From assembly GCF_014202505.1 (NCBI RefSeq), contig NZ_JACHGW010000002.1:1426001-1490000 (forward strand): a DNA stretch of 64,000 nucleotides. The letters are read 5' to 3'. This document shows positions 1 to 64,000 of the stretch, in pieces (within the stretch, counting starts at the first letter, position 1; every line of letters begins with the position of its first letter). The DNA comes from Armatimonas rosea (GTDB taxonomy: Bacteria > Armatimonadota > Armatimonadia > Armatimonadales > Armatimonadaceae). The position numbers were made by a program, and so were the translations under genes. The notes below the pieces were generated by a model, which did not search any database, had not been told where the DNA came from, and saw only the letters and a list, made by a program, of their open reading frames with translations.

Positions 1-313
1 CGGCGTGGAGAGCCTGGGAGGCGTCCTCTGCGACCTGGATGCGGGTGCGGACATAGTAGCCGTAGTCGCGCAGGGACTTCCGGGCGACATCGAGCGCCTG
101 CTCCGCGTGTTTCCAGCGTGCCTGGCGGATCGTGTCCATCTCGGGGGACGTGCCCTCGGTCGGGGGGACATGGGCCAGGAGGGTCATCTGCGCGCCGGTG
201 AGAGGAACCATGAGGCGCGCCGCTTGTAGCACCACATTGAGCGATGTCGGGGTGCAGTCTACCGGCACGAGGATCTTGGTGTAGGCGATTCGAAAGAGAG
301 GTTCTAGTTTCAT
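1..313 (-). CDS. Universal stress protein (UspA family), partial
   Basis: The 5' part of a gene that runs off the left edge; about 104 residues are visible. The N-terminus contains KILVPVD at residues 13-19, followed by a Ser/Thr-rich turn and an amphipathic helix (SLNVVLQAARLMV), the classic first strand and helix of the UspA ATP-binding fold. The family binds ATP or acts in general stress resistance in the cytoplasm. The diagnostic GxxxxGxxS/T ATP loop near the C-terminus is outside the window, so ATP binding cannot be judged. The start at 313 is preceded by GGAG at a normal Shine-Dalgarno distance. Divergence from a small Cys-rich gene is not seen: both lie on the minus strand, so the two could be cotranscribed. 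Family assignment is firm, specific role unknown. Confidence 0.8.
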   Translation of the reverse strand, partial: MKLEPLFRIAYTKILVPVDCTPTSLNVVLQAARLMVPLTGAQMTLLAHVPPTEGTSPEMDTIRQARWKHAEQALDVARKSLRDYGYYVRTRIQVAEDASQALHA

Positions 314-349
314 TTTGAGGCTCCAGTAAAGGTCGTTGATGGCTTGATT

Positions 350-586
350 TTAGGCCGGATCGGAGGGGAGAGAATCCGCAAAACGACGGATTCGGCGGCT
401 GGCGACGATCTTCAGGGCGCAGGCAGGGCAGTAGTGCTTCCAGGCCTCTTGCTCCTGGACGAAGAGCCAGCGGGGCGGGGCGGCAGGACTAGGACGAACA
501 CCGCCGAGCAACACCGGAACCGGCACCGAGGCCTCACAGCCTATGCCGTCACAGTGCAAGCAGCGTCCATCCGCAGTCCGACTCAT
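350..586 (-). CDS. Small Cys-rich (zinc-ribbon-like) protein
   Basis: A 78-residue reading frame with paired CxxC motifs: C9-x2-C12 plus C17 near the N-terminus and C53-x2-C56 near the C-terminus (HYCPACAL). This spacing is typical of a zinc-ribbon or rubredoxin-like knuckle, so metal binding is likely; function is unknown. The frame stays open further upstream, but that upstream part lies in a palindromic repeat. I choose 586 because TATGCT lies six bases before this ATG, matching the leaderless promoter pattern of the window. It lies 36 bases upstream of the usp start on the same strand, so the two may form an operon. Not assigned to a named family. Confidence 0.5.
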   Translation of the reverse strand: MSRTADGRCLHCDGIGCEASVPVPVLLGGVRPSPAAPPRWLFVQEQEAWKHYCPACALKIVASRRIRRFADSLPSDPA

Positions 587-598
587 GCTGTCAGCATA
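584..598 (-). promoter_or_regulatory. Leaderless -10 box of the Cys-rich gene
   Basis: TATGCT (593-598) followed by a six-base gap and the ATG at 586. Transcription would begin at or next to the start codon. Confidence 0.4.
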
Positions 599-670
599 AC
601 CGCTTCGACCGCTAAAACACCTCCTCGAAATGGCGGATTCTCTCTCCTCGGTTCCTTTTTCATGAATCGC

Positions 671-746
671 TCCGCCGCCGGTTGGAAACCGGCGTCTGCC
701 ATGGCGGAGGGACGACGCCACTGATGACGCCCAATTCCATTGGGCG
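671..746. repeat. Interspersed palindromic element, family F copy 1
   Basis: Carries the hairpin CCGCCGGTTggAAACCGGCG at one end and CGCCCAATtccATTGGGCG at the other. Read on the minus strand it aligns with 49816-49953, which has the same two ends in the same order but an extra 60-base inner hairpin. Lies between the Cys-rich gene and ribokinase. Confidence 0.75.
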
Positions 747-783
747 AACCAACGATTCGTGCAAAAGGCCCTCCTCGGTGCCG

Positions 784-798
784 TAAAATGCCCACATG
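784..798 (+). promoter_or_regulatory. Leaderless -10 box of ribokinase
   Basis: TAAAAT at 784-789, six-base gap, ATG at 796. No Shine-Dalgarno sequence is present in the gap. Confidence 0.55.
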
Positions 799-1704
799 AA
801 TCCAAAGCCAATTCTTGTTGTCGTCGGGAGCTCCAATACGGACTTGGTCGTCTCGGTCACGCAGATTCCCGCGCCGGGGCAGACTGTCTTGGGCGGCGCG
901 CTCCAGACCATCCCCGGAGGCAAGGGAGCCAACCAGGCAGTCGCGGCGGCGCGGCTGGGGGGCGGTGTCCGCTTTGTGGCGCGGCTCGGTGACGATGCCT
1001 ACGGGGCTCTGGCGCGGGAGGGGTTTGCCCGCGAGGGGCTCGACACACGCTTTGTCTTTGCGACACCAGGAGTGGCATCGGGGGTGGCGCTGATCGCGGT
1101 CGATGAGAAGACGGGCGAGAATAGTATCGTGGTCGCGCCCGGGGCCAATGCCTGCCTGAGCGCCGACGACATCGCGCTCGCAGCGGCCCGCGCTGCCTTC
1201 GACGGTGCCGCTGCCGTGCTTGTCTCCCTGGAGATCCCCGATGACGCGGTCTTTGCGGCGGTGGAGGCCGGCCACGCGCGGGGCATCCCGGTGATTCTCA
1301 ACCCCGCACCGGCGCGTCCCTTGCCCGCAGAGCTCCTGCAAAAAGTGACGATCCTCACGCCCAACCAGAGCGAGCTTACCCTGCTCGGAGGGAGCGAGGC
1401 GCTCTTACGTGCCGGGGTCGCGACCCTTGTCACCACGCTGGGCGCCGAGGGGGCGCGTCTGGAGCAGCTCGGAGAGGTGCCCCAGACCTTTGCGGCTCCC
1501 GCGGTGACCGCGGTCGATACGGTCGCGGCGGGGGACTGCTTCACCGGAGCGCTGGCGGTCGAGCTTGCCCAAGGTGCCTCCCTCCCCGATGCGATCCGCT
1601 TCGCCTGCGCCGCCGCCGCCCTCAAGGTCACCCGCCCCGGTGCCCAGCCCGGCCTGCCCTACCGTGCGGAGGTGGTGGCAAGGTACAATGCCCCCAATGC
1701 GTGA
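796..1704 (+). CDS. rbsK: Ribokinase (PfkB family)
   Basis: A 302-residue sugar kinase that phosphorylates ribose at O5 using ATP, feeding the pentose phosphate pathway; cytoplasmic. The N-terminal PfkB signature GGKGANQA is at residues 41-48, the substrate-binding NxD of the first strand appears in SSNTDLV, and the C-terminal signature DTVAAGDCF (241-249) supplies the catalytic Asp247 and anion hole; Ala instead of Gly in DTxAAGD is common in ribokinases. Length equals the family norm. The start is set by a -10 box ending six bases upstream. No rbs transporter or rbsR neighbours, so it probably serves nucleoside or ribose salvage. Other PfkB substrates cannot be excluded, but the GGKGANQA form favours ribose. 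The 3' end overlaps the next gene by a few codons. Confidence 0.9.
   Translation: MNPKPILVVVGSSNTDLVVSVTQIPAPGQTVLGGALQTIPGGKGANQAVAAARLGGGVRFVARLGDDAYGALAREGFAREGLDTRFVFATPGVASGVALIAVDEKTGENSIVVAPGANACLSADDIALAAARAAFDGAAAVLVSLEIPDDAVFAAVEAGHARGIPVILNPAPARPLPAELLQKVTILTPNQSELTLLGGSEALLRAGVATLVTTLGAEGARLEQLGEVPQTFAAPAVTAVDTVAAGDCFTGALAVELAQGASLPDAIRFACAAAALKVTRPGAQPGLPYRAEVVARYNAPNA
1684..1699 (+). promoter_or_regulatory. Leaderless -10 box of the GAF histidine kinase
   Basis: TACAAT at 1684-1689 inside the end of the ribokinase gene, seven-base gap, ATG at 1697. It selects 1697 over the in-frame ATG at 1688, which lies inside the box. Confidence 0.55.
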
Positions 1705-2890
1705 GGATCAGCTAGAGCGGCTCCAAGCTCAGGTGAGTGCGGTGGAACAGCTTCAAGGGGTCTCCGACCGTATCCACACGGAGATCCTTGCCAGCCAGAC
1801 CGGCGAGGAGGCCCTGCGCCAGTTCGCCGAGTCTGCACGGCAGCTCATTGGTGCCCAGTACTGCGCCATTGGCGTGGCACGCGCCGATGGCGCAGTACTG
1901 GAGGAGTTCCTCACCGCTGGGCTCACCCACGAGCAGGAGCGCGCCATCGGTGCCAAGCCACACGGTGTCGGGGTGCTGGGGCTGCTCCTCCACCGTGAGA
2001 CCCCCCTCCGGCTAGAGTCTCTCACCGCCCACCCGATGTCCGCGGGAATACCGGCCCACCACCCGCCGATGGAGAGCTTTCTCGGGGTGCCCATTCGCTA
2101 CGAAACGACGGTTCTCGGGAGCATCTACCTCACGGAGAAGCCCGGTGGCTTCACCGAGGCGGACGAGCGGACGATCCTGGCGCTCTCGATGCACCTGGCG
2201 GTCGCCATCCGTAACTGGCAGCTGCTCAAGCGCCAGCGAGCGCTGGTAGCCGGGCTGATCACCGCGCAAGAAGAAGAGCGCCGCGCAGTCGCCTACGATC
2301 TTCACGATGGGCTTACCCAGTATGTCATGGCCGCGCACATGCACCTCTCGGCGTTTCAGCGGGTGCACGGGACCGCCGACGATGACCTGATGCTGGGGCT
2401 GAAGTACCTCAAGGACGCCGTGGTGGAGTCGCGGCGGCTGGTCAATGGGCTACGCTCCCTGGCACTCGATGACATGGGGCTGGCAGGAGCACTGGCGCAG
2501 CTGGTCCAAGAGGAGAAGAGCCGCGCGGGCTGGGCGGAGGCGGACTTTCTGCACAATGTCGAGGGCGAGCGCTTCGCCACCCCCGTGGTGACCGCGCTCT
2601 ACCGGGTGGCACAGGAGGCGCTCACCAACGCCCGCAAGCACGCGGGGGCACGCCGGGTTCAGGTCGCCCTGCTCCGGGAGGACGAGACCCAGCTGACCCT
2701 GAGTGTCACCGACGATGGCCATGGGTTTGAGCCGGGGCGCTCCCACGCCGACGATAAACATATTGGGCTCCATGGGATGACCGAGCGGGTGCGCCTGCTG
2801 GAGGGGACGCTGCAGATCGAGAGCGCTCCCGGGCAAGGCACGCAGCTAACCGTGACCGTGCCCATTCCCTACCAAGAGGAAGAAGAGTGA
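1697..2890 (+). CDS. GAF-domain sensor histidine kinase, NarL/DegS type
   Basis: A 397-residue soluble kinase. Residues about 10-40 are a coiled linker, about 35-175 a GAF sensor domain (IGAQYCAIGVARADG, FLGVPIRY, GSIYLTEK), about 185-260 a HisKA_3 dimerisation domain with the phosphorylated His203 in AYDLHDGLTQ, and the remainder an HATPase with the N box EALTNARKHA and G boxes DDGHGF and GLHGMTERV. It has no membrane segment, so it should sense a cytosolic ligand or redox state. Its stop overlaps the GTG of the following response regulator, so the pair is translationally coupled and almost certainly cognate. The signal is unknown. Confidence 0.9.
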   Translation: MREDQLERLQAQVSAVEQLQGVSDRIHTEILASQTGEEALRQFAESARQLIGAQYCAIGVARADGAVLEEFLTAGLTHEQERAIGAKPHGVGVLGLLLHRETPLRLESLTAHPMSAGIPAHHPPMESFLGVPIRYETTVLGSIYLTEKPGGFTEADERTILALSMHLAVAIRNWQLLKRQRALVAGLITAQEEERRAVAYDLHDGLTQYVMAAHMHLSAFQRVHGTADDDLMLGLKYLKDAVVESRRLVNGLRSLALDDMGLAGALAQLVQEEKSRAGWAEADFLHNVEGERFATPVVTALYRVAQEALTNARKHAGARRVQVALLREDETQLTLSVTDDGHGFEPGRSHADDKHIGLHGMTERVRLLEGTLQIESAPGQGTQLTVTVPIPYQEEEE

Positions 2891-3573
2891 CGATGAGTGA
2901 GAGGTTTCGTGTCGTGCTGGTCGATGACCATGCCATTGTCCGAGGTGGTGTCAAGGCGATGCTCCGGGGGACGGAGTTCGAGGTCGTGGGCGAGGCGGCC
3001 TCCGGCGACGAAGGCATTGCGGTGGTGCAGGAGACCACGCCCGAGCTGGTCTTACTCGACATTCGTATGGCGGGCGGCGATGGCTTCAGCGCCCTCGTGG
3101 CGATTAAAGCTGCTCTGCCCAAGACTGTCGTGCTGATGCTCTCTACCTACGACAACCCGACCTACATGGCCCGCGCCGTCGCGGGGGGAGCAGCGGGCTA
3201 CCTGCTCAAAGGAATCGACCATGAGACCCTCCTGGAGGCCATGCGCGCCGTCCTCCGCGGCGAGCAGCTCCTCTCCACCCAGGACCTGATCCGCTCGCTC
3301 CGCGTGGTCGGGGAGTCGGTGCAGGCTGCGGACTTGATCGAGCCGCTCACCCGCCGCGAGGAGGAGGTGCTCAAGCTGGTCGCCACTGGGCTCCCCAACC
3401 GGGAGATCGCGGGTGTGCTCTTTATCAGCGAAGGGACCGTCAAGACCCATGTCGAGCACATCATCGGCAAGCTCGGGGTCTCGGATCGGGTGCAGGCCGC
3501 GGTCTGGGCCGCCCGTCAGGGCCTGGTGAGCGAGGCCGATCTGCCCAAGCTCTCGACCCACCACCCCCGTTAG
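2887..3573 (+). CDS. NarL/FixJ-family response regulator
   Basis: A 228-residue two-domain transcription factor. The receiver domain has the acidic pair in VLVDDHA, phosphoacceptor Asp58 in LLDIRM, the conserved Thr/Ser in LMLSTYD and Lys in YLLKG. The C-terminal LuxR-type helix-turn-helix (LTRREEEVLKLVATGLPNRE then GTVKTHVEHIIGKL) binds DNA. The GTG at 2887 overlaps the stop of the kinase; the ATG at 2893 is an equally good start and would drop two residues. Partner of the upstream GAF kinase. Regulon unknown. Confidence 0.92.
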   Translation: MTMSERFRVVLVDDHAIVRGGVKAMLRGTEFEVVGEAASGDEGIAVVQETTPELVLLDIRMAGGDGFSALVAIKAALPKTVVLMLSTYDNPTYMARAVAGGAAGYLLKGIDHETLLEAMRAVLRGEQLLSTQDLIRSLRVVGESVQAADLIEPLTRREEEVLKLVATGLPNREIAGVLFISEGTVKTHVEHIIGKLGVSDRVQAAVWAARQGLVSEADLPKLSTHHPR

Positions 3574-3627
3574 AGGGGGGGGGCTGGAGAGCGTCGCAGG
3601 CTCCGCTGTAAAGGGCGTGCCGCCCAT

Positions 3628-3675
3628 CCCCCTTCGCGAAGCCGGAGGGGGTCGCGAGGCACGAGCGGGGGGAGG
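3628..3675. repeat. Interspersed palindromic element, family B copy 1
   Basis: Contains the core CCCCCTTCGCGAAGCCGGAG followed by GGGGTCGC, a short variable loop and GCGGGGGGAGG. The same core recurs at 48818 and 50089. The surrounding 3574-3726 intergenic region holds only this and flanking GC-rich inverted repeats. Confidence 0.7.
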
Positions 3676-3726
3676 CAATACGCTGAGGGGGCAGGAAAAC
3701 GCCCCCCTCTTGTCGAAGCACTAGGC

Positions 3727-4905
3727 ATGCTCGCTGCGTTTCTCTGCCTTCTCCTGGCCGATCCCATCTCCTACCGCATCAGCCTCGCCGATGGCACTCG
3801 AACCACGGCGCGCTTGACCCTTCCCACCACCGCCGAGGGCGCGGTACAAGTGGACTCCGACGATACCCGCTCGGTGTTTCGGCCCTATGCGGTGAGCGGC
3901 GCGACCGCAAGTGTGGTAGGGAAGCTGACCCGCTGGGAGGCACTCCCCCTCAAGGGCGGCTGGCGGCTCCAGCGGCCCCAAGGAGGCGCGCTACCCCTCG
4001 ATGCCCCTCTGCTCACCTTCCACGACCTGCGGCTCTTTCTGGGAAAGCGCATCGAGGAGCTAGGGAGCAAGCCCCTGCGCTTCTGGCAGCTGGGCTACGC
4101 CAGCGAGCGCCCCGGCCTCGATCGGGTGGAGCTCACGCCCGCGGGAACCGAGTCGATGGTCGTGGGGACCAAGCGGGTGCTCGCCCAGCGCTACCGCGCC
4201 AGCATCAAGCTCTGGCTGACCGGAAAGACCCAGCGGAGCACGCTCTACCTGGGGCCGTCCGGCGAGCTCCTCCGGGCCGACCCGCCCTTTGTGAGCGCAC
4301 CGCTCCGGGCGGCCTCGCCCCTGACCAAGAGCGACGACGGCGTGCTGACCATGACCTATCGCGAGCCGGGCTACTCGCTCCGCGCGGAGCCCAAGGACGG
4401 TGGCTACACGATCCGGGCCATTGTCGATGGCCGCTCGCTCCCTGGAAGCGTGACAACCGATAGCAGCGGCAAGCCCCAGCGCATCGAGAATAGCTTCCCA
4501 GGAAAGCCGTTTGTGGGGCTGGTGGAGGCGCAGGAGCTGAGCTGGACCTTGGACGCTCCCCAGACCTCGCGGACGATCCTCCCCGACGACGACGCGCTCC
4601 CGCTCTTTCCGCCACAGCTCTTTGCCACGGCGCTCTGGGAGAAGGGCTTCCCGACCGTGGGCACCCAGCACGATGGCGTCCTGCTCCTGATGCACGATGG
4701 CCTCCCCGACGAGCTGACACTAGAGCGCCTCCCCGACCCGGCCGCGGGCCTGCACCGCTACCGCTTCACCGGCGATACCTTCAAGGCCGAGCTCATCACC
4801 GACGGCACGCGCCTACGCCTACTACGCCTCGCCGATGGCAGCCAGATTGTCGCCTCCGATGGTGAGTCGCTCCTGACAACCATCCCCGCACTCACCTGGC
4901 CGTAA
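3727..4905 (+). CDS. Hypothetical secreted protein
   Basis: A 392-residue protein that I do not recognise. A short hydrophobic N-terminus (MLAAFLCLLLADP) suggests a signal peptide with cleavage around residue 11-20. The rest is beta-rich with regular turn-rich segments (TPAGTESMVVGTKRVLAQRYRA, LYLGPSGELLRADPP), reminiscent of the DUF3108-like or outer-layer lipid carrier folds in which a substrate-like peptide is compared with a threshold, but no motif supports a name. It is a single gene between the two-component pair and a terminator. The stop codon TAA sits inside the stem of that terminator. Confidence 0.75.
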   Translation: MLAAFLCLLLADPISYRISLADGTRTTARLTLPTTAEGAVQVDSDDTRSVFRPYAVSGATASVVGKLTRWEALPLKGGWRLQRPQGGALPLDAPLLTFHDLRLFLGKRIEELGSKPLRFWQLGYASERPGLDRVELTPAGTESMVVGTKRVLAQRYRASIKLWLTGKTQRSTLYLGPSGELLRADPPFVSAPLRAASPLTKSDDGVLTMTYREPGYSLRAEPKDGGYTIRAIVDGRSLPGSVTTDSSGKPQRIENSFPGKPFVGLVEAQELSWTLDAPQTSRTILPDDDALPLFPPQLFATALWEKGFPTVGTQHDGVLLLMHDGLPDELTLERLPDPAAGLHRYRFTGDTFKAELITDGTRLRLLRLADGSQIVASDGESLLTTIPALTWP

Positions 4906-4921
4906 GCTTTACGGGGTTTTT
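4900..4921 (+). terminator. Rho-independent terminator
   Basis: CCGTAA-GCT-TTACGG hairpin followed by GGTTTTTC. The stop codon of the preceding gene forms part of the left arm. Confidence 0.7.
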
Positions 4922-5010
4922 CGGCTAGTACCCACTCTGGCACGGCCCCTGCATCTGTCTCTCTTCGAAGAGATTTTTAGTTTGAGTTAGGTGGATTGAG
5001 AATAATAAAG

Positions 5011-5040
5011 CGGCCCGGGTAGGACAACCTACCCGGGCCG
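5011..5040. repeat. Perfect 13-bp hairpin between convergent genes
   Basis: CGGCCCGGGTAGG, loop ACAA, then the exact reverse complement. There is no T tract on either side; it directly abuts a family A element. It could still halt transcription from both sides. Confidence 0.6.
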
Positions 5041-5050
5041 CGCCAATTTG

Positions 5051-5196
5051 GGCCGGGGGCTGGTCGGGGAATGAATGCCCCGGCAGAAGGTAAGGAGCGT
5101 CCCGAGGACGCGCAGAAACAAGCGCTCTCCGCGCCCACGGGGCGCTCCCTCCCCTGTGCCGGGGACTTTCAGCCCCCGGCAAATCCCCGGCCAGCC
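5051..5196. repeat. Interspersed palindromic element, family A copy 1
   Basis: Outer arms of GCCGGGGGCTG / CAGCCCCCGGC type enclose an inner pair GGAGCGTCCCGAGGACGCG and CCGCGCCCACGGGGCGCTCC. The inner blocks and the right end match the copy at 51447-51586 in the opposite orientation. It fills the gap up to the stop codon of fhs. Confidence 0.75.
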
Positions 5197-6831
5197 CTAC
5201 ATCACCCCGGAGATCTCACCGTCGTCGCTGAGGTGCATGTCCAGCGCGGCGGGGCGCTTGGGGAGGCCGGGCATGGTGAGGAGAGTCCCCGCGTAGGCCA
5301 CCACAAACCCTGCTCCTGCCGAGAGCTTGGCATCTCGGATCGTCAGCGTGTGCCCCACGGGGGCCGCCAGCTTCGTGGGATCGTCCGAAAAAGAGTACTG
5401 GGTCTTGGCGATACAGACCGGCAGGTTGCCGTAGCCACGCTTGGTGAGGTAGGCCAGCCGGTTCTTGGCCGCGGGCAGGAACTCGACCCCATCGGCGCGG
5501 TAGATCTCTTTTGCGACCGTCTCGATCTTCTTGCGAAGCGGCAGGCTATCGGGGTAGAGCGGCGCAAAGCTCGCGGTCTCGGTCGCCAGGGTCTCGGTTA
5601 CCAGCCGGGCCAGCACCTCGCCGCCCGCGCCACCGGCACCAAAGACATCCGAGAGCGCCACTTTCAGCCCATGTGCCTTGCAGAGTTTTTCGAGTGCCTC
5701 TTCCTCGCCAGGCGTGTCGGTGGGGAAGCGGTTGATGGCGATCACGACCGGGAGCCCGAACTTCTTGAGGTTCTCGGCGTGGCGTGCGAGATTAGAGAAG
5801 CCCGCCTCCAGCGCCACTAAGTTCTCGGCCTTGAGGCTATCGAGCGGGACGCCCCCGTGCATCTTGAGCGCGCGCAGGGTCGCCACGAGGACCACCATGT
5901 CGGGAGCGAGTCCGGCTTGCCGCATCTTGATATCGAGGAACTTCTCCGCCCCGAGATCGGCACCAAAGCCCGCCTCGGTCACACAGACCTCGCCCAGCGC
6001 CAGCGCGAGCCGGGTGGCGATCACGGAGTTGCAGCCATGGGCGATATTGGCAAAGGGGCCGCCATGGACAATCACGGGATTTCCCTCGATGGTCTGCACC
6101 AAGTTCGGCTTGAGCGCGTCCTTGAGTAGCACCGCCATCCCGCCCTCCGCCTGGATATCCGCCGCCGTCACCGGCTCATTGGTCTCGTCGGTGCCCACGA
6201 CAATCCGTGCGAGGCGCTTCTTCAGGTCGGCGTAGCCCTCCGCCAGGCAGAGAGTCGCCATGACCTCGCTGGCTGCGGTGATCTCGACCCCGGTCTCACG
6301 CGGAACCCCCTCGCTCTTGCCGCCGAGGCCCGTGATGAGCTTGCGGAGCGCCCGGTCGTTCATGTCCAGGCAGCGCTGGAAGCTGACCGAGCGCGGGTCG
6401 AGGCGCTTGGGATTGCCCGCTAGCAGGTAGTTGTCGATCATCGCCGCCAGGAGGTTGTTGGCCGCCGTGATGGCATGCAAATCCCCCGTGAAGTGCAGGT
6501 TGATCTGGTCGCTGGGCTCGATCCGCGCCTTGCCTCCCCCGGTCGCGCCGCCCTTGACACCAAAGACCGGCCCCAGCGACGGCTCCCGCAGCGCCGCGAC
6601 CGCCTTCACCCCGAGCTTGTTCAGGCCCATGGTCAGACCAATGGTCGTGGTGGTCTTGCCCTCGCCCGCGGGGGTGGGGGTGATCGCGGTCACCAGCACT
6701 AATTTTCCCTGCGGCCCACCCTTGCGCTTCTCTAAAACACTCAGCGGTAGCTTGGCGATCTGGCGGCCATAGGGCTCAAACTCATCGTCGGTGAGGCCCA
6801 GGCTGTGGGCGATCTCGGAAATAGGTTGCAT
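5197..6831 (-). CDS. fhs: Formate--tetrahydrofolate ligase
   Basis: A 544-residue cytosolic enzyme that joins formate to THF with ATP to give 10-formyl-THF, feeding purine synthesis and one-carbon metabolism. The nucleotide-binding loop TPTPAGEGKTTTTIGL lies at residues 52-67, followed by the conserved REPSLGPVFGVKGGATGGG block and the DINLHFTGD-like segment SDQINLHFTGDLHAI. Length is close to the 555-560 residues of characterised enzymes. A TAAACT box ends six bases before the ATG, again leaderless. It stands alone and converges on 3727-4905. Confidence 0.97.
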   Translation of the reverse strand: MQPISEIAHSLGLTDDEFEPYGRQIAKLPLSVLEKRKGGPQGKLVLVTAITPTPAGEGKTTTTIGLTMGLNKLGVKAVAALREPSLGPVFGVKGGATGGGKARIEPSDQINLHFTGDLHAITAANNLLAAMIDNYLLAGNPKRLDPRSVSFQRCLDMNDRALRKLITGLGGKSEGVPRETGVEITAASEVMATLCLAEGYADLKKRLARIVVGTDETNEPVTAADIQAEGGMAVLLKDALKPNLVQTIEGNPVIVHGGPFANIAHGCNSVIATRLALALGEVCVTEAGFGADLGAEKFLDIKMRQAGLAPDMVVLVATLRALKMHGGVPLDSLKAENLVALEAGFSNLARHAENLKKFGLPVVIAINRFPTDTPGEEEALEKLCKAHGLKVALSDVFGAGGAGGEVLARLVTETLATETASFAPLYPDSLPLRKKIETVAKEIYRADGVEFLPAAKNRLAYLTKRGYGNLPVCIAKTQYSFSDDPTKLAAPVGHTLTIRDAKLSAGAGFVVAYAGTLLTMPGLPKRPAALDMHLSDDGEISGVM

Positions 6832-6843
6832 GGAAAGAGTTTA
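6829..6843 (-). promoter_or_regulatory. Leaderless -10 box of fhs
   Basis: TAAACT at 6838-6843 on the minus strand, six-base gap, ATG at 6831. Confidence 0.5.
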
Positions 6844-6883
6844 CCCGTTGCAACTTTCCTGTGCGCCACGCGACTGAAAGTGC

Positions 6884-7597
6884 ATGAAAAACCGCTGGCC
6901 GTTGTTGATGTTGTTAGTGCTTGTCGGATGCAGGGGCGTCCCCACAAAAGTCTCCAAACCAAACCTGCGCCTGCTCCAGCAGGGCGATGCATGGAACTTC
7001 AAGGAAGTCCCCGAGCTAGACTGGCAGGAGACCTACCGCTATGAGATCGTCACGGCCTCTGCCCCGAATCCCCAGGGCGTGCGGAGCCTGGTGCTGCGGA
7101 TTACCCACCGCTACTGGGGAGCGCTCCCGGGCTACCAGAAGGACTGGCAAACACGCTCCTGCGACTACTCCCTCCAGCAGAGCGCGACCGGCGCGATCCA
7201 GTGGGGGGACGCGGTGAGTGATGGGCGTGGCTACTTGGATGGTGTCATCACCAGCTTTCCCCTCATGGTTCCCTCGCCGCTTGTCGCGGGGCAGACCTTC
7301 GACTCGGGGGCAAAGAGCTGGGGAACGGGGAACGGGACGGAACGGCAGACGGCGCGGGTTGTGGGGCAGGAGCAGATCAGCACGCGGCTGGGGAACTTCA
7401 AGGCATGGCGCATCGACTCCGAGCGGACACTCACCAAAGACGATGGCAAGGTCACCCTGATCGAGCGCTGGACCGACTGGTACGATAGCGATAAGTGGCT
7501 CCTCAAGCGCACCTACCAGGCCGATGCGCCAGATGACAAGCTGGTACACACACTCAGCACCTTTGTGGGACAAGCGGGGCTCCAGCAGGTGAAGTAG
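6884..7597 (+). CDS. Hypothetical lipoprotein
   Basis: A 237-residue protein with a lipoprotein signal: a charged start, a hydrophobic run and the lipobox LVGC with Cys at residue 16. The mature part is beta-rich and Trp-rich (WNFKEVPELDWQETYRY, RWTDWYDSDKWLLKR). The pattern of paired strands and the phrase TRLGNFKAWRIDSER resemble DUF3108-like periplasmic proteins, but I cannot name a family with confidence. It is divergent from fhs with a 52-base gap and is followed 21 bases later by the hydrolase gene. Confidence 0.75.
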   Translation: MKNRWPLLMLLVLVGCRGVPTKVSKPNLRLLQQGDAWNFKEVPELDWQETYRYEIVTASAPNPQGVRSLVLRITHRYWGALPGYQKDWQTRSCDYSLQQSATGAIQWGDAVSDGRGYLDGVITSFPLMVPSPLVAGQTFDSGAKSWGTGNGTERQTARVVGQEQISTRLGNFKAWRIDSERTLTKDDGKVTLIERWTDWYDSDKWLLKRTYQADAPDDKLVHTLSTFVGQAGLQQVK

Positions 7598-7606
7598 CAG
7601 GGCAGG

Positions 7607-7621
7607 TACAATGCCCGCATG
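7607..7621 (+). promoter_or_regulatory. Leaderless -10 box of the serine hydrolase
   Basis: GGTACAAT ending at 7612, spacer GCCCGC, ATG at 7619. One of the cleanest examples in the window. Confidence 0.6.
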
Positions 7622-9046
7622 AACACGACCAAGATTGCCAAGATCGATGCCCTTGTCACCCGTGCCCTGCGCGTGACGGGCGCTCCGGGAGCCGCGGTTG
7701 CCGTGGTGACCCCCGAGGGGAGCTATGTCCAGGGCTACGGGATCAAGAAGCTCGGCAGCGACGATGCCATCGAGCCGACGACACTCTTTCCCATCGCCAG
7801 TGTGAGCAAGGCGTTCACGGCCACGGCCTGCGCGTGCTTGGTGGACGAGGGAAAGATGAGCTGGGACGATCCGGTGCGCAAGCACCTTCCTGGCTTTCGC
7901 CTGCTCGATCCCGCCGCCGATGCCAACGTGACGATCCGGGACCTGCTCTGCCACCGCACGGGCCTGCCGCGCCACGACTCGCTCTGGTACCGCACGAACC
8001 TCAAGCGCGAGGAGATCTTGGCCCGCATGGCGTTTCTCAAGCCGACTGCCACCTACCGGGGGCTCTACCAGTACAGCAACCTCTGCTTCTCCGCGGCGGG
8101 CGAGGCGGTCGCGGCGGCGGCGGGGATGCCCTTTGAGACCTTCCTCAAGACCCGCCTGCTCGAGCCACTCAGGATGCACTCAGTCACGTTTTCCGGGCCG
8201 GGGCTGGTCGCCACGGAGAACCATGCCTGGCCGCACCAGAAGAAGAAGGGGAAGGTGGTCGCGCTGGATGCGCCGCTGGACTTCTTCAATGTCGGGCCGG
8301 CGGGCTGCATCAACGCCAGTGTCGCGGAGCTAGAGGGCTGGCTGCGCTTCCAGCTCTCGGGCGGCGGCGACGGCACCCCGGTCAGTGCCAAGAGCCTCGC
8401 CGAGACCCACACGCCGCAGATGATCGTCCCCTTTGAGGACCTCACCCGCGAGCTCTACCCCGACCGGATGCACCAGACCTACACCCTCGGCTGGAGCCGC
8501 TACGACTGGCAGGGGCACCTCGTGCTCTCCCACGGCGGGGCCATCGACGGCTTCCGGAGCCACTTGGTGGTCTGCCCGCGTGAGGGAGTCGCCTTTGTGG
8601 TCTTGGTGAACATGGCCAGCTACCTCCCGGAGATCGTCCGCAACAGCCTGCTGGACCTGCTTCTGGGAGTGAAGAACGGCAAGAACTGGCACGCGGTCTT
8701 TACCACCCAGCTCAAGAAAGACACGGAGAAAGCCCGCGCCGACAAGAGAGCCAAGGCCGAGAAGCGCCACAAGAACACCAAGCCGTCGCTCCCGCTCGCA
8801 AGCTACACCGGCACCTACACCGACCCCGGCTACGGCACCGCCACCGTGCGCGAGGAGTCCGGCAAGCTCCACCTCACCTGGGAGGCATTCGACACCCCGC
8901 TGAAGCACTGGCACCACGACACGTTTGTCACCGAGACCGAGCAGCCCGGTTTTGCGGCGCTAGACATTGTCTTCACCCTCAAGGCCGACGGAAGTGTCGC
9001 GGGTCTAACCCTCTGGGATCAGCTCTTGACAAAGCGCGCAGCCTGA
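7619..9046 (+). CDS. Serine hydrolase of the class C beta-lactamase/ DD-peptidase family
   Basis: A 475-residue enzyme of the AmpC/EstB/D-aminopeptidase fold. The nucleophile motif S61-V-S-K64 lies in FPIASVSKAFTA, the second motif Y152-S-N154 in GLYQYSN, and the third HxG-like motif in LSHGGAIDGF. Residues beyond about 375 form a DUF3471-type beta-barrel appended to many such hydrolases. No signal peptide is evident, so it is probably cytosolic; that argues against a role in beta-lactam resistance and for an esterase or peptidase. A Lys/Arg-rich linker (about residues 363-385) joins the domains. Convergent with the HEAT-repeat locus, overlapping it by 28 bases. Confidence 0.88.
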   Translation: MNTTKIAKIDALVTRALRVTGAPGAAVAVVTPEGSYVQGYGIKKLGSDDAIEPTTLFPIASVSKAFTATACACLVDEGKMSWDDPVRKHLPGFRLLDPAADANVTIRDLLCHRTGLPRHDSLWYRTNLKREEILARMAFLKPTATYRGLYQYSNLCFSAAGEAVAAAAGMPFETFLKTRLLEPLRMHSVTFSGPGLVATENHAWPHQKKKGKVVALDAPLDFFNVGPAGCINASVAELEGWLRFQLSGGGDGTPVSAKSLAETHTPQMIVPFEDLTRELYPDRMHQTYTLGWSRYDWQGHLVLSHGGAIDGFRSHLVVCPREGVAFVVLVNMASYLPEIVRNSLLDLLLGVKNGKNWHAVFTTQLKKDTEKARADKRAKAEKRHKNTKPSLPLASYTGTYTDPGYGTATVREESGKLHLTWEAFDTPLKHWHHDTFVTETEQPGFAALDIVFTLKADGSVAGLTLWDQLLTKRAA

Positions 9047-9870
9047 GCCAGCTCCCGGGCGAGCCTGGAATAAAGCCGCTCTGGGCAACGCGAGAGCGCG
9101 GCGCTGAGGCGGGCGTACTGGGCCGGGGTAGGCTTTGAGACCAGTCGGCGGCGGTCGGCAAGCCAGCGCTCTAGCTCGTGGGCGCACTCCTGGGGAGCGG
9201 CCTCCAGTAGCGCGGCGGGCACGCTCCAAAACGGCAGTGCCGCCAGCAAGCGCAGCAGGCGGCGCCGCTGTGGGGGCGCGGTAAGAGCCAGTGCCGCCTG
9301 GACCGTGGGCTCGTCGCTACTCAGTAGCACCCGGGCAAGCGCGGCGGCTACTTGGCGTGTGGGGCCGATGCCTGGATCGTTGAGGGCAGCGAGGAGCTGT
9401 GGCTTATAGCGCTCAGGATCCCGTCGCCCAAGAGCCTCCAGCACCGCCCGACGAATTATGGGTGTCGGATCGGTGAGGAAGGGCTCTAGAGTCTCTAGAC
9501 CGCCGCCGCTCTCCGCCCAGCCCATAAGAGTAAGCGGCTCCGGGAAGCGTCCCTGGTAGTAGTCTGTGACACTCCGGTGCGCTCTTGCATAGAACTGCGC
9601 GGTCTGGCGGAGTGCAGTATAGCGGGAGAGCAGGAGGGTATCGAGTACCGGCGGTGCGCCCTCGGGGAAGCGCTCGACCAAGCCCAGAAGGAGTGTCTGC
9701 GCGATCTGGGCGGGGGGACGTGTGCTCTGCTGGAGTGTCCAGCGAACCAGCTGCTCCTCGGTCGCCTCGGCGCGTGCCTGACGCGCGGCCAGCCGCCGGA
9801 GCCAGTCCGTGTCGTTGAGCGATTCCTCAAGGAGGTGGAGGGCGAGTCCGCCTTTCCGATTCTTTATCAC
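9019..9870 (-). CDS. HEAT-repeat protein, distal part
   Basis: A 283-residue frame built of helical HEAT-like repeats (PIIRRAVLEALGRRDPERYKPQLL and similar). The GTG at 9870 is the first canonical start, but coding-like HEAT sequence continues upstream in the same frame for another 58 codons, up to the TAG at 10045-10047 that ends the upstream fragment. The two are therefore most simply halves of one 420-residue gene split by a nonsense codon. Such proteins act as protein-binding scaffolds; phycobilin-lyase-like HEAT proteins are another branch. No catalytic motif. Target unknown. Confidence 0.6.
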   Translation of the reverse strand: MIKNRKGGLALHLLEESLNDTDWLRRLAARQARAEATEEQLVRWTLQQSTRPPAQIAQTLLLGLVERFPEGAPPVLDTLLLSRYTALRQTAQFYARAHRSVTDYYQGRFPEPLTLMGWAESGGGLETLEPFLTDPTPIIRRAVLEALGRRDPERYKPQLLAALNDPGIGPTRQVAAALARVLLSSDEPTVQAALALTAPPQRRRLLRLLAALPFWSVPAALLEAAPQECAHELERWLADRRRLVSKPTPAQYARLSAALSRCPERLYSRLARELAQAARFVKS

Positions 9871-10044
9871 GAGCAGACGGACATAGCGACGTGCAAGGGG
9901 GGGCGCGTCAATTGACGCTTGTACCAGTGCTTCTTTCGCCTCAGGAGAGAGGAGTAGCTGGTGGACACGTGCGATAAAAGGAGCATGGTTGTCGCGGCCC
10001 AGGCGGCCCAGCCACTCAATCTCATCCAGCAGACAGGCAAGCCG

Positions 10045-10284
10045 CTAGGCGTACTCCGGGATGAGGCGTGCGATCAGGGCGCTTTGTGCCGCATGGCGGA
10101 CCTGGGGTACCCAGTCGTTGGCCCGCTTCAGAAGGGGCCGTAGCTCCTCGCCCGTGGTCCGCTCGGCCAGCCAGCGCACCGCGGCGTGGCGCTCGTAGCC
10201 GTTGGGGGAGTCCGCTGCGAGGAGAAGGGTTTCTAGGTCAGGGGCAACCGTCGCCTTGGGATCGAGGAGCTGGAAGTGTCGCAT
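10045..10284 (-). CDS. HEAT-repeat protein, proximal fragment (in-frame stop)
   Basis: A 79-residue frame with one or two HEAT repeats (YERHAAVRWLAERTTGEELR, VPQVRHAAQSALIARL). It ends at TAG 10045-10047; the reading frame continues beyond with further HEAT-like sequence into the 9019-9870 gene without any frame change. A TATAAA box lies nine bases before the ATG. Either a real short protein with a coupled downstream gene or the 5' half of a gene inactivated by a point mutation. Confidence 0.55.
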   Translation of the reverse strand: MRHFQLLDPKATVAPDLETLLLAADSPNGYERHAAVRWLAERTTGEELRPLLKRANDWVPQVRHAAQSALIARLIPEYA

Positions 10285-10372
10285 GGTTACGCCTTTATAG
10301 CCGCAGGCGGGCCTGGCGATAAAAGCAAAGCGCCGCCCAGAAGATCTGGACGGCGCTGGGAAGGCAGAGACG

Positions 10373-11833
10373 CTACGCGATGATCTCTTTGATCGGGTCG
10401 GTGTGCTCTACCCCGACAAGCTTCTGATCGAGGCCGCCGTAGAAGTAGCTGAGCTTGTTGGGATCGAGGCCCATGAGCTGGAGCGCGGTGGCGTGGAGGC
10501 TCTTGACATGGAACGGGCTGTCCACGGCACGGCTGCCCAGCTCATCGGTGCTCCCGACACTCGTGCCGCCCTTGATCCCGCCGCCCGCCATCCACATCGT
10601 GAAGCCGTAGGCATTGTGGTCGCGGCCCGTGCCCGCCGCGTACTCCGCGACCGGCTGGCGGCCAAACTCCCCGCCCCAGATAATCAGGGTGGAATCGAGA
10701 AGTCCGCGCTGCTTGAGGTCCTGGATCAGCGCCGCGATCGGCTTGTCGGTGCGGCCGGCGTGGAGCGTGTGGTTGAACATCAGGTCCCCGTGGGCGTCCC
10801 AGTTGGCATCGTTGTGGCTACCGCCGGAGTAGACCTGGATAAAGCGCACGCCCTTCTCCACGAGGCGCCGGGTCAGGATCATCTTGCGCGCAAAGTCCGC
10901 CGTCTTGGGATCGTCGAGGCCGTAGAGCTTCTTGATGTGCTCGGGCTCGCTGTCCACATCGACGGCCTCCGGGGCGTTGGACTGCATCTTGTAGGCAAGC
11001 TCGTAGCTGGCGATTCGAGCCGCCAGGTTCGAGTTGTCCGCACGGGGCGTCAGGTGCTCGTGGTTGTACTCCTGGAGCGAGTCCAAGAGCTGGCGCTGGG
11101 CGTCCTTGGAGAGCTCCTCGGGGCGGGCCAAGTCGAGAATGGGGGTGCCCGCGGGGCGCAGGACGGTTCCCTGGTAGGTGGCGGGCATGTAGCCGCTGCT
11201 CCAGTTCTTCGCGCCAGAGATCGGGCCGCCGGACTGGTCGAGCATCACCACAAAGCCCGGCAGGTTCTCATTGACCGAGCCCAGCCCGTAGTTCACCCAC
11301 GAGCCCAAGCACGGCGCCCCGGAGAGAATCTTGCCCGAGTTCATCTGGAGCATCGCCGAGCCGTGGATCGGGGAGTCGGCGGTCATGGAGTGGATGAAGG
11401 CCATGTCGTCCACGCAGCCACCGACATTAGGGAAGAGATCGGAGACAAACTTGCCGCACTGGCCGTACTGCTTGAACTTCCACTTGGGCTCGATCAGACG
11501 GCCCTGGTTGCGCTTACCGCCGCGCCCAAAGGTCTTCACCTCGATTGTCTGGCCGTCGCGGCCGTACATGGTCGGCTTGTAGTCAAACGTGTCGATATGG
11601 CTGGGGCCGCCGTACATGAACAGAAAGATCACGGACTTGGCCTTGGCCGGAAACATCGGTGGCTTGGGCGCGAGCGGGTTACCCAGCCCTTTTTTCGCCC
11701 CCTGGCCCCCGCTCGTGGCGGAGTCGAAGGCGAAGCCATCTTTGGCCAGCAGACCGGTTAGGGCGAGGCCTGTGAACTTGGCTCCGGCCTCCCAGAGGAA
11801 CTCTCGTCGTGTGCGCTTGCAAAAATTTTCCAT
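10373..11833 (-). CDS. DUF1501 secreted protein (sulfatase-like fold)
   Basis: A 486-residue protein with a twin-arginine-like signal (TRREFLWEAGAKFTGLALTG) and the DUF1501 hallmarks FMYGGPSHIDTFDYKP, IHSMTADSPIH, GFVVMLD and WGGEFGRQP followed by GRDHNAYGF. DUF1501 belongs to the alkaline phosphatase/sulfatase superfamily and is exported, often alongside DUF1549/DUF1553 cytochromes in Planctomycetes and relatives; its reaction is unknown. Here it follows such a cytochrome gene on the same strand with a 190-base gap filled by a palindromic element. It is a paralogue of 49965-51446. The pair is presumed to work together in the envelope. Confidence 0.88.
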   Translation of the reverse strand: MENFCKRTRREFLWEAGAKFTGLALTGLLAKDGFAFDSATSGGQGAKKGLGNPLAPKPPMFPAKAKSVIFLFMYGGPSHIDTFDYKPTMYGRDGQTIEVKTFGRGGKRNQGRLIEPKWKFKQYGQCGKFVSDLFPNVGGCVDDMAFIHSMTADSPIHGSAMLQMNSGKILSGAPCLGSWVNYGLGSVNENLPGFVVMLDQSGGPISGAKNWSSGYMPATYQGTVLRPAGTPILDLARPEELSKDAQRQLLDSLQEYNHEHLTPRADNSNLAARIASYELAYKMQSNAPEAVDVDSEPEHIKKLYGLDDPKTADFARKMILTRRLVEKGVRFIQVYSGGSHNDANWDAHGDLMFNHTLHAGRTDKPIAALIQDLKQRGLLDSTLIIWGGEFGRQPVAEYAAGTGRDHNAYGFTMWMAGGGIKGGTSVGSTDELGSRAVDSPFHVKSLHATALQLMGLDPNKLSYFYGGLDQKLVGVEHTDPIKEIIA

Positions 11834-11853
11834 AGTCTTCTTTTCGCTTCTTA

Positions 11854-12020
11854 GATCGCTCCCGTTGTGATCGCTCCCATGAACGGGAGCGTCTTGCTGT
11901 CGTCGCCGGCTCCGACACGAAGGGCGCTAAGCGCCCATATGGCCGGAGGCCTTTGTGTCCGAGGCACGAGGACCGCAAGACGCCCCCCTCCCACGGGGGC
12001 GATCTGAACGGGGGCGATCA
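11854..12020. repeat. Interspersed palindromic element D with nested hairpins
   Basis: Outer arms GATCGCTCCCGTTGTGATCG and its approximate complement at the right end (about 28 bases), then GCGTCTTGC / GCAAGACGC, then an inner GGGCGCTAAGCGCCC hairpin. It shares the module GAGGCACGAGGA with family C. It separates the two genes of the PSD1-DUF1501 pair. Confidence 0.7.
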
Positions 12021-12023
12021 TAC

Positions 12024-14936
12024 TTAGTCCAGGTACATAAACTCATTCAGGTTGAGGGTGAGCAGACAGAACGTCGATTTCGCCTGCTCCGTTGACATCT
12101 TCTGGCTCTCAAAGGTCTTGATGAGCTTGAGGCCACGGGTTATCTCACTGGGGGTGGGAGGGCGCTGCGTGGCGAGGGTGAGGCCACGGGCGACAAACTG
12201 CTCCAGGTTGCCGTTGCTCTCTTTGTCTAGGCGCGCCGCGAGGACCTTGGCCTGGTCGTGGAAGAACTTGCCATTGAGGGTCGTGAGCGCCTGGGTGGGC
12301 TGGGTGCTGGAGAAGCGGCTCGGGGTCGTGCGGTCGGTCTCGGCCATGTCGAAGCTATCCATGAGCGGGAAGATCAGGGAGCGCTTGACAAAGATATAGA
12401 TGCTACGCCGCGCCTTGTCCTCGGGCTTCATGCGGTCGGGGTACCAGTCCTTGCCCGGAACCGACTGACCATGGAGCACCTCGGCGGGGATATCGGGATA
12501 GACCGACGGCCCGTAGAGCTTGGGGTTGAGGTTGCCACAGACCGCCAGCACCGAGTCGCGGAGCTCCTCGGCGGTCAGGCGGCGCATGTCCATGCGCCAG
12601 AAGAGGTTGTTCTGCGGGTCGGCCTTGAGCGCCACGGGGTTGCTGCGCGAGCTCTGCTTGTAGGTGTTGCTGGTGAGAATCAGCTTGTGGAGCTTCTTGA
12701 CCGACCAGCCGAGCTCGTGGGTGAAGCTGCTGGCGAGGTAGTCGAGGAGCTCGGGGTGGGTGGGGGAGTCGCCGCCGAGGCCGAAGTTGCTGGCGGAGCG
12801 GACGATCCCACGCCCAAAGTGCCCCTGCCAGACTCGGTTGGCCATGACACGCCCGGTGAGCTTGTTGTCCGGGCTGGCGATCCAGCTGGCGAGGGTCAGG
12901 CGGCGGCCCGAGCTGCTCTCACTGAGCTGTGCGGCGGGGATCGAGGGACGGCCCCCGCGGACGGGCTCCCCTGTGGACGGTGCGACAGAGATGCGCTCGC
13001 CGGGGAGCTTGGCATCGCCGCCACCCAGTATCTCCGGCCAGCCCGGCTCGACCTTATCGGCGGGGGCGGCGGCGGAGCCACGGAGCAGGACAAAGGTCTC
13101 CTGAGGCTGGTCCATCTCGGTCACGCAGAGGGCGCGGTCCACGGCGACGGGCTGGTTCTTCAGGTCCTCCAGCTGCTTCTTCAGGCGAGCGTACTCCGGG
13201 TTGGCAACCGCGACACTGGCCTGTCCCTCGGGGCCGTTGCTGGTGCTGGTCGAGAGCAAGCGCCGGGGGGCGCGTGGCCCCGGTCCGGCCCAAGAGACCG
13301 CAAGCCCGATCCCAAACTGGTTCTGGAAGTACTCCAGCCGGATCGGGACCCGGCCCGCCTCCAGCTGGACTGCCTTGCTCTGCTCGTTGCCCTGGCCATG
13401 AATCCCATCGTGCTTGATGAGCTCCTGCCCATTGACCACGAGGCGCGAGCCATCGTCGGAGTCTAGGAAGAACGTGTAGCGGCCGGCCTTGGGGACCACC
13501 AGCGTTCCCTCGAAGACAAAGCCAATGGCGCTATCGCGATCACGCAGGGTGATATCGAAGCGCTTGCTGGGCACGGGGCCGGTGCGCTCGGGCTTGAGCG
13601 TGTCGAAGCTCGGGAGCTTCTCAAACGTATCGCGGTAGTACTTGTAGGTCAGGTCGTCGAGGTCGCTCCCTGCGCTGGGATCGGCGCTCGGGGCGGCGTT
13701 TTCGAGTGCCTTGAGCTGGAGCTGGAGGGCATCCAGCTTTTGCTTTTTCTCGTCGACCCGCTTGAGGTAGTCCGCACGCTGGGCCTCGTTCTCAAAGATC
13801 GGCTTCTCGTCGGTGGGGCCGCCGTTGCGGAAGTGGTTGATCCCATTGAAGAAGCTGACCAGCTTGTAGTAGTCTTTCTGAAGAATGGGGTCGATCTTGT
13901 GGTTGTGGCAGCGGGCGCAGTCGAAGGTCAGCCCCATAAAGGTCTGCCCCACTGTCGTGACAATGTCATCGAGGCCGTCGTAGCGGGCTTGCTCACGGTC
14001 GGTGGGCTCGTCGTCCCAGATCCCCAGCCGATAAAAACCCGTGGCGAGAAGGCCGTCGTTGCCGCCATCGGGGAGCTCATCACCGGCGAGCTGCTCTTTC
14101 ACAAAGCGATCGTAGGGCTTGTCGGCGTTGAAGCTCTTGATGACATAGTCACGGTAGCGCCAGGGCTGGGGCTTGGGGTTGTCGCGCTCGTAGGAGTTGG
14201 TCTCGGCGTAGCGCATCAGATCGAGCCACTGGCGGCCCCACTTCTCGCCATAGTGCGGCGATGCCAGCAGACGATCCACAAGCTTCTCATAGGCATCGGG
14301 GGCTTTGTCGGCCTCAAACGCCGCCACTTCCTCGGGGGTGGGCGGCAGGCCCGTGAGATCGTAGGTCACGCGCCGGATCAGCTCCCGCCGCGTCGCAGTC
14401 GGACTGGGCTTGAGGTTCTTGGCCTCCAGCTTGGCGAGCACAAAGGCATCGATGGGGTTGCGCACCCACGCGGCGCTCTTCACCGTGGGCGGTGCGACAC
14501 GCTTTACCGGCTGGAAGGCCCAGTGGGTCTTGCCCATCGCAAAAAGTGCACTTCCCACGCCATTGGGAGCGGCGGCGCTGGCGGGCCAGAAGCCGCCCTG
14601 CTTGGTCCACTCCGCCACAACGGCAACTTCACCGGGGGAGAGAGGGGCGTTGTTGAGCGGCATGCGCGGCTTCCCGCCCTCGCCCTTCACACGCTGGAGA
14701 ACCGCGGCGAGCTTGTCTGCGGGGATGGCTTTATCGAGCCGAAGCCCCGCCGAGGCCCCGGCCTCACCATGGCACCCCTCGCACTTCGCCAGGATCAGGG
14801 GGCGGACCTTGGACTCAAAAAACGCCGTCTGCTCTGCCGTGAGTGTCTTGGCCGGCTCCTGGCTCTTGCCGGTTGCCATCGCCGCCATGGCCGCTAGCCC
14901 AAGAGCTCCAACCGCTCCGAATAGTTGTCTTCGCAT
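12024..14936 (-). CDS. PSD1 planctomycete-type cytochrome c (DUF1549-PA14-DUF1553)
   Basis: A 970-residue exported protein. A signal peptide spans about residues 1-22. A cytochrome-c-like segment carries the heme motif C52-EG-C55-H56; DUF1549 follows at about 150-370 and contains a second Cys motif, CARCHNHKIDP; a PA14-type carbohydrate-binding domain is at about 430-570 (YTFFLDSDDGSRLVVNGQ); DUF1553 covers about 670-930. The family is abundant in Planctomycetes and is thought to serve polysaccharide degradation or electron transfer, but biochemistry is lacking. The start is preceded by AAGGA four bases upstream. It heads the operon with the DUF1501 gene. Divergent from an AraC-type regulator with a 57-base gap, so control by that regulator is plausible. 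Confidence 0.92.
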   Translation of the reverse strand: MRRQLFGAVGALGLAAMAAMATGKSQEPAKTLTAEQTAFFESKVRPLILAKCEGCHGEAGASAGLRLDKAIPADKLAAVLQRVKGEGGKPRMPLNNAPLSPGEVAVVAEWTKQGGFWPASAAAPNGVGSALFAMGKTHWAFQPVKRVAPPTVKSAAWVRNPIDAFVLAKLEAKNLKPSPTATRRELIRRVTYDLTGLPPTPEEVAAFEADKAPDAYEKLVDRLLASPHYGEKWGRQWLDLMRYAETNSYERDNPKPQPWRYRDYVIKSFNADKPYDRFVKEQLAGDELPDGGNDGLLATGFYRLGIWDDEPTDREQARYDGLDDIVTTVGQTFMGLTFDCARCHNHKIDPILQKDYYKLVSFFNGINHFRNGGPTDEKPIFENEAQRADYLKRVDEKKQKLDALQLQLKALENAAPSADPSAGSDLDDLTYKYYRDTFEKLPSFDTLKPERTGPVPSKRFDITLRDRDSAIGFVFEGTLVVPKAGRYTFFLDSDDGSRLVVNGQELIKHDGIHGQGNEQSKAVQLEAGRVPIRLEYFQNQFGIGLAVSWAGPGPRAPRRLLSTSTSNGPEGQASVAVANPEYARLKKQLEDLKNQPVAVDRALCVTEMDQPQETFVLLRGSAAAPADKVEPGWPEILGGGDAKLPGERISVAPSTGEPVRGGRPSIPAAQLSESSSGRRLTLASWIASPDNKLTGRVMANRVWQGHFGRGIVRSASNFGLGGDSPTHPELLDYLASSFTHELGWSVKKLHKLILTSNTYKQSSRSNPVALKADPQNNLFWRMDMRRLTAEELRDSVLAVCGNLNPKLYGPSVYPDIPAEVLHGQSVPGKDWYPDRMKPEDKARRSIYIFVKRSLIFPLMDSFDMAETDRTTPSRFSSTQPTQALTTLNGKFFHDQAKVLAARLDKESNGNLEQFVARGLTLATQRPPTPSEITRGLKLIKTFESQKMSTEQAKSTFCLLTLNLNEFMYLD

Positions 14937-14979
14937 AGGTTCCTTAGCCTTTGTGATTCAGCGTATGGTACAACGGAAG

Positions 14980-14996
14980 TATACCCTACTGCCATG
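14980..14996 (+). promoter_or_regulatory. Leaderless -10 box of the first AraC regulator
   Basis: TATACC at 14980-14985, eight-base gap, ATG at 14994. It lies in the 57-base divergent gap with the PSD1 gene. Confidence 0.4.
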
Positions 14997-15842
14997 AGTG
15001 AAACGCAGGACAACCTTCGCCAAACGGCGGCCGAGCTGACCGATCTGGGCGTGATCGGAGAGCGTACCCGAGAGCGCATTACCCACCGACCCGCCGGGCC
15101 TGCGATGGTCTCGCGTGGCCTGCGTGTCGCCGGGCTCTCGGAGGCTTACTCTCCCTACAAGATGGTGCGCACCCGCTGGCAGCAAGGGCAGCTCCTGGTT
15201 AGCTACGGCGGCGAGGGCTTGGCGTGGGTCGGAGGGGAGTGGCTTCCTGTGCCGGCGGGGATGGCCTACCTCTCGCCGCCGGGGGTGCCCCATGCCTTTC
15301 AGCCACGCCACCCGGACTCGCCCTGGGAGTTTGCCTGGGTGATCTTCACGCCCGATGCCGAGCTTCCTTGGCCCGAGCACTCCAGCCTGGTGAGTGCCGA
15401 CCCCGAGCCCCTGCGCGATGCGATCTTGGGGCTCTGGCGCGAGTCGCGGGCGGCGGCGGAGGCGGCGCACCTGGCGGTCTGGGCGGAGCTGACCCTGCTC
15501 CAAGCGCGCCGGCTCCTACGAGGCGGTGCCCGGCCCGAGCGCCTGCGAACCCTCTGGGACACCATCGAGACCAACCTCGCCCACCCTTGGACCGCCCCCG
15601 AGCTTGCCGCGCTCGCCTGCCTCTCTGAGGGACAGCTCCGCGTGGTCTGCCAGCAGGAGACGGGAAATAGCCCCTTGGAGCAGGTCACGCTCCTGCGGAT
15701 GCGCCACGCGGGGGCGCTGCTCCTCTCGACCGAGGCGACCATTGAGCATGTCGCACGGGCCGTGGGCTACGCCAATCCCTTTGCCTTCTCCACCGCCTTC
15801 AAGCGTGTCTTAGGGGTCCCCCCGAGCCACTGGCGCAGGTAG
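14994..15842 (+). CDS. AraC-family transcriptional regulator
   Basis: A 282-residue regulator. Residues about 30-130 form a cupin-like ligand domain (LVSYGGEGLAWVGGEW then PAGMAYLSPPGVPHAF), and the last hundred hold two helix-turn-helix units (LAALACLSEGQLRVVCQQET and IEHVARAVGYANPFAFSTAF, ending VPPSHWRR). The start at 14994 follows a -10 box and gives a Met followed by a normal helical N-terminus; the frame is open further upstream without a better start. Likely senses a sugar. It lies back to back with the PSD1 gene and converges with a second AraC gene, overlapping it by 76 bases. Confidence 0.88.
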   Translation: MSETQDNLRQTAAELTDLGVIGERTRERITHRPAGPAMVSRGLRVAGLSEAYSPYKMVRTRWQQGQLLVSYGGEGLAWVGGEWLPVPAGMAYLSPPGVPHAFQPRHPDSPWEFAWVIFTPDAELPWPEHSSLVSADPEPLRDAILGLWRESRAAAEAAHLAVWAELTLLQARRLLRGGARPERLRTLWDTIETNLAHPWTAPELAALACLSEGQLRVVCQQETGNSPLEQVTLLRMRHAGALLLSTEATIEHVARAVGYANPFAFSTAFKRVLGVPPSHWRR

Positions 15843-16633
15843 AGTGGGTCGCGCTCCAAGGCCCTATGGAAGCTGGCGTAGCTCCCAAAACCGGCCTCTA
15901 GCGCCACCTCCAAGCGTGTCCGCGAGGGCGCAAGTGCCTGGAGCTCCAGGGCGAGGCGGACGCGCTCCTGCTGGCGGAACTCCAGGAGCGTGAGGCCGGT
16001 CTGCTCGCGGAAGTGGCGCGTGAGCACGGGAGCGGAGAGGCCACAGCGCTCGGCGAGCTCGGGGACACTCCACGGCTCCTGAGGGCGCTCGCGCAGGAGG
16101 CGCATGGCCGTGGCGACAGCAGGATGGACGAGAGCGGTGGGGCTCCCCGGGGCGCGCTGGAAGGCGCTCCAGGCCGCTGCCATGAGATAGCCCAGCCCCG
16201 CGTTGAAGGTGAGCGAGTCGCTCTCGGGGAGGGCGGTGAGCTCGGTGCAGAGGGCGACCAGACGCGCTTGGTCCGATGCGCTCAGGGGGCGGCAGAGCTC
16301 ACGGGTGCTGGGGAGTGAGAGGGGGAGCCGGGCGAGGAGCGCGGGAGTCGCCACCACCACCCAGTGGGCATAGTCCGACGACTTCTCCACGAGGATGTGG
16401 TCCTGCGACGGCAAGAGCCAGATCAGGCTCCCCGGCGCGAGAGCGCTCACCCAGCTCTCGCCGGTCTGCCGCTCGGCCAGAACGTAGCGTGCGGTCCCCG
16501 AGAGCACGAGGTTGAACTCCGGCTCGCGGTGGCGGTGCATGGGGTGCTGACCGCGTCCGCCCTCCTTCACAAAGCCTTCGCGACCGTCGGGAAGGCGCAG
16601 CTTTTCCTCAAAACTCTCGATTTTTGCAAACAT
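15767..16633 (-). CDS. AraC-family transcriptional regulator
   Basis: A 288-residue regulator with an N-terminal cupin domain (HPMHRHREPEFNLVLSGTARY, with the His and Glu of the small barrel) and a C-terminal double helix-turn-helix (VPELAERCGLSAPVLTRHFR, LEVALEAGFGSYASFHRALE). The usual AraC end is reached near RQWLGG; about twenty further residues (ending KAVEKAKGLA) are read antisense to the end of the neighbouring AraC gene and look like readthrough from a lost stop. Divergent from the PhyH gene across only 51 bases, which makes PhyH its obvious target. A TAAAAT box is seven bases before the ATG. Confidence 0.88.
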   Translation of the reverse strand: MFAKIESFEEKLRLPDGREGFVKEGGRGQHPMHRHREPEFNLVLSGTARYVLAERQTGESWVSALAPGSLIWLLPSQDHILVEKSSDYAHWVVVATPALLARLPLSLPSTRELCRPLSASDQARLVALCTELTALPESDSLTFNAGLGYLMAAAWSAFQRAPGSPTALVHPAVATAMRLLRERPQEPWSVPELAERCGLSAPVLTRHFREQTGLTLLEFRQQERVRLALELQALAPSRTRLEVALEAGFGSYASFHRALERDPLYLRQWLGGTPKTRLKAVEKAKGLA

Positions 16634-16646
16634 TATCGCTATTTTA
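16631..16646 (-). promoter_or_regulatory. Leaderless -10 box of the second AraC regulator
   Basis: TAAAAT on the minus strand (16641-16646), seven-base gap, ATG at 16633. Confidence 0.5.
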
Positions 16647-16672
16647 GCAAAGACAGCCGGGAAAAGATCGTG

Positions 16673-16687
16673 GAAAATGAGAGCATG
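16673..16687 (+). promoter_or_regulatory. Possible leaderless -10 box of the PhyH gene
   Basis: GAAAAT at 16673-16678, six-base gap, ATG at 16685. The first base is off consensus. Together with the divergent AraC box it occupies a 51-base region, leaving little room for separate regulator sites. Confidence 0.35.
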
Positions 16688-17365
16688 CTAACCGAAGAAG
16701 AGATCGAGCAGTACTTCCGTGAGGGCTATCTGCTCAAGAGAAACCTCGTCCCCCAGAGCGTTGTGGAGTCCGTCCGCGCCATCGGGGAGACCACCAAGAC
16801 CGCCGACGGCGGCGGCTGGACCCCCAAGGTCTTCGACCGCGAGAACCCAAAGTCCGAGCCCGAGCTCCATGCGATCTTGCGCCATCCGAGTGTGGTGACT
16901 GCGGCAGGGCAGCTCTTGGGGACCCCGCCCTTGATCTACTACGGCATGCTCGCCATTGTCCCGGCACGCGGGGGCAATGGCCTGCCCTGGCACCAGGACA
17001 ACATGTACTCCCATATCTACGGTGGGGCGCTCAATATCTTTGTGGCACTCTCGGAGATCACGCCGGAAATGGCGAATCTGTGGGTGGCACCCGGCTCGCA
17101 CAAGCTCGGGACACAGGCGTCCAAGCGCAACGAGACCACGGCCAAGGGGCACCGTGAGGCGCTGGTCGAGCCGGAGAACTCGCTCCTCTTGCCCACGCTC
17201 TCTCCCGGCGATACCTGCATCTTCACCCGCGACACGCTCCACCGCTCACTGACCAACACGACCGACCAGAACCGCTACGCCTACGCCGCGCAGTTCTGCG
17301 CCACCAACGCCCGCTACACCGAGACCGGCAAGCGACCGCCCCTGTGTGTGGACCCGCTGGGATAA
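16685..17365 (+). CDS. Phytanoyl-CoA dioxygenase (PhyH) family oxygenase
   Basis: A 226-residue Fe(II)/2-oxoglutarate oxygenase. The iron-binding facial triad is visible as HQD in GLPWHQDNMYSH and the distal His in DTLHRSLTN; the Arg that binds 2-oxoglutarate is probably in QNRYAYAAQF. The N-terminus (TEEEIEQYFREGYLLKRNLV) is typical of the family. Members hydroxylate diverse small molecules; the substrate is unknown here. The longer upstream frame is antisense to the AraC gene, so I place the start at 16685. Presumed target of the divergent AraC regulator. Confidence 0.88.
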   Translation: MLTEEEIEQYFREGYLLKRNLVPQSVVESVRAIGETTKTADGGGWTPKVFDRENPKSEPELHAILRHPSVVTAAGQLLGTPPLIYYGMLAIVPARGGNGLPWHQDNMYSHIYGGALNIFVALSEITPEMANLWVAPGSHKLGTQASKRNETTAKGHREALVEPENSLLLPTLSPGDTCIFTRDTLHRSLTNTTDQNRYAYAAQFCATNARYTETGKRPPLCVDPLG

Positions 17366-17482
17366 CCTCTCCCCCTGCCCCCTCTCCCGGACGCTCGTTC
17401 CTCGCTGGGAAAGGGGAACCCGAGTCAGAACCCCCTTCCCCAAGGAGGAACGACTGCCCGGGGGAGGGGGCAGGGGGAGAGG
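17366..17482. repeat. Palindromic element E with 23-bp arms
   Basis: CCTCTCCCCCTGCCCCCTCT (17366-17388 in full) is repeated as its reverse complement at 17460-17482 with one mismatch. It sits exactly between two convergent genes, where it could act as a two-way terminator although T tracts are absent. Confidence 0.75.
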
Positions 17483-17486
17483 TTTC

Positions 17487-20231
17487 CTACTCCTCCCCGT
17501 ACGTGCGGCTGGGGCCGAAGAGGATGCCATTGAGCAGTAGACGGTTGAGGCCGGGCCAGAGGTTGCGGAAGGTCGGGTCGGAGAGGTAGAGCAGGACATG
17601 GCCTCCGCCCGTCGGCTCGTCGATCACGGCTGCGGTCTCGGCGAGCAGGCGCTCGGTGTTGCCTTCCCAGGCAAACCCCGACGCCAGGAGGTTGGCCTTG
17701 GGGAAGATGAGTGGGTTGCTCCCCTTGGTGGTCGGCTTGAGGAAGGTATCGCCGAGCAGGGGGAAGATCAGCTCGTCCTGGGCGTAGCCAAAGCCCAGGA
17801 AGTGCTCGCGGTTGAGGGTGGCCCGGAAGAGGGCGCCGGGGAGGGCAGTGGGGCGGCTCTCGCGCTCCTTGAGGCGGTCCTCGGGCTTCTTCTCTTTCTC
17901 TTTGTCGTCGGGCTTGGCATCGGCGGGAGGCGCCCCGACCACGGTGGCCGCTGTGAGGTTCATGTCTTTCTCGGTGAACCAGGTGCCGCCGCTGGCGAGG
18001 CCGATCAGTGCGCCGCCGCCCGAGACCCACTCGCGGAGTGCATCGGCACCGGCTTTCCCGAGGGCACCCGCGTAGCCGTAGCCCTCGGGGAAGATCACGG
18101 TATTGAACTTGGCCAGAGTCTCCCCGCGCAGGCTCCGCAGCCGGATCGGGGTGAAGCTGACTCCTAGCTCGCGCTCCAGAAAATGCCAGACACTGCCGTA
18201 GCCCGTCTGGCTGACCATGTCATCGGCGACCACCGCGATCCGGGGGCGCTTGAGGTTCTGGAGCGTGAAGGAGCCCAGCCCGACACTGGCTTCGTCGGTG
18301 TAGGCCGAGGTCAGGGGCACGACCGGGACACCCAGCTCGGTAGCGAGCGCTCGCAGGGCTTTGTGGACACTCTCGGGATTGCGCTCGGTGCGGACCACAA
18401 AGCTCCCGCGCTCCAAGACCACGCCGCCCGCCTTGCCCGGCTTTGTCAGCGCCCCCACCCGGTAGCCCTTGGCGAGCAAGCGGAGCGCAAGAACCGCGGC
18501 CCGCTCGCGGTCGTAGCGGATGAGATAGGCGGGAGGCGTGGGGGAGTCGGGGAGCGCGGTGGGCTTGGGAGGCGCGGCGAGAGCGCGGGTTGCGGGCGGC
18601 GCGCTGTCCTCGGTCCAGAACGCGGTCAGATCAAAGGCGAAGGGGAGCGACCAGGCGGTGATGTCGTAGAAGTCGTAGTCCTCCTTGGGTTCGGCATCGT
18701 TCTTCTTGAGGTTGCGCTGGCGCTTGGCGTTCTGCTCCTTGAGAAAGGCATCCCCGAGGGCCGTGTTGGGCTCCAGCAGGGTCTTGGCGAGGCGGCCCTG
18801 CGGCTGGGCAAGCTCGACCACGAGGCTCCCGGCGGGGAAGGTCTGCTTCTGGGTGGTGGGCTTGCCGTCGGGCGTCAGATAGGGGTGTGCCGTCTCCGAG
18901 ACAAACGCGCTCGCCGCGACACCGACCTCGATCCCGGAGCGCTGGAGTCGCTGGGCGAGGGCATTGAGGCGATCCGGGTCTGTGCCGGGGACAATCACGA
19001 TGCGCTTCATGGGCTCGGCGCTGGCGCGGGTGAGGGCGCTGCGGCGGTAGGCCACGTAGTCGGTGAGCAGGCGCTCGCGGTTCTTGGCCGCCGCCTCGAT
19101 GGTCGCCAGGGCCGCCTCAAAGTGGTGCGCGATCCCGTCCCGGAGCGTGATCAGGGTGCCATCGTCGCGCTTGGCTGCCAGCCGCCCGCCCTCGTCGGTC
19201 TCGTAGGTCATCCCAATCGCCCCGGAGAGCGTGGTCCAGGAGTCTAAATAGCCGGGGTAGTAGAGGTCGAAGCGCTCGCGGGTGACATACTGCCAGCCGT
19301 ACTTGTCGAAGGCCGCCGCGTTGGCGCGTCCAAACACCGAGGTCCAGTCCTCGATCCGTTTTGCGTCCGCCTCGCGGTTGACCGGGTCGGAGTTGGGCGG
19401 GAAGAAGTAGTTCTCGACCTGTCCGTGCTGGTCCACAAAGACCTGCGGCTTCCACGCCAGAAACGCCGCCGACTCCGCCTGGGTCTCGGGCTGGGACTGG
19501 GAGAGCTTGTCGCGGTTCATGTCGAAGCGGAAGTGGTTGTAGCGCCCGGAGATGCCCCACGGCTGGCGCTGCTCCAGCGTGTCGCCCTCCGGGATTCCGA
19601 GCGCCAGGGAGTTGTTGTAGACCACAAAGCGCTCGTGGCCGTCGGGGTTGAACACGGGGTTGATGAGCACCACGGCGCTTGCCAGTGCGCTCTTCACCTC
19701 GGTTGACTCCGATGCCGCCAGCGTGTAGAGGAGCCACATCGCGGACTCAAACGACGCCGACTCATCGCCATGAATACAGTGGTTGATCCAGACAAAGGTG
19801 GGTGCCGACCTCGCCGCTTTGTCTGCCTCAGCGCTGCTCTGGGTCCGGGGATCGGAGAGCTTGAGGTTGCTGGCACGGAGCGCATCGAGCTTGGCGAGGT
19901 TCTCCGCCGACGAGACCGCAAAGAGCCGCAGGGGCCGCCCCTCCACCGACACTCCAATCTCAAAGACCCGCACCCGGTCTTTAGCCGCCGCCGCCATCGC
20001 TAGGAGTGCCTTCTCTTGCTCCCGGTAGGTCGAGTGCGTGTCGCCCGCCTCGTAGCCCAGGAGCTGCGCGGGCGTCGGGACACTGCTTCGGTACGGCTTG
20101 CGTCCGTAGAAGTCGTAGCGGGCGTGGGGCAGGGCCGCGCCGGGGACAATCCGCTGCGCCTGGGCAACCAGCGGCGTGGCGAGGCTTAGGCCTAGCACGA
20201 AGAAAGAGAGGGGGAGAGATTTCAAGGACAC
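17487..20231 (-). CDS. Secreted M14-family zinc carboxypeptidase
   Basis: A 914-residue exported metallopeptidase. A signal peptide (SFFVLGLSLATPLVAQAQR) is cleaved near residue 25. The M14 domain, about residues 60-380, shows the zinc ligands in INHCIHGDES (HxxE), the third His in DQHGQVENYFF, and the catalytic Glu in MTYETDEGG. The remaining 500 residues contain a glutamine-amidotransferase-like or Rossmann segment (GYGSVWHFLERELGVSF, GGALIGLASGG), as in a group of large bacterial M14 peptidases. The GTG at 20231 is supported by TAAAGGA nine bases upstream; a longer frame upstream is only a shadow of the neighbouring gene. It probably degrades peptides outside the cytoplasm. Confidence 0.9.
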   Translation of the reverse strand: MSLKSLPLSFFVLGLSLATPLVAQAQRIVPGAALPHARYDFYGRKPYRSSVPTPAQLLGYEAGDTHSTYREQEKALLAMAAAAKDRVRVFEIGVSVEGRPLRLFAVSSAENLAKLDALRASNLKLSDPRTQSSAEADKAARSAPTFVWINHCIHGDESASFESAMWLLYTLAASESTEVKSALASAVVLINPVFNPDGHERFVVYNNSLALGIPEGDTLEQRQPWGISGRYNHFRFDMNRDKLSQSQPETQAESAAFLAWKPQVFVDQHGQVENYFFPPNSDPVNREADAKRIEDWTSVFGRANAAAFDKYGWQYVTRERFDLYYPGYLDSWTTLSGAIGMTYETDEGGRLAAKRDDGTLITLRDGIAHHFEAALATIEAAAKNRERLLTDYVAYRRSALTRASAEPMKRIVIVPGTDPDRLNALAQRLQRSGIEVGVAASAFVSETAHPYLTPDGKPTTQKQTFPAGSLVVELAQPQGRLAKTLLEPNTALGDAFLKEQNAKRQRNLKKNDAEPKEDYDFYDITAWSLPFAFDLTAFWTEDSAPPATRALAAPPKPTALPDSPTPPAYLIRYDRERAAVLALRLLAKGYRVGALTKPGKAGGVVLERGSFVVRTERNPESVHKALRALATELGVPVVPLTSAYTDEASVGLGSFTLQNLKRPRIAVVADDMVSQTGYGSVWHFLERELGVSFTPIRLRSLRGETLAKFNTVIFPEGYGYAGALGKAGADALREWVSGGGALIGLASGGTWFTEKDMNLTAATVVGAPPADAKPDDKEKEKKPEDRLKERESRPTALPGALFRATLNREHFLGFGYAQDELIFPLLGDTFLKPTTKGSNPLIFPKANLLASGFAWEGNTERLLAETAAVIDEPTGGGHVLLYLSDPTFRNLWPGLNRLLLNGILFGPSRTYGEE

Positions 20232-20281
20232 GTCTGGGATTCCTTTACGGGCCCCGGCTTTCCGGCCACGGCGGCGATGCG

Positions 20282-21409
20282 CTATCGTACCCCAAGCTGG
20301 GCCGCGAGCCAGTCGAAGGCGGCGGCTTGCATGGGAAGATCGAACTTGTGCCCACCCGGATAGAACTGCCCGAGATAGCTCTCCGGCTTCCCCACCGATG
20401 CGTAGTGCCGCGCGATCTTGGTGTCGGCGGCGCGCATTCCCTCCAGCGTAAAGAGCGGATCGGCTTCGTCGTACTGGACCAGTAGCGGCGATGGTGCCCG
20501 GCACGCAACGAGATCAGGGTAGTCGCCGTGGGGCATCCAGGCAGGGGGGTAGAGGAGCCAGGTGTGGCTGACGATATTATGGTCTAGCAGGCCGGGGAAG
20601 GTGCTCATCATCCCGACCACCACCGCTGCGCGAATCTTAGGACAGGTCGCCTGGAGCAGCGCGGCCCGCAGGCCCCCGCCCGAGAGCCCGACACAGCCCA
20701 GCACCTTAGCATTCACATCGGGGCGCGAGGTGAGATAGCTCGCGGCGACCCTATCTTCGTAGCTGACCACGCCCGCGAGGCTAATCCCTAGAACCGTTGC
20801 GTACTTGGCGACCAGCTCCTCGTGGAAGCTGGCTGTGGTGTTGTAGAGCTGTGCGGGGCCCGCCTCGGGGGCCATTTTCTTGCCGCGCCCCTGATGGAGT
20901 GCGGTCATGGTCTCCAGTGGGAACTTGCGGCTCCCCCAGAGAAAGACATCGGGGACGAGCACCGCGAAGCCCTTGCGGGCGAGCTCGTTGGCGTAGGCGC
21001 GGCCGCCGTAGTACTGGCCGCGCGATGGTGCCACGGACTCCGGGACAGGCTCGGGGCCGTCGGCGATCTGCTCCTTGCCGTAGAGCTTGAAGCCCCCGTG
21101 GTGGTGGAGGGCAAGAACCCCAGGGAGCTTCTTGCCATCGCTGCCCGCCGGGCGTAGGTAGAACGCCTGGGTGCGCGGCCCGTAGCCCACCGACCAGGAG
21201 ATCAGCTCACCCGAGACACCGTCGCGCTCCCAGCGCTGCTCGACGCGGACGTCTTGCGGGGCTTCGTCACCAGGCGCGAACGCCAGCGCCTCGCGCACTT
21301 TTTTCTGCGTGGTTTTGCCGGGCCTTGCCTCCGGCCAGAGCGGGCGGGAGCGCTGCGCCGCCCCCACCAGCTCGCTGTAGATCCCAAGGTCTTGGTAGCT
21401 CTGACTCAT
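20282..21409 (-). CDS. Alpha/beta hydrolase (acetyl-xylan esterase/dienelactone hydrolase type)
   Basis: A 375-residue hydrolase. The nucleophile elbow GLSGGGLRAAL carries the catalytic Ser, DEADPLFT the likely Asp and GGHKFDL the His. The N-terminal part includes LPGVLALHHHGGFK, the usual oxyanion-hole strand. No signal peptide, so cytosolic. Large serine esterases of this build often deacetylate sugars or act on xenobiotics; the substrate is unknown. Upstream of the M14 gene on the same strand with a 50-base gap, possibly one operon. The start is fixed by TACAAT six bases upstream. Confidence 0.85.
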   Translation of the reverse strand: MSQSYQDLGIYSELVGAAQRSRPLWPEARPGKTTQKKVREALAFAPGDEAPQDVRVEQRWERDGVSGELISWSVGYGPRTQAFYLRPAGSDGKKLPGVLALHHHGGFKLYGKEQIADGPEPVPESVAPSRGQYYGGRAYANELARKGFAVLVPDVFLWGSRKFPLETMTALHQGRGKKMAPEAGPAQLYNTTASFHEELVAKYATVLGISLAGVVSYEDRVAASYLTSRPDVNAKVLGCVGLSGGGLRAALLQATCPKIRAAVVVGMMSTFPGLLDHNIVSHTWLLYPPAWMPHGDYPDLVACRAPSPLLVQYDEADPLFTLEGMRAADTKIARHYASVGKPESYLGQFYPGGHKFDLPMQAAAFDWLAAQLGVR

Positions 21410-21421
21410 GGGCCTATTGTA
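21407..21421 (-). promoter_or_regulatory. Leaderless -10 box of the alpha/beta hydrolase
   Basis: TACAAT on the minus strand (21416-21421), spacer AGGCCC, ATG at 21409. Confidence 0.6.
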
Positions 21422-21427
21422 GCGGGT

Positions 21428-22753
21428 TTAGGCGTTGACTCCAATCACCAGCTTGGCAGTGTAGCCCGCCGCAACACTCCCTGTGAGGGTCGCCATCTGG
21501 TAGGTCGTGCCGTCGCTGAAGACATTGTCCGCGGAGAAGCTGGTCACCGACGTGTTCTGTCCGTGGGCGGCGTAGAGCGACGAGGCGTAGACGGTCTGGG
21601 TGACATCCTGAGGGAAGGCGAACTGGGAGGTGGCCGTGACCGTGCTGCTGAGCGAGGTCAGGTAGACCTGGAAGTGGACATGGGTGATGCGTCCCGCGTA
21701 CCAGCCGGGGTAGATCGTCTGGAAGGTCACTTTCCCGTTGGAGTCGGTCTGCTGGATGCCACGGCAGTAGGTCTCGCCCAGGTGGTTGCCGTTCTGTGTG
21801 GAGCTATACCCCGAGTACGTGCCGTCTTTGTCGCAGTGCCAGATGTAGATGTAGGCATTCTTAATAACGCCACAGCTCCCATTGACACTCACCAGGGTCA
21901 GCTCCACGGTGAGGGGAACCCCCGTCTTGGTCTCGGCGATACTGCTGCGGACCATGGCGGCGTTGCTGAGCACAGAGTAGAGCGGGTAGGGGCCGTCGGT
22001 CTCGGTGGGGATCAGATGGCAGCTCGCCACCGGGGCGCTCACGGTCGCGACCGTTGAGGCGCTCTTGCCCGACTCGGACTCGGTGACCGTGATGGTCGCG
22101 CTTCCAGCAGACACTCCCGTGACCAGCCCGGTCGCGTCTACCGTGGCGACCGCCGTATTCGACGACTGCCAGCTCACGGTGGAGGCAGCGGTGAGAACGG
22201 CGCTTCCACTGGCGTTGAGGGCTGTCATGGTGAGCTGGGTCGTGCTACCCGTGGTGAGAGCGGGGCTGGTCGGGCTGATGCTCAGCGCGCTAATGGTCGA
22301 GGCCATGGTGACACTGACCGTGGTATTCTGGTCGGCGACAATCGTGGCCGTGGTGGTGGCGGTCGCCTGGGCAACCCCGGTGCCGGTTGTGGTGGGGTAG
22401 GCCGTGGCCGTGACCGTGAGAGCTCCCGGCGGCAGGCTCGTGAAGCTGAGCGTGCTGGTATTGCCCGAGCTGGGTCGAGCGACTGTCTGGGTGGAGACGA
22501 TCGTGCCGCTGAGGCTGAAGCTGACCGTGATGCTACTGGCCGCGACAGGGATCAAGCGCGAGACCGAGAGCTCTGGCCAGATAATCTCCAGAGTCGCACG
22601 GCCCGTTCCTGTAGGTGTCGCCACTGCGCCTGAGCCACCGCAGCCCGCGAGTAACCCCGAGGCGACGACCCCGGTGCCTGCGAGGAGCAGAACTGCCTCG
22701 CGGCGGGAGAGCTCAAGCTTTGTATCTGTTGATGAGAAGTGGTTGTGTTTCAT
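21428..22753 (-). CDS. Secreted Big_2 / intradiol-dioxygenase-like lipoprotein
   Basis: A 441-residue protein of unusual build. A Tat-like signal (SRREAVLLLAGTGVVASG) ends in a lipobox LLAGC. Residues about 50-150 are a beta-sandwich shared with the neighbour at 22931, 155-245 a Big_2 Ig-like domain (ALSISPTSPALTTGSTTQL, SNTAVATVDATGLVTGV), and 250-440 an intradiol ring-cleavage dioxygenase core. The Fe(III) ligands are preserved: Tyr in IWHCDKDGTYSGY and Tyr, His, His in PGWYAGRITHVHFQV. Such domains normally open catechols; an exported, lipid-anchored form with adhesion-type domains may act on aromatics linked to cell-surface or plant polymers. The start follows AAAGGA. Confidence 0.88.
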   Translation of the reverse strand: MKHNHFSSTDTKLELSRREAVLLLAGTGVVASGLLAGCGGSGAVATPTGTGRATLEIIWPELSVSRLIPVAASSITVSFSLSGTIVSTQTVARPSSGNTSTLSFTSLPPGALTVTATAYPTTTGTGVAQATATTTATIVADQNTTVSVTMASTISALSISPTSPALTTGSTTQLTMTALNASGSAVLTAASTVSWQSSNTAVATVDATGLVTGVSAGSATITVTESESGKSASTVATVSAPVASCHLIPTETDGPYPLYSVLSNAAMVRSSIAETKTGVPLTVELTLVSVNGSCGVIKNAYIYIWHCDKDGTYSGYSSTQNGNHLGETYCRGIQQTDSNGKVTFQTIYPGWYAGRITHVHFQVYLTSLSSTVTATSQFAFPQDVTQTVYASSLYAAHGQNTSVTSFSADNVFSDGTTYQMATLTGSVAAGYTAKLVIGVNA

Positions 22754-22781
22754 GGTCTTATTTCCTTTCGTTTGAGAGTCT

Positions 22782-22916
22782 CTAGAGCTGGCTAGGACGC
22801 GAGGTTTGTGGGAGACGTGAGAACCAGACCAGCAGACAAGCGCCTAGGAACAGCGCCAGGTAGAGCCAGCCTGCGTAGGGGACGAGCGGGGCGATCCAGG
22901 TGAGAAGGGTAAGCAT
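22782..22916 (-). CDS. Small single-pass membrane protein
   Basis: A 44-residue frame that is too short for most gene finders. It is one hydrophobic helix (LTWIAPLVPYAGWLYLALFL) with a short basic tail, preceded by AGAGAGG six bases before the ATG. It lies in the gap between two secreted Big-domain genes on the same strand, so it would be cotranscribed. Function unknown. The hydrophobic composition and ribosome site support expression. Confidence 0.5.
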   Translation of the reverse strand: MLTLLTWIAPLVPYAGWLYLALFLGACLLVWFSRLPQTSRPSQL

Positions 22917-22930
22917 TGGGGGCCTCTCTT

Positions 22931-23875
22931 CTAGTTCACCAGCACGGTCGCACCGCCCGCCTGGACCGTGACAGTGGCGATGGCGGACTTGCTGGGATCG
23001 GCGACACTGGTGGCGATCACGTGGTAGGTCCCTGCCGTGCTCGGAGCCGTGTAGAGACCTGACGAGGAAATAGAGCCGCCTGTACTCTCCTGCACCGACC
23101 AGGTCACGCTCTGGTTGGTCGTGCCACTCACGCTCGCGCTGAAGCTCTGCGTCCCCCGGATCGAGATGGTCGCACTGCTGGGGGAGAGCGCGACACTCAC
23201 CGGAGCGTTGACGGTTACGCCCACGCTCGCGGACTTGCCCGACTCGGTCTCCGTCACGGTGACGGTGGCACTGCCCGCTGCCACTCCCGTGACGACTCCT
23301 GTCGAGCTTACGGTCGCGACGGCAGGGTTTGACGACTCCCAGGAGAGCTTGGAGGCGCTGGTGAGCACGAGGCTCCCGCTGGCATCGAGGGCGGAGGCTG
23401 CGAGCGCCACAGTCTGGCCCGCCACCACACTCGGGCTGGTGGGAGTGAGACTCAGCGAGCTAATAGTCGAGGCCATGGTGATGCTCACCGCCGTGGTCTG
23501 CCCTGAGGCGATGGTCGCGGTGGTTGAGGCGGTCGCCTGCGCTACGCCCGTTCCATCGGTGTTGGGGTAGGCACTCGCCACCACCGTCAGGCTACCGAGC
23601 GGGAGTGTCTCAAAGCTTAGTGTGCTGCTACTGCCGTTTGCTGGCCGTGCGACCGTCTGGGTGTTGACCACGGTGGTGCCCTGAAGGAAGCTTATCGTGA
23701 TGCTGTTAGCCGCCGTCGGAATGAGCCGCGTCGCCTCAGGCCAGGTGATCGAGAGCGTTGCCCGGCCCGTTGCGGCGGCGACCGTGGCCAGCGACGATGC
23801 CCCACCGCAACCGGTGAGAGTCGTCGCAACGCCTAGCAGAGGGAGGGTGCAGAGGAGAAGAGAGAGTCGTTTCAT
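22931..23875 (-). CDS. Big_2 domain lipoprotein
   Basis: A 314-residue lipoprotein: signal with lipobox LTGC, then a beta-sandwich nearly identical in layout to residues 50-150 of the dioxygenase-like neighbour (ATGRATLSITWPEATRLIPTA), a Big_2 domain (SLTPTSPSVVAGQTVALAAS, SNPAVATVSSTGVVTGV) and a second Ig-like domain at the C-terminus. The start at 23875 is the Met before a regular signal peptide; the longer frame upstream runs over the next gene. Probably an adhesion or surface-matrix protein derived from the same ancestor as its neighbour, without an enzyme. Confidence 0.82.
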   Translation of the reverse strand: MKRLSLLLCTLPLLGVATTLTGCGGASSLATVAAATGRATLSITWPEATRLIPTAANSITISFLQGTTVVNTQTVARPANGSSSTLSFETLPLGSLTVVASAYPNTDGTGVAQATASTTATIASGQTTAVSITMASTISSLSLTPTSPSVVAGQTVALAASALDASGSLVLTSASKLSWESSNPAVATVSSTGVVTGVAAGSATVTVTETESGKSASVGVTVNAPVSVALSPSSATISIRGTQSFSASVSGTTNQSVTWSVQESTGGSISSSGLYTAPSTAGTYHVIATSVADPSKSAIATVTVQAGGATVLVN

Positions 23876-23891
23876 CTTACAAGAGCCTTTC

Positions 23892-24272
23892 TTAATCCAC
23901 CGTGACCGAGCTGCCCCCAGTGGTTGGAGTGATGGTAAGCGTGATAGTGCTACTCGTCGCCGAGCCTGCGGAGTTGGAGGCCACGACATAGTAGCTGCCG
24001 GAGTCGCTGGTGCTGGTGGGGCTGATCGTCAGGCTGGCGCTCGTCGCTCCAGAGAGGGCCGTGTCGCCCTTGTACCACTGGTAGGTGGCGGTGCTATCCG
24101 ACGCAGTTGCGGAGAGAGTGACACTCCCTCCTGCAATGGCGGTCTGTGAGCTGGACTGTAGCGTCACCGTGGGGACCGTGGTGCTGTCTCCGCCCCCTCC
24201 GCCGCAGCCGACCAGAGCGAGTGGTGCGGTCAGGGCAATAAGGCAGAGTGTGCTCAGAAACGCTTTCTTCAT
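23892..24272 (-). CDS. Ig-like domain lipoprotein
   Basis: A 126-residue lipoprotein: signal peptide with LVGC lipobox, a short Gly/Thr linker and one Ig-like domain (VTLSATASDSTATYQWYKGD then SDSGSYYVVASNSAG), the I-set/Ig_3 pattern with central Trp and a Tyr in the F strand. It is the promoter-proximal gene of a four-gene run of surface proteins. The start follows AAAGGA eleven bases upstream. Confidence 0.82.
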   Translation of the reverse strand: MKKAFLSTLCLIALTAPLALVGCGGGGGDSTTVPTVTLQSSSQTAIAGGSVTLSATASDSTATYQWYKGDTALSGATSASLTISPTSTSDSGSYYVVASNSAGSATSSTITLTITPTTGGSSVTVD

Positions 24273-24392
24273 CTTGATTCGGTTCCTTTCGTCAGCCGGG
24301 ATGGCTATGGAGAGGAGAATATCAAGCAGTTCTAAAATCCAGATAAATGCGCCAAACGGGTTTTCCTTTATGCCATTTTTAGCTTTCGGGGG

Positions 24393-24407
24393 TACAAGAG
24401 AGTCATG
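24393..24407 (+). promoter_or_regulatory. Leaderless -10 box of the OmpR-type regulator
   Basis: TACAAG at 24393-24398, spacer of six bases, ATG at 24405. Confidence 0.5.
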
Positions 24408-25088
24408 CGCGTTCTAGTTATAGAAGACGACCCCGCGATTGCGTCTATGCTGGTCGCAGGGCTCCAAGATGTCCCCTACACCGTGGATCATGCAAGCGAT
24501 GGCGTCCGGGGGTTAGCGCTTTTGCAGGAGCAAGACTACCACCTGATCGTCCTGGATGTAATGCTCCCAGACATGAGCGGCTGGGAGGTCTGTGAGCGGC
24601 TCCGGCTCCGGCGCAACCGGACCCCCGTTCTGATGCTCAGTGCCCGCAACGCGGTCGATGACAAGATCCGGGGGCTCGATGCCGGGGCCGACGACTACCT
24701 GCCCAAGCCCTTTGAGTTTGGTGAGCTGCTCGCGCGGGTGCGGGCACTCCTGCGCCGGGATCGTATCCACCGCACGCGCACCATCCAGATCGCCGATCTA
24801 CGGATCGACACTGCCCAGCGCCGGGTCACCCGTGGCGAGCAGGAGATCGGGCTAAGCCACCGGGAGTACGAGCTTCTGGAGGCGCTCGCCAGCCATGAGG
24901 GGGTGGTGCTCAGCCGGGAGCGCATCCAGGAGACGATCTGGCAGAACGAGGGAGCCACCTCCGCCACGGTCGATGTCTATATCGGCTTGCTCCGCAAGAA
25001 GATGGACACGGGGTTCGCTCATAAGCTCATCCAGACGGTTCATGGTGCGGGCTACACGCTCCGGGCACCGCATGAGGAGGCAGTATGA
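24405..25088 (+). CDS. OmpR/PhoB-family response regulator
   Basis: A 227-residue two-domain regulator: receiver with acidic pair ED in VIEDDPA, phosphoacceptor Asp51 in IVLDVMLPD, Lys in YLPKPFEF; winged helix from about residue 128 ([42 protein letters not shown]). Overlaps the start of the following kinase by four bases, so the pair is coupled. Divergent from the surface lipoprotein run, which is a likely target. Confidence 0.93.
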
Positions 25089-26548
25089 GAGGCTCACTGC
25101 GAACCCAGCTCACGCTCTGGAACAGTGTCTCCCTGGCGCTGTTGCTCACCGGGGTGGGGGTGTTGGTGCGCTACACCGTGCGCTCCGCCCTGATGACCTC
25201 GGTGAGCCGGGCGATGGAGCGGCAGGTGGGCAAGCTCCCCTTCGGCGAGGGAGAGCAAGGTCCTGGTGCCCCCCCTGAGGGCCCCGGTGATGGTGGCGGG
25301 GGCTTTGGAATGCAGGGGAAGCCCGCGCCTCGTGGTGAGGAGGATATCACGCTGACCCCGCGGCACTTCGATCTTCAGGGCAATGCTCTTGGGTTTCGGA
25401 GCATGCTTAGCCAGGAGTCGTTTGCGGTCGCAGCCCACGAGGGGCGTCGCGACACGCGACGGATCGTGCTTCAGGGGGAGCCTATCCAGATCCTCTCCGT
25501 GCCCATGCTCCACGCTGGACGCCTCACAGGAGTTGGCCAGGTTGGCTACCGCCTGACGGAGCTCGAGGAGGCGATTGCGACCCTGGACCGAACCCTGCTC
25601 TTGCTCTTGCCCGTGGGGCTGCTCTGTGCCTCTCTGGGGGGAATCCTCCTGACACAGCGGGTACTGCGGCGGATCCATGCGGTCTCGGTCGCGGCGCAGG
25701 AGATAACCGCTCAAGTGGGAGTCGAAGACCAGGCACTCGTCCGGCGACTTCCTGTACAGGGGAGCGATGAGTTCTCCGAGCTGGCGAGTGTCCTCAACAC
25801 CCTCCTAGGGCGGCAAGAGGAGGCATGGGTGCAGCAGTACCGCGCCTTGGAGCAGCAGCGCCGCTTTACAGGAGATGCGAGCCACGAGCTGAAGTCTCCC
25901 CTCACGGTGATCAAGGGGACGACGAGCCGGGCTCTGGAGCGCACGGATGTCTTCACGCCGGAGCAGTACCAGCACTGTCTCCGGGAGATCGACCAAGCCG
26001 CCGATGCGATGGATCGCCTTGTCTCCGATCTTCTGCTCCTGGCACGCTCGGATAGCCAGCAGCTGGGACAACAGCGAATCGAGGTTCTGGCGAGCGAGAT
26101 CCTGGAGCGTGCGCTTCGCCTCACGCCCGAGACCGCTCCCCCGGTGACCCTCCAGCTCCCCGATCCTCTGGTGACCCTCTGGGGAAATGAGTGGGAGCTG
26201 ACCCGGCTCTTTACCAACCTGCTGAGCAATGCCCGTCGCTACACCTCTCCTGAGGGGAGTGTCGTGGTGACGGTCTCTGCGGAGGAGGCGTGGCAGGTGG
26301 TGCGGATCGCCGATACGGGAGTGGGGATCGCACCCGAGCACCTGCCACACCTAGGGGAGCGCTTCTACCGGGTGGATAGCTCGCGCAACCGAGGGCGCGG
26401 GGGGACGGGCCTAGGGCTCTCGATCTGCCGGAGCATTGTCGAGGCACACGGGGGGCAGCTGGTGCTCACAAGCGCACTGGGGGAGGGGACCGTGGTGACG
26501 GTCCTGCTCCCTCCTGCTCGGGAAGCAGGACCACCTCTTGCCCTCTAG
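25085..26548 (+). CDS. Membrane sensor histidine kinase (HisKA)
   Basis: A 487-residue kinase. Helix 1 spans about residues 14-30, an extracytoplasmic sensor lies between about 31 and 168 and helix 2 at about 169-190, followed by HAMP, HisKA with His267 in [13 protein letters not shown], and HATPase ([23 protein letters not shown]). The sensor loop contains a Pro/Gly-rich stretch ([15 protein letters not shown]) without a known fold, echoed in the paralogue at 29730. Its stop shares the tetramer CTAG with the convergent TP-repeat lipoprotein gene. Confidence 0.92.
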
Positions 26549-27609
26549 CGCTTGCGGGTGGCGCTGGCGTACCAGGCGCTGTTGCTGTAGATCACGGCGT
26601 AGCTGGTGGCCTTGCCCAGCGCGAGGGCATTGATCGTGTACCCGCTGTCCTGGATACTCACCAGAGAGTTGTAGAGGGTCGCGGGGACACCGCTCACGTA
26701 GCACGTGTTGGTGTCGGCGACAATCCCCCACGAGTCGTTCATTCCCAGGGCGAGCTGTCGCACACTGGCGGTGCCCTTCAGGAGCGTGTTGAGCTGGTTG
26801 TAGAAGCCCACAGGGACACCGTCGGTGTAGAACGAGCGCACGTTTCCTCCCGTGACCACCGCCCAGCTACTGCTCGGCCCGATCGCAACCGCGGCAAAGC
26901 TCGCCCCGGCGGTCTGGAGGGTACTGAGCCGGTTGTAGAGGTTGGTGGGGATATTGGAGGCCGTGAAGCTGGTGTTGTTGTAGACCACCAGCCAGCTATC
27001 GCTCGGGCCAAGCACCACCGCATTAATGCTCGCACTGATCGCGGTCAGGCGGGTCAGCTCCGTGGTCAGGCTCGTGGGCACTCCATTGGTGCTCCAGAGC
27101 TTACCATTGTAGGCGATCGCCCAGGCATCGTCGGTGGCCCGTAGCGCGACACTGGTGAGGGTGCGCCCCTCTTGGTTGAGCGTGTAGAGGCGGTCCGTGA
27201 AGGTGGTGGTCGGCGTCGGGGTGGGCGTCGGGGTGGGAGTGGGCGTCGGAGTCGGAGTCGGGGTGGGGCTAGGAGTGGGTGTTGGTGTGGGGGTCGGGGT
27301 CGGGGGACGTGGCGTTGGTGTTGGTGTGGGGACGGGCGTTGGTGTCGGCACGGGGCTTGGGGTGGGAGTGGGAGTTGGTACCGGGGTCGGGGTGGGCACC
27401 GGCGTGGGCGTGCCCACGGGAGTCGCGGTGGGGGTTGGTGTCGCGGTCGGCACTGCTGTCGGTACGACCGTTGGGGTGGGAGTGGGGATCGTGGTGGTCC
27501 CACCGCCGCCGCAGCCATTGAGCGCGAGGTAGGCGGTCGCGGAGAAGGCTAGCAAGCCGAGCTGGCGGGCGGGGGTGAGCGTGGGGAGCAGGGTTTTGAG
27601 TGGACGCAT
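26545..27609 (-). CDS. TP-repeat lipoprotein with tandem 45-residue repeats
   Basis: A 354-residue exported protein. A signal with lipobox LNGC is followed by about 95 residues of Thr-Pro dipeptides (roughly 40-135), a rigid cell-wall spacer. Residues 137-352 consist of about five repeats of 45 residues with the shape xVALGxxDSWAVVYNG, xxxGVPTSLYxxL. Each repeat suggests one or two beta strands plus a helix, possibly a propeller or solenoid; I know no named family. It probably presents the repeat domain beyond the cell surface. The dinucleotide-rich spacer DNA is prone to length changes. Confidence 0.82.
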
Positions 27610-28040
27610 GGAGTGTTCTCTTTTCTAACCAATCGAAATAGGGAGGAAGGAATCTGTATACGTTAAGTAGGCACACCGCGAGGGGGAGGTTCCTCGTATT
27701 AAGACCGCGCCGAGAGCGTCTGGCTTCAACGGGAAGGGCTTCCCATAGGCTATCCCTGCATCATGAAGGAACTGTTAGGTCACAAAAAACTACTCTGTTT
27801 GAAATCGTGTGATTGCCCTCGACGGTAAACCTCGGGGCTTTGGGGCCTTCGGCCGCGCCTGTGGCGACCAGCCCTACAGCCATAGCAAAAGTACCGACGA
27901 GGCACGAGGAGGCGGCACGAAGTGCCCTATAGCCGGACGATTTCCGTCCAGGCGACTTCGTCGCACAAAAGGCGACAAAAAGAAAAATCTCCTCCGTGCT
28001 GGGCACAGAGGAGATGGAGTCTCAGAAGGGAAGGGTGAGA
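27610..28040. other. Long intergenic region
   Basis: The only gene-free stretch over 300 bases. The first 200 bases are less GC-rich than the surroundings and should hold the promoter of the TP-repeat gene; a GTATAC box near 27655 is a weak candidate. GGGAAGGGCTTCCC near 27740 is a small hairpin. The right half is a family C palindromic element that runs to about 27950, followed by a short unassigned stretch before the Spy-like gene. I see no RNA gene. Confidence 0.5.
27814..27949. repeat. Interspersed palindromic element, family C copy 1
   Basis: Begins TGCCCTCGACGGTAAACCTC and ends with GAGGCACGAGGAGGCGGCAC, a GGCAC-GAA-GTGCC hairpin and CGGACGATTTCCGTCC. The first 33 bases are identical to 39033 onwards. 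The hairpin is also found inside the family F element at 49816. Confidence 0.8.
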
Positions 28041-28937
28041 CTAGTTGCCGCCGCCGCCGCCCTGGCCGCCAAAGCCCCCGCCTTGGCCACCCTGACCACC
28101 GCCACGGCCTCCGCGTCCGCCGCCTTGGCCACCAAAACCACCCTGTCCGCCGGGGCCACCGGGACCACCGAAGCCGCCACCGGGTCCTCCGGGGCCACCC
28201 TGACCGCCACGGCCCATCATTGGCATCATGTAGCTTTGGGCGATTGTCTGCTGGTCGGCGCTGAGTACCTTGTCCGGCGTGCGCCCTTGAGCCAGCTTCG
28301 CTAGCTGGTCATCGGCGAGCTGGAGCTTGGTGGCTGCCTCGGGGCGGATTCCGGCGTCCTGCATCACCTTGAGCGCCTTGATCAGCGTGCTGAGGGCCAC
28401 CCGCTGCGGATCGGTGAGGACCGCGCTGGTGTCGGTGGTCGCCTTGCGCTCGGCCTTCTGCATGTTGGCCTGCATCTCCTGCATCATCGCCTGGAAGTCG
28501 GGACGACCTCCGGCGGCGGGGTCCGCATTCGGGTCCTGTGCCTGACGGCGGGGCATCTGGGGACGCATAGCATCCTGCATATCGTCGCGGATCAGGGCGA
28601 TCTTGCCGGCCTGGGCATCGGTCAGGTTGAGGTAGGTTGCCATCACCCGAAGCGGGATGGTTGCGGCGCTGACCTCGCGGTTCATGCCCATCATCCCACC
28701 GGGGCCACCCATCATGCCCCCCGGTCCGCCGCCAAAGCCGCCTTGTCCTCCAAAGCCACCCTGACCGCCTCCACGACCACCGCGTCCACCGCCCTGGCCG
28801 CCGAATCCTCCTTGACCGCCGGGGCCACCCTGGCCCCCGAAGCCTCCCTGACCGCCAAAGCCACCTTCTTGTGGGGGCTGTGCCAGTGCAGCGCCACCCA
28901 CCATCAATGCAACAAACGTTAAAGCCAATCGGTTCAT
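28041..28937 (-). CDS. Spy/CpxP-like LTxxQ periplasmic protein with Gly-rich ends
   Basis: A 298-residue exported protein. Signal peptide about 1-20; residues 24-85 are FGGQGG-type repeats with an RGGRGG patch and a Met-Gly patch (GGPGGMMGG); the core (about 88-240) is helical and shows two LTxxQ motifs, LTDAQ and LTDPQ, the mark of Spy/CpxP chaperones, which respond to envelope damage and metal excess; the C-terminus repeats the Gly-rich tract. AGGAG precedes the ATG at 28937, which I prefer over the upstream frame start. Divergent from a two-component system over 100 bases containing a perfect palindrome, so likely under its control. Confidence 0.8.
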   Translation of the reverse strand: MNRLALTFVALMVGGAALAQPPQEGGFGGQGGFGGQGGPGGQGGFGGQGGGRGGRGGGQGGFGGQGGFGGGPGGMMGGPGGMMGMNREVSAATIPLRVMATYLNLTDAQAGKIALIRDDMQDAMRPQMPRRQAQDPNADPAAGGRPDFQAMMQEMQANMQKAERKATTDTSAVLTDPQRVALSTLIKALKVMQDAGIRPEAATKLQLADDQLAKLAQGRTPDKVLSADQQTIAQSYMMPMMGRGGQGGPGGPGGGFGGPGGPGGQGGFGGQGGGRGGRGGGQGGQGGGFGGQGGGGGN

Positions 28938-28987
28938 CTGTTTCGTTCTCCTGGGTAGCATCTTAGCGAGAAACCATGAAGCAATAA

Positions 28988-29002
28988 TGAAGTGAAACTT
29001 CA
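28988..29002. promoter_or_regulatory. Candidate response-regulator operator
   Basis: Perfect inverted repeat TGAAGT-GAA-ACTTCA in the divergent region between the Spy-like gene and the response regulator. It sits directly upstream of the regulator's -10 box, covering its expected -35 position. Confidence 0.5.
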
Positions 29003-29024
29003 GGATTACTTAACGGTTTGTGCC

Positions 29025-29040
29025 TACAATACAGGCAATG
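29025..29040 (+). promoter_or_regulatory. Leaderless -10 box of the second OmpR-type regulator
   Basis: TACAAT at 29025-29030, seven-base gap, ATG at 29038. It excludes the GTG at 29020, which lies upstream of the box. Confidence 0.6.
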
Positions 29041-29733
29041 GCACGTTTACTACTAGTCGAAGATGAGGAGCTCCTCGGGGAGATGATCGTGGAGGGGCTG
29101 GAGGCTGCTCGCCACGAGGTCACCTGGTGTCGCAACGGTGCGGAGGGGTTTGAGCGGGCGTGTGAGGGCGGCTGGGCGGCGATCTTGCTGGACCTGATGC
29201 TACCAGGGCTCGATGGCTGGAGTATCTGCCGACGCCTGCGGGACCGCCGCGACCCCACTCCTATCCTCATGCTCACGGCGCGGGATGAGGTGGAGGAGAA
29301 GGTACGGGGGCTGGAGCTAGGAGCCGACGACTACCTCACCAAGCCCTTTGCCTTCCCCGAGCTCAAAGCCCGGATCGCGGCGCTCCTACGGCGGGAGCGG
29401 CTCCAGCGGCGCCGGACCCTGAGTGTGGCGGACCTGGTGATCGACACGGAGCTCCACGAGGTCACGCGCGGGGGCAAGCAGGTAAGCCTCACCCGGCGTG
29501 AGTTCGATCTTCTGGAGGCGCTGGCGGCACGTGTGGGACATGTGGTGAGTAAAGAGACCCTGCGTGGGATCTGGGGCGGCGACTCGGAGGTGGGCTCCAA
29601 TACGATCGATGTCCACATGGTCTCGCTGCGCCGCAAGCTCGATAGCGACCGCTCGGAGAGTGAGCGGCTCTTTCACACGGTCTATGGGGTGGGCTATATC
29701 CTGCGCGAGCCCGCAGAGAGCGCTCCCAAATGA
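29038..29733 (+). CDS. OmpR/PhoB-family response regulator
   Basis: A 231-residue regulator: receiver with VEDEELL, phosphoacceptor Asp52 in LLDLMLPG, Lys in YLTKPFAF, and a winged helix (VSLTRREFDLLEALAARVGH, NTIDVHMVSLRRKLD, VYGVGYILREP). Overlaps the kinase by four bases. Given the operator candidate next to its promoter it may control itself and the divergent Spy-like gene. Confidence 0.93.
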   Translation: MARLLLVEDEELLGEMIVEGLEAARHEVTWCRNGAEGFERACEGGWAAILLDLMLPGLDGWSICRRLRDRRDPTPILMLTARDEVEEKVRGLELGADDYLTKPFAFPELKARIAALLRRERLQRRRTLSVADLVIDTELHEVTRGGKQVSLTRREFDLLEALAARVGHVVSKETLRGIWGGDSEVGSNTIDVHMVSLRRKLDSDRSESERLFHTVYGVGYILREPAESAPK

Positions 29734-31193
29734 AGCTCTCTCTCACCTGGCGTGCGCGCCTGCTCAACGGAGCCCTGAGTGGGCTAGCGCTCGTCGCGCT
29801 GGTGGCGCTGGCCCAGAGCCGCATCCGCACGGTGCTCTACCATGCAGTCGATGAGGCGGTGACCTCGCAGGCCCAGACCATGCTGGAGATGCACCGGCGC
29901 GAGCCCGACCAAGGCCCCCCGGAGTTTCGGCGTCCTGGTGGGTTTGGCAACGGCCCCGAGGAGCACCGAGGGCCAGACGGACAGGGGCGACCGGAGGGGC
30001 ACAACGGCCCGCGCCGGCGTGGGCCGGGTGGCCCGGGGTTTGTGATCCGCTTTGGGAGCACGGCGCTCCTGCCCCCGCGCTTCATTCCCCTGCAGCCCCG
30101 GACGGGAGAGCACCACGAGGCTCCCTGGGCACCGGAGGGAGTGGCCGCCGCGACCCGCCAAGGCACCGATCTGCGGGAGGTCCGTGGCCCCAATAACAAG
30201 ATTCTTCATGTCTACTCCGTGCGCTCCGAGGGGATCGTCCTCCAGACCGCCGCCGACCTCGACCAGACCAACCTCGCCTTGGCGGAGATTGGCAACGCGC
30301 TCTATGGGCTGATCCTGCCGGTGGGGCTGCTCATGGCGCTTCTGGGGGCCCTGCTCACCGATATCGCCTTCTCCCCGATCCGCAAGCTCACCCGTGTCGC
30401 TGCCTCGCTCCAGCCCACCAACCTGGCAGAGCGCCTGCCTGCACCGGGAGGGGGCGACACGTTCGACCAGCTGGTGACCGTCCTCAACGCGATGCTCGGG
30501 CGGCTGGAGGGGGCGTTCGTGCGCCAGAAGCGCTTCACCGCTGATGCGAGCCACGAGCTTCGGACACCTCTGGCCGTGATCAAGGCCGCGACCAGCTTCT
30601 TGTTGGAGGGCGACGATCCCCTCACGGAGCGCCAGCGCCGCACCCTCTCCCGCGCGGACCGGACCGTGGACCGTGCCAACACGCTGGTCTCGGATCTGCT
30701 ACTCCTGGCGCGCTCGGAGAACGGGACTCTGACAACCCAGCTGGAGACGGTCGAGCTCCCGGAGCTGCTCTCGGAGGCCATTCGTGCCGCGGAGGCGGGG
30801 CAGCCCTCGCCCCATGCGCCTGTCTTGCTGGATGCCGAGCCGCAGCCCATCACAACCGACCCCAAGCTGGTCCACCGCCTGATTGTGAACCTTGTCAGCA
30901 ACGCGCTCCGCCACACCGGTGCCGAGGGCAGGGTAACAGTCCATGCCTCTCTCACCGACAAGCTGGTCTTAACCATCGCGGACACCGGCGAGGGAATCGC
31001 GGCGGAGCACCTAGAGCGCCTTGGGGAGCCTTTCTACCGCCCCGATGCCTCGCGTGCCCGTGAGCAAGGCGGTGTCGGCTTGGGGCTGGCGCTGTGCAAG
31101 GAGATCGCCTCCACACTGGGCGGCGAGCTGGTGATCGAGAGCACGCTGGGCGAGGGCACCATGGTCCGGGTGAGCCTGCCCGCCGGGCATTGA
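29730..31193 (+). CDS. Membrane sensor histidine kinase with Pro/Gly/His-rich sensor
   Basis: A 487-residue paralogue of the kinase at 25085. Helix 1 about residues 12-28, an extracytoplasmic sensor to about 188, helix 2 about 190-212, HAMP, HisKA with His275 in ADASHELRTPLAV, HATPase (NLVSNALRHT, DTGEGI, GVGLGLALCKE). Sensor residues 59-104 are rich in Pro, Gly, Arg and contain several His (HRGPDGQGRPEGHNGP), a composition that could bind metal. Its last codons lie in a family A palindrome, so the end of the protein (LPAGH) is encoded by the repeat arm. Confidence 0.92.
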   Translation: MKLSLTWRARLLNGALSGLALVALVALAQSRIRTVLYHAVDEAVTSQAQTMLEMHRREPDQGPPEFRRPGGFGNGPEEHRGPDGQGRPEGHNGPRRRGPGGPGFVIRFGSTALLPPRFIPLQPRTGEHHEAPWAPEGVAAATRQGTDLREVRGPNNKILHVYSVRSEGIVLQTAADLDQTNLALAEIGNALYGLILPVGLLMALLGALLTDIAFSPIRKLTRVAASLQPTNLAERLPAPGGGDTFDQLVTVLNAMLGRLEGAFVRQKRFTADASHELRTPLAVIKAATSFLLEGDDPLTERQRRTLSRADRTVDRANTLVSDLLLLARSENGTLTTQLETVELPELLSEAIRAAEAGQPSPHAPVLLDAEPQPITTDPKLVHRLIVNLVSNALRHTGAEGRVTVHASLTDKLVLTIADTGEGIAAEHLERLGEPFYRPDASRAREQGGVGLGLALCKEIASTLGGELVIESTLGEGTMVRVSLPAGH

Positions 31194-31296
31194 AATACCC
31201 GTTTATTGTTGGGAGCGTCCCGGGGACGCGGGAGACGCTTGGACTCCGCGCGTCCCCGGGACGCCCTCTCTCCCTGCCGGGTATTTCAATGCCCGG
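31183..31296. repeat. Interspersed palindromic element, family A copy 2 (nested)
   Basis: Two nested perfect inverted repeats: outer 19-base arms 31183-31201 and 31278-31296 (CCGGGCATTGAAATACCCG and complement), inner 16-base arms 31215-31230 and 31249-31264 (GCGTCCCGGGGACGCG and complement). Can fold into a long cruciform. The stop codon of the kinase is inside the left arm. Confidence 0.9.
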
Positions 31297-31350
31297 ACCG
31301 ATAATTTTTTCTTCATGATTGTGTGGCACACTAAGCAAGAAGGGAGAGCC

Positions 31351-31686
31351 ATGATGAAAACATTCTTTGGGACTGTGTCCGCTCTTTTTCTCCTCACCAT
31401 TGCACTCTTTGGCTGTAGTAAACCCGGCGAGGGGGGCTCTGCTGCGGCGCAGACCGCCTCTGGGAAGGCGATTTTTGAGTCGAAAGACTGTGGTAACTGT
31501 CATGGACCCGGCAAGCGGGCTCCAGAGCTCACGCATCTCGGTGCGGAGCACGATGCCGCATGGATCGTGGCGCATATAAAGAATCCAAAGACACACAATC
31601 CGGGCTCACGGATGCCTGCCTACGAAGGCAAGATGAGCGAGAGTGATCTCCAGGCGATAGGTAGCTACCTGGCAAGCCTGAAATAG
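31351..31686 (+). CDS. Lipoprotein cytochrome c
   Basis: A 111-residue lipid-anchored monoheme cytochrome c. The signal ends in the lipobox LFGC; the heme site CGNCH is followed by GPGKRAPELT, and the distal Met is in SRMPAYEGKMS, the class I pattern. AAGGGAG precedes the ATG at 31351, which discards a longer frame from 31315. It should carry electrons at the outer face of the membrane. First gene of a run with EF-hand protein, ApbE, DUF2271 and PepSY genes, 15 bases before the next. Confidence 0.88.
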   Translation: MMKTFFGTVSALFLLTIALFGCSKPGEGGSAAAQTASGKAIFESKDCGNCHGPGKRAPELTHLGAEHDAAWIVAHIKNPKTHNPGSRMPAYEGKMSESDLQAIGSYLASLK

Positions 31687-31700
31687 AAAGGGACGGAAAG

Positions 31701-32312
31701 ATGAAACGACAGATTTTAGCACTGACTGCCCTCGCGCTCTGTGGCGCGGTGGCATTTGCCCAGGGCGGCTTTGGGGGCCAGGGCGGTGGCCGAGGTGGGC
31801 GCGAGGGCCGCGAGGGCGGCGAGCACCGTGAAGGCGGCGAGCGCGGCGGCTTTGGCGGCCGAGGTATGATGCGGATGAACCCGCTGATGAAGGCCCTCGA
31901 TAAAGACGGCAATGGCGAGCTCTCCGCGGCGGAGATCGCGGGGGCTGCGGCGGCGCTGAAGGCTCTCGATAAGAACAAAGACGGCAAGCTGACCGAAGAC
32001 GAGCTACGCCCGCCGATGCCTCCGGGGGGCTTTGGCGGCGGGCCTGGCGGGATGATGGGTGGCCCCCCCGACCCAGCCCAGATGGTCAATATGATCCTGG
32101 CCAACGACAAGAACAAGGATGGCAAGCTCGCCAAGGCGGAGCTCCCCGAGCGCATGCAGGGGATGTTTAGCAAGGCCGATACCAACAAAGACGGCTTCCT
32201 CTCCAAGGACGAGCTAACCAAGTTTGTCTCCAGCATGGGGCCTGGCCCTGGTGGTCCGGGTGGCCCCGGCGGCCCTGGCGGTGGCTTCCCTGGTGGTCAG
32301 CGTCCTCGCTAG
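31701..32312 (+). CDS. Exported EF-hand calcium-binding protein
   Basis: A 203-residue protein with a signal peptide, an N-terminal Gly/Arg-rich tract (FGGQGGGRGGREGREGG) and four EF-hand loops: DKDGNGELSAAE, DKNKDGKLTEDE, DKNKDGKLAKAE and DTNKDGFLSKDE. All have Asp at 1, 3 or 5 and Glu at 12. Two loops are separated from two others by a Gly/Met/Pro linker. The tail is GPGGPGG. Probably a calcium sensor or scaffold outside the cell. The Gly-rich tract resembles that of the divergent Spy-like protein. GGAAAG precedes the start. Confidence 0.85.
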   Translation: MKRQILALTALALCGAVAFAQGGFGGQGGGRGGREGREGGEHREGGERGGFGGRGMMRMNPLMKALDKDGNGELSAAEIAGAAAALKALDKNKDGKLTEDELRPPMPPGGFGGGPGGMMGGPPDPAQMVNMILANDKNKDGKLAKAELPERMQGMFSKADTNKDGFLSKDELTKFVSSMGPGPGGPGGPGGPGGGFPGGQRPR

Positions 32313-33132
32313 TCTGGCTTGGGCCCGCGCACGTCCCTGGAGCTTTCACTACGAGCAGGTTCTGGGGACCTCGCTGGCCCTGCGGGTTCGTGCGACCTCG
32401 CGGCAGGCGGCGGAGCGAGCGGAGCAGGCTGTCCTGGCGGAGCTCACCCGGCTCGAGAGGCTCTTCAGTAGCTTCAACCCGGAGAGTGAGCTGCGCCAGT
32501 GGCAGGGCACGCAGCGGCTCTCCCCCGAGCTGACCGAGCTCTTGGAGGCCGCGGAGTACTGGAGAGAGAAGACCGGCAGCGCGTTCCATCCCGGTGTCAC
32601 GGCGGGGACTGCCCCGCTCTGGCGGCGGGAGAGTGACGGCCGTATGACGCGGCTCTCGGCGGTGCCCTTGACTCTCAATGCCATTGCGAAGGGGGAGATC
32701 GTGGACCGGGCATGTGCCGCAGCCCTTCAGCCAGAGGCCGGGGTGCGGGAGGTCGTGGTCAATATCGGAGGCGATCTGTGCGTCCGTGGGCCGCGCCTGG
32801 TGCAAGCGACCGTGAGCGCCGACTCCGAGAACGCGCCTCCGCTCTCTAAAGTGTGGCTGTGCAACCAGGCCCTGGCGACCAGCGGGACGGCGCGCCGTGG
32901 CCTGCACCTCTACGACCCGCGCACGGGCCAGCCGGTCACGCACCTGGAGAGCGCCTCGGTGATCGCCCCGAGTGCACGCCTTGCGGATGTGCTGGCGACG
33001 GTGTTTTGTGTGCTGCCTGTGGAGGAGAGTCTTACTCTGGCGGAGAACGAAGAGGGCGTCGCCTGTTTCCTCGTGACCGCAGACGGCCAGCGCATCTCCA
33101 GCCCCCGCTGGGCAACGTTTGAGAGACGATAA
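32281..33132 (+). CDS. apbE: FAD:protein FMN transferase (ApbE family)
   Basis: A 283-residue exported enzyme that attaches FMN to a Thr/Ser of target proteins outside the cytoplasm. It shows the family order: WSFHYEQVLGTSLALRV, then FNPESELRQW, the nucleotide-binding LNAIAKGEIVDRA, VVNIGGDLCVRG, and TSGTARRGLHLYDPRTGQP with the metal-binding region. I place the start at GTG 32281 since it yields a signal peptide (ASLVVSVLASLAWA) and a 32-base overlap with the EF-hand gene; the longer frame from 32224 is possible. Its flavin acceptor is not obvious among the neighbours. Confidence 0.87.
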   Translation: MASLVVSVLASLAWARARPWSFHYEQVLGTSLALRVRATSRQAAERAEQAVLAELTRLERLFSSFNPESELRQWQGTQRLSPELTELLEAAEYWREKTGSAFHPGVTAGTAPLWRRESDGRMTRLSAVPLTLNAIAKGEIVDRACAAALQPEAGVREVVVNIGGDLCVRGPRLVQATVSADSENAPPLSKVWLCNQALATSGTARRGLHLYDPRTGQPVTHLESASVIAPSARLADVLATVFCVLPVEESLTLAENEEGVACFLVTADGQRISSPRWATFERR

Positions 33133-33137
33133 TAGCT

Positions 33138-33623
33138 ATGCAAAAGAAACCATGGGATAGCAGCCTGGAGCTGCTGATTAACTTTGAGCTCAGTGCTCCC
33201 ACGCAGGGGTTCTACCGCCGCCCGTATGTTGCGGTGTGGATCGAGGATAAAGAGGGGAGCCCCGTACGGACCTTAGAGCTCTGGTACCAGCAGGGCCGTG
33301 GGGTGCGCTGGCTGCGGCACCTGAGCGCCTGGCTCCGCGGCGAGCAGCTGCGCAAGCTGGCCGACGGCGGCGACCTCACCGCGACCGCGTCCAGCCCGAC
33401 CCGTCAGCCCGGAAAGTACAGTGTCGCCTGGGACGGCAAGGACGACATGAAGAAGCTGGCAAGCCAGGGAGAGTACTTTATCGCGATCGAGGTCGCGCAA
33501 GAGCACGGCCCCTATGAGCTCCTCCGCAAGGGCTTCCCGCTGACCAACAAGCCCCTCAAGGCCGACCTCGGGGGCAACTCCCAGATCAAGAGCGCCAGTA
33601 TTGAGCTCCGAAAGAAAAGATAA
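33138..33623 (+). CDS. DUF2271 protein
   Basis: A 161-residue protein with the DUF2271 layout: a beta-sandwich with RRPYVAVWIEDKEG, a Trp-rich helix (GVRWLRHLSAWLRG), the segment ASSPTRQPGKYSVAWDGKDD and a C-terminal EYFIAIEVAQEHGPYELLRK. DUF2271 proteins occur next to ApbE and PepSY genes and are presumed parts of flavin-based envelope electron transfer. No signal peptide is visible from the start used, so export is unresolved; the start lies five bases after apbE. Overlaps the next gene by 23 bases. Confidence 0.85.
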   Translation: MQKKPWDSSLELLINFELSAPTQGFYRRPYVAVWIEDKEGSPVRTLELWYQQGRGVRWLRHLSAWLRGEQLRKLADGGDLTATASSPTRQPGKYSVAWDGKDDMKKLASQGEYFIAIEVAQEHGPYELLRKGFPLTNKPLKADLGGNSQIKSASIELRKKR

Positions 33624-34215
33624 GGCCGCCCGGCCCCTGAAGCTCCGCATACACTCGGGGATCCGCTGGCTCCACACCTATCTCTCACTCCTGAGCCTAC
33701 TGGTGGTGCTGTTTTTCAGTGTCACGGGGCTGACCCTCAACCACCCCAGCTGGATCACGAGCGGCCTGCACCAGAGCGCGAAGACCGGCCAGCTCCCGGT
33801 GGAGTGGCTCAAGGGGGCGGAGCCCAAGAAGCTAGAGATTGTCGAGAAGCTTCGGAGTGAGTTCGGGGTGCGCGGCGCTCTGGACGAGTTTCGGGTGGAC
33901 GAGCGGGAGTGTGCGATTAGCTTCAAGGCACCCGGCTACTCCGCCGACACCTTTGTGACCCGCGAGACCGGAGCGCTCACCCTGACGATCGCGGAGGAGG
34001 GGACGCTGGCGGCGCTCAACGACCTGCACAAGGGGCGCTACTCCGGCGGACTCTGGGCCAAGCTGATCGACCTCTCCGCGATCTTCTTGACCCTGATCTC
34101 CCTCACGGGCCTCGGGCTGCTCTTCTACCTCAAGCGCATCCGCACGGTCGGCCTGATCGTGGTGGCGGGCGGTGCTGTTCTCTTCTTTATCCTGGCCCGG
34201 CTCGCACTGGGCTAG
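33601..34215 (+). CDS. PepSY-associated membrane protein
   Basis: A 204-residue membrane protein of the PepSY_TM type: helix 1 (WLHTYLSLLSLLVVLFFSVTG) with the family's His pair, an extracytoplasmic PepSY-like domain (about 55-135) and two helices at the C-terminus (LIDLSAIFLTLISLTGLGLL, VGLIVVAGGAVLFFILARLAL). Related proteins carry electrons from the membrane to flavoproteins outside. The TTG start at 33601 overlaps DUF2271. Its stop shares CTAG with the convergent GH3 gene. Confidence 0.82.
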   Translation: MSSERKDKAARPLKLRIHSGIRWLHTYLSLLSLLVVLFFSVTGLTLNHPSWITSGLHQSAKTGQLPVEWLKGAEPKKLEIVEKLRSEFGVRGALDEFRVDERECAISFKAPGYSADTFVTRETGALTLTIAEEGTLAALNDLHKGRYSGGLWAKLIDLSAIFLTLISLTGLGLLFYLKRIRTVGLIVVAGGAVLFFILARLALG

Positions 34216-36668
34216 GGAGTCTTGGCCTCTAGCTTTAGGTCGCGCGACGAGAACCCCACCCAGACCGAGCGTGGGCCGGTGGGAACGACCCAGGCATGCT
34301 TCTCCACCGACCAGTAGGCCAGCTCCCGTGGCCGGACACGAAAGACCAGGTTGAGCGTGTCTCCCGGCGTTATGGTGGCGTGCTGGAAGGCGATGAGCTT
34401 TCGGATGGCCTGAGGCGCGGGGCAGCTCGCGGCAGGGCCAAGATAGATCTGCGGCACCGCCACGCCCGTGCGCTTCCCCGTGTTCTTGACCCGAACGGAG
34501 ATCAGTAAATCGTCTTTGACCGGTGTCACGTTCAGGTCGGAGAGCTGGAACTGGGTGTAGGAGAGGCCGTGCCCAAAGGGAAAGAGCGGGGTCAGCTTCT
34601 GGGCATCGTAGTGGCGGTAGCCCACAAAGATCCCCTCGGAGTAGGTAGCCTTTCCCTCGACCCCCGGATAGCGGTCCGCACGTGCGGTTGGGGCATCGTC
34701 GGCGCGCTGGGGAAAGGTGATCGGGAGCCGCCCACCCGGCTCGGCCTCCCCACAGAGCAGGGCGGCAGTCGCCTCCGCGCCGGCCTGGCCGGGGTACCAC
34801 GTCTCTAAAACGGCGGCGGTCTTGGCGAGCCAGGGCATGGTCACACAGGAGCCCGTGCTCAGCACGACAATCGTCCGTGGGTTGGCCGCGGCGACGGCAG
34901 CGATCAGGGCGTCTTGGTCGCCCGGCAGGGCCAGAGACTCGCGATCCTTCCCCTCTGTCCCTTCATCGTAGGCGCAGACCACCGCGGTCTTGGCGCGCTT
35001 GGCAGCTGCGACCGCCTCGGCGAGGCGCTGGGCGCGGAGCTGGGGAGTCACCCAAGCGAGGCGCAGCTCTAGGTTCTCCTTGGGAGCGGGTATGCCGGGA
35101 GGGCCACCGCCTGCCTCGGCCGTGACCGAGAGCTTGTGCGCCACACCCGCGCTCAGTGTCACCACCACCGTGCCGTTTTTTAGCCCCTCGCGGGTGGGAA
35201 GCAGGCTATCGTTGCCGCCAAAGAAGCGCCCGACACTGAGCAAGGGCTTGCCGTCCAAGACAAGCTGCGCCGTGCCGCGGCGTGCCTGGAGCTTCAGTGC
35301 ATAGCTCCCACTGGTTGGGGCGGTCAGGGTTCCTTCCCAGGTGTACTTCCCGGGCTTCAGGCCCTGCTTGCCCACAAAGTTTAGCGTCGTCGCGCCCTTG
35401 AGCCGTAGTGCTGTGGCCGGGACGGGGACACCGTCGAGGTCGATTCCGGGGACAAAGCGTGGCGCGGTGCCGGTGCGGCGTGCGAGCGCGGTGAGCAGGC
35501 TCTCTTTTTGGAGCGGAGCCACAGCGGCGCTTCCGCCCCCTCCGATAATCGGCACCTGGGCCGGCGGCCCGATGAGCACCAGCGAGCCCAGCTCCGACTT
35601 GCTCAGGGGGAGGGTCTGCCGCTCGTTTCGTAGCAGTACCGAGCCCGCGATCGCGATATCCTGCGCGATCCGGGCATCTTCGGGGGCGATACTCTCCAGG
35701 CTCGAGCGGCGCTTGGTGGCCCCGAGGAGCCCGACTTTATCCAGCGAGGTCAGGATGCGGCGGACGGCGCGGTCCACGCTGGCCTGTGGGACGGTGCCGT
35801 CGGTGAGGGCTTTCTTGAGCGCGGCACCGTAGAAGCTAGGCGGACCAAAGCTGCCCATCCCACTCCCCGGCATCTCCAGGTCGAGTCCCGCGGCGAGGGC
35901 GGGCGCGGTGCTGTGGGTCGCAAACCAGTCCGACATCACAAACCCCGAGAAGCCCCACTCATCGCGTAGGACCGTGGTGAGCAAGAACGGATTCTCGCAG
36001 GCAAAGGTCCCATTGAGCTTGTTGTAGGAGCCCATCACGCTCCCGGCTCCGGCCTGGACCGCCGCCTCAAAGGCAGGAAGATAGAGCTCCCGGAGCGCCT
36101 GCTCCTCGACTTGGACATCGACCGACATCCGGTCCCGCTCGAAGTTATTGGCCGCGAAGTGCTTGACGGTCGCGATCAGCCCCTCCCGCTGGATGGCGCG
36201 GATCTCGGCGGCGACCAGCTGCGCGGCCAGAAGGGGGTCCTCCCCCAGGGTCTCGAAGTTGCGGCCGCCACCGGGGACACGGACGATATTGGTCATGGGA
36301 GAGAGGAGAATATCTTGCTCTAAGGCGCGTCCCTCCTGCCCAAGGATGGTGCCGTAGCGCTGGGCATAGAGCGGGGAGAAGGTCGCGGCCAGGGCGACCG
36401 GGGCGGGGAGGGCGGTCGCGGGGCGCGCGACTCGAATCCCCGCGGGGCCATCGGTGAGGCGCAGCTCCGGGATGCCGAGGCGGGGGACACCCGGAAGGTA
36501 GCCCGCCTGTCCTAGGTTGCGCGGGTCCCGGCTCCCCGAGAGAAACGAGAGCTTCTCGTCTAGGGTGAGCTGCCCAAGGAGCTGCTCGACACGGCTCGAC
36601 TGGGCACGGACACCCGAGGCACACAGCAGGAGGGTAGCGGCGAGGGAGAGGGAGAGCGCTTTCTTCAT
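34212..36668 (-). CDS. Secreted GH3 beta-glucosidase with PA14 domain
   Basis: An 818-residue exported glycosidase. Signal about 1-23; GH3 N-terminal barrel about 30-330 with the nucleophile Asp247 in GFVMSDWFATHS and substrate-binding KHFAANNFE; C-terminal sandwich with a PA14 insertion (about 440-560, TWEGTLTAPTSGSYALKLQA); FnIII-like tail. The acid/base Glu is probably in EGTEGKDRESLALPGDQ. Removes beta-linked glucose or related sugars from oligosaccharides in the envelope. The Met at 36668 follows AAGG. Divergent from MarR at 37 bases, a likely regulator. Confidence 0.92.
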   Translation of the reverse strand: MKKALSLSLAATLLLCASGVRAQSSRVEQLLGQLTLDEKLSFLSGSRDPRNLGQAGYLPGVPRLGIPELRLTDGPAGIRVARPATALPAPVALAATFSPLYAQRYGTILGQEGRALEQDILLSPMTNIVRVPGGGRNFETLGEDPLLAAQLVAAEIRAIQREGLIATVKHFAANNFERDRMSVDVQVEEQALRELYLPAFEAAVQAGAGSVMGSYNKLNGTFACENPFLLTTVLRDEWGFSGFVMSDWFATHSTAPALAAGLDLEMPGSGMGSFGPPSFYGAALKKALTDGTVPQASVDRAVRRILTSLDKVGLLGATKRRSSLESIAPEDARIAQDIAIAGSVLLRNERQTLPLSKSELGSLVLIGPPAQVPIIGGGGSAAVAPLQKESLLTALARRTGTAPRFVPGIDLDGVPVPATALRLKGATTLNFVGKQGLKPGKYTWEGTLTAPTSGSYALKLQARRGTAQLVLDGKPLLSVGRFFGGNDSLLPTREGLKNGTVVVTLSAGVAHKLSVTAEAGGGPPGIPAPKENLELRLAWVTPQLRAQRLAEAVAAAKRAKTAVVCAYDEGTEGKDRESLALPGDQDALIAAVAAANPRTIVVLSTGSCVTMPWLAKTAAVLETWYPGQAGAEATAALLCGEAEPGGRLPITFPQRADDAPTARADRYPGVEGKATYSEGIFVGYRHYDAQKLTPLFPFGHGLSYTQFQLSDLNVTPVKDDLLISVRVKNTGKRTGVAVPQIYLGPAASCPAPQAIRKLIAFQHATITPGDTLNLVFRVRPRELAYWSVEKHAWVVPTGPRSVWVGFSSRDLKLEAKTP

Positions 36669-36691
36669 TGGCGAAACCTTCGTGGTTGGGA

Positions 36692-36708
36692 CATAATGAG
36701 AGGGTATG
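36692..36708 (+). promoter_or_regulatory. Leaderless -10 box of the MarR gene
   Basis: CATAAT at 36692-36697, eight-base gap, ATG at 36706. The region of 37 bases is shared with the divergent GH3 gene. Confidence 0.45.
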
Positions 36709-37158
36709 TTACGTGTACGTAGTATATCACAGGGCCATGAGCTGGCACTGGCGCTCCGCTCCGCGTATCTTGAGATGCACCGGTGTGTCGATACCCAGTT
36801 TCGCCAGACAGGGGTCACGGCGGATCAGTTTGTCGTGCTGAGTGCGCTTGCGGAGGCCGGCTGCCTCACCCAGCGTCGGCTTGCGGACCAGATCACCTGT
36901 GACCAGAACACGCTCCGTGCCATGCTCCTGCTCCTGGAGAAGAAAGGCCTCGTGCTGCGCCAGCCTCATCCTACCGATGGCCGAGCCCGCCTCGTCTCGC
37001 TGACATCGGAGGGCGAGGTGCTCCAGAAGGCACTCTCGGAGCAGCTCAACCCGCTCCGCCAGAGTCTGGGGGAGAGCCTCCGTCCCGAGGAGACCGAGCT
37101 GCTCCTGGAGCTCCTGCGCCGGGTTGCTGCGACGATCTCCGCACCCGCTTCCACTTGA
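36706..37158 (+). CDS. MarR-family transcriptional regulator
   Basis: A 150-residue winged-helix repressor: LSALAEAGCLTQRRLADQIT (helix-turn-helix), DQNTLRAMLLLLEKKGLVLR and the wing DGRARLVSLTSEG. Such proteins repress divergent genes and release DNA on ligand binding. Being between the glucosidase and the esterase, it is likely to control both. It is 13 bases upstream of the esterase. Confidence 0.9.
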   Translation: MLRVRSISQGHELALALRSAYLEMHRCVDTQFRQTGVTADQFVVLSALAEAGCLTQRRLADQITCDQNTLRAMLLLLEKKGLVLRQPHPTDGRARLVSLTSEGEVLQKALSEQLNPLRQSLGESLRPEETELLLELLRRVAATISAPAST

Positions 37159-37171
37159 AAGGTTAACCACG

Positions 37172-38350
37172 ATGAAGACACCTAAGACCCTGCTGGTCTC
37201 TCTTGCTGCTCTGGCACTGGCCAGCTCCTTTGCCTCGCCGGTGGGCGCTCAGCCACCGCAGTTTCAGCGCCCGCCGCAGTTTGAGTCGGTGGAGTACTCG
37301 CCTGAGCGCAAGCTGACGTTCCGTCTCCTCGCGCCCAAGGCCACCGACGTCCGCCTCGGCACGAGCGATCTCCCGGTCACGGGCTTTGGGGGTGTCCGGA
37401 TGAAGAAGGGCGAGAGTGGGATCTGGGAGGTGACGATCGGTCCCGTCCCTGCGGGGGCGTATCGCTACAACTTCAGTGTCGATGGCATCACGGCGCTCGA
37501 CCCGAAGAACCCGGCGACAAGTGAGTCCATGGGCAATAGCTGGAGCCTTGCGGTGGTTCCTGGCGCGGAGTGGATGGATACGAAGAACGTTCCCCATGGG
37601 GCGGTGGCGAGCATCACCTACCACTCGACCGCGCTGGGCAAGGCGCGCCGGATGCATGTCTACACCCCACCCGGCTACGAGAAAGGCAGCGCCAGCTACC
37701 CGGTCTTCTACCTGCTCCACGGCGCGGGCGATAGCGACGACTCCTGGACATCGGTGGGGCGTGCGGGCTTTATCCTCGACAACCTGATCGCGGCGGGGAA
37801 GGCCAAGCCCATGATCGTGGTCATGCCGGCGGGGCATACGGGGCCATTTGGCTCGGGGGGGATCACCAACCAGGATGCGTTTGTGAGTGACTTCAACAAG
37901 GACATCCAGCCCTATATCGAGAAGACCTACCGCACCAAGAACGACCGCGCCAGCCGTGCGATTGCCGGGCTCTCCATGGGCGGCTTCCAGACCCTCGCGG
38001 TCGCGATCCCGCGCCTCGCCGACTTTGGCTACATCGGGGTCTATAGCTCCGGGCTCTTTGGGATCGTCCCGATGGGGGCCCCCGGCCAGACCGCGCCCCC
38101 CGCTCCGGCCCGCTTTCCGTGGGAGGAGCAGAACAAGGCGATCTTAGACAACGCGGCGCTCAAGAAGGGGCTCAAGCTGGTCTGGTTTGGGATCGGCAAG
38201 GACGATTTTCTCCTTACCACCAGCAATGCGACGGTCGCGCTCCTCACAAAGCACGGCTTCACGGTCACCAACCACGAGACCGGCGGCGGCCATACCTGGC
38301 TCAACTGGCGCGACTATCTCATCGAGTTCGCCCCCAAGCTCTTTCGCTAG
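37172..38350 (+). CDS. Secreted esterase (feruloyl/enterochelin esterase type)
   Basis: A 392-residue exported hydrolase. Signal peptide to about residue 26; an E-set/CBM48-like sandwich at about 35-125 (FRLLAPKATDVRLGTSD, GAYRYNFSVDG); alpha/beta-hydrolase domain of the D/Fes family after about 145 with the nucleophile in AIAGLSMGGFQT and the catalytic His in GGGHTWLNWRDY. Enzymes with this layout release phenolic acids or acetyl groups from hemicellulose, consistent with the GH3 neighbour. GAAAGG precedes the ATG at 37172. Its stop shares CTAG with the convergent gene. Confidence 0.88.
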   Translation: MKTPKTLLVSLAALALASSFASPVGAQPPQFQRPPQFESVEYSPERKLTFRLLAPKATDVRLGTSDLPVTGFGGVRMKKGESGIWEVTIGPVPAGAYRYNFSVDGITALDPKNPATSESMGNSWSLAVVPGAEWMDTKNVPHGAVASITYHSTALGKARRMHVYTPPGYEKGSASYPVFYLLHGAGDSDDSWTSVGRAGFILDNLIAAGKAKPMIVVMPAGHTGPFGSGGITNQDAFVSDFNKDIQPYIEKTYRTKNDRASRAIAGLSMGGFQTLAVAIPRLADFGYIGVYSSGLFGIVPMGAPGQTAPPAPARFPWEEQNKAILDNAALKKGLKLVWFGIGKDDFLLTTSNATVALLTKHGFTVTNHETGGGHTWLNWRDYLIEFAPKLFR

Positions 38351-38946
38351 CGCCGTCGGCGCTTGAGCGCGACAATCCCCACGGGGAGCAGCGCAGGCAG
38401 GAGCTGCAGAGCGCCCGGTAGCTCCGGGGTCACGGTAGCTCCTGCCGTCACTGAGACATCGTCGATCCCCCAGAAGTCGGGTTCGTTCAGGAACGAGAAC
38501 GATAGAGGAGTGCTCGCACTGCTGGCGACGACGGTAAACGAGAACTGTGTGTAGTTAAACCAGGTGGCATCGGTCAGAGCATGGACCGGAGCACCGTCCC
38601 AGCTCGCCTGGAAGGCATTGGGAGTCTTGACACTCGCCTCACGGATCAGGCCGTTCTTGAGCCAGTACGAGAAGGTGTAGCTCTGTCCGGCTGTGGTACT
38701 CACGTTCTGGGAGAGTATAAACGGGGGGCCTGCCTCTCCCGACGAGAACCCATAGAACCCCGAGTGCTGCGCGGTGCCCGAGACACTCGAATAGAACGTG
38801 AAGCCACTCCCCATCCATCCCGTGAGGTCACCGGTCTCAAAGCCGGGGTTGGTGACCAGGTTTTGTGCCTGCGCGGCGTGGGGCAGGGCGAGCACGGTGA
38901 GCATCCCGAGGGCAGCGATGCTGGTAAGAGAGAATAAACGGGTCAT
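38347..38946 (-). CDS. PEP-CTERM-like sorted protein
   Basis: A 199-residue exported protein: signal about 1-26 (ending AQAQN), a jelly-roll carbohydrate-binding-like domain (NLVTNPGFETGDLTGW, the opening of DUF642 and CBM_4_9 domains; GIDDVSVTAG, the closing strand) and a C-terminal sorting tail: PELPG, a hydrophobic helix (ALQLLPALLPVGIVAL) and KRRRR. PEP-CTERM tails are cut by exosortase and hold proteins at the surface or in exopolysaccharide. Here the central residue pattern is PELPG rather than PEP. Start at ATG 38946 after CATAGT. Confidence 0.8.
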   Translation of the reverse strand: MTRLFSLTSIAALGMLTVLALPHAAQAQNLVTNPGFETGDLTGWMGSGFTFYSSVSGTAQHSGFYGFSSGEAGPPFILSQNVSTTAGQSYTFSYWLKNGLIREASVKTPNAFQASWDGAPVHALTDATWFNYTQFSFTVVASSASTPLSFSFLNEPDFWGIDDVSVTAGATVTPELPGALQLLPALLPVGIVALKRRRR

Positions 38947-38959
38947 AGGCTCCACTATG
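38944..38959 (-). promoter_or_regulatory. Possible leaderless -10 box of the PEP-CTERM-like gene
   Basis: CATAGT (minus strand, 38954-38959), seven-base gap, ATG at 38946. The gap contains GGAG close to the start, so the box is not certain. Confidence 0.35.
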
Positions 38960-39032
38960 AGCGGTCTGACTTAAATCTCCCTTAAATGGAAGGCGGGCTT
39001 GCCTTAAATTTTCCGTGCTCTGCTGGGTATGA

Positions 39033-39163
39033 CTGCCCTCGACGGTAAACCTCGGGGCTTTGGGGCGTCGTCCCTCCGCCGTTCGCTTCGCTCAGCTTAA
39101 TCTTGTACCGACGAGGCACGAGGAGGCGGCGCGAAGCGCTCTAGAGCCGGACGATCTCCGTCC
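39033..39163. repeat. Interspersed palindromic element, family C copy 2
   Basis: Same 5' block as 27814 for 33 bases and the same 3' block; the hairpin is GGCGC-GAA-GCGCT where copy 1 has GGCAC-GAA-GTGCC. The middle segment instead has GGCGTCGTCCCTCCGCC, a family F module. Its right half is read as the C-terminus of the HEAT gene. Confidence 0.8.
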
Positions 39164-39564
39164 TGGCGGTTGAGAGCAAACGCGGCGCGGGAGCGCAGCT
39201 TCTCATCGCTCTCGCGCTCTAGAATCCGCTCCAGCGCCGCCACCGCGCGGGGATCGTGGGGCTGAAGCCCGAGCTGGTGCACGGTGACCCGCCGCACGCG
39301 GATGCTGGAGTCGTGGAGGGCTCGGTCTACCAAGAGCCCGACGATGTCCACCTCCAGCGGTGCTACTTTGCAGTCCTGGCAGCCCAGCGAGTGCACTGCC
39401 AGCCGCCGGACGTGCGCCGACGGATCAGAGAGGGCTTGGGTAAGCGGGCCGACGCAGGCCTCCGTGGCGAGGTGGTCCAGGAGCCCAGTGGCCTGCGCTC
39501 GCACTTTTGGATCGGGATCGGCCATATCCCTTAGCGCCGCCGCAAGCGTTTCTTCGTTCGACAT
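39097..39564 (-). CDS. HEAT-repeat protein with repeat-encoded tail
   Basis: A 155-residue alpha-solenoid with about four HEAT repeats (DPDPKVRAQATGLLDHLATE, DPSAHVRRLAVHSLGCQDCK, DSSIRVRRVTVHQLG). Its last 22 residues or so (DGDRPALERFAPPPRASSVQ) are translated from a family C element and should be unstructured. A CACAAT box lies five bases before the ATG. Role unknown; probably protein binding. Confidence 0.75.
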   Translation of the reverse strand: MSNEETLAAALRDMADPDPKVRAQATGLLDHLATEACVGPLTQALSDPSAHVRRLAVHSLGCQDCKVAPLEVDIVGLLVDRALHDSSIRVRRVTVHQLGLQPHDPRAVAALERILERESDEKLRSRAAFALNRQDGDRPALERFAPPPRASSVQD

Positions 39565-39649
39565 AGCCCATTGTGCGTGGCGGGCAGAAACACTGTCAAG
39601 GTGGGGGAGGGGGCTGAACCCTTTTGCCGTCCGTACGAACTAATCCAGC

Positions 39650-40258
39650 ATGCAACAAGTACACGCGAGTGGTGCGAGCCCTTTGCCTGGCTCTGTTAAG
39701 CCACGGCTTGTCCAGGGGATGGTACGCTTTGTCACCCCTGTAGGGACGCCGATTCCCCAGCTGGAGGTGTTCTTGGACGGAAAACGGACCCGTACCAATG
39801 CGCAGGGGGAGGCTTTCTGGAGGGGCATCCGTAGCAACTATCTCTACGAAGGCCCTGAGATCGCGATTCGGGATCGAAACTGGGTCTGGTCGCACCAGCG
39901 AGAGCCCCTGTCCGGCGATCTGGAGCGGCGGTTTGTGGAGCAAGGGAGGATGTACCACCGAGCGATTGTGGCGCGTCGGCGCGAGGTTGCTTTTTTCTAC
40001 TACACGGTGAGTGGACCAACCCGTCCCAACTTCGCCTGCTACCTGCTGGAGCTTCATCCCGTCGATCCGTCGGTTCCCAAGCCCACTCCCTATGGCAATG
40101 TCTACCTGACGATCCGACCGGGGCGCTACCGGGTACGGCTGGGAGTGGAGCGGCGGGTGGTGGCTCCGGGCGAGAGGCACGTCATCTGGAGCTGGCTCCC
40201 GGAGACACTGACATTTCGGGGGGGCGAGACACGCTCTCGGCGGTTTGTTGTTCCCTAA
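39650..40258 (+). CDS. Hypothetical beta-rich protein
   Basis: A 202-residue protein with no signal peptide and no family I recognise. The first part (GMVRFVTPVGTPIPQLEVFL, KRTRTNAQGEAFWRG) resembles a carboxypeptidase-regulatory-like or prealbumin-like sandwich, in which a peptide chain carries variable decorations; the rest is strand-rich (RYRVRLGVERRVVAPGERHV). It is alone and convergent with the ABC exporter, overlapping it by 77 bases, which is unusual in this window and questions one of the two ends. Confidence 0.65.
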   Translation: MQQVHASGASPLPGSVKPRLVQGMVRFVTPVGTPIPQLEVFLDGKRTRTNAQGEAFWRGIRSNYLYEGPEIAIRDRNWVWSHQREPLSGDLERRFVEQGRMYHRAIVARRREVAFFYYTVSGPTRPNFACYLLELHPVDPSVPKPTPYGNVYLTIRPGRYRVRLGVERRVVAPGERHVIWSWLPETLTFRGGETRSRRFVVP

Positions 40259-41969
40259 GTGTTTTGTTTGTTAGCGCGAAGACACGGTGCATGCCGCGCA
40301 GGGCGCTCTCGCGGTGGGTGACCAGCAAGACCGTGCGGCCCTCCATCAGGCGCTCCATCGCGCCGAGAACCTCCAGCTCGGTGGTGGCATCGAGGGCGCT
40401 GGTGGGCTCGTCGAGGAGCAGGATCGGGGCATCGCGCAGGAAGGCGCGGGCGAGACCGACCCGCTGACGCTCCCCGCCGGAGAGGGCCGCGCCGCGCTCC
40501 CCGACCTTGGTCTGGTAGCCCTCGGGGAAGCGCTGGATGGCATCGTGGAGCTGTGCGGCCTTGGCGGCGGCCTCGATCTGCGCCTGGGTCGCGCCCGGCT
40601 TTCCCACCGCGATATTTTCTGCGAGGGTTCCGGGGAGGAGCACGGTCTCTTGAAAGACCACCGCGAGCTGTGCGCGGAGCTCGGGGAGTCTGAGCTGGGT
40701 GATCGGGATGCCGTCGAGGGAGATCGTCCCTGCCGTGGGGGAGTAGAGCCGCAGGAGCAGGGAGAGGAGGGTCGATTTCCCGCTGCCCGTCTCTCCCACG
40801 ATCCCGATCCGCTCACCCGGCGCGACCCGTAGCGAGACCCCTTCGACGATCGGGCGGCGGGGGTCGTAGCCAAAGGAGATGCCCTCAAAGCACAGAGCAC
40901 CGCGCACGGGCTGGGGGAGCGCCGTGGGGGCAGTGGTCTCGGGGACCTCGGCGGGCTCGCTCAGAAGGGTCGTGGCGCGCTCCAGACCGACAAGCTGGTT
41001 TTGCAGGCTCGCCCACTTCTTCCCGAGGGTCCTGAGCGGGCTGTAGACCTGGTTGAGGTAGTGCAGGCCAAGCAGCACCTGGCCCACGGTAAGCGTCCCG
41101 CGCTGCGCCGCCGCCACCCCGAGATAGAGCGCCGCCGAGGTCCCGAGCGCGGTCAGGGTCTGGACTCCCATCCCAAAGAGGCCATCGAGGAGCGCGATCC
41201 GCAGGCGTGTCTTCACCGCCTTTTCCGATGCCTCCGCAAAGCGCTGTGTCTGTGCGTCCTCGATCCCAAAGGCCTTGACACTGGTGAGCGCTCCCAGGGT
41301 TGCTTGGACGATCCCCAGCGCCTCGCTCTCTTGCTGCTTGGCGGTGCGCGAGGCCGCTTTGAGGCCGGGACGGGTCGTGCGGGCGGCGAGCAGGAGGGGG
41401 GGAGCGAGCGCCACCCCGACCCAGCCGAGGCTCGTGTCTAGCCGAAAGAGCGCGGTGAGCATCAGCGCCAGGGTCGTGAGTGCCGTGAGGACCGGCAGGG
41501 CACCATCGAGCAAGAACCACTCGATCGACTGGGCATCGGATTGGATGCGGTAGAGCGCGTCGGTGGTGCCACGCTCGATATGCCGCGCCAGCGAGAGCCG
41601 CTGCGCCGCCGCAAAGAGCCGGGCACGCAGGTCACGGATCAGCCGCTGGCCGAGGCCTGTGGAGAGGAGCGTACTGGCGAGGCTCTGGCCCTGCGCCAGC
41701 AGGGTCACCAGCAAGCTTCCTGCACAGAGCGCGGGTAGGGCATTGCCCGAAAACGGGGCGAGCCACGTGGGCAGGGCTCGTTTTTGGAGCACGACATCCA
41801 GCGCGGTCTGGAGCGGAATCGGGGCGAGCACCGCCAGCCCCGCCCCGAGCAGCTCCAGCAAGAGTAGGAGTACGAGCTGCGGCCAGAACCGCCGCGCCAG
41901 CCGCAGAACCTCAGACAACCTACCCCCTAGCCCCCGTCGGGTACCCTCTGGGTGGGGGGATTTTTTCAA
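40182..41969 (-). CDS. ABC exporter (fused permease and ATPase)
   Basis: A 595-residue half-transporter of the MsbA/LmrA type. Six helices lie in about 25-320 and an ATPase domain in 345-580 with Walker A GETGSGKST, Q loop VVFQETVL, signature LSGGERQRVGLARA, Walker B ILLLDEPT and the H loop VLLVTHRES. As a homodimer it could export lipids, peptides or drugs. The TTG at 41969 overlaps the VTC gene by 50 bases; a TTG at 41918, right after the VTC stop, is an alternative that drops 17 low-complexity residues. Likely cotranscribed with CotH and VTC. Confidence 0.9.
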   Translation of the reverse strand: MKKSPHPEGTRRGLGGRLSEVLRLARRFWPQLVLLLLLELLGAGLAVLAPIPLQTALDVVLQKRALPTWLAPFSGNALPALCAGSLLVTLLAQGQSLASTLLSTGLGQRLIRDLRARLFAAAQRLSLARHIERGTTDALYRIQSDAQSIEWFLLDGALPVLTALTTLALMLTALFRLDTSLGWVGVALAPPLLLAARTTRPGLKAASRTAKQQESEALGIVQATLGALTSVKAFGIEDAQTQRFAEASEKAVKTRLRIALLDGLFGMGVQTLTALGTSAALYLGVAAAQRGTLTVGQVLLGLHYLNQVYSPLRTLGKKWASLQNQLVGLERATTLLSEPAEVPETTAPTALPQPVRGALCFEGISFGYDPRRPIVEGVSLRVAPGERIGIVGETGSGKSTLLSLLLRLYSPTAGTISLDGIPITQLRLPELRAQLAVVFQETVLLPGTLAENIAVGKPGATQAQIEAAAKAAQLHDAIQRFPEGYQTKVGERGAALSGGERQRVGLARAFLRDAPILLLDEPTSALDATTELEVLGAMERLMEGRTVLLVTHRESALRGMHRVFALTNKTLREQQTAESVSRPPEMSVSPGASSR

Positions 41970-42600
41970 TGGCTGTCCGGTACTTTGAGAACGACTCCGG
42001 GAGCAGGCCGAGCTCCGCCGTGAGCTGTGCCAGTGCGGCGGGGAGGGTGTGCTCGAACTTGATCTCCAGGATGCGGCCTGCGGTGAGCGGAACCCCTGTA
42101 GGCACCATGCCAGGCAGAATAAAGTCCTGGCAGGCGCTTGCCTGGATATCGTGGTCGAGGGTCAGCCGCACCTCCGCTCCCCCGAGCTCCCCGACAAAGG
42201 CATCGCGGGTGTAGGAGACCAGGCGGGTGGGCGCAAGGCTCTGCTTGTGGATGGCGCGCTGGAACCAGCTCGGCTTGCCCGCCGGGAGCGCCAGGCACGC
42301 CTCGGGCGCGAGGGCTGTGCGTCGCTTGTGGACCTTCCCCGGCTCGGGCTTGGCCTTGAACTCCGCAAAGACCGTCTCTGTCGTGCTGTAGCGCCGCAGG
42401 CGCCACTTGCCCTGCACCTCGCGCCGGTAGGAGGCCAGGTCGGGGGTGTCGAGGTAGAGGCTCGCCACGGTGTAGCGTCCCCCGTAGGGATCGGGGGGGA
42501 GTAGCGTGCGAACCACGCTGAGCAGTGTCTCCGCCGCGCCTTCTGGCACCAGATACTTGCGCTCAAATCCCGCGCGGACAATCTCACCGTCGGTGCTCAT
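41920..42600 (-). CDS. VTC-domain (polyphosphate polymerase-like) protein
   Basis: A 226-residue cytosolic protein of the VTC/triphosphate tunnel fold: FERKYLVP, the basic block SYRREVQGKWRLRRYSTTET, FAEFKAKP, SYTRDAF, ILEIKFEHTLP and the final SKY. The charged strands line a tunnel that binds phosphate chains; in yeast Vtc4 it makes polyphosphate from ATP. Bacterial members occur next to CotH-kinase genes, as here, but their product is unproven. GGAGGAGG precedes the start, two bases after the CotH stop. The tail PPPRGYPTGARG may stem from a low-complexity repeat. Confidence 0.88.
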   Translation of the reverse strand: MSTDGEIVRAGFERKYLVPEGAAETLLSVVRTLLPPDPYGGRYTVASLYLDTPDLASYRREVQGKWRLRRYSTTETVFAEFKAKPEPGKVHKRRTALAPEACLALPAGKPSWFQRAIHKQSLAPTRLVSYTRDAFVGELGGAEVRLTLDHDIQASACQDFILPGMVPTGVPLTAGRILEIKFEHTLPAALAQLTAELGLLPESFSKYRTAIEKIPPPRGYPTGARG

Positions 42601-42602
42601 CG

Positions 42603-44633
42603 CTAGAATCCTCCTCCAAAGTCGGGGGGCGGCAGGACCTGCAGCAGGCCCGCTCCCACCTCCGCGACTGTCAGCTTACCGTCCTTGTTGGTGTCCCAGC
42701 TCACGCCCCACTTTGCCATCGTCGCCGTAAAGGTCGCCACAGGAACACTGTCTTTCGCCTTGAGCGCGCTCCAGAGCTGCGGCCCAAGAAACTGCGCTGG
42801 CCCAAAGCCGCCCCCGAGCACACCGCTGATCCCTGCCTGGAGCTCGTCGCGGGTGAGGGTGCTGTCGTGGTTCTTGTCGCAGAACTCCGCGCCTTTTTTC
42901 CAGGCCGCGTTGAAGGCCGTGAGGGTTGGTGCCTCGCCCGCTCCGGTGAGCTGGAGGAAGCTGGTCCCTAGCATCTGGGCCGGATCGAACCCACCGGGCC
43001 CGCCGGGGCCACCCGGGCCGCCCCCACCGGGGCCAAAGCCCCCCTGCGGGATAACGCCCTCTTCCTTGCCGTCGAGCTGTGCGAGCACCGATGCGGAGCG
43101 CTGGGCGAAGAAGGTCTTGAGGTCGTTGGTCCCGCCCATCCCGCCAGGGCCCCCCGGCCCGCCGCCGCCGCGCCGTCCACCACCCTGACCGCCCCCGTTA
43201 GGGCCGCTGCCACGGCTGGCGACAAACGCTTCCAGCTCCGCGCGGGTGACTTGCTTATCGTGGTTGCTGTCTGCTTGGTCAAACAAGGGCTGGAGGCGCT
43301 CGGGGAGCTCGGCCTTGAAGAGCTTGCCATCGCCATTCTTATCGAAGGAGAGAAGCTGATTGACTTGCTCGGCGGGATCGGGCGCGCCGCCACCAAACTC
43401 ACCAGGGGGCGGGCCAAATCCACCTTCTCCGCCACGCTCGCCGCGTCCGCCACCGGGGAAGCCTCCGCCTGGCCCACCCGGTCCGCCGGGGCCGAAGCCG
43501 CCGCCAGCGTCCTTGGGATCGAAGGCCATGATGGGCTTTGCCGCCGCCGCCACGGAGTCGTGGAGGGCGTTAAGCTCGGTCATGAGCTTGGCACCCTCGC
43601 GGCAGGACTTCTCATAGGCCGCCCGAAACGCTGGGATCGCCAGAAGACGATCCGTGAGCTTGCTCTCGCCGCTGTAGGGCTTCTTGATCGAGAGGTGCAC
43701 CGCATCGCCGATCGGGAAGCCGCCAAAGGCCATGTTCAGGTCCCAGGGCAGGTAGACAAACTTATTGGTCTTGGGGTTGAGCCAGATGTAGAAGTTGTGG
43801 CCCATCCCAAGGAAGTTGTCCCCGTTGCTGGTGACCGCGGTGGCGGCGAGGAACTTGGCAAAGCCCTCGGTATCCAAGAAGCTGCCGATCTCTTTCTGAA
43901 ACGTGGCTTCGTCGGCTTGGTGCACGAGCTTGGCGAAGGCGATCAGGCGGGCCTGCTCGGTGGCGCTGGGCTTGCCCTTGGGGTCGTAGCCTTTTTCGTA
44001 GCGGGACCAGTCGTCGCCCAGGTAGGTGATCCCACCCCGTGCGCCCTCGGGCTTGAGGAGCATCCCCTCGCCGGTGCCGTAGTGCTCCTTGAGGAAGTTG
44101 GAGTCCACTTGCTGCACCAGGGTGTAGAGCCCCAGCGACTTCTCCTCTCCGCCGAGCGTGATCCCGACCTTTGCGAGGGTGGTGCGCGGCGACGGTAGCC
44201 CCATGCGGCGGAAGATCTCGTAGGCGAGGGTCTCGCGGATCTGGGTACGGTCGGAGAAGTTGTTGTTGAGGTTGAGCTTGGTGATTCCCTCGTGGCTCTG
44301 GCCCTTGACCTGCTTGTTGAAGTCGATCTTGAAGGGGCGCTTGAGGCCGCGGGAGCTGCTCATGTAGCTGGAGTTGCCCTTGAAGCGCAGCCCGACCACG
44401 TAGTCCTTGCCATCGACCGTGACCGTGGACTTGACCTCCGGGAACTCCAGGTCCATCGGGCCGAAGCCCTGGGGCCGCGACGGGCTCATGCTATCCCACT
44501 GCTCTTGTGTCAGGCTCAGGTGGAGCGTGTGCACCGTCGTCGGGGCAAAGAAGGTCGCCCCGGTCTGCCCCTGCGCCAGAGCAGGGGCCGCGACCAGCGC
44601 GATCAGCGAGGTAAGAGGATACAGAGTGTTCAT
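42603..44633 (-). CDS. Secreted CotH-kinase protein with EF-hands
   Basis: A 676-residue exported protein. Signal peptide about 1-20; CotH protein-kinase domain about 35-380 (GLRFKGNSSYMSSSRGLKRPFK, KLNLNNNFSDRTQIRETLAY, VQQVDSNFLKEHYG, YLPWDLNMAFG); EF-hand loops DKNGDGKLFKAE, DSNHDKQVTRAE, DKNHDSTLTRDE and DTNKDGKLTVAE spread through Gly/Pro-rich linkers. CotH kinases phosphorylate spore-coat proteins in Bacillus and use unusual ATP sites; here a calcium-bound matrix kinase is plausible. The adjacent VTC protein suggests a polyphosphate link. Start at 44633 after TAGACT; the longer frame is unlikely. Confidence 0.88.
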   Translation of the reverse strand: MNTLYPLTSLIALVAAPALAQGQTGATFFAPTTVHTLHLSLTQEQWDSMSPSRPQGFGPMDLEFPEVKSTVTVDGKDYVVGLRFKGNSSYMSSSRGLKRPFKIDFNKQVKGQSHEGITKLNLNNNFSDRTQIRETLAYEIFRRMGLPSPRTTLAKVGITLGGEEKSLGLYTLVQQVDSNFLKEHYGTGEGMLLKPEGARGGITYLGDDWSRYEKGYDPKGKPSATEQARLIAFAKLVHQADEATFQKEIGSFLDTEGFAKFLAATAVTSNGDNFLGMGHNFYIWLNPKTNKFVYLPWDLNMAFGGFPIGDAVHLSIKKPYSGESKLTDRLLAIPAFRAAYEKSCREGAKLMTELNALHDSVAAAAKPIMAFDPKDAGGGFGPGGPGGPGGGFPGGGRGERGGEGGFGPPPGEFGGGAPDPAEQVNQLLSFDKNGDGKLFKAELPERLQPLFDQADSNHDKQVTRAELEAFVASRGSGPNGGGQGGGRRGGGGPGGPGGMGGTNDLKTFFAQRSASVLAQLDGKEEGVIPQGGFGPGGGGPGGPGGPGGFDPAQMLGTSFLQLTGAGEAPTLTAFNAAWKKGAEFCDKNHDSTLTRDELQAGISGVLGGGFGPAQFLGPQLWSALKAKDSVPVATFTATMAKWGVSWDTNKDGKLTVAEVGAGLLQVLPPPDFGGGF

Positions 44634-44646
44634 GCCCGGCAGTCTA
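44631..44646 (-). promoter_or_regulatory. Leaderless -10 box of the CotH gene
   Basis: TAGACT on the minus strand (44641-44646), seven-base gap, ATG at 44633. Confidence 0.45.
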
Positions 44647-44676
44647 GCCCTGTATCCTGAAGAGATTATTAACAGA

Positions 44677-44964
44677 TCAAGAGAAGTAGGGACGGAGCAG
44701 CGGGACAACAAGCACAAGGGGGCCAATTGTCAGGGCACAGCATAGCCGCAAATCCATGCCCGCTTCGTGCATCGCCCCGACGGAGACGGCGATCCCCAAG
44801 AGGAAGTATCCCAGGAGAATGGAGCGTGAGCGGGCGCTTAGACGCCGGGGAGCGAGCTGGCGAGCCAGTCGCTGATCGAACTCGGGCGAGAGAGTAGGGG
44901 CCACGGGTGTGGCCAGGGACTGGCGCAGGCGCTGGTCTAATTTCTCGGAGTCAGGCATCCTCAT
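44677..44964 (-). CDS. Small membrane protein, possible anti-sigma factor
   Basis: A 95-residue protein: a charged helical N-terminus (EKLDQRLRQSLATP, FDQRLARQLAPR) and two membrane helices (SILLGYFLLGIAVSVGAM, LCCALTIGPLVLVVPLL). The start overlaps the sigma stop by 14 bases, so the two are coupled. Gene order sigma then small membrane protein suggests an anti-sigma factor that holds the sigma at the membrane, though the usual zinc anti-sigma motif (HxxxCxxC) is absent. CotH follows about 40 bases later on the same strand. Confidence 0.6.
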   Translation of the reverse strand: MRMPDSEKLDQRLRQSLATPVAPTLSPEFDQRLARQLAPRRLSARSRSILLGYFLLGIAVSVGAMHEAGMDLRLCCALTIGPLVLVVPLLRPYFS

Positions 44965-45523
44965 AACCTTTCTTTTCAAGGAGGGCACGCAGGGTGTGGC
45001 GTGCCCGGTGGAGATACGACTTGACGGTGTTCTGCGGGACGCCCAGAAACGTGGCGATCTCTGCGGTGCTATAGTCCATCCAGTAGTGCAGACGTAGAGC
45101 TGACTGGTAGACCTCAGGGAGGTGGACCATACACTCCGAGAGCACCTGATCCCGACCTAGGTCCTGCACCGTCTCAAGGGGGTCCCCGTCGGGTGCCGAT
45201 ACCTCGGTGAGGGTCTGGTAGCTAACATGCGGGGCACGGTACCGCACTCGGGCTTTGACATTGAGTGCTTGGTTGAAGGTAATCCGGTAGATCCAGGAGC
45301 TGAACTTCGCCTCGCGACGAAACGTGGGCAAGGAGTAGTGGACTCGCAAGAACACCTCTTGAGCTACCTCCTCGGCCTCTCCGATAAAGTTTGGCCCCAG
45401 GATCGAGACTGCCAGCTGAAAGACCCGTTCTCGGTAACGGTGGACGAGCTCCTGAAAGGCACGCGCGTCTTTCTGTTGACAGTAGCGGACAACAAGCTCT
45501 TCATCCGTACTATCAGTATCCAT
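44951..45523 (-). CDS. RNA polymerase sigma factor, ECF (sigma-E type)
   Basis: A 190-residue ECF sigma: region 2 (RAFQELVHRYRERVFQLAVS, AEEVAQEVFLRVHYSLPTF, WIYRITFNQALN) and region 4 (LHYWMDYSTAEIATFLGVPQ, NTVKSYLHRARHTLRALL). It directs RNA polymerase to envelope-stress promoters when released. It overlaps the upstream small protein and is coupled to the downstream candidate anti-sigma. CotH/VTC downstream are candidate targets. Confidence 0.93.
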   Translation of the reverse strand: MDTDSTDEELVVRYCQQKDARAFQELVHRYRERVFQLAVSILGPNFIGEAEEVAQEVFLRVHYSLPTFRREAKFSSWIYRITFNQALNVKARVRYRAPHVSYQTLTEVSAPDGDPLETVQDLGRDQVLSECMVHLPEVYQSALRLHYWMDYSTAEIATFLGVPQNTVKSYLHRARHTLRALLEKKGYEDA

Positions 45524-45899
45524 TATTGACACGAGAGCCGGCGGAGAAGGCGTAGAGAAGCCCGCCCCCGATAAAGGCCACGGGCAGGGGCGCGGGCCAG
45601 TAGGATCGCATCGAGGGGAGCAGCCAGAGGGTCAGCATCGCGCCGAGGCCGAAGCACAGAAGAACTACCCCGATGAGCAGGCCGGTGCGGTAGTCGGGTG
45701 GCCGGGCTGTCTTGACAAAGAGAGGCTCAATCGGTAGCTCAGGAAGGGGAATATCCTTCGCAATTGCGGCAAGACGCTCCTCATGCAAGATATCGATATA
45801 GCGCTGCCTCTCGCGGAACTTCAGGTAGTAGTAGCCCAGAAAAGCGGCGGCAAGTGCCAGGACGATAATACCGTCCCCGATGCTGTGAGTTTGATCCAT
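45513..45899 (-). CDS. Small membrane protein
   Basis: A 128-residue protein: helix at residues about 8-27 (DGIIVLALAAAFLGYYYLKF), a charged stretch (RERQRYIDILHEERLAAIAK) and two more helices (TGLLIGVVLLCFGLGAMLTLWLL, PVAFIGGGLLYAF). It heads the ECF operon, its stop overlapping the sigma start, so may serve as a sensor or anti-sigma partner. Similar DUF6249-like proteins accompany ECF sigma factors. AAGGAA precedes the start. Confidence 0.7.
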   Translation of the reverse strand: MDQTHSIGDGIIVLALAAAFLGYYYLKFRERQRYIDILHEERLAAIAKDIPLPELPIEPLFVKTARPPDYRTGLLIGVVLLCFGLGAMLTLWLLPSMRSYWPAPLPVAFIGGGLLYAFSAGSRVNNGY

Positions 45900-46020
45900 G
45901 GTTTTTGTTTCCTTATTTTTAAGACAAGGTGTCTGGTCAAACCGGTTGCAGGCTCAGATTCTCCCCCGTCGTTTTTTGTGAGGAGAAGGAAAAAGAGCGT
46001 TCCACGCGCAAACAAGCTCT

Positions 46021-48732
46021 ATGCGTTCACGACTCTGGATGTGGGTTGCACCGCCGTTGGTGGCGGGCTCGCTCGCGCTGGCACAGAAGCCCCAGCCTGC
46101 ACCAACCCCCACGACGATCTTCAAGGCCGACTGCCTTCCCTGCCATAGCGCTGCGGAGCGTGAGGGCGGGCTGAACCTAGAGGGGACTCTCACCCCGGCG
46201 CAGGCGAAGCGTATCCTGGAGCGGGTGCGCGGCGAGGGCGGAAAGCCGCAGATGCCGCCGACGGGAAAGCCGCTTCCCGCGCAGAAGCAAGCCGCGCTGG
46301 CCCGCTGGGAGAAGGGCCTGGCAGAGACCCGGCACTGGGCCTACGAGCCGGTCAAGCGCCCGCTGGAGCCGCCGGTCGAGGTGAGCGGGATCGATAGCTT
46401 TGTGAAGGCGCGGCTGGTCAATGAGAAGCTCGGCTTTGCGCCCCAGGCCGATAAAACAACCCTGATTCGGCGCGTGACACTGGACTTGACGGGGTTGCCG
46501 CCGACGCCTGCCGAGGTCGATGCCTTTCTCGCCGACACGCGCCAGGATGCCTACGCACGGCTCGTGGACCGCTTGCTGGCCAATCCCCACTACGGCGAGC
46601 GCATGGCCCTGCCCTGGCTAGATGCCGCGCGCTACGCCGACTCCAACGGCTTCCAGCAAGACGGCGACACGTTCCAGTATGTCTGGCGGGACTGGGTGGT
46701 GAAGGCCTTTAACAAGAACATGCCCTTTGACCAGTTCACCATTGAGCAGCTCGCGGGGGACCTGCTGCCGAGGGCGACTCAGGACCAGCAGATCGCAACG
46801 GGCTTCAACCGCTGTCACCTGCTCAACGGCGAGGGCGGCGCGATCCCCGAGGAGCAACGCAATGTGATTGTCTTCGACCGGGTGGATGTGACGGCGACGA
46901 CATTTCTGGGGCTGACGATGGCCTGTGCCCAGTGCCACGACCACAAGTACGATCCCCTCAGCCAGAAAGACTACTACCGGTTCTTTGCCTACTTCAACAA
47001 TGTCCCCGAGAGCGGGGTGCCGTCGGGGGGCGGCCAGTACCGGATCGCCGAGCCGTTTGTCACCGTGCCGGAGAGCGACGAGCAACGTAAGAAGCTCGAC
47101 CAGCTCAACAAGATGCTCGACATCAGCAAGATGGAGCTCAAGGGGCTGGAGGCGGAGGCGAAACCAACCGCGGTCCCGGTGACTCTCTCGCCCTGGAAGC
47201 TGGCCGCCAGCCTCCCCGCCGCGAGCTTCGATGCGGCGTTTGACACTCTCAAGCCGCTCGGGGAGCTCACGGGGGGCGCAGAGCATCCCGAGTGGGCCGA
47301 CGGCGCAGTGCAGTCCCTCCCCGACGGCGATAACACGGCGCACTATCTGGTACGCACGGTCACGGTGCCGCAGGCGACCACGCTCTTGCTCAGCCTGGGT
47401 AGCGACGATGCCATTAAGCTCTGGGTGAACGGGAGACAGGTGCTCTCGAAGAAGATCACGCGCGGGGCGCTGCCCGATCAGGAGCAGGTGGCGGTCACGC
47501 TATTGCCCGGAGCCAACATCCTGGTGCTCAAGATTGTCAATGGTGGGGGCGCATCGGGGTTCTACTTCAAGCCCGGCGCTCCGGTCTCTCCGGCACTGGC
47601 CGCGACCCGCGAGCGTGTGGCGTCGCTGACCAAGGAGCGCGATGCCCTCCAAGCGAGCCTCCCGCGGGTGATGGTGATGTCCGATGCCCGTCCGCGCAAG
47701 ACCACCGTCCTGATCCGCGGCCAGTACCTCTCGCCAGGTGAGGAGGTCACCTGCGGCACACCTACCTACTTCCCCCAGCCGGTGGGCGGCAATCGCTTGG
47801 AGCTGGCCCGCTGGCTGGTGCGTCGTGAGAACCCGCTCACGGCGCGGGTCTTTGTCAACCGGCTCTGGCAGCAGTTCTTTGGGATTGGCTTGGTCAAGAC
47901 CAGCGAGAACTTCGGCCTGCTCGGGGAGAAGCCCAGCCACCCGGAGCTCCTCGACTGGCTGGCGGCGGAGTTCATGGACTCGGGCTGGGATATCAAGCAC
48001 CTCGTGCGGCTGATCGTCACCAGCCAGACCTATAAACAGTCGTCCAAAGTCTCTGCCGAGCTACGCAAGCGCGACCCGGAAAACCGCCTGCTCGCCCGTG
48101 GTGCCCGTTTTCGGCTACCATCGCTGATCCTGCGCGATCTGGCCCTGGCAAGCTCTGGCCTCCTCAACGATAAGATCGGGGGCAAGCCGGTCTACCCGTA
48201 CCAGCCCAAGGGCATCTGGGACAGCCTCTCGATCACCAAGGAGCGCGACTTCTCCTATCCCCAGTCCACGGGGCGCGATCTCTACCGCCGCAGCCTCTAC
48301 ACCTTCTGGCGGCGCACGGTGGGGCCGGGCAATATGTTCGATGCCTCTTCGCGCCAGGCCTGTAAAGTGCGCGCCTCGCTCACCAGCACCCCGCTTCACG
48401 CCCTCACCACCCTCAACGACATCACCTGGGTCGAGGCCAGCCGCGTGCTTGCGGAGAAGCTGATGCTGGAGTCGGCCAACCCCAACCAGCGCCTCACGTC
48501 CGCCTTCCGCCGCATCTGCGCCCGGCGGCCGTCGGCGCGGGAGCTGGACATCCTGCGCAGCAGCTACGAGCGCACCCGAGTCGCCTACGAGCTAGACCCC
48601 GAGCAAGCGACTGCCTTTCTGTCGATGGGGGAGAGCAAGCGCAATCCCAACCTCGCTCTCGCCGAGCACGCGGCGCTCTCTCAAGTCTGTCTGTCGATCT
48701 TTAATCTGGATGAGGCACTGACGAAAGAATGA
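46021..48732 (+). CDS. PSD1 planctomycete-type cytochrome c (DUF1549-DUF1553)
   Basis: A 903-residue exported protein, paralogue of 12024-14936 without its PA14 domain. Signal 1-21, heme motif C38-LP-C41-H42, DUF1549 about 120-330 with [11 protein letters not shown], a jelly-roll-like domain about 430-510 ([21 protein letters not shown] in two parts), DUF1553 about 590-880. It likely hands electrons to or from a secreted oxidation of saccharides. Its stop overlaps the next start as ATGA. First gene of a three-gene operon with the NHL and DUF1501 genes. Confidence 0.92.
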
Positions 48733-49814
48733 CCTCCCCCGCCTTCGCACCACTCAGGCACCCCCTCCGGCTCCGCGAAGGGGGGCGTTTTGGTGACGAA
48801 ACTCACGGCGCGTTTTACCCTCTTCGCGAAGCCGGAGAGGGTCGCGCTCTAAGGCGCGGGGAGAGGCAAGCCGGAGAGGGTCGCCGTCTCAGCGGCGGGG
48901 AGAGGTTTGCTTGGCGTCTCGTGTCGGGCTGGGCCAAGCCCGCGAGCCTGCCGATCAAGAACGGGCACGGGCTGGTCTTTGATAAGAGCGGCTATCTCTA
49001 CCTGCTCACGGACCATGCCGATGCCAACCTACTGGTCTTCGACCCGGCGACGGGCCGCGTGGTGCACCAGAAGAATCTCGGGCTCACCGGCGGACACGGG
49101 CTCTCGATTGTTGAGGAGAGCCAGCGCCAGGTGCTCTATTTGACCTGCCTCAACACACACCGGGTGCTCAAGACCACGCTTCAAGGCGAGGTGCTCGCCG
49201 AGTGGGGCTGGCCCAAGGAGACGGGCAAGTACAAGAGCGCCGACGAGTACAAGCCGTCGTGGACGCTTCATCTACCGGATGGCTCGTTCTGCGTCTTGGA
49301 TGGCTATGGCAAGGACTACATCATCCGCTACGACGCCAATGGAAACTACGCCGGCTACTTCGGTGGCAACGAGGGCGGGATTCCACACTGGGGGCCGCAC
49401 GGTGGCTATGTCGATAAAGGCACGCTTCTGATCGCCATGAGCGACCAGCGCTCCATCGCCCGCTGGAGCCGCGACGGCAAGAAGCTGGCGGAGTGGTCCC
49501 TCCCCGGCTCCGACCCGCGCATGCTGCGTCCCTGGGGGAAATTGTGGATTGTCGGGCACCTGGGCGGCAAGTGGCCGCAGGACCGCAACGTCCCCGGCTA
49601 CGTCTCCGTGCTGGATAGCAACTTCAAAGTCGTCGCCAATATCGGCGGCACCAAGCCCGAGTACGATAGAAGCGGCAAGCTCACGCCCATGGAGACCCTC
49701 CCCGACACCCCGTTCCGCCGCCCCCACGATGCCATTGTCGGCCCCGACGGCAGCCTCTATGTCGGGCAGTTCGACTCTGGCGATCAGCCACTTTTGAAGT
49801 TGGAGAGGATATAG
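48729..49814 (+). CDS. NHL/six-bladed propeller protein with repeat-derived N-terminus
   Basis: A 361-residue protein. After about residue 75 it is a six-bladed beta-propeller of the NHL/SMP-30-like kind (GHGLVFDKSGYLYLLTDHAD, GHGLSIVEESQRQVLYL, SWTLHLPDGSFCVLDGYGKD, RRPHDAIVGPDGSLYVGQFD). The first 60 or so residues (REGGRFGDETHG, REAGEGRALRRGERQAGEGR) are translated from three family B palindromic units that run between the ATGA start and the propeller, replacing an expected signal peptide. Whether it is still exported is open. In the PSD1-NHL-DUF1501 operon. Confidence 0.75.
   Translation: MTSPAFAPLRHPLRLREGGRFGDETHGAFYPLREAGEGRALRRGERQAGEGRRLSGGERFAWRLVSGWAKPASLPIKNGHGLVFDKSGYLYLLTDHADANLLVFDPATGRVVHQKNLGLTGGHGLSIVEESQRQVLYLTCLNTHRVLKTTLQGEVLAEWGWPKETGKYKSADEYKPSWTLHLPDGSFCVLDGYGKDYIIRYDANGNYAGYFGGNEGGIPHWGPHGGYVDKGTLLIAMSDQRSIARWSRDGKKLAEWSLPGSDPRMLRPWGKLWIVGHLGGKWPQDRNVPGYVSVLDSNFKVVANIGGTKPEYDRSGKLTPMETLPDTPFRRPHDAIVGPDGSLYVGQFDSGDQPLLKLERI
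48758..48905. repeat. Interspersed palindromic element, family B copy 2 (multiple units)
   Basis: Units at about 48758-48786 (inverted), 48818-48866 and 48869-48905 with CCCTCTTCGCGAAGCCGGAG followed by AGGGTCGC, a variable hairpin and GCGGGGAGAGG. Hairpin stems differ in sequence but remain paired. The block is in frame with the propeller gene. Confidence 0.8.
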
Positions 49815-49815
49815 C

Positions 49816-49953
49816 CGCCCAATGGAATTAGGCGTCGACAGTGGCTTCGTTCCTCAGCCGCAAAGCCCGTGCCGGGCTGGGGATAATTTTGTTAGCCCGG
49901 CACGGGCTTTGCGGCACTTCGTGCCACTGCAGACGCCGGTTTTCAACCGGCGG
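49816..49953. repeat. Interspersed palindromic element, family F copy 2 with inner hairpin
   Basis: The ends match 671-746. The inner hairpin has perfect 21-base arms 49858-49878 and 49894-49914 (CCGCAAAGCCCGTGCCGGGC) with a 15-base loop, followed by GGCACTTCGTGCC, which also appears in family C. It ends at the ribosome site of the DUF1501 gene. Confidence 0.88.
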
Positions 49954-49964
49954 GAGCGAACGAT

Positions 49965-51446
49965 ATGAACCCGGAATTTGAACGCGATCTCGGCATCACC
50001 CGCCGACAGTTTTTTGGTAAGAGCGCCACCGGAATCGGCATGGCCGCGCTCGCAAGCCTGCTCGGCGAAGAAACCGTCCACGCCCACTCCCCCTTCGCGA
50101 AGCCGGAGGGGGTCGGCGGTGGTGCCGCCGGGGGGAGGCTAGACGCGGGGGGCAACGCCAAAGCCAAGCGTGTGGTCGTCCTCTGGCAGGGCGGTGCACC
50201 CTCGCACGTCGATCTTTTCGACTACAAGCCAGGGCTGGAGAAGCTGCGCGGCACCGATGTGCCGGACTCGGTGCGCAAGGGGACACGCCTCTCGACCATG
50301 ACCAGCGGGCTCAAGAAGTTCCCCGTCCTGCCGTCGATCAAGCCCTTCAAGGCCTACGGCAAGTCCGGGATGATGCTCTCGGAGCTGCTGCCGCATATCG
50401 GGTCGCTCGCCGACGATATCTGCCTGATCCACTCCATGCACACCGAGGCGGTGAACCATGCGCCCGGCGTGACCTTCCTGCTCACCGGCTCTCAGATTCC
50501 CGGGCGGCCCAGCATGGGCGCGTGGGCGACCTACGGCCTAGGGAGCATGAGCAAGGACCTGCCCGCCTTTGTGGTCATGACCTCCACCGACACCGGGCGC
50601 ACCTGCGGCCAGCTCTTCTACGACTACTACTGGGGCAGCGGTTTTCTGCCGTCCAAGTTCCAGGGCGTCCGCTTCCGGAGCGAGGGCGAGCCGGTGCTCT
50701 ACCTCAAAAACCCCGACGGCCTCCCCGACGGGCTGCGGCGCAAGCAGCTCGACGATATCGGGGCGCTCAATGCCCAGCATTTAAGCGAGTACGGCGACCC
50801 AGAGATCGAGACCCGCATCTCCCAGTACGAGCTTGCCTACAAGATGCAGGCATCGGTGCCGGACTTGCTGGCGATCGAGAAGGAGCCCGCCCATATCCTG
50901 GAGCGCTACGGGAAAGATGTCCACCGACCCGGCAGCTACGCGAGAAACTGCCTGCTGGCGCGTCGGCTCTTGGAGCGCGGGGTTCGCTTTGTCCAGCTCA
51001 TGCACTCGGGCTGGGACCAGCACGGCAACCTCCCCACCCAGCTCGCCGAGCAGTGCCGCGACACCGATCAGTCATCGGCGGCACTGATCCTAGACCTGAA
51101 AGAGCGCGGCCTGCTCGACGACACCATCGTCCTCTGGGCCAGTGAGTTTGGGCGCACTCCGTTCGTGCAGGGCGACATGACCAAGGCTGCCTACGGCCGC
51201 GATCACCTCGGCTCGGTCTACAGTATGTGGGCGTGTGGCGGCGGCTTCAAAGGCGGCTATGTCCACGGTGCCAGCGATGACTTCGCCTACAACCCCGTCA
51301 AAGACCCCATGGACGGTCACGATCTCCAAGCCACTATTCTGCACCAGCTCGGAATCGACCACACCAAGCTCACCTACCGCTTCCAGGGACGCGATTTCCG
51401 CCTGACAGATGTCTTTGGCACTGTCCAGAAGAAGCTGATTGTGTAG
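49965..51446 (+). CDS. DUF1501 secreted protein with repeat insertion
   Basis: A 493-residue twin-arginine-exported protein (TRRQFFGKSATGIGMAALAS). The DUF1501 core begins near residue 66 (VVVLWQGGAPSHVDLFDYKP) and includes IHSMHTEAVNH, GRPSMGAWATYGLG, and WASEFGRTPFVQGD with GRDHLGSVYSMW. Residues about 42-62 (PFAKPEGVGGGAAGGR) are encoded by a family B element between the signal and the domain. Third gene of the operon. Paralogue of 10373-11833. Confidence 0.88.
   Translation: MNPEFERDLGITRRQFFGKSATGIGMAALASLLGEETVHAHSPFAKPEGVGGGAAGGRLDAGGNAKAKRVVVLWQGGAPSHVDLFDYKPGLEKLRGTDVPDSVRKGTRLSTMTSGLKKFPVLPSIKPFKAYGKSGMMLSELLPHIGSLADDICLIHSMHTEAVNHAPGVTFLLTGSQIPGRPSMGAWATYGLGSMSKDLPAFVVMTSTDTGRTCGQLFYDYYWGSGFLPSKFQGVRFRSEGEPVLYLKNPDGLPDGLRRKQLDDIGALNAQHLSEYGDPEIETRISQYELAYKMQASVPDLLAIEKEPAHILERYGKDVHRPGSYARNCLLARRLLERGVRFVQLMHSGWDQHGNLPTQLAEQCRDTDQSSAALILDLKERGLLDDTIVLWASEFGRTPFVQGDMTKAAYGRDHLGSVYSMWACGGGFKGGYVHGASDDFAYNPVKDPMDGHDLQATILHQLGIDHTKLTYRFQGRDFRLTDVFGTVQKKLIV
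50089..50138. repeat. Family B element within the DUF1501 gene
   Basis: CCCCCTTCGCGAAGCCGGAG, GGGGTCGGCGG, loop TGGTG, CCGCCGGGGGGAGG. It matches 3628-3675 except for the variable hairpin and is read in frame. Confidence 0.8.
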
Positions 51447-51586
51447 CCGGGGGATGGCCAGGGATTGGAAATCCCCGCCTCCCAGAAAGAGCGCCCCGTG
51501 GGCGCGGGAATCTGTCGCGCTCTCTGCGTCCTCGGGACGCTCTCTCTCTTCTGCCGGGGATTTCCAACCCCCGGCCAATCCCCGGC
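51447..51586. repeat. Interspersed palindromic element, family A copy 3
   Basis: Outer arms GGGATTGGAAATCCCC-type and GCCGGGGATTTCCAACCCCC, inner GAGCGCCCCGTGGGCGCGG and GCGTCCTCGGGACGCTC. Same blocks as 5051-5196, inverted. It precedes the promoter of the M28 gene by only a few bases. Confidence 0.82.
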
Positions 51587-51592
51587 GCAGGG

Positions 51593-51608
51593 TACAATTG
51601 TTTCCATG
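51593..51608 (+). promoter_or_regulatory. Leaderless -10 box of the M28 peptidase
   Basis: GGTACAAT ending at 51598, seven-base gap, ATG at 51606. The -35 position falls inside the family A element. Confidence 0.6.
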
Positions 51609-53225
51609 AAACGCTTCTCACTCTCCCTGGCGCTGACACTTGCGCTGGGCTCGCTTGCCTCGGCGCAGACCTTCTCGCCGGACTCTGTCAAGAACCACGT
51701 GGCTTACTTGGCCTCCGATGCGCTCGCAGGGCGTGGCTCGGGGACGCGCGGGAACGAGGCGGCGGCGAAGTATATCGCGGAGCAGTTTAAGAAAGCGGGG
51801 CTGAAGCCGGCGGGGACCAAGGGGTATCTCCAGCCGTTTGCGTTCCCAGCAGGGGTCGCGCAGGGGAGCAAGAACCGGCTCCAGGTGAGTGGCTTTGGAC
51901 GCTACGCCGCCGGGCAGACCTTTGAGCCGTCGCCGCTCTCCACCACCGGCGAGGTCAGCGGCGCGCTGGTCTTTGTGGGCGAGGGGGTGGAGTACTCTCA
52001 GGACGTGAAGGGCAAGATCGCGGTCGCCTTCTCCGGGGGCGAGGGCGGGGTTCGCAAGAAGGCCGTGGTCGCACGGGACAAGGGAGCGCTGGGGCTGATT
52101 GTCGCCTCCGCCGACGATGCGGCCCTGCGCTTTGAAGAGGGCGATGGCACCGATGCCGGCCTACCCATCGCGATTGTGCGCAAGAGCGTGATCGAGGCAT
52201 GGAAGGCCAAGGGCGGGACCCTCACCGCGACCCTCCAGACCGAGGTGAAGAAGCAGACCAAGACCAGCGCCAATATCCTCGGGCTCCTGGAAGGCTCGGA
52301 TCCGGCGCTCAAGGGTGAGGTGCTGGTGATCGGGGCGCACATGGACCACTTAGGCATGGGCGGAACGCACTCACTGGCGGAGAGCAAGGCACCGGCGATC
52401 CACCACGGCGCCGACGATAACGCGTCGGGGACGGCGGGGGTTCTGGAGCTGGCGGCGTACTTTGCCAAGAATCCTCCCAAGCGCTCGATCCTGTTTATGT
52501 GCTTCTCCGGTGAGGAGCTAGGCCTGCTGGGGAGCGCGCACTATGTCAAGAACCCCACCGTGCCGCTCGATAAGACCGTCGCGATGGTCAACATGGACAT
52601 GATCGGGCGGCTGGACCAAGATAAGCTGATCGCGGTGGGCAGTGGGACGTCGCCGGAGTGGAACCCGCTTTTGGATCGTCTCAATGCCGAGTCCAAGTTC
52701 ACCCTCGCCCGCTCCGAGTCTGGGTTTGGCTCCAGCGACCAGCAGTCGTTCTACAATGCCAAGATTCCGGTCTTGTTCTTCTTCACCGGCCTGCACGGCG
52801 ACTACCACCGCCCCAGCGACACCGCCGATAAGATCAACTACGCCGGTGAGGCAAAGGTGCTGGCCCTCGTCGCCCGTGCCGCCCAAGCCATCGCCGATGC
52901 CCCGACCCGTCCTGGCTTCACCCAGATCGCGGTGGTGCAGGAGCAGCCCGCCCGCTTCCGTGTCTCGCTGGGCTCGATCCCCGCCTACAGCTACGAGGGC
53001 GAGGGCGTCCAGCTGGATGGGGTCCGGCCCGGCTCACCCGCGGAGAAGGCCGGCCTGCAGAAGGGCGACATCATGATCAAGTTTGGCGAGCGGACCATCA
53101 AGAATGTCCAGGAGTACACCCTGGCCCTAGGCGAGCACAAGCCCGGCGATGTGGTGGAGATCGTCGTCAAGCGCGGCGAGCAGACCCTGACGCTAAAGGC
53201 AACCCTCGCGGCATCGAGCCGGTAG
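51606..53225 (+). CDS. Secreted M28 aminopeptidase with PA and PDZ domains
   Basis: A 539-residue exported zinc peptidase. Signal 1-20; M28 core with a PA domain inserted (about 105-205; VKGKIAVAFSGGEGG); zinc ligands His in IGAHMDHLG, Asp in HGADDNASG, Glu-Glu in FSGEELGLLGS, Asp in VNMDMIGR and His in HGDYHRPSD; PDZ domain about 450-535 (VQLDGVRPGSPAEKAGLQKG). Removes N-terminal residues from peptides outside the cell; the PDZ may bind C-termini of substrates. Alone with its own promoter. The longer frame upstream lies in the repeat. Confidence 0.93.
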   Translation: MKRFSLSLALTLALGSLASAQTFSPDSVKNHVAYLASDALAGRGSGTRGNEAAAKYIAEQFKKAGLKPAGTKGYLQPFAFPAGVAQGSKNRLQVSGFGRYAAGQTFEPSPLSTTGEVSGALVFVGEGVEYSQDVKGKIAVAFSGGEGGVRKKAVVARDKGALGLIVASADDAALRFEEGDGTDAGLPIAIVRKSVIEAWKAKGGTLTATLQTEVKKQTKTSANILGLLEGSDPALKGEVLVIGAHMDHLGMGGTHSLAESKAPAIHHGADDNASGTAGVLELAAYFAKNPPKRSILFMCFSGEELGLLGSAHYVKNPTVPLDKTVAMVNMDMIGRLDQDKLIAVGSGTSPEWNPLLDRLNAESKFTLARSESGFGSSDQQSFYNAKIPVLFFFTGLHGDYHRPSDTADKINYAGEAKVLALVARAAQAIADAPTRPGFTQIAVVQEQPARFRVSLGSIPAYSYEGEGVQLDGVRPGSPAEKAGLQKGDIMIKFGERTIKNVQEYTLALGEHKPGDVVEIVVKRGEQTLTLKATLAASSR

Positions 53226-53235
53226 GTCACTCACA

Positions 53236-53700
53236 ATGGATCAAGTTCGCCCGTGGCTCTATGTCGGCAAGCTCGCTGAGACCCTGGACTACACACGGCT
53301 CTTGACACACCGAATTGAGGCCATGCTCCAGCTCGCCGCGGAGGTCAAGCAACCGGGGATTGCCCAGCTCTATCTCAATGTCGACGATGGCAAGCCCCTG
53401 CCACCCGGTGCGCTAGAGAAAGGGGTGGCGTTTGTGCGGGAGCACCTGGCTCAGCACGAGACCGTCCTGATCGCTTGCGGTGCGGGTATGAGCCGCGCCC
53501 CCACGTTTGCGATCGCGGTGCTCTGTGAGGAAGAGGGGATCGGGCTCTTGGAGGCCTACGCCGCCGTCGTCGCGGTCCGGGGAATCGCCATGCCGCACCG
53601 TGCGCTCTGGAGATCGCTCTGTGAGTGGCGCGGCGAGGATGTCCCCTACGACGAAGTGCTGCGGCTCTGGAAAGAGGCGGGGGGAATCAACTATCTTTGA
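53236..53700 (+). CDS. Dual-specificity phosphatase-like protein
   Basis: A 154-residue protein of the tyrosine/dual-specificity phosphatase fold: PWLYVGKLAETLDYTRLLTH, LYLNVDDGKPLPPGALEKGV, and the P loop VLIACGAGMSRAPTF in which Cys and Arg of the CX5R motif are kept while the normally conserved His before Cys is Ala. The general acid Asp may be in NVDDGK. Could hydrolyse phosphate from protein Ser/Thr/Tyr or a sugar. Ten bases after the M28 gene, so probably cotranscribed. A palindromic terminator follows. Confidence 0.8.
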   Translation: MDQVRPWLYVGKLAETLDYTRLLTHRIEAMLQLAAEVKQPGIAQLYLNVDDGKPLPPGALEKGVAFVREHLAQHETVLIACGAGMSRAPTFAIAVLCEEEGIGLLEAYAAVVAVRGIAMPHRALWRSLCEWRGEDVPYDEVLRLWKEAGGINYL

Positions 53701-53723
53701 TCCCCCCGTTCTGATCGGGGGGA
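53701..53723. terminator. Bidirectional hairpin between convergent genes
   Basis: TCCCCCCG, loop TTCTGAT, CGGGGGGA, filling the complete 23-base gap between two stop codons. No T tract, so only a likely terminator. Confidence 0.5.
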
Positions 53724-54167
53724 CTACGGAGCCAGCTCCACGAGGACCATGCCGTGCTCGACACGGTCTTTCTTGCCGACATGAACCGCGGTGACCGTCC
53801 CCGCAAACGGCGCTTCAAGTGTCGCCAGCACCTTCATTGCCTCGACAATCGCGAGTGGCTGGTAGGCCTCCACGGTATCGCCGACCTGAACCAGCACCTC
53901 GGCGACCACACCGGTCATCGGGGCGGTGAGGCTCCCGGATCTCTTCGCCGCACGCTGCCGTCGCCCTGGGGTGGCGGGCGTGAGCACAAAGCTCCGTCCC
54001 TGCCAGCTGAGCCAGACCCGGCCCTGGGTATCGCGGGCGGCGGGGACGACCGTGCTGCGCCCTGCGTGCTGCACCTCGATATCGCCACTGGGGAGCAGGC
54101 GGGCGGTGGAGTCGGGGCCAAGAGGGGGGAGAGCGAGCTCTTGGTCGTTGTAGAGCCAGGTTGTCAT
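53724..54167 (-). CDS. Biotin carboxyl carrier protein of an acyl-CoA carboxylase
   Basis: A 147-residue protein. The last 75 residues are a biotinyl/lipoyl domain with the biotin site EAMKV (Lys is biotinylated) and the Pro-Met-Gly start (LTAPMTGVVAEVLVQVGDTV). The N-terminal part (EVQHAGRSTVVPAARDTQGR, RVWLSWQGRSFVL) matches the BT-like linker of methylcrotonyl- or propionyl-CoA carboxylase alpha subunits. It carries the carboxyl group from biotin carboxylase to an acyl-CoA. The carboxyltransferase is not in the window. Its start overlaps the thioesterase stop by four bases. Confidence 0.88.
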   Translation of the reverse strand: MTTWLYNDQELALPPLGPDSTARLLPSGDIEVQHAGRSTVVPAARDTQGRVWLSWQGRSFVLTPATPGRRQRAAKRSGSLTAPMTGVVAEVLVQVGDTVEAYQPLAIVEAMKVLATLEAPFAGTVTAVHVGKKDRVEHGMVLVELAP

Positions 54168-54715
54168 GCGACTGCCTCCGCGAGGAGCGTGTCCAGCTCC
54201 GTGTCGCTCAGGGCGGCGAACTGCTTGAGAAAGGCGTCGCGCTCCTTGCGGTACTCGATCCCACGCTCTCGGCGCATCTTTGCCTGAATAAAGCGCGCTT
54301 TATCGTCACGGGTGCGGCAGACCAGCCGAGGGACCGCACGCGGGCGTGGGTTCTCGACCTTGTCCAGCGCCACAAACGTGAAGTGGCAGGTATTGGTGTG
54401 GCGGGTCGCGCCGGTGGGGATGTCCTCGGCGTGGAGCGTGATCTCGATCTCCATCGAGGTCCGCCCGACATAGACCACCCGCGCCGCGATATGCAGCAGC
54501 TCGCCCACATAGACCGGCTCGTGGAAGTCGATACGGTCCACGGCGGCGGTCACCGCGACCCCGCCACAGTAGCGCGCCGCACAGACATAGGCGATCTCAT
54601 CGACCAGCTTCATCACCTGGCCGCCGTGGACATTGCCGAAGTGGTTGGCATCGCTGGCGTTCATGAAGATCGCGCTCCGCACCTCGGTCTCGTCGGCGTA
54701 CTTAAACTCAGTCAT
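54164..54715 (-). CDS. Acyl-CoA thioesterase (hotdog fold)
   Basis: A 183-residue hydrolase of the YciA/BACH type: FMNASDANHFGNVHGGQVMK is the hotdog helix with the active-site Asn/Asp and GG, and HFTFVALD the closing strand. It cleaves acyl-CoA to acid and CoA. It lies between the biotin carboxylase and BCCP genes with one-base spacing on one side and overlap on the other; coexpression with an acyl-CoA carboxylase is certain. Its C-terminal 60 residues are a charged helical extension. Confidence 0.88.
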   Translation of the reverse strand: MTEFKYADETEVRSAIFMNASDANHFGNVHGGQVMKLVDEIAYVCAARYCGGVAVTAAVDRIDFHEPVYVGELLHIAARVVYVGRTSMEIEITLHAEDIPTGATRHTNTCHFTFVALDKVENPRPRAVPRLVCRTRDDKARFIQAKMRRERGIEYRKERDAFLKQFAALSDTELDTLLAEAVA

Positions 54716-56188
54716 CTACTTTGTGTTTCTCCAGTGGTCGGTGGCGAGCCAGCCGGTTTGGCGCGGTTTCTCTGCAGCCCGCGAGGGCGGGGGCTGGCCC
54801 AGTGCGCTCAGAGCGAGCAGGATCTCGTCGGGGATAGTGGCGTTGGGTCTCCAGCCGGTGAAGCGCTCGGTGAGGAAGCCTGTGTGGAGCTCGCCCGCGA
54901 CAAAGGCGGGGTCGGCGAGGACGGCGCGTAGGTACTCGAGGTTGGTGGTGACTCCCAGCACGACAAAGCTTGCCAGCGCCTGATCCAGCCGCGCGAGGGC
55001 CGTGGCGCGGTCCGGGCCGGAGGCGATCACCTTGGCGAGCATGGGGTCGTAGAAGGGGGGGACCTCCATCCCCTCGGTGTAGCCCGAGTCGACACGAATC
55101 CCCGGCCCGCTCGGCTCGCGCCAGCGCAGGAGGGTTCCCAGCGACGGCAAGAAGCCCGTGGCGGGGTCCTCGGCGTAGACCCGTGCCTCGATACAGTGGC
55201 CCCGGGAGACGAGCTCATCTTGGGTGAGCGGGAGCGGCTTGCCCTGCGCGACCGCGAGCTGCCAGGCCACCAGGTCGGTGCCGGTGATACTCTCGGTGAC
55301 CGGGTGCTCGACCTGGAGGCGGGTATTGACCTCCAGAAAGTAAAACGCCTCGCCCGAGACCAGAAACTCGACCGTCCCCGCCCCGATATAGCCCGCCGCC
55401 TTCCCCGCGAGCACGGCGGCCTCGGCCATGCGTGCCCGGAGAGCGGGCGTGAGCGCGGGTGAGGGGGACTCCTCTAGGATTTTCTGGTGGCGCCGCTGGA
55501 TACTGCACTCGCGCTCGAAGAGCTGGACCACATTGCCGTGGGTATCGCCAAAGATCTGAAACTCGATGTGCCGGGGGCGCAGGACATATTTTTCTAGTAG
55601 CACACGGGAGTCGCCAAAGGCTGCCTGGGCCTCGCGCCGCGCCTCGGTGAGCTGGGGGAGAAAATCGGCGAGGTGGTCCACGCGCCGCATCCCGCGCCCG
55701 CCGCCCCCCGCCGATGCCTTGATGAGCAGGGGCGTGCCGATCCGCGCCGCCTCCCGCTCTAGAACCTCGTCGCGCTGGTCGTCGCCGTTGTACCCCGGCA
55801 CGCACGGCACGCCCGCGGCCTGCATCGTGTTCTTAGCCCCGATCTTATCGCCCAGCGCACGGATGACACTGCCGGGCGGCCCCACAAACGTGAGCCCCGC
55901 GGCGGCGCACGCATCGGCGAAGGCCGCGTTCTCCGAGAGAAAGCCGTAGCCGGGGTGGATCGCATCGGCCTGGAGGGTCTTGGCGGCAGCGAGAACGGCA
56001 TCGGTGCGCAGGTAGCTCTCGTGGGCGGGGCCGGGCCCCAGGCACACAAAGGCATCGGCGAGGTGAACCGCCGGCGAGTCGCGGTCGGCGTCGGAGGTGA
56101 CCACGACCGGGGAGATGCCCTGCTCCCGACACGCGCGGATAATCCGCACGGCGATCTCCCCGCGATTGGCAATCAGCAGTCGTTGCAT
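54716..56188 (-). CDS. Biotin carboxylase subunit of an acyl-CoA carboxylase
   Basis: A 490-residue ATP-grasp enzyme that carboxylates biotin with bicarbonate. Residues 1-115 form the Rossmann part (LLIANRGEIAVRIIRACREQ, DAIHPGYGFLSENAAFADA); the Gly-rich ATP loop KASAGGGGRGMRRV; ECSIQRRHQKILEESPSP; the catalytic FLEVNTRLQVEHPVTE; and RVYAEDP. The last 45 residues (TGWRPNATIPDEILLALSAL) resemble the alpha subunit linker of MCC/PCC, rather than an AccC. With the BCCP it makes up a split alpha subunit. Leaderless-like start after TACAAT. Confidence 0.93.
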   Translation of the reverse strand: MQRLLIANRGEIAVRIIRACREQGISPVVVTSDADRDSPAVHLADAFVCLGPGPAHESYLRTDAVLAAAKTLQADAIHPGYGFLSENAAFADACAAAGLTFVGPPGSVIRALGDKIGAKNTMQAAGVPCVPGYNGDDQRDEVLEREAARIGTPLLIKASAGGGGRGMRRVDHLADFLPQLTEARREAQAAFGDSRVLLEKYVLRPRHIEFQIFGDTHGNVVQLFERECSIQRRHQKILEESPSPALTPALRARMAEAAVLAGKAAGYIGAGTVEFLVSGEAFYFLEVNTRLQVEHPVTESITGTDLVAWQLAVAQGKPLPLTQDELVSRGHCIEARVYAEDPATGFLPSLGTLLRWREPSGPGIRVDSGYTEGMEVPPFYDPMLAKVIASGPDRATALARLDQALASFVVLGVTTNLEYLRAVLADPAFVAGELHTGFLTERFTGWRPNATIPDEILLALSALGQPPPSRAAEKPRQTGWLATDHWRNTK

Positions 56189-56203
56189 GATACGGCGATT
56201 GTA
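56186..56203 (-). promoter_or_regulatory. -10 box of the carboxylase operon
   Basis: GTACAATC on the minus strand (box at 56198-56203), nine bases from the ATG at 56188; the mRNA leader would be only two or three bases. Confidence 0.5.
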
Positions 56204-56232
56204 CCCAACTATCTCTCGCCGCCGAACTCAGG

Positions 56233-56248
56233 TATCATCTGGGGCATG
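56233..56248 (+). promoter_or_regulatory. Leaderless -10 box of the ChaN gene
   Basis: TATCAT at 56233-56238, seven-base gap, ATG at 56246. It shares a 57-base divergent region with the carboxylase operon. Confidence 0.5.
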
Positions 56249-57094
56249 ATGCGTGATGAGACAGAGAGCTGGCGGGTTGTGGAGGCGGCGACCGGCCGCG
56301 GGCTACGCTGGCGAGACCTTGCGGGGCGACTTGCCCAGGCCAATGCAGTCTTTGTGGGGGAGCAGCACGACGACCCCGAGACCCACAAGCTAGAGGCGCG
56401 CCTCTTTGCGGAGCTGCACCGGAAAGTGGGGCCGCGGCTCGCGCTGGCGATGGAGATGATCGAGCGCGACGGCCAAGCGGGCCTTGAGGATTATCTGGCG
56501 GGCAGGCTCGACGAAGCGGCGTTTACCAAGGCCGTGACTCTCTGGAAGACCTACCCGACCGACTACCGCGCGATGGTGGAGTACGCCAAGGCCAACAAGC
56601 TCGCGGTCTATGGCTCCAACGCGCCCAATAAGTTCGTGCGAATCGTCGGCCAGAAGGGCCTCGCCGGGCTGGAGAGCCTCTCGCCCGCCGACCGTGGCCT
56701 GGTCGCCGCTGCGGTCACGGCCCCCATGGGCGATTCCTACCAGAAGAAGTTCTTCGCGACCATGACGGGGATGGGCGCAAGCCATGGGCCGGGAATGGAC
56801 GACGCCATGCTACGGCGCATCTACGAGGCCCAGTGCCTGCGCGATGACACCATGGCGGAGACGATTGTAAAGGCGCTGGACAAGGGACACGTGGTCTACC
56901 ATGTCAATGGCAGCTTCCACTCCGACGGTGGCATGGGAACCGCGGCGCGCACGCTCTTCAAGCGCCCGCTGGGAACCCGGCTCGCACTGGTCAAGGCCGT
57001 CCCGGTCCCCGATGTGCGCAAGGCCGATCCCAGCGAGCTCAAGACCGAGGCCGACTGGCTGGTCTTTGTGCCTGCTCCGCCGGGTAAGAAATAA
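56246..57094 (+). CDS. ChaN-family haem/iron-binding protein
   Basis: A 282-residue protein of the ChaN/Tiki fold (DUF399): VFVGEQHDDPETHKLEARLF with the conserved GExHD motif, LALAMEMIERDGQAGLEDYL, and VVYHVNGSFHSDGGMGTAAR with the second His motif. ChaN binds haem pairs and is implicated in iron uptake; related Tiki proteins are peptidases. No signal peptide or lipobox here, unlike Campylobacter ChaN, so a cytosolic role is possible. The start is fixed by the -10 box; the long frame upstream is antisense. Confidence 0.85.
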   Translation: MMRDETESWRVVEAATGRGLRWRDLAGRLAQANAVFVGEQHDDPETHKLEARLFAELHRKVGPRLALAMEMIERDGQAGLEDYLAGRLDEAAFTKAVTLWKTYPTDYRAMVEYAKANKLAVYGSNAPNKFVRIVGQKGLAGLESLSPADRGLVAAAVTAPMGDSYQKKFFATMTGMGASHGPGMDDAMLRRIYEAQCLRDDTMAETIVKALDKGHVVYHVNGSFHSDGGMGTAARTLFKRPLGTRLALVKAVPVPDVRKADPSELKTEADWLVFVPAPPGKK

Positions 57095-57163
57095 GAATAA
57101 GAGCGCCGTTTCCTGGTAACACTGCAGGTAGCCTAAAACATCCTCCTGCCAACGATACCAGAA

Positions 57164-58351
57164 ATGGTCAATCGGTTTCCGCTCAGTTCTGCATCGGGGA
57201 CGTGCCCGCTGCCTGGTGTCGATGAAGACAAAGGGAGCGGGCTCTTGTCGTTGCCCTGCTTTGTGTGCCTGCCTCGGCTGACACAGCATCAGATAGGGTT
57301 CTGGATGCTCGTGGCGCAGGCAGTGGGGACTCTGGCGCTGTTCCTACTCCGCCCCGTCAGCCCTGTGCTGGCTGCGGTTCCCCTCTGGCTGGCGATCACG
57401 GCGCTGGCGGTAAATGCCCTGCTCCCGTTTGCCTACCGTAGCGGCGTAAAGCACATTCGGATGGTGGCGACCATGACCTACACGCTCCTGGTGAGTCTGG
57501 CGATCCCGGAGCCGTACGTAACCCAGCATGTCTGCGTTGCGCTTCCCTTACCTATCCTGGTGGCGATGGTGCTCCGGGGGACCTGCTGCATGACGGTCGG
57601 GGTGTTGCTGGAGTACCTGGTGCTCTTGCTCCGCTCTCATGCCAGTGGGGTCTACCTGCGTCCGGAGTCGCTGGTGATGGTCGCCATGATCAATGGGGGG
57701 CTCATTCTCGCACGAACCAGCATGGACCTGGCGCTTCGTGATGCCCAGGAGCAAAAGCGGCATGCGGAGGCACGCACCGCCGAGGTTCAGGCGGCCTACG
57801 GGGAGACGATCTCTGGCTGGTCGCGGGCGCTGGAGCTGCGCGACTCCGAGACCCAGGGACATAGCCAGAGGGTGACCGCGCTGACGCTCCAGCTCGCCAA
57901 GGAGCTACACATCCCCGAGGAGCAGTGGGAGGCGCTGCGCTGGGGTGCCCTGCTCCACGATATCGGCAAGATGGGGGTCCCCGATGAGGTCCTGCGCAAG
58001 CCGGGGGCACTCACGCCTGAGGAGCGCTTGATTATCGAGGAGCACCCCAGGATCGCCTACGAGCTCCTCAGACCTATCTCCTTCCTCAAAGACGCGCTCG
58101 TGATTCCCTACTGCCACCACGAGCGCTGGGATGGCAAGGGGTACCCACAAGGGCTTGCGGGAGAGAACATTCCTCTGGCTGCCCGCCTCTTCTCCATTGT
58201 CGATGTCTGGGATGCGCTCACCAGCGACCGGTCGTACCGGAAGGCGTGGAGTGTCGAGAAGTCCCGTGCCTACCTGGAGGAGCAGGCGGGGTGCGCCTTC
58301 GACCCCGCCCTTGTTCAGGCATTCTGTCGCATGCTCGCAGCGCAGCGCTAG
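57164..58351 (+). CDS. Membrane HD-GYP phosphodiesterase
   Basis: A 395-residue protein: up to six membrane helices in residues about 44-190 (GFWMLVAQAVGTLALFLL, AVPLWLAITALAVNALLPF), a coiled linker, and an HD-GYP domain about 210-390 with ALLHDIGKMGVPDEV and CHHERWDGKGYPQGL. These enzymes break down cyclic di-GMP and thereby favour motility over biofilm. All HD and GYP residues are present. The first 40 residues are not hydrophobic, so the true start may be later (for example the Met at GFWM). Confidence 0.88.
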   Translation: MVNRFPLSSASGTCPLPGVDEDKGSGLLSLPCFVCLPRLTQHQIGFWMLVAQAVGTLALFLLRPVSPVLAAVPLWLAITALAVNALLPFAYRSGVKHIRMVATMTYTLLVSLAIPEPYVTQHVCVALPLPILVAMVLRGTCCMTVGVLLEYLVLLLRSHASGVYLRPESLVMVAMINGGLILARTSMDLALRDAQEQKRHAEARTAEVQAAYGETISGWSRALELRDSETQGHSQRVTALTLQLAKELHIPEEQWEALRWGALLHDIGKMGVPDEVLRKPGALTPEERLIIEEHPRIAYELLRPISFLKDALVIPYCHHERWDGKGYPQGLAGENIPLAARLFSIVDVWDALTSDRSYRKAWSVEKSRAYLEEQAGCAFDPALVQAFCRMLAAQR

Positions 58352-58354
58352 CGG

Positions 58355-59653
58355 CTAGCGTCCCCCCAACCCTGTCAGGCTCACGCCCTCGATAAAGTAG
58401 CGCTGGGTGAAGAAGAAGAGCACAATGATCGGCATCACCACCATGGTCGAAGCGGCCATAAGCAGGCCGGGCTCGCCGCCGTGCTGCTGCTGGTAGAGCT
58501 GGAGCCCGTAGGCCAGCGGCATGTGCTCGGGGGAGCTGAGGTAGATCAGCGGCCCCTGGAAGTTGTTCCACGCGCCCATCACCGCCATGATCGCAATCGC
58601 CGCCAGGGCGGGCTTCACTTGGGGGAGCATCACGCGCCAGTAGACCCCAAACGGCCCACAGCCGTCGATCTTGGCCGCGTCTTCCAGCTCGCCGGGGATG
58701 GAGAGGAAGAACTGGCGCAGCATGAAGATATTAAATGCCGAGCCAAAGAAAGCGGGCACCCAGAGCGGCTTGAGTGTGTCGATCCAGCCCAGGCTCCGGA
58801 AGATCAGGAACTGCGGCATGAGGGTCACCGCCCCCGGCACCATCATGGTCGCGAGCAAGACCCCAAAGAGGATATTGCGTCCCGGCCACGAGAGGCGCGC
58901 AAAGGAGTAGGCCACCATCGACGATGCCAGGAGCGTCCCGAGGACACTCATCATGGTCAGGAAGAGCGTGTTGCCGAGAAACGTCAGGCCGTAGTGCGTG
59001 TCGGGGGGGAGGTAGGCGAGCGCCTCGGCGTAGTTGTCCCACTTGGGGGCGATATGCCGCACCTTGGTCAGCTCGGCGCGGGTGAGGGTGGTCTGTGTGC
59101 CGCTCGGGTCGGGGGCGGTCTCACTGAGCATGGGCTGGGTCTTGATGCGCCCATCGGGGAGCTCTTCGACCTCCGCGACCAGCGTGCCGTTCGCTAGCTT
59201 CGAGAGCTTGGCCGGCTTGCCATCGGGCTGCTTGAGCGCATCGATTGTCTTCTGCTGGGTCGGAATCCAGACCGGCGGAAAGACCGCTTGCTCGTCGTCG
59301 GCCTTGAGCGACGTCGACAGGAGCCAGGCAAAGGGCACCATGAACATAAACGAGCCGATCAGCAGTGCCAGGTGGGTTGCGGAGAGGCGCGTGAGCTCGC
59401 TGGCGTGGCTGGCGTTGCGGGTCAGCGCCCGGAGCCAGCGTGCGCTTCCCAGCGCCACCACAATCGCAAAGCCGAGCGAGAGCGGTGCAAAGCGTAGCCC
59501 GAGAGTGACTCCGAGCATCGCCACCAGCACCGCCGCGGTGACCGTCGCCGCCGCCAAGTTGCGCACACGCACCGCCGCAACAATGACGCTGATGCCGTAG
59601 ATTAGCCCCACGATCAGGGCGATAATGGCCAGAAGCCAGAGAAATGCGTTCAT
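58355..59653 (-). CDS. Sugar ABC transporter permease (MalG-like)
   Basis: A 432-residue membrane protein. The last 240 residues are a MalG-type permease (YGLTFLGNTLFLTMMSVLG, EAA loop EDAAKIDGCGPFGVYWRVML). The first 190 contain three extra helices and a 95-residue insertion (PTQQKTIDALKQPDGKPAKL) between helices 4 and 5, more than usual. It pairs with the fused protein upstream. No ATPase gene is adjacent, so a shared MsmK-type ATPase is presumed. Sugar unknown. Confidence 0.88.
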   Translation of the reverse strand: MNAFLWLLAIIALIVGLIYGISVIVAAVRVRNLAAATVTAAVLVAMLGVTLGLRFAPLSLGFAIVVALGSARWLRALTRNASHASELTRLSATHLALLIGSFMFMVPFAWLLSTSLKADDEQAVFPPVWIPTQQKTIDALKQPDGKPAKLSKLANGTLVAEVEELPDGRIKTQPMLSETAPDPSGTQTTLTRAELTKVRHIAPKWDNYAEALAYLPPDTHYGLTFLGNTLFLTMMSVLGTLLASSMVAYSFARLSWPGRNILFGVLLATMMVPGAVTLMPQFLIFRSLGWIDTLKPLWVPAFFGSAFNIFMLRQFFLSIPGELEDAAKIDGCGPFGVYWRVMLPQVKPALAAIAIMAVMGAWNNFQGPLIYLSSPEHMPLAYGLQLYQQQHGGEPGLLMAASTMVVMPIIVLFFFTQRYFIEGVSLTGLGGR

Positions 59654-59668
59654 GAAACAATGCCTCGT

Positions 59669-59790
59669 GCCAGGGATTGGAAATCCCCGTCTACGGAGTT
59701 AGGGAGCGTCCCGAGGACGCACAGACAAGGAGCGGCGTGCGCGTCCACGGGACGCTCTTGTCGGGGAGGCGGGTAATTCATTGCCCGGCG
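59669..59790. repeat. Interspersed palindromic element, family A copy 4
   Basis: Outer GCCAGGGATTGGAAATCCCC and GGGTAATTCATTGCCCGGC; inner GGGAGCGTCCCGAGGACGC and GCGCGTCCACGGGACGCTC. Between the two transporter genes of one operon, where it would form a hairpin in the mRNA. Confidence 0.82.
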
Positions 59791-59792
59791 AC

Positions 59793-62210
59793 TCATTTCT
59801 TATCCACCTCGTAGTGCACCCAGTACTTCTGGAGGCGCCACTGGACCAGCGTCAGGCAGAGGATAATCACAAAGATCACCCAGGCGATCGCGCTGGCGTA
59901 GCCCATCTTGAAGTAGCGGAACGCATTGTTGAAGAGGTAGAGAACCGGCACCAGAAGCGAGTCGAGCGGCCCCGTGCCGCCGTCGCCGCCCCCGATCACG
60001 TAGACCCGGTCGAACTCTTGGAGCGCGCCAATCGTGCCCATGATCAGGTTGAAGAAGATATAGGGCGAGAGCAGCGGCAGGGTGACATTGCGGAAGCGCT
60101 GCCAGACATTGGCACCGTCGATGAGTGCCGCTTCATTGAGGCTCTGCGGCACGCCTTGTAGGCCCGCGAGCCAGAGGATCATCCCCCCGCCCGCGCCCCA
60201 GAGGCCCTGGACAATCAGGCCGGGCTTGGCCCACTCCGGAACCCCGAACCAGCCGGGAGGGGCGATCCCAAACCAGGCCGTGAGGGTCTCTTTCCAGAGC
60301 GCATTGAGCAGGCCCTTGTTGGGGTCGCCCGCCAGCAGCCAGACCCAGAGCACCGCGCTTGCGATGGCGGGGACGATACTGGGGATGTAGAAGGCGGTGC
60401 GGTAGAAGTTCATCCCCTTGACTTTTTGGTTGAGCAGCAGCGCGATCGCCAGGCCCGTCACCATGCCGAGGGGAATCCCAAAGACCGAGAGGTAGGTCGC
60501 ATTGCCAATCGCCTTGCCCAGCAGCTCACGGTCGTCGGTGAAGAGCTCCTTGAAGTTGCCCACCCCGACCGCGCGCGCGGGATGGAGGACATCGTAGTCC
60601 GTGAAGGCCAGCATCAGCGACGTGAGGATCGGGCCGAGGGTGAAGACCAAGAAACCCAGAATCCAGGGTGCGGCCATGAGCCAGCCGGCGAGCGCCTCTT
60701 GCTTGGCCATGCGGCTCTTGCCCACTTGCTGCTGCCCACGCCACGCGCCGTAGCCCAGCCCGAGGAGTCCTAGGATGGAGAGAACGACGACAGGCGGGGT
60801 CCAGTTAAACAGCGGCAGGCTCTCGCGGGCGAAGGACTTATCGAGCTCTTTCTGCACCAGGGATTGCTGCTCTTGGAGGGAGGCCTCGGGGGCTTGGGCA
60901 CCCTGGCAAGCGCGCTCCATCGCCCGGACATGCGCGTCCCAGAGCTTCTGCCCGATAAAGGTCACCGGGCGGTAGCGGGCGTGGGGGAGCATGTCGATAT
61001 AGGCCTTGAGGGCGGTCTGGAGGCGCGCGCTCTCGGGGGAGAACTCGCGGAACATCATGGCATTGACCGCTTTATTGGCCGAGAGCCGGAAGACATAGGG
61101 CCGCCCGATCTTCTCGTTGTACTCTTTCTGCGCCTGATTGTAGATGCGGTAGCCCTCGATACTGGAGAGGAATTGGATAAACTTCCAGGCCTCTTTGGGG
61201 TGCTGCGTGCCCTTGGGAATCGCCAGGGAGAAGCCACCGGTCCAGGTGATGTGGTCGTCCTTGTCGTTGGCGAAGCGGCCGGTGTGCGCGATGCGCTCTT
61301 TCGGCGAGGGCGGCGGGGCGATCGCAAAGTCTAGGTCGGGGGCGTAGCGTGCGACATTGCCCAGCATCCAGTCCCCGTTGATCACCATCGCTACCTTGCC
61401 GGTGAAGAACGGGTCGAGCTCACCGCTCTGGAAGCCGGACTGGTAGACATTGACCTTATCGTAGCCCCCGAGATCGTCGTAGAGCTGCTTCATGAAGGTC
61501 ATCGCCGTGACATTCTCGGGCGCGGCCAGGGTGCAGGTCTTGCCATCGGGGCTCATGAAGCTCCCGCCGTTCATCCAGGAGTAGATATAGAACCAGGAGT
61601 TGCCGAAGTTGGGGATAAAGCCAATCGATGCGTAGGTCTTGTCCGCATTGACTTTGGTGAGCTTCTTGGCGTAGTCCCGGAGCTCGTCCCAGGTCTTGGG
61701 CGGGCGGTCCGGGTCGAGGCCGGCCTCGCGGAAGAGTTTGCGGTTGTACATCAGCATGCGGTCGTCGATCCCGGTCGGGATGGCGTAGACCTTGCCTTGG
61801 TAGAGCGCCTCGTTCCAGGCGGCGGGGTAGTAGTTCTCCGCCTTGACGGGCTCGGGGCCGGTCTCGGTGGCGAGGAACTCATCGAGGGGCATGAAGGTTC
61901 CGCGGCTCGCCCAGTCCCCGATCGTGAAGCGGTCCTGGGAGATCACATCCGGGGGGACGCCGCCGACAATGGCGGTCATGAGCTTCTGCGGGTTCATGTT
62001 TCCCGCGCCCATCGAGAGGTTCGAGACCGTAATCTCGGGGTTGCGCTTCTCAAACTCAGCGATCTGGGCATCGAGCCCGGCGGTTTCCTTGCCGGACTGC
62101 AAGCCCCAGACCACGAGCTTGATCTTCTTCTGTGCCAGCGATGGCGTCACCAGGGACAGAGCAGCCAGCAGCGCCGCACCTGTGCGGGAGAGGGAGGAGA
62201 GAGCCTTCAT
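59793..62210 (-). CDS. Fused sugar-binding protein and MalF-type permease
   Basis: An 805-residue protein. Signal 1-23; a family 1 solute-binding protein covers about 28-440 (KIKLVVWGLQSGKETAGLDA, GDWMLGNVARYAPDLDFAIA, PKGTQHPKEAWKFIQFLSS); one membrane helix about 475-492 returns the chain; the permease follows from about 505 to 800 with the EAA loop LNEAALIDGANVWQRFRNVT. The fusion tethers one binding protein per permease. Start after TACAAT at 62210. It is the first gene of the operon. Confidence 0.92.
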   Translation of the reverse strand: MKALSSLSRTGAALLAALSLVTPSLAQKKIKLVVWGLQSGKETAGLDAQIAEFEKRNPEITVSNLSMGAGNMNPQKLMTAIVGGVPPDVISQDRFTIGDWASRGTFMPLDEFLATETGPEPVKAENYYPAAWNEALYQGKVYAIPTGIDDRMLMYNRKLFREAGLDPDRPPKTWDELRDYAKKLTKVNADKTYASIGFIPNFGNSWFYIYSWMNGGSFMSPDGKTCTLAAPENVTAMTFMKQLYDDLGGYDKVNVYQSGFQSGELDPFFTGKVAMVINGDWMLGNVARYAPDLDFAIAPPPSPKERIAHTGRFANDKDDHITWTGGFSLAIPKGTQHPKEAWKFIQFLSSIEGYRIYNQAQKEYNEKIGRPYVFRLSANKAVNAMMFREFSPESARLQTALKAYIDMLPHARYRPVTFIGQKLWDAHVRAMERACQGAQAPEASLQEQQSLVQKELDKSFARESLPLFNWTPPVVVLSILGLLGLGYGAWRGQQQVGKSRMAKQEALAGWLMAAPWILGFLVFTLGPILTSLMLAFTDYDVLHPARAVGVGNFKELFTDDRELLGKAIGNATYLSVFGIPLGMVTGLAIALLLNQKVKGMNFYRTAFYIPSIVPAIASAVLWVWLLAGDPNKGLLNALWKETLTAWFGIAPPGWFGVPEWAKPGLIVQGLWGAGGGMILWLAGLQGVPQSLNEAALIDGANVWQRFRNVTLPLLSPYIFFNLIMGTIGALQEFDRVYVIGGGDGGTGPLDSLLVPVLYLFNNAFRYFKMGYASAIAWVIFVIILCLTLVQWRLQKYWVHYEVDKK

Positions 62211-62223
62211 CGCGGGCATTGTA
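62208..62223 (-). promoter_or_regulatory. Leaderless -10 box of the transporter operon
   Basis: GGTACAAT on the minus strand (box 62218-62223), spacer GCCCGCG, ATG at 62210. Confidence 0.6.
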
Positions 62224-62231
62224 CCGTATTT

Positions 62232-62786
62232 TTATAAACGAGAAGCAAGTTCCCCCCAAGCGGTTGGGGGATCAGGAGGGAGCACTGAGGGGGGCTGGAG
62301 CTGTTTTTGCCACCAGCCGGTATCGCGCCAAGCGCCTGCTTTGAAGCCGACATTGCGGTAGGTGCCGATGGGGACGAAGCCCAGAGACTCGTGGAGGCCT
62401 ACACTGGGAGCGTTGGGGAGGGTGATTCCCGCGAAGGCTTGGTAGAAGCCCTGGCGGACAAGAAGGGCAAAGAGCTCGGTGTAGAGCGCACGCCCGACTC
62501 CCTGTCGCTGGTGAAACGGAGCCACATAGACACTCACGTCCACCGACCAGCGGTAGGCCAAGCGCTCACGGTGGGGGCTGGCGTAGGCATAGCCCACAAT
62601 CCGCCCACTCTCCTCCGCAACGAGCCAAGGGAAAAACAGCAGCGTGGCGCTGATCCGCTGGGCGAGCTGCTCGACCGTGGGCGGCTCAAGCTCAAAGGAG
62701 ATGGTCGTACCCGTGACATAGGGCGCGTAGATCGCCTGAACTTGCGCGGCATCGGCGGGGGTGGCGAGGCGTAGCGTGATTGGCAT
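62232..62786 (-). CDS. GNAT N-acetyltransferase (phosphinothricin acetyltransferase-like)
   Basis: A 184-residue acetyltransferase: MPITLRLATPADAAQVQAIY, a Tyr/Ala-rich middle (IVGYAYASPHRERLAYRWSV), acetyl-CoA loop HQRQGVGRALYTEL and LGFVPIGTYRNVGFKAGAWR typical of the phosphinothricin/methionine-sulfone acetyltransferase group. It acetylates an amino acid analogue. The Met at 62786 is next to the upstream gene's stop (one base gap); the longer frame is antisense. A 30-residue Pro-rich end. Confidence 0.88.
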   Translation of the reverse strand: MPITLRLATPADAAQVQAIYAPYVTGTTISFELEPPTVEQLAQRISATLLFFPWLVAEESGRIVGYAYASPHRERLAYRWSVDVSVYVAPFHQRQGVGRALYTELFALLVRQGFYQAFAGITLPNAPSVGLHESLGFVPIGTYRNVGFKAGAWRDTGWWQKQLQPPSVLPPDPPTAWGELASRL

Positions 62787-62787
62787 C

Positions 62788-63663
62788 TTAGTGGCTCTGG
62801 AAGAAGGCGATGCTCCGGGTGACCTCTTGGTCGAAGGCGCTGAAGTGGTCGCCGGGGACCGCAACTGCCTCGACATCGAGCTTCTTGGTCTTGGCGAGCT
62901 CGGCGGTGCGCTGGCTCATGCCCGCAAAGAGGCGCTCTTGCGTGCCGTAGTAGATGCGGGTGGGGCACTGGAAGCTGGTGGCGAAGGCGATAGGGGAGCG
63001 GAGCTCGAACTCGCGCTTGTTCTTGGGGTCGAAGGGGATCAGCTCCTCCTGGCCTTGTGACCAAGCAATCGCATCGCACGCCCCGGAGAAGCCCGCGGCG
63101 GCACGGAAGCGGTTGGAGCTCAGCGCCGCCAGAAGCGCGAGCGTCCCCCCGACACTGTGGCCCGCGACATAGAGATGGGTCTTGTCCACGTAGGGGAGCG
63201 CGGCCAGGGTCTCGGCGGCGGCTAGGACATCGGAGAGCTCGTCGTAGAAGAGCGAGTAGGCACCGGGCTGGCCGTTCTCGCCACGGAGCATGGGGGTCAT
63301 GACGACATAGCCCGCATCCCGGTAGGCCTGGCTGGCCTCCCAGTCCGAGCCGTCCATCGCAAAGCCGCCGTGGAGAAAGAGCACTGCGGGGCGCTTCTTG
63401 CCATCGCGGGGCACCGGCCCGACCAGCGCCTTGAGCGGGAGCGCCTTGGAGTAGCCCACGAGGGTGGCATCGGCAGGGAGCGCAAAGGCCTGTGCTGGCT
63501 GGGGCGCGGGGCCTTTCTGGAGTAGGGTGGTCTTAAACTGGTTTCGGGCAGTGCGGTAGTCCTGCGCTTGAAGCTCTAGCCCCGGCGACTCGCGGCGGGA
63601 GGCACACCCCGAGAGAGCAAGAAACAAGAGAAGTCCGGCGGTAAGCGGCGAGCGAGCGTCCAT
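62788..63663 (-). CDS. Lipoprotein alpha/beta hydrolase
   Basis: A 291-residue lipid-anchored hydrolase: lipobox LSGC at about residue 19, oxyanion strand RPAVLFLHGGFAMDGSDW, nucleophile AGHSVGGTLAL, and the His in VPGDHFSAFDQ. It resembles dipeptidyl-peptidase- or dienelactone-type esterases. Upstream gene of the acetyltransferase with coupled translation. A TAAAAT box is five bases before the ATG and overlaps the stop codon of the macro-domain gene. Confidence 0.82.
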   Translation of the reverse strand: MDARSPLTAGLLLFLALSGCASRRESPGLELQAQDYRTARNQFKTTLLQKGPAPQPAQAFALPADATLVGYSKALPLKALVGPVPRDGKKRPAVLFLHGGFAMDGSDWEASQAYRDAGYVVMTPMLRGENGQPGAYSLFYDELSDVLAAAETLAALPYVDKTHLYVAGHSVGGTLALLAALSSNRFRAAAGFSGACDAIAWSQGQEELIPFDPKNKREFELRSPIAFATSFQCPTRIYYGTQERLFAGMSQRTAELAKTKKLDVEAVAVPGDHFSAFDQEVTRSIAFFQSH

Positions 63664-63674
63664 GCGGCATTTTA
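63661..63674 (-). promoter_or_regulatory. Leaderless -10 box of the lipoprotein hydrolase
   Basis: TAAAAT on the minus strand (63669-63674), five-base gap, ATG at 63663. Confidence 0.45.
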
Positions 63675-64000
63675 CCGCTTGAGGAGCGTATCGTACAGGG
63701 CAAGGTCCGAGGCGAGGAAGCAGCAGAAGATCACGTCGTCGAGGGTGCTCCCAAACTCCCGGACGGTGGCGATGGCGATTTGCGCGGCTTGCTCGGGCGG
63801 GTAGCCGTAGATACCGGTGCTGATGCAGGGGAAGGCAATCGTCTTGAGATTCTTCTCCGTGGCGAGCTCCAGGCTACGTCGGTAGCACGATGCCAGCTTT
63901 TCGGGCTCGCCGCTCGTGCCGCCGCGCCAGACCGGGCCGACCGTGTGAATGATGAAGCGCGCAGGCAGATTGTAGCCACGGGTGAGCTTGGCCTCGCCGG
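63672..64000 (-). CDS. Macro-domain protein (O-acetyl-ADP-ribose deacetylase type), partial
   Basis: The last 108 residues of a gene that begins beyond the right edge. It shows [20 protein letters not shown] and the ADP-ribose loop [20 protein letters not shown], the second half of the macro domain as in YmdB and Af1521. It hydrolyses O-acetyl-ADP-ribose or removes ADP-ribose from proteins or DNA. The N-terminal catalytic Asn/Asp region is not in the window. Confidence 0.9.

Follow-up and report, generated by a model that had tools for sequence, protein, structure and literature searches.

A secreted CotH-kinase-fold protein, a VTC-type triphosphate tunnel protein, and an ABC exporter are encoded side by side in Armatimonas rosea, and the same exporter subfamily adjoins VTC and CotH genes in every genome of the phylum in which it was found. 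We put the probability at roughly 45%, a little under even odds, that the three together make up an envelope polymer unit in which the exporter carries the product of VTC, probably polyphosphate, outward. The window, meaning the whole stretch of DNA analyzed, comprises 64,000 nucleotides of the A. rosea genome.

Gene organization of the locus

The genes lie on the minus strand and are transcribed in the order 128-aa membrane open reading frame (ORF), ECF sigma factor, 103-aa ORF, CotH, VTC, and ABC exporter. The CotH gene (42603 to 44633, minus strand; start ATG at 44633) encodes 676 aa and is separated by only 2 bases from the gene for the 226-aa VTC-type protein, a likely polyphosphate polymerase (41920 to 42600, minus strand; Pfam VTC, 3.6e-25). 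The exporter gene (40182 to 41969, minus strand) encodes 595 aa, with a membrane domain fused to an ATPase (ABC_membrane, 6e-33; ABC_tran, 1e-36). Its start codon is either TTG 41969, giving a 50-base overlap with VTC, or TTG 41918, 1 base past the VTC stop codon. A search of the whole A. rosea genome returned one VTC gene and one CotH gene. A sequence-only reading of the window had described a CotH with EF-hands, a VTC gene 2 bases on, and an adjoining ABC exporter; all of this is borne out by Pfam and by the coordinates, and the gene group is confirmed.

The ECF sigma gene (44951 to 45532, minus strand; TIGR02937, 1e-23) is overlapped at its start by the 128-aa membrane ORF (45513 to 45899, minus strand; weakly DUF6249-like by Pfam, membrane assignment by hydropathy). 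It also overlaps the 103-aa ORF (44677 to 44988, minus strand), which has two hydrophobic helices by hydropathy and no Pfam match, ends 43 bases before CotH, and could, at a guess from its position, encode an anti-sigma factor. The group had been described as standing entirely behind the ECF sigma gene. The sigma gene does lie upstream on the same strand in the window, but it is not conserved with the unit: a search of 11 further genomes from this family found no close relative, and no ECF sigma gene was found upstream at any other ABC-linked locus within the contig sequence available. We therefore rejected it as a conserved part of the unit. The upstream genes elsewhere, with ORFs read by eye, are a TetR-like gene in genomes G127 and G128 and a toxin-antitoxin-like pair in G010.

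Elsewhere in the window, a Gly-rich secreted LTXXQ (Spy/CpxP-like) protein (28041 to 28961, minus strand) is encoded divergently from a two-component system, consisting of a response regulator (29020 to 29733, plus strand) and a histidine kinase (29730 to 31193, plus strand). In G009 and G010, the exporter is likewise followed by two-component genes; the kinase encoded in G009 shares 36% identity with this histidine kinase and 41% with another window kinase (25085 to 26548). The window further contains two PSD1-type cytochrome/DUF1501 gene sets, one at 10373 to 14936 (minus strand; Pfam confirmed) and one at 46021 to 51446 (plus strand; by eye).

CotH protein and its EF-hand loops

The CotH protein begins with a hydrophobic, signal-like stretch ending in AAPALAQ (read by eye), which is followed by the CotH domain at aa 82 to 348 (43590 to 44390, minus strand; Pfam CotH, E value of 3.6e-47). 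The structure model, which is confident over most of the core, best matched Bacillus cereus CotH (5jd9; E value of 2.5e-18; TM score of 0.76 on the target). D272 (43818 to 43820, minus strand) and D298 of a PWD motif (43740 to 43742, minus strand) line up with aspartates of 5jd9, the latter with its own PWD, and both are invariant in all 12 aligned CotH proteins of the phylum. We take them to be the catalytic aspartate pair of the active site. A CotH without ATP-binding residues would have counted against the sequence-only reading, and these two residues are kept. At position 174, 9 of the 12 proteins and 5jd9 have Glu and 1 of the 12 has Asp, but the window protein and that of G029 have Gln, which may make kinase activity of the window CotH less certain. 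Like the spore-coat kinase CotH of B. cereus and Bacillus subtilis (5jd9, 5jda), the window protein has the fold and the two aspartates. Unlike it, the window protein has a signal-like N terminus and a Gly-rich C-terminal half with EF-hands, and no spore genes surround its gene.

EF-hand loops were sought with our own 12-residue pattern (D at position 1, D/N/S at 3, D at 5, a hydrophobic residue at 8, and E at 12). Four canonical loops were found, all on the minus strand: DKNGDGKLFKAE at aa 431 (43308 to 43343), DSNHDKQVTRAE at aa 455 (43236 to 43271), DKNHDSTLTRDE at aa 586 (42843 to 42878), and DTNKDGKLTVAE at aa 647 (42660 to 42695). When the protein was shuffled, at least four loops appeared in 0 of 2,000 trials (mean, 0.027). 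Pfam EF-hand models also matched the window CotH above the cutoff (best, 2.1e-12) and, of 10 additional proteins scanned, four (those of G009, G127, G128, and G129). Loops 1 and 2 lie between Gly-rich stretches, and loops 3 and 4 lie inside a predicted folded helical part (aa ~551 to 666; pLDDT mostly 68 to 92). The earlier description of four loops in Gly-rich linkers is thus right in the number of loops and for the first pair, but not for the second.

Across the 13 CotH proteins tested, 12 had at least one canonical loop, in N-terminal positions, C-terminal positions, or both. A loop was present in 6 of 7 ABC-linked proteins (none in G010) and in 6 of 6 proteins of the DUF4956 group, a count that includes G051, in which the locus spans two contigs. 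Two or more loops occurred only in the window genome, G127, G128, and G129. Shuffled versions of these proteins yielded a single loop by chance in ~2 to 4% of cases, so a lone loop carries little evidential weight. Loops were common whether the partner was ABC or DUF4956, and we therefore rejected EF-hands as a mark of the exporter variant. For the "calcium control" that had been read from the EF-hands, the same distribution leaves a guess.

VTC protein

The VTC model (pLDDT of 88) found its best PDB match in yeast Vtc4 with both Foldseek and VIA-align. Against Vtc4 (3g3r_A), the Z score was 19.5 (root mean square deviation of 2.7 over 208 residues), whereas the highest-scoring tunnel enzyme outside VTC reached 15.9, and the nine top Foldseek rows were all VTC tunnel domains. 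A profile of 12 VTC sequences of the phylum likewise matched yeast Vtc4 (1.5e-11). Residues K15, R67, R69, K82, K92, R132, and R145 stand opposite Vtc4 K200, R264, R266, K281, K294, R361, and R373, and the seven positions are invariant or nearly so in the 12 aligned sequences. In yeast, these tunnel residues presumably have a catalytic role. E179, K181, and K206 are also invariant in the family; the profile alignment to Vtc4 stops short of this region, in which we would look for the counterparts of the C-terminal Lys and of Vtc4 E426, which we take to be the metal-binding Glu. On sequence and model, the protein is a credible polyphosphate polymerase.

In the yeast VTC complex, the Vtc4 polymerase is coupled to membrane translocation. 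The window protein resembles it in the tunnel fold and the tunnel basic residues and, by inference, in synthesis next to a membrane passage. In contrast to the yeast complex, it has no SPX domain by Pfam and no membrane helices of its own by hydropathy, and the passage would be provided by a separate ATP-driven exporter. A PPK1-type kinase is also encoded in the window genome and was present in 13 of 16 genomes searched, 12 of them among the 15 genomes with VTC by Pfam. Because most VTC genomes carry this kinase, VTC would not be needed for ordinary storage polyphosphate.

The exporter takes the place of DUF4956

Neighborhoods were compared in 291 Armatimonadota genomes, incomplete drafts among them. 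VTC was found by Pfam in 15 genomes, and our own profile added two divergent copies (G122 and G126), both beside DUF4956, for a total of 17 loci. The exporter subfamily occurred in 7 of the 291 genomes, which stand for few independent lineages and are not independent counts; all 7 had VTC and CotH adjoining, and within the phylum the subfamily was confined to VTC loci. Linkage in related genomes had been named beforehand as the refutation test, and the linkage was found in 7 of 7. The order was CotH-VTC-ABC in the window genome, G009, G010, and G029 and VTC-ABC-CotH in G127, G128, and G129.

Nine other VTC loci carry DUF4956, a small membrane protein, at the exporter's place. CotH is adjacent in G090, G178, G198, G199, and G122. 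In G051, one contig end carries CotH and the start of VTC, and a second contig end carries the remainder of VTC together with DUF4956; in G136 and G126, DUF4956 lies beside VTC and no CotH was seen; and in G259, the DUF4956 locus lies at a contig end. In the remaining locus (G252), the contig ends inside or just past VTC, with three CotH genes before it. DUF4956 occurred in 15 of the 291 genomes and in none of the seven exporter genomes. In the window genome, PF16316 (DUF4956) was not found, and the ABC exporter stands at its place. One family (f9) includes both kinds, DUF4956 in G136 and ABC in G127 to G129. On plasmids of other phyla, 3 VTC loci were found, all with DUF4956, and none of these three records had the exporter. 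In the VTC tree (17 rows, 4 starred of 14 branches, 3 changes), support was too poor to count replacements of DUF4956 by ABC.

CotH genes are repeated at some loci. In G252, a run of several CotH genes, three of them Pfam confirmed, lies ahead of the contig-end VTC (L105, 1501 to 8040), and two tandem CotH genes, the first truncated where the contig stops, precede VTC in G009 (L021, 10654 to 13054). In G122, an EF-hand CotH is followed by a strongly diverged VTC that the Pfam search missed and then by DUF4956 (L109, 3329 to 5835); this VTC may have lost activity.

Features of the exporter

By its sequence, the exporter is of the type with fused membrane and ATPase domains, MsbA/HlyB-like. Its nucleotide motifs GETGSGKS, LSGGE, and LLLDEP, read in the alignment, are intact; GETGSGKS is the Walker A motif. 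An exporter profile gave 899 to 1,105 bits for the seven linked genomes (G010 as two pieces, 554 and 481) and 540 for the next genome. Since this profile was built from six of the linked copies, the window protein alone was used as a second query: the five full-length linked copies scored 500 to 540 bits, the best unlinked protein tested scored 386, and the partial G010 pieces reached 370 and 280. A quick tree of 30 rows, from which the two G010 pieces were left out, placed the six linked exporters on one side of a branch (SH-aLRT of 94). The neighbor of this clade is an Indioceanicola plasmid exporter, the closest relative outside the phylum, with no VTC or CotH nearby.

Basic residues R197, R200, R255, R257, R313, and K318 were kept in all six linked exporters, and each occurred in no more than 17% of the 24 unlinked ones. 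Among linked-invariant positions, 6 of 15 basic residues versus 11 of 153 others were linked specific (Fisher P = 0.0013 in a post hoc test). An anionic cargo fits this overrepresentation of basic residues among the linked-specific positions of the membrane domain. In MsbA, basic residues in similar places presumably hold the lipid A phosphates. The net charge of the membrane domain was not raised (mean, 7.5 in linked exporters versus 9.1 in unlinked relatives); as a sign of anionic cargo, net positive charge failed, and only the position-specific test was positive.

Proposed role of the unit and alternative explanations

In the scheme that we propose, cytosolic VTC would make a polyphosphate chain from ATP, and the dedicated ABC exporter would move this anionic chain across the cytoplasmic membrane, a job that would fall to DUF4956 in the usual version of the module. 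Outside, the secreted EF-hand CotH would act on or with the VTC product; calcium-loaded EF-hands would stabilize CotH and may bind it to calcium-polyphosphate, and its kinase fold would phosphorylate surface targets. We infer VTC activity, polyphosphate as the product, and the outward direction, the last from the exporter fold together with the secreted CotH. ABC and DUF4956 would transport the same VTC product, because they interchange at a constant CotH-VTC pair with a credible polymerase. Action of CotH on the exported product is speculative. A bolder extension, in which exported polyphosphate would be the phosphoryl or energy source of the secreted kinase and the EF-hands would tie CotH to surface calcium-polyphosphate, appears improbable to us.

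We know of no ABC-type polyphosphate exporter. The TetR-like gene that leads the unit in G127 and G128 counts against polyphosphate export, such a gene at the head of a unit being usual for small-molecule efflux. The exporter could instead carry some other cargo (a lipid-linked glycan, a peptide, or a small molecule) that is modified or protected by CotH and VTC, with VTC supplying phosphate groups or polyphosphate that stays inside the cell. This is the most serious competitor, although we consider it rather unlikely. Besides the TetR-like gene, it draws on the best unlinked relatives in the phylum (G245 and G020), which lie among glycan-type genes (ORFs by eye), and on the plasmid relative. 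The latter (L101, 5494 to 7362) lies beside YcaO- and TfuA-like genes (by eye), possibly a modified-peptide cluster, from which the ancestral cargo may have been a peptide. However, only CotH, VTC, and ABC recur in the seven units, with no further conserved biosynthetic gene seen, and ABC and DUF4956 are mutually exclusive.

A second explanation, which we regard as distinctly less probable, follows the role suggested for CotH of Pel clusters: the unit would assist the assembly of surface polysaccharide or biofilm, with CotH phosphorylating components of the matrix or the synthase and with VTC and ABC tuning the system. Genes for CotH, a polyphosphate polymerase, and DUF4956 are found next to pel genes in streptococci, clostridia, and bifidobacteria (PMC7112168), and a CotH-VTC-DUF4956 set lies inside a polysaccharide cluster on a Pseudobutyrivibrio plasmid. 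Against this, inspection of the genes flanking the unit, both in the window and across the part of the linked loci that was read, turned up no polysaccharide synthase gene. That the exporter is an unrelated neighbor is very unlikely: exporters with this fold are widespread (a match at an E value of 1e-100 in 279 of the 291 genomes), but the same subfamily, a single clade, occupies 7 of 7 uncut VTC loci without DUF4956, in two gene orders and with overlapping or abutting genes, so chance adjacency was rejected.

Relation to known systems and significance

As reported previously, genes for CotH, a polyphosphate polymerase, and DUF4956 stand next to one another as an accessory set in the Pel polysaccharide clusters of Gram-positive bacteria, and the authors suggest that CotH may serve regulation through phosphorylation (PMC7112168). 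The sequence-only reading held that CotH-VTC pairs co-occur in bacteria without function; the co-occurrence is indeed known, but this published set has to be added. As in the Pel set described there, CotH adjoins the polyphosphate polymerase and the third gene encodes a membrane protein. In contrast, the third gene here is an ABC exporter rather than DUF4956, pel genes are missing, and the CotH EF-hands stand in a Gly-rich context. In Clostridium perfringens, the NELoc-2 locus combines two VTC genes, CotH, and sigma and anti-sigma genes (PMC2879425, PMC11677781). Its membrane partner is a 222- to 226-aa protein annotated as tubulin/FtsZ, which is probably DUF4956, whereas the partner in the window is the ABC exporter. 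No report of a VTC-linked ABC exporter was found in the open-access literature (one library searched). As far as that literature shows, the CotH-VTC-DUF4956 set is already known, and the exporter in the place of DUF4956 is the new part.

If the exporter carries the product of VTC, it would be an ABC-type polyphosphate exporter, and its exchange with DUF4956 would point to DUF4956 as a translocator. If polyphosphate feeds CotH, this would answer how an extracellular bacterial kinase works where ATP is scarce. The exchange makes the unexplained CotH-VTC-DUF4956 set, which occurs in Pel clusters and probably in the C. perfringens locus, testable by part-swapping in laboratory strains.
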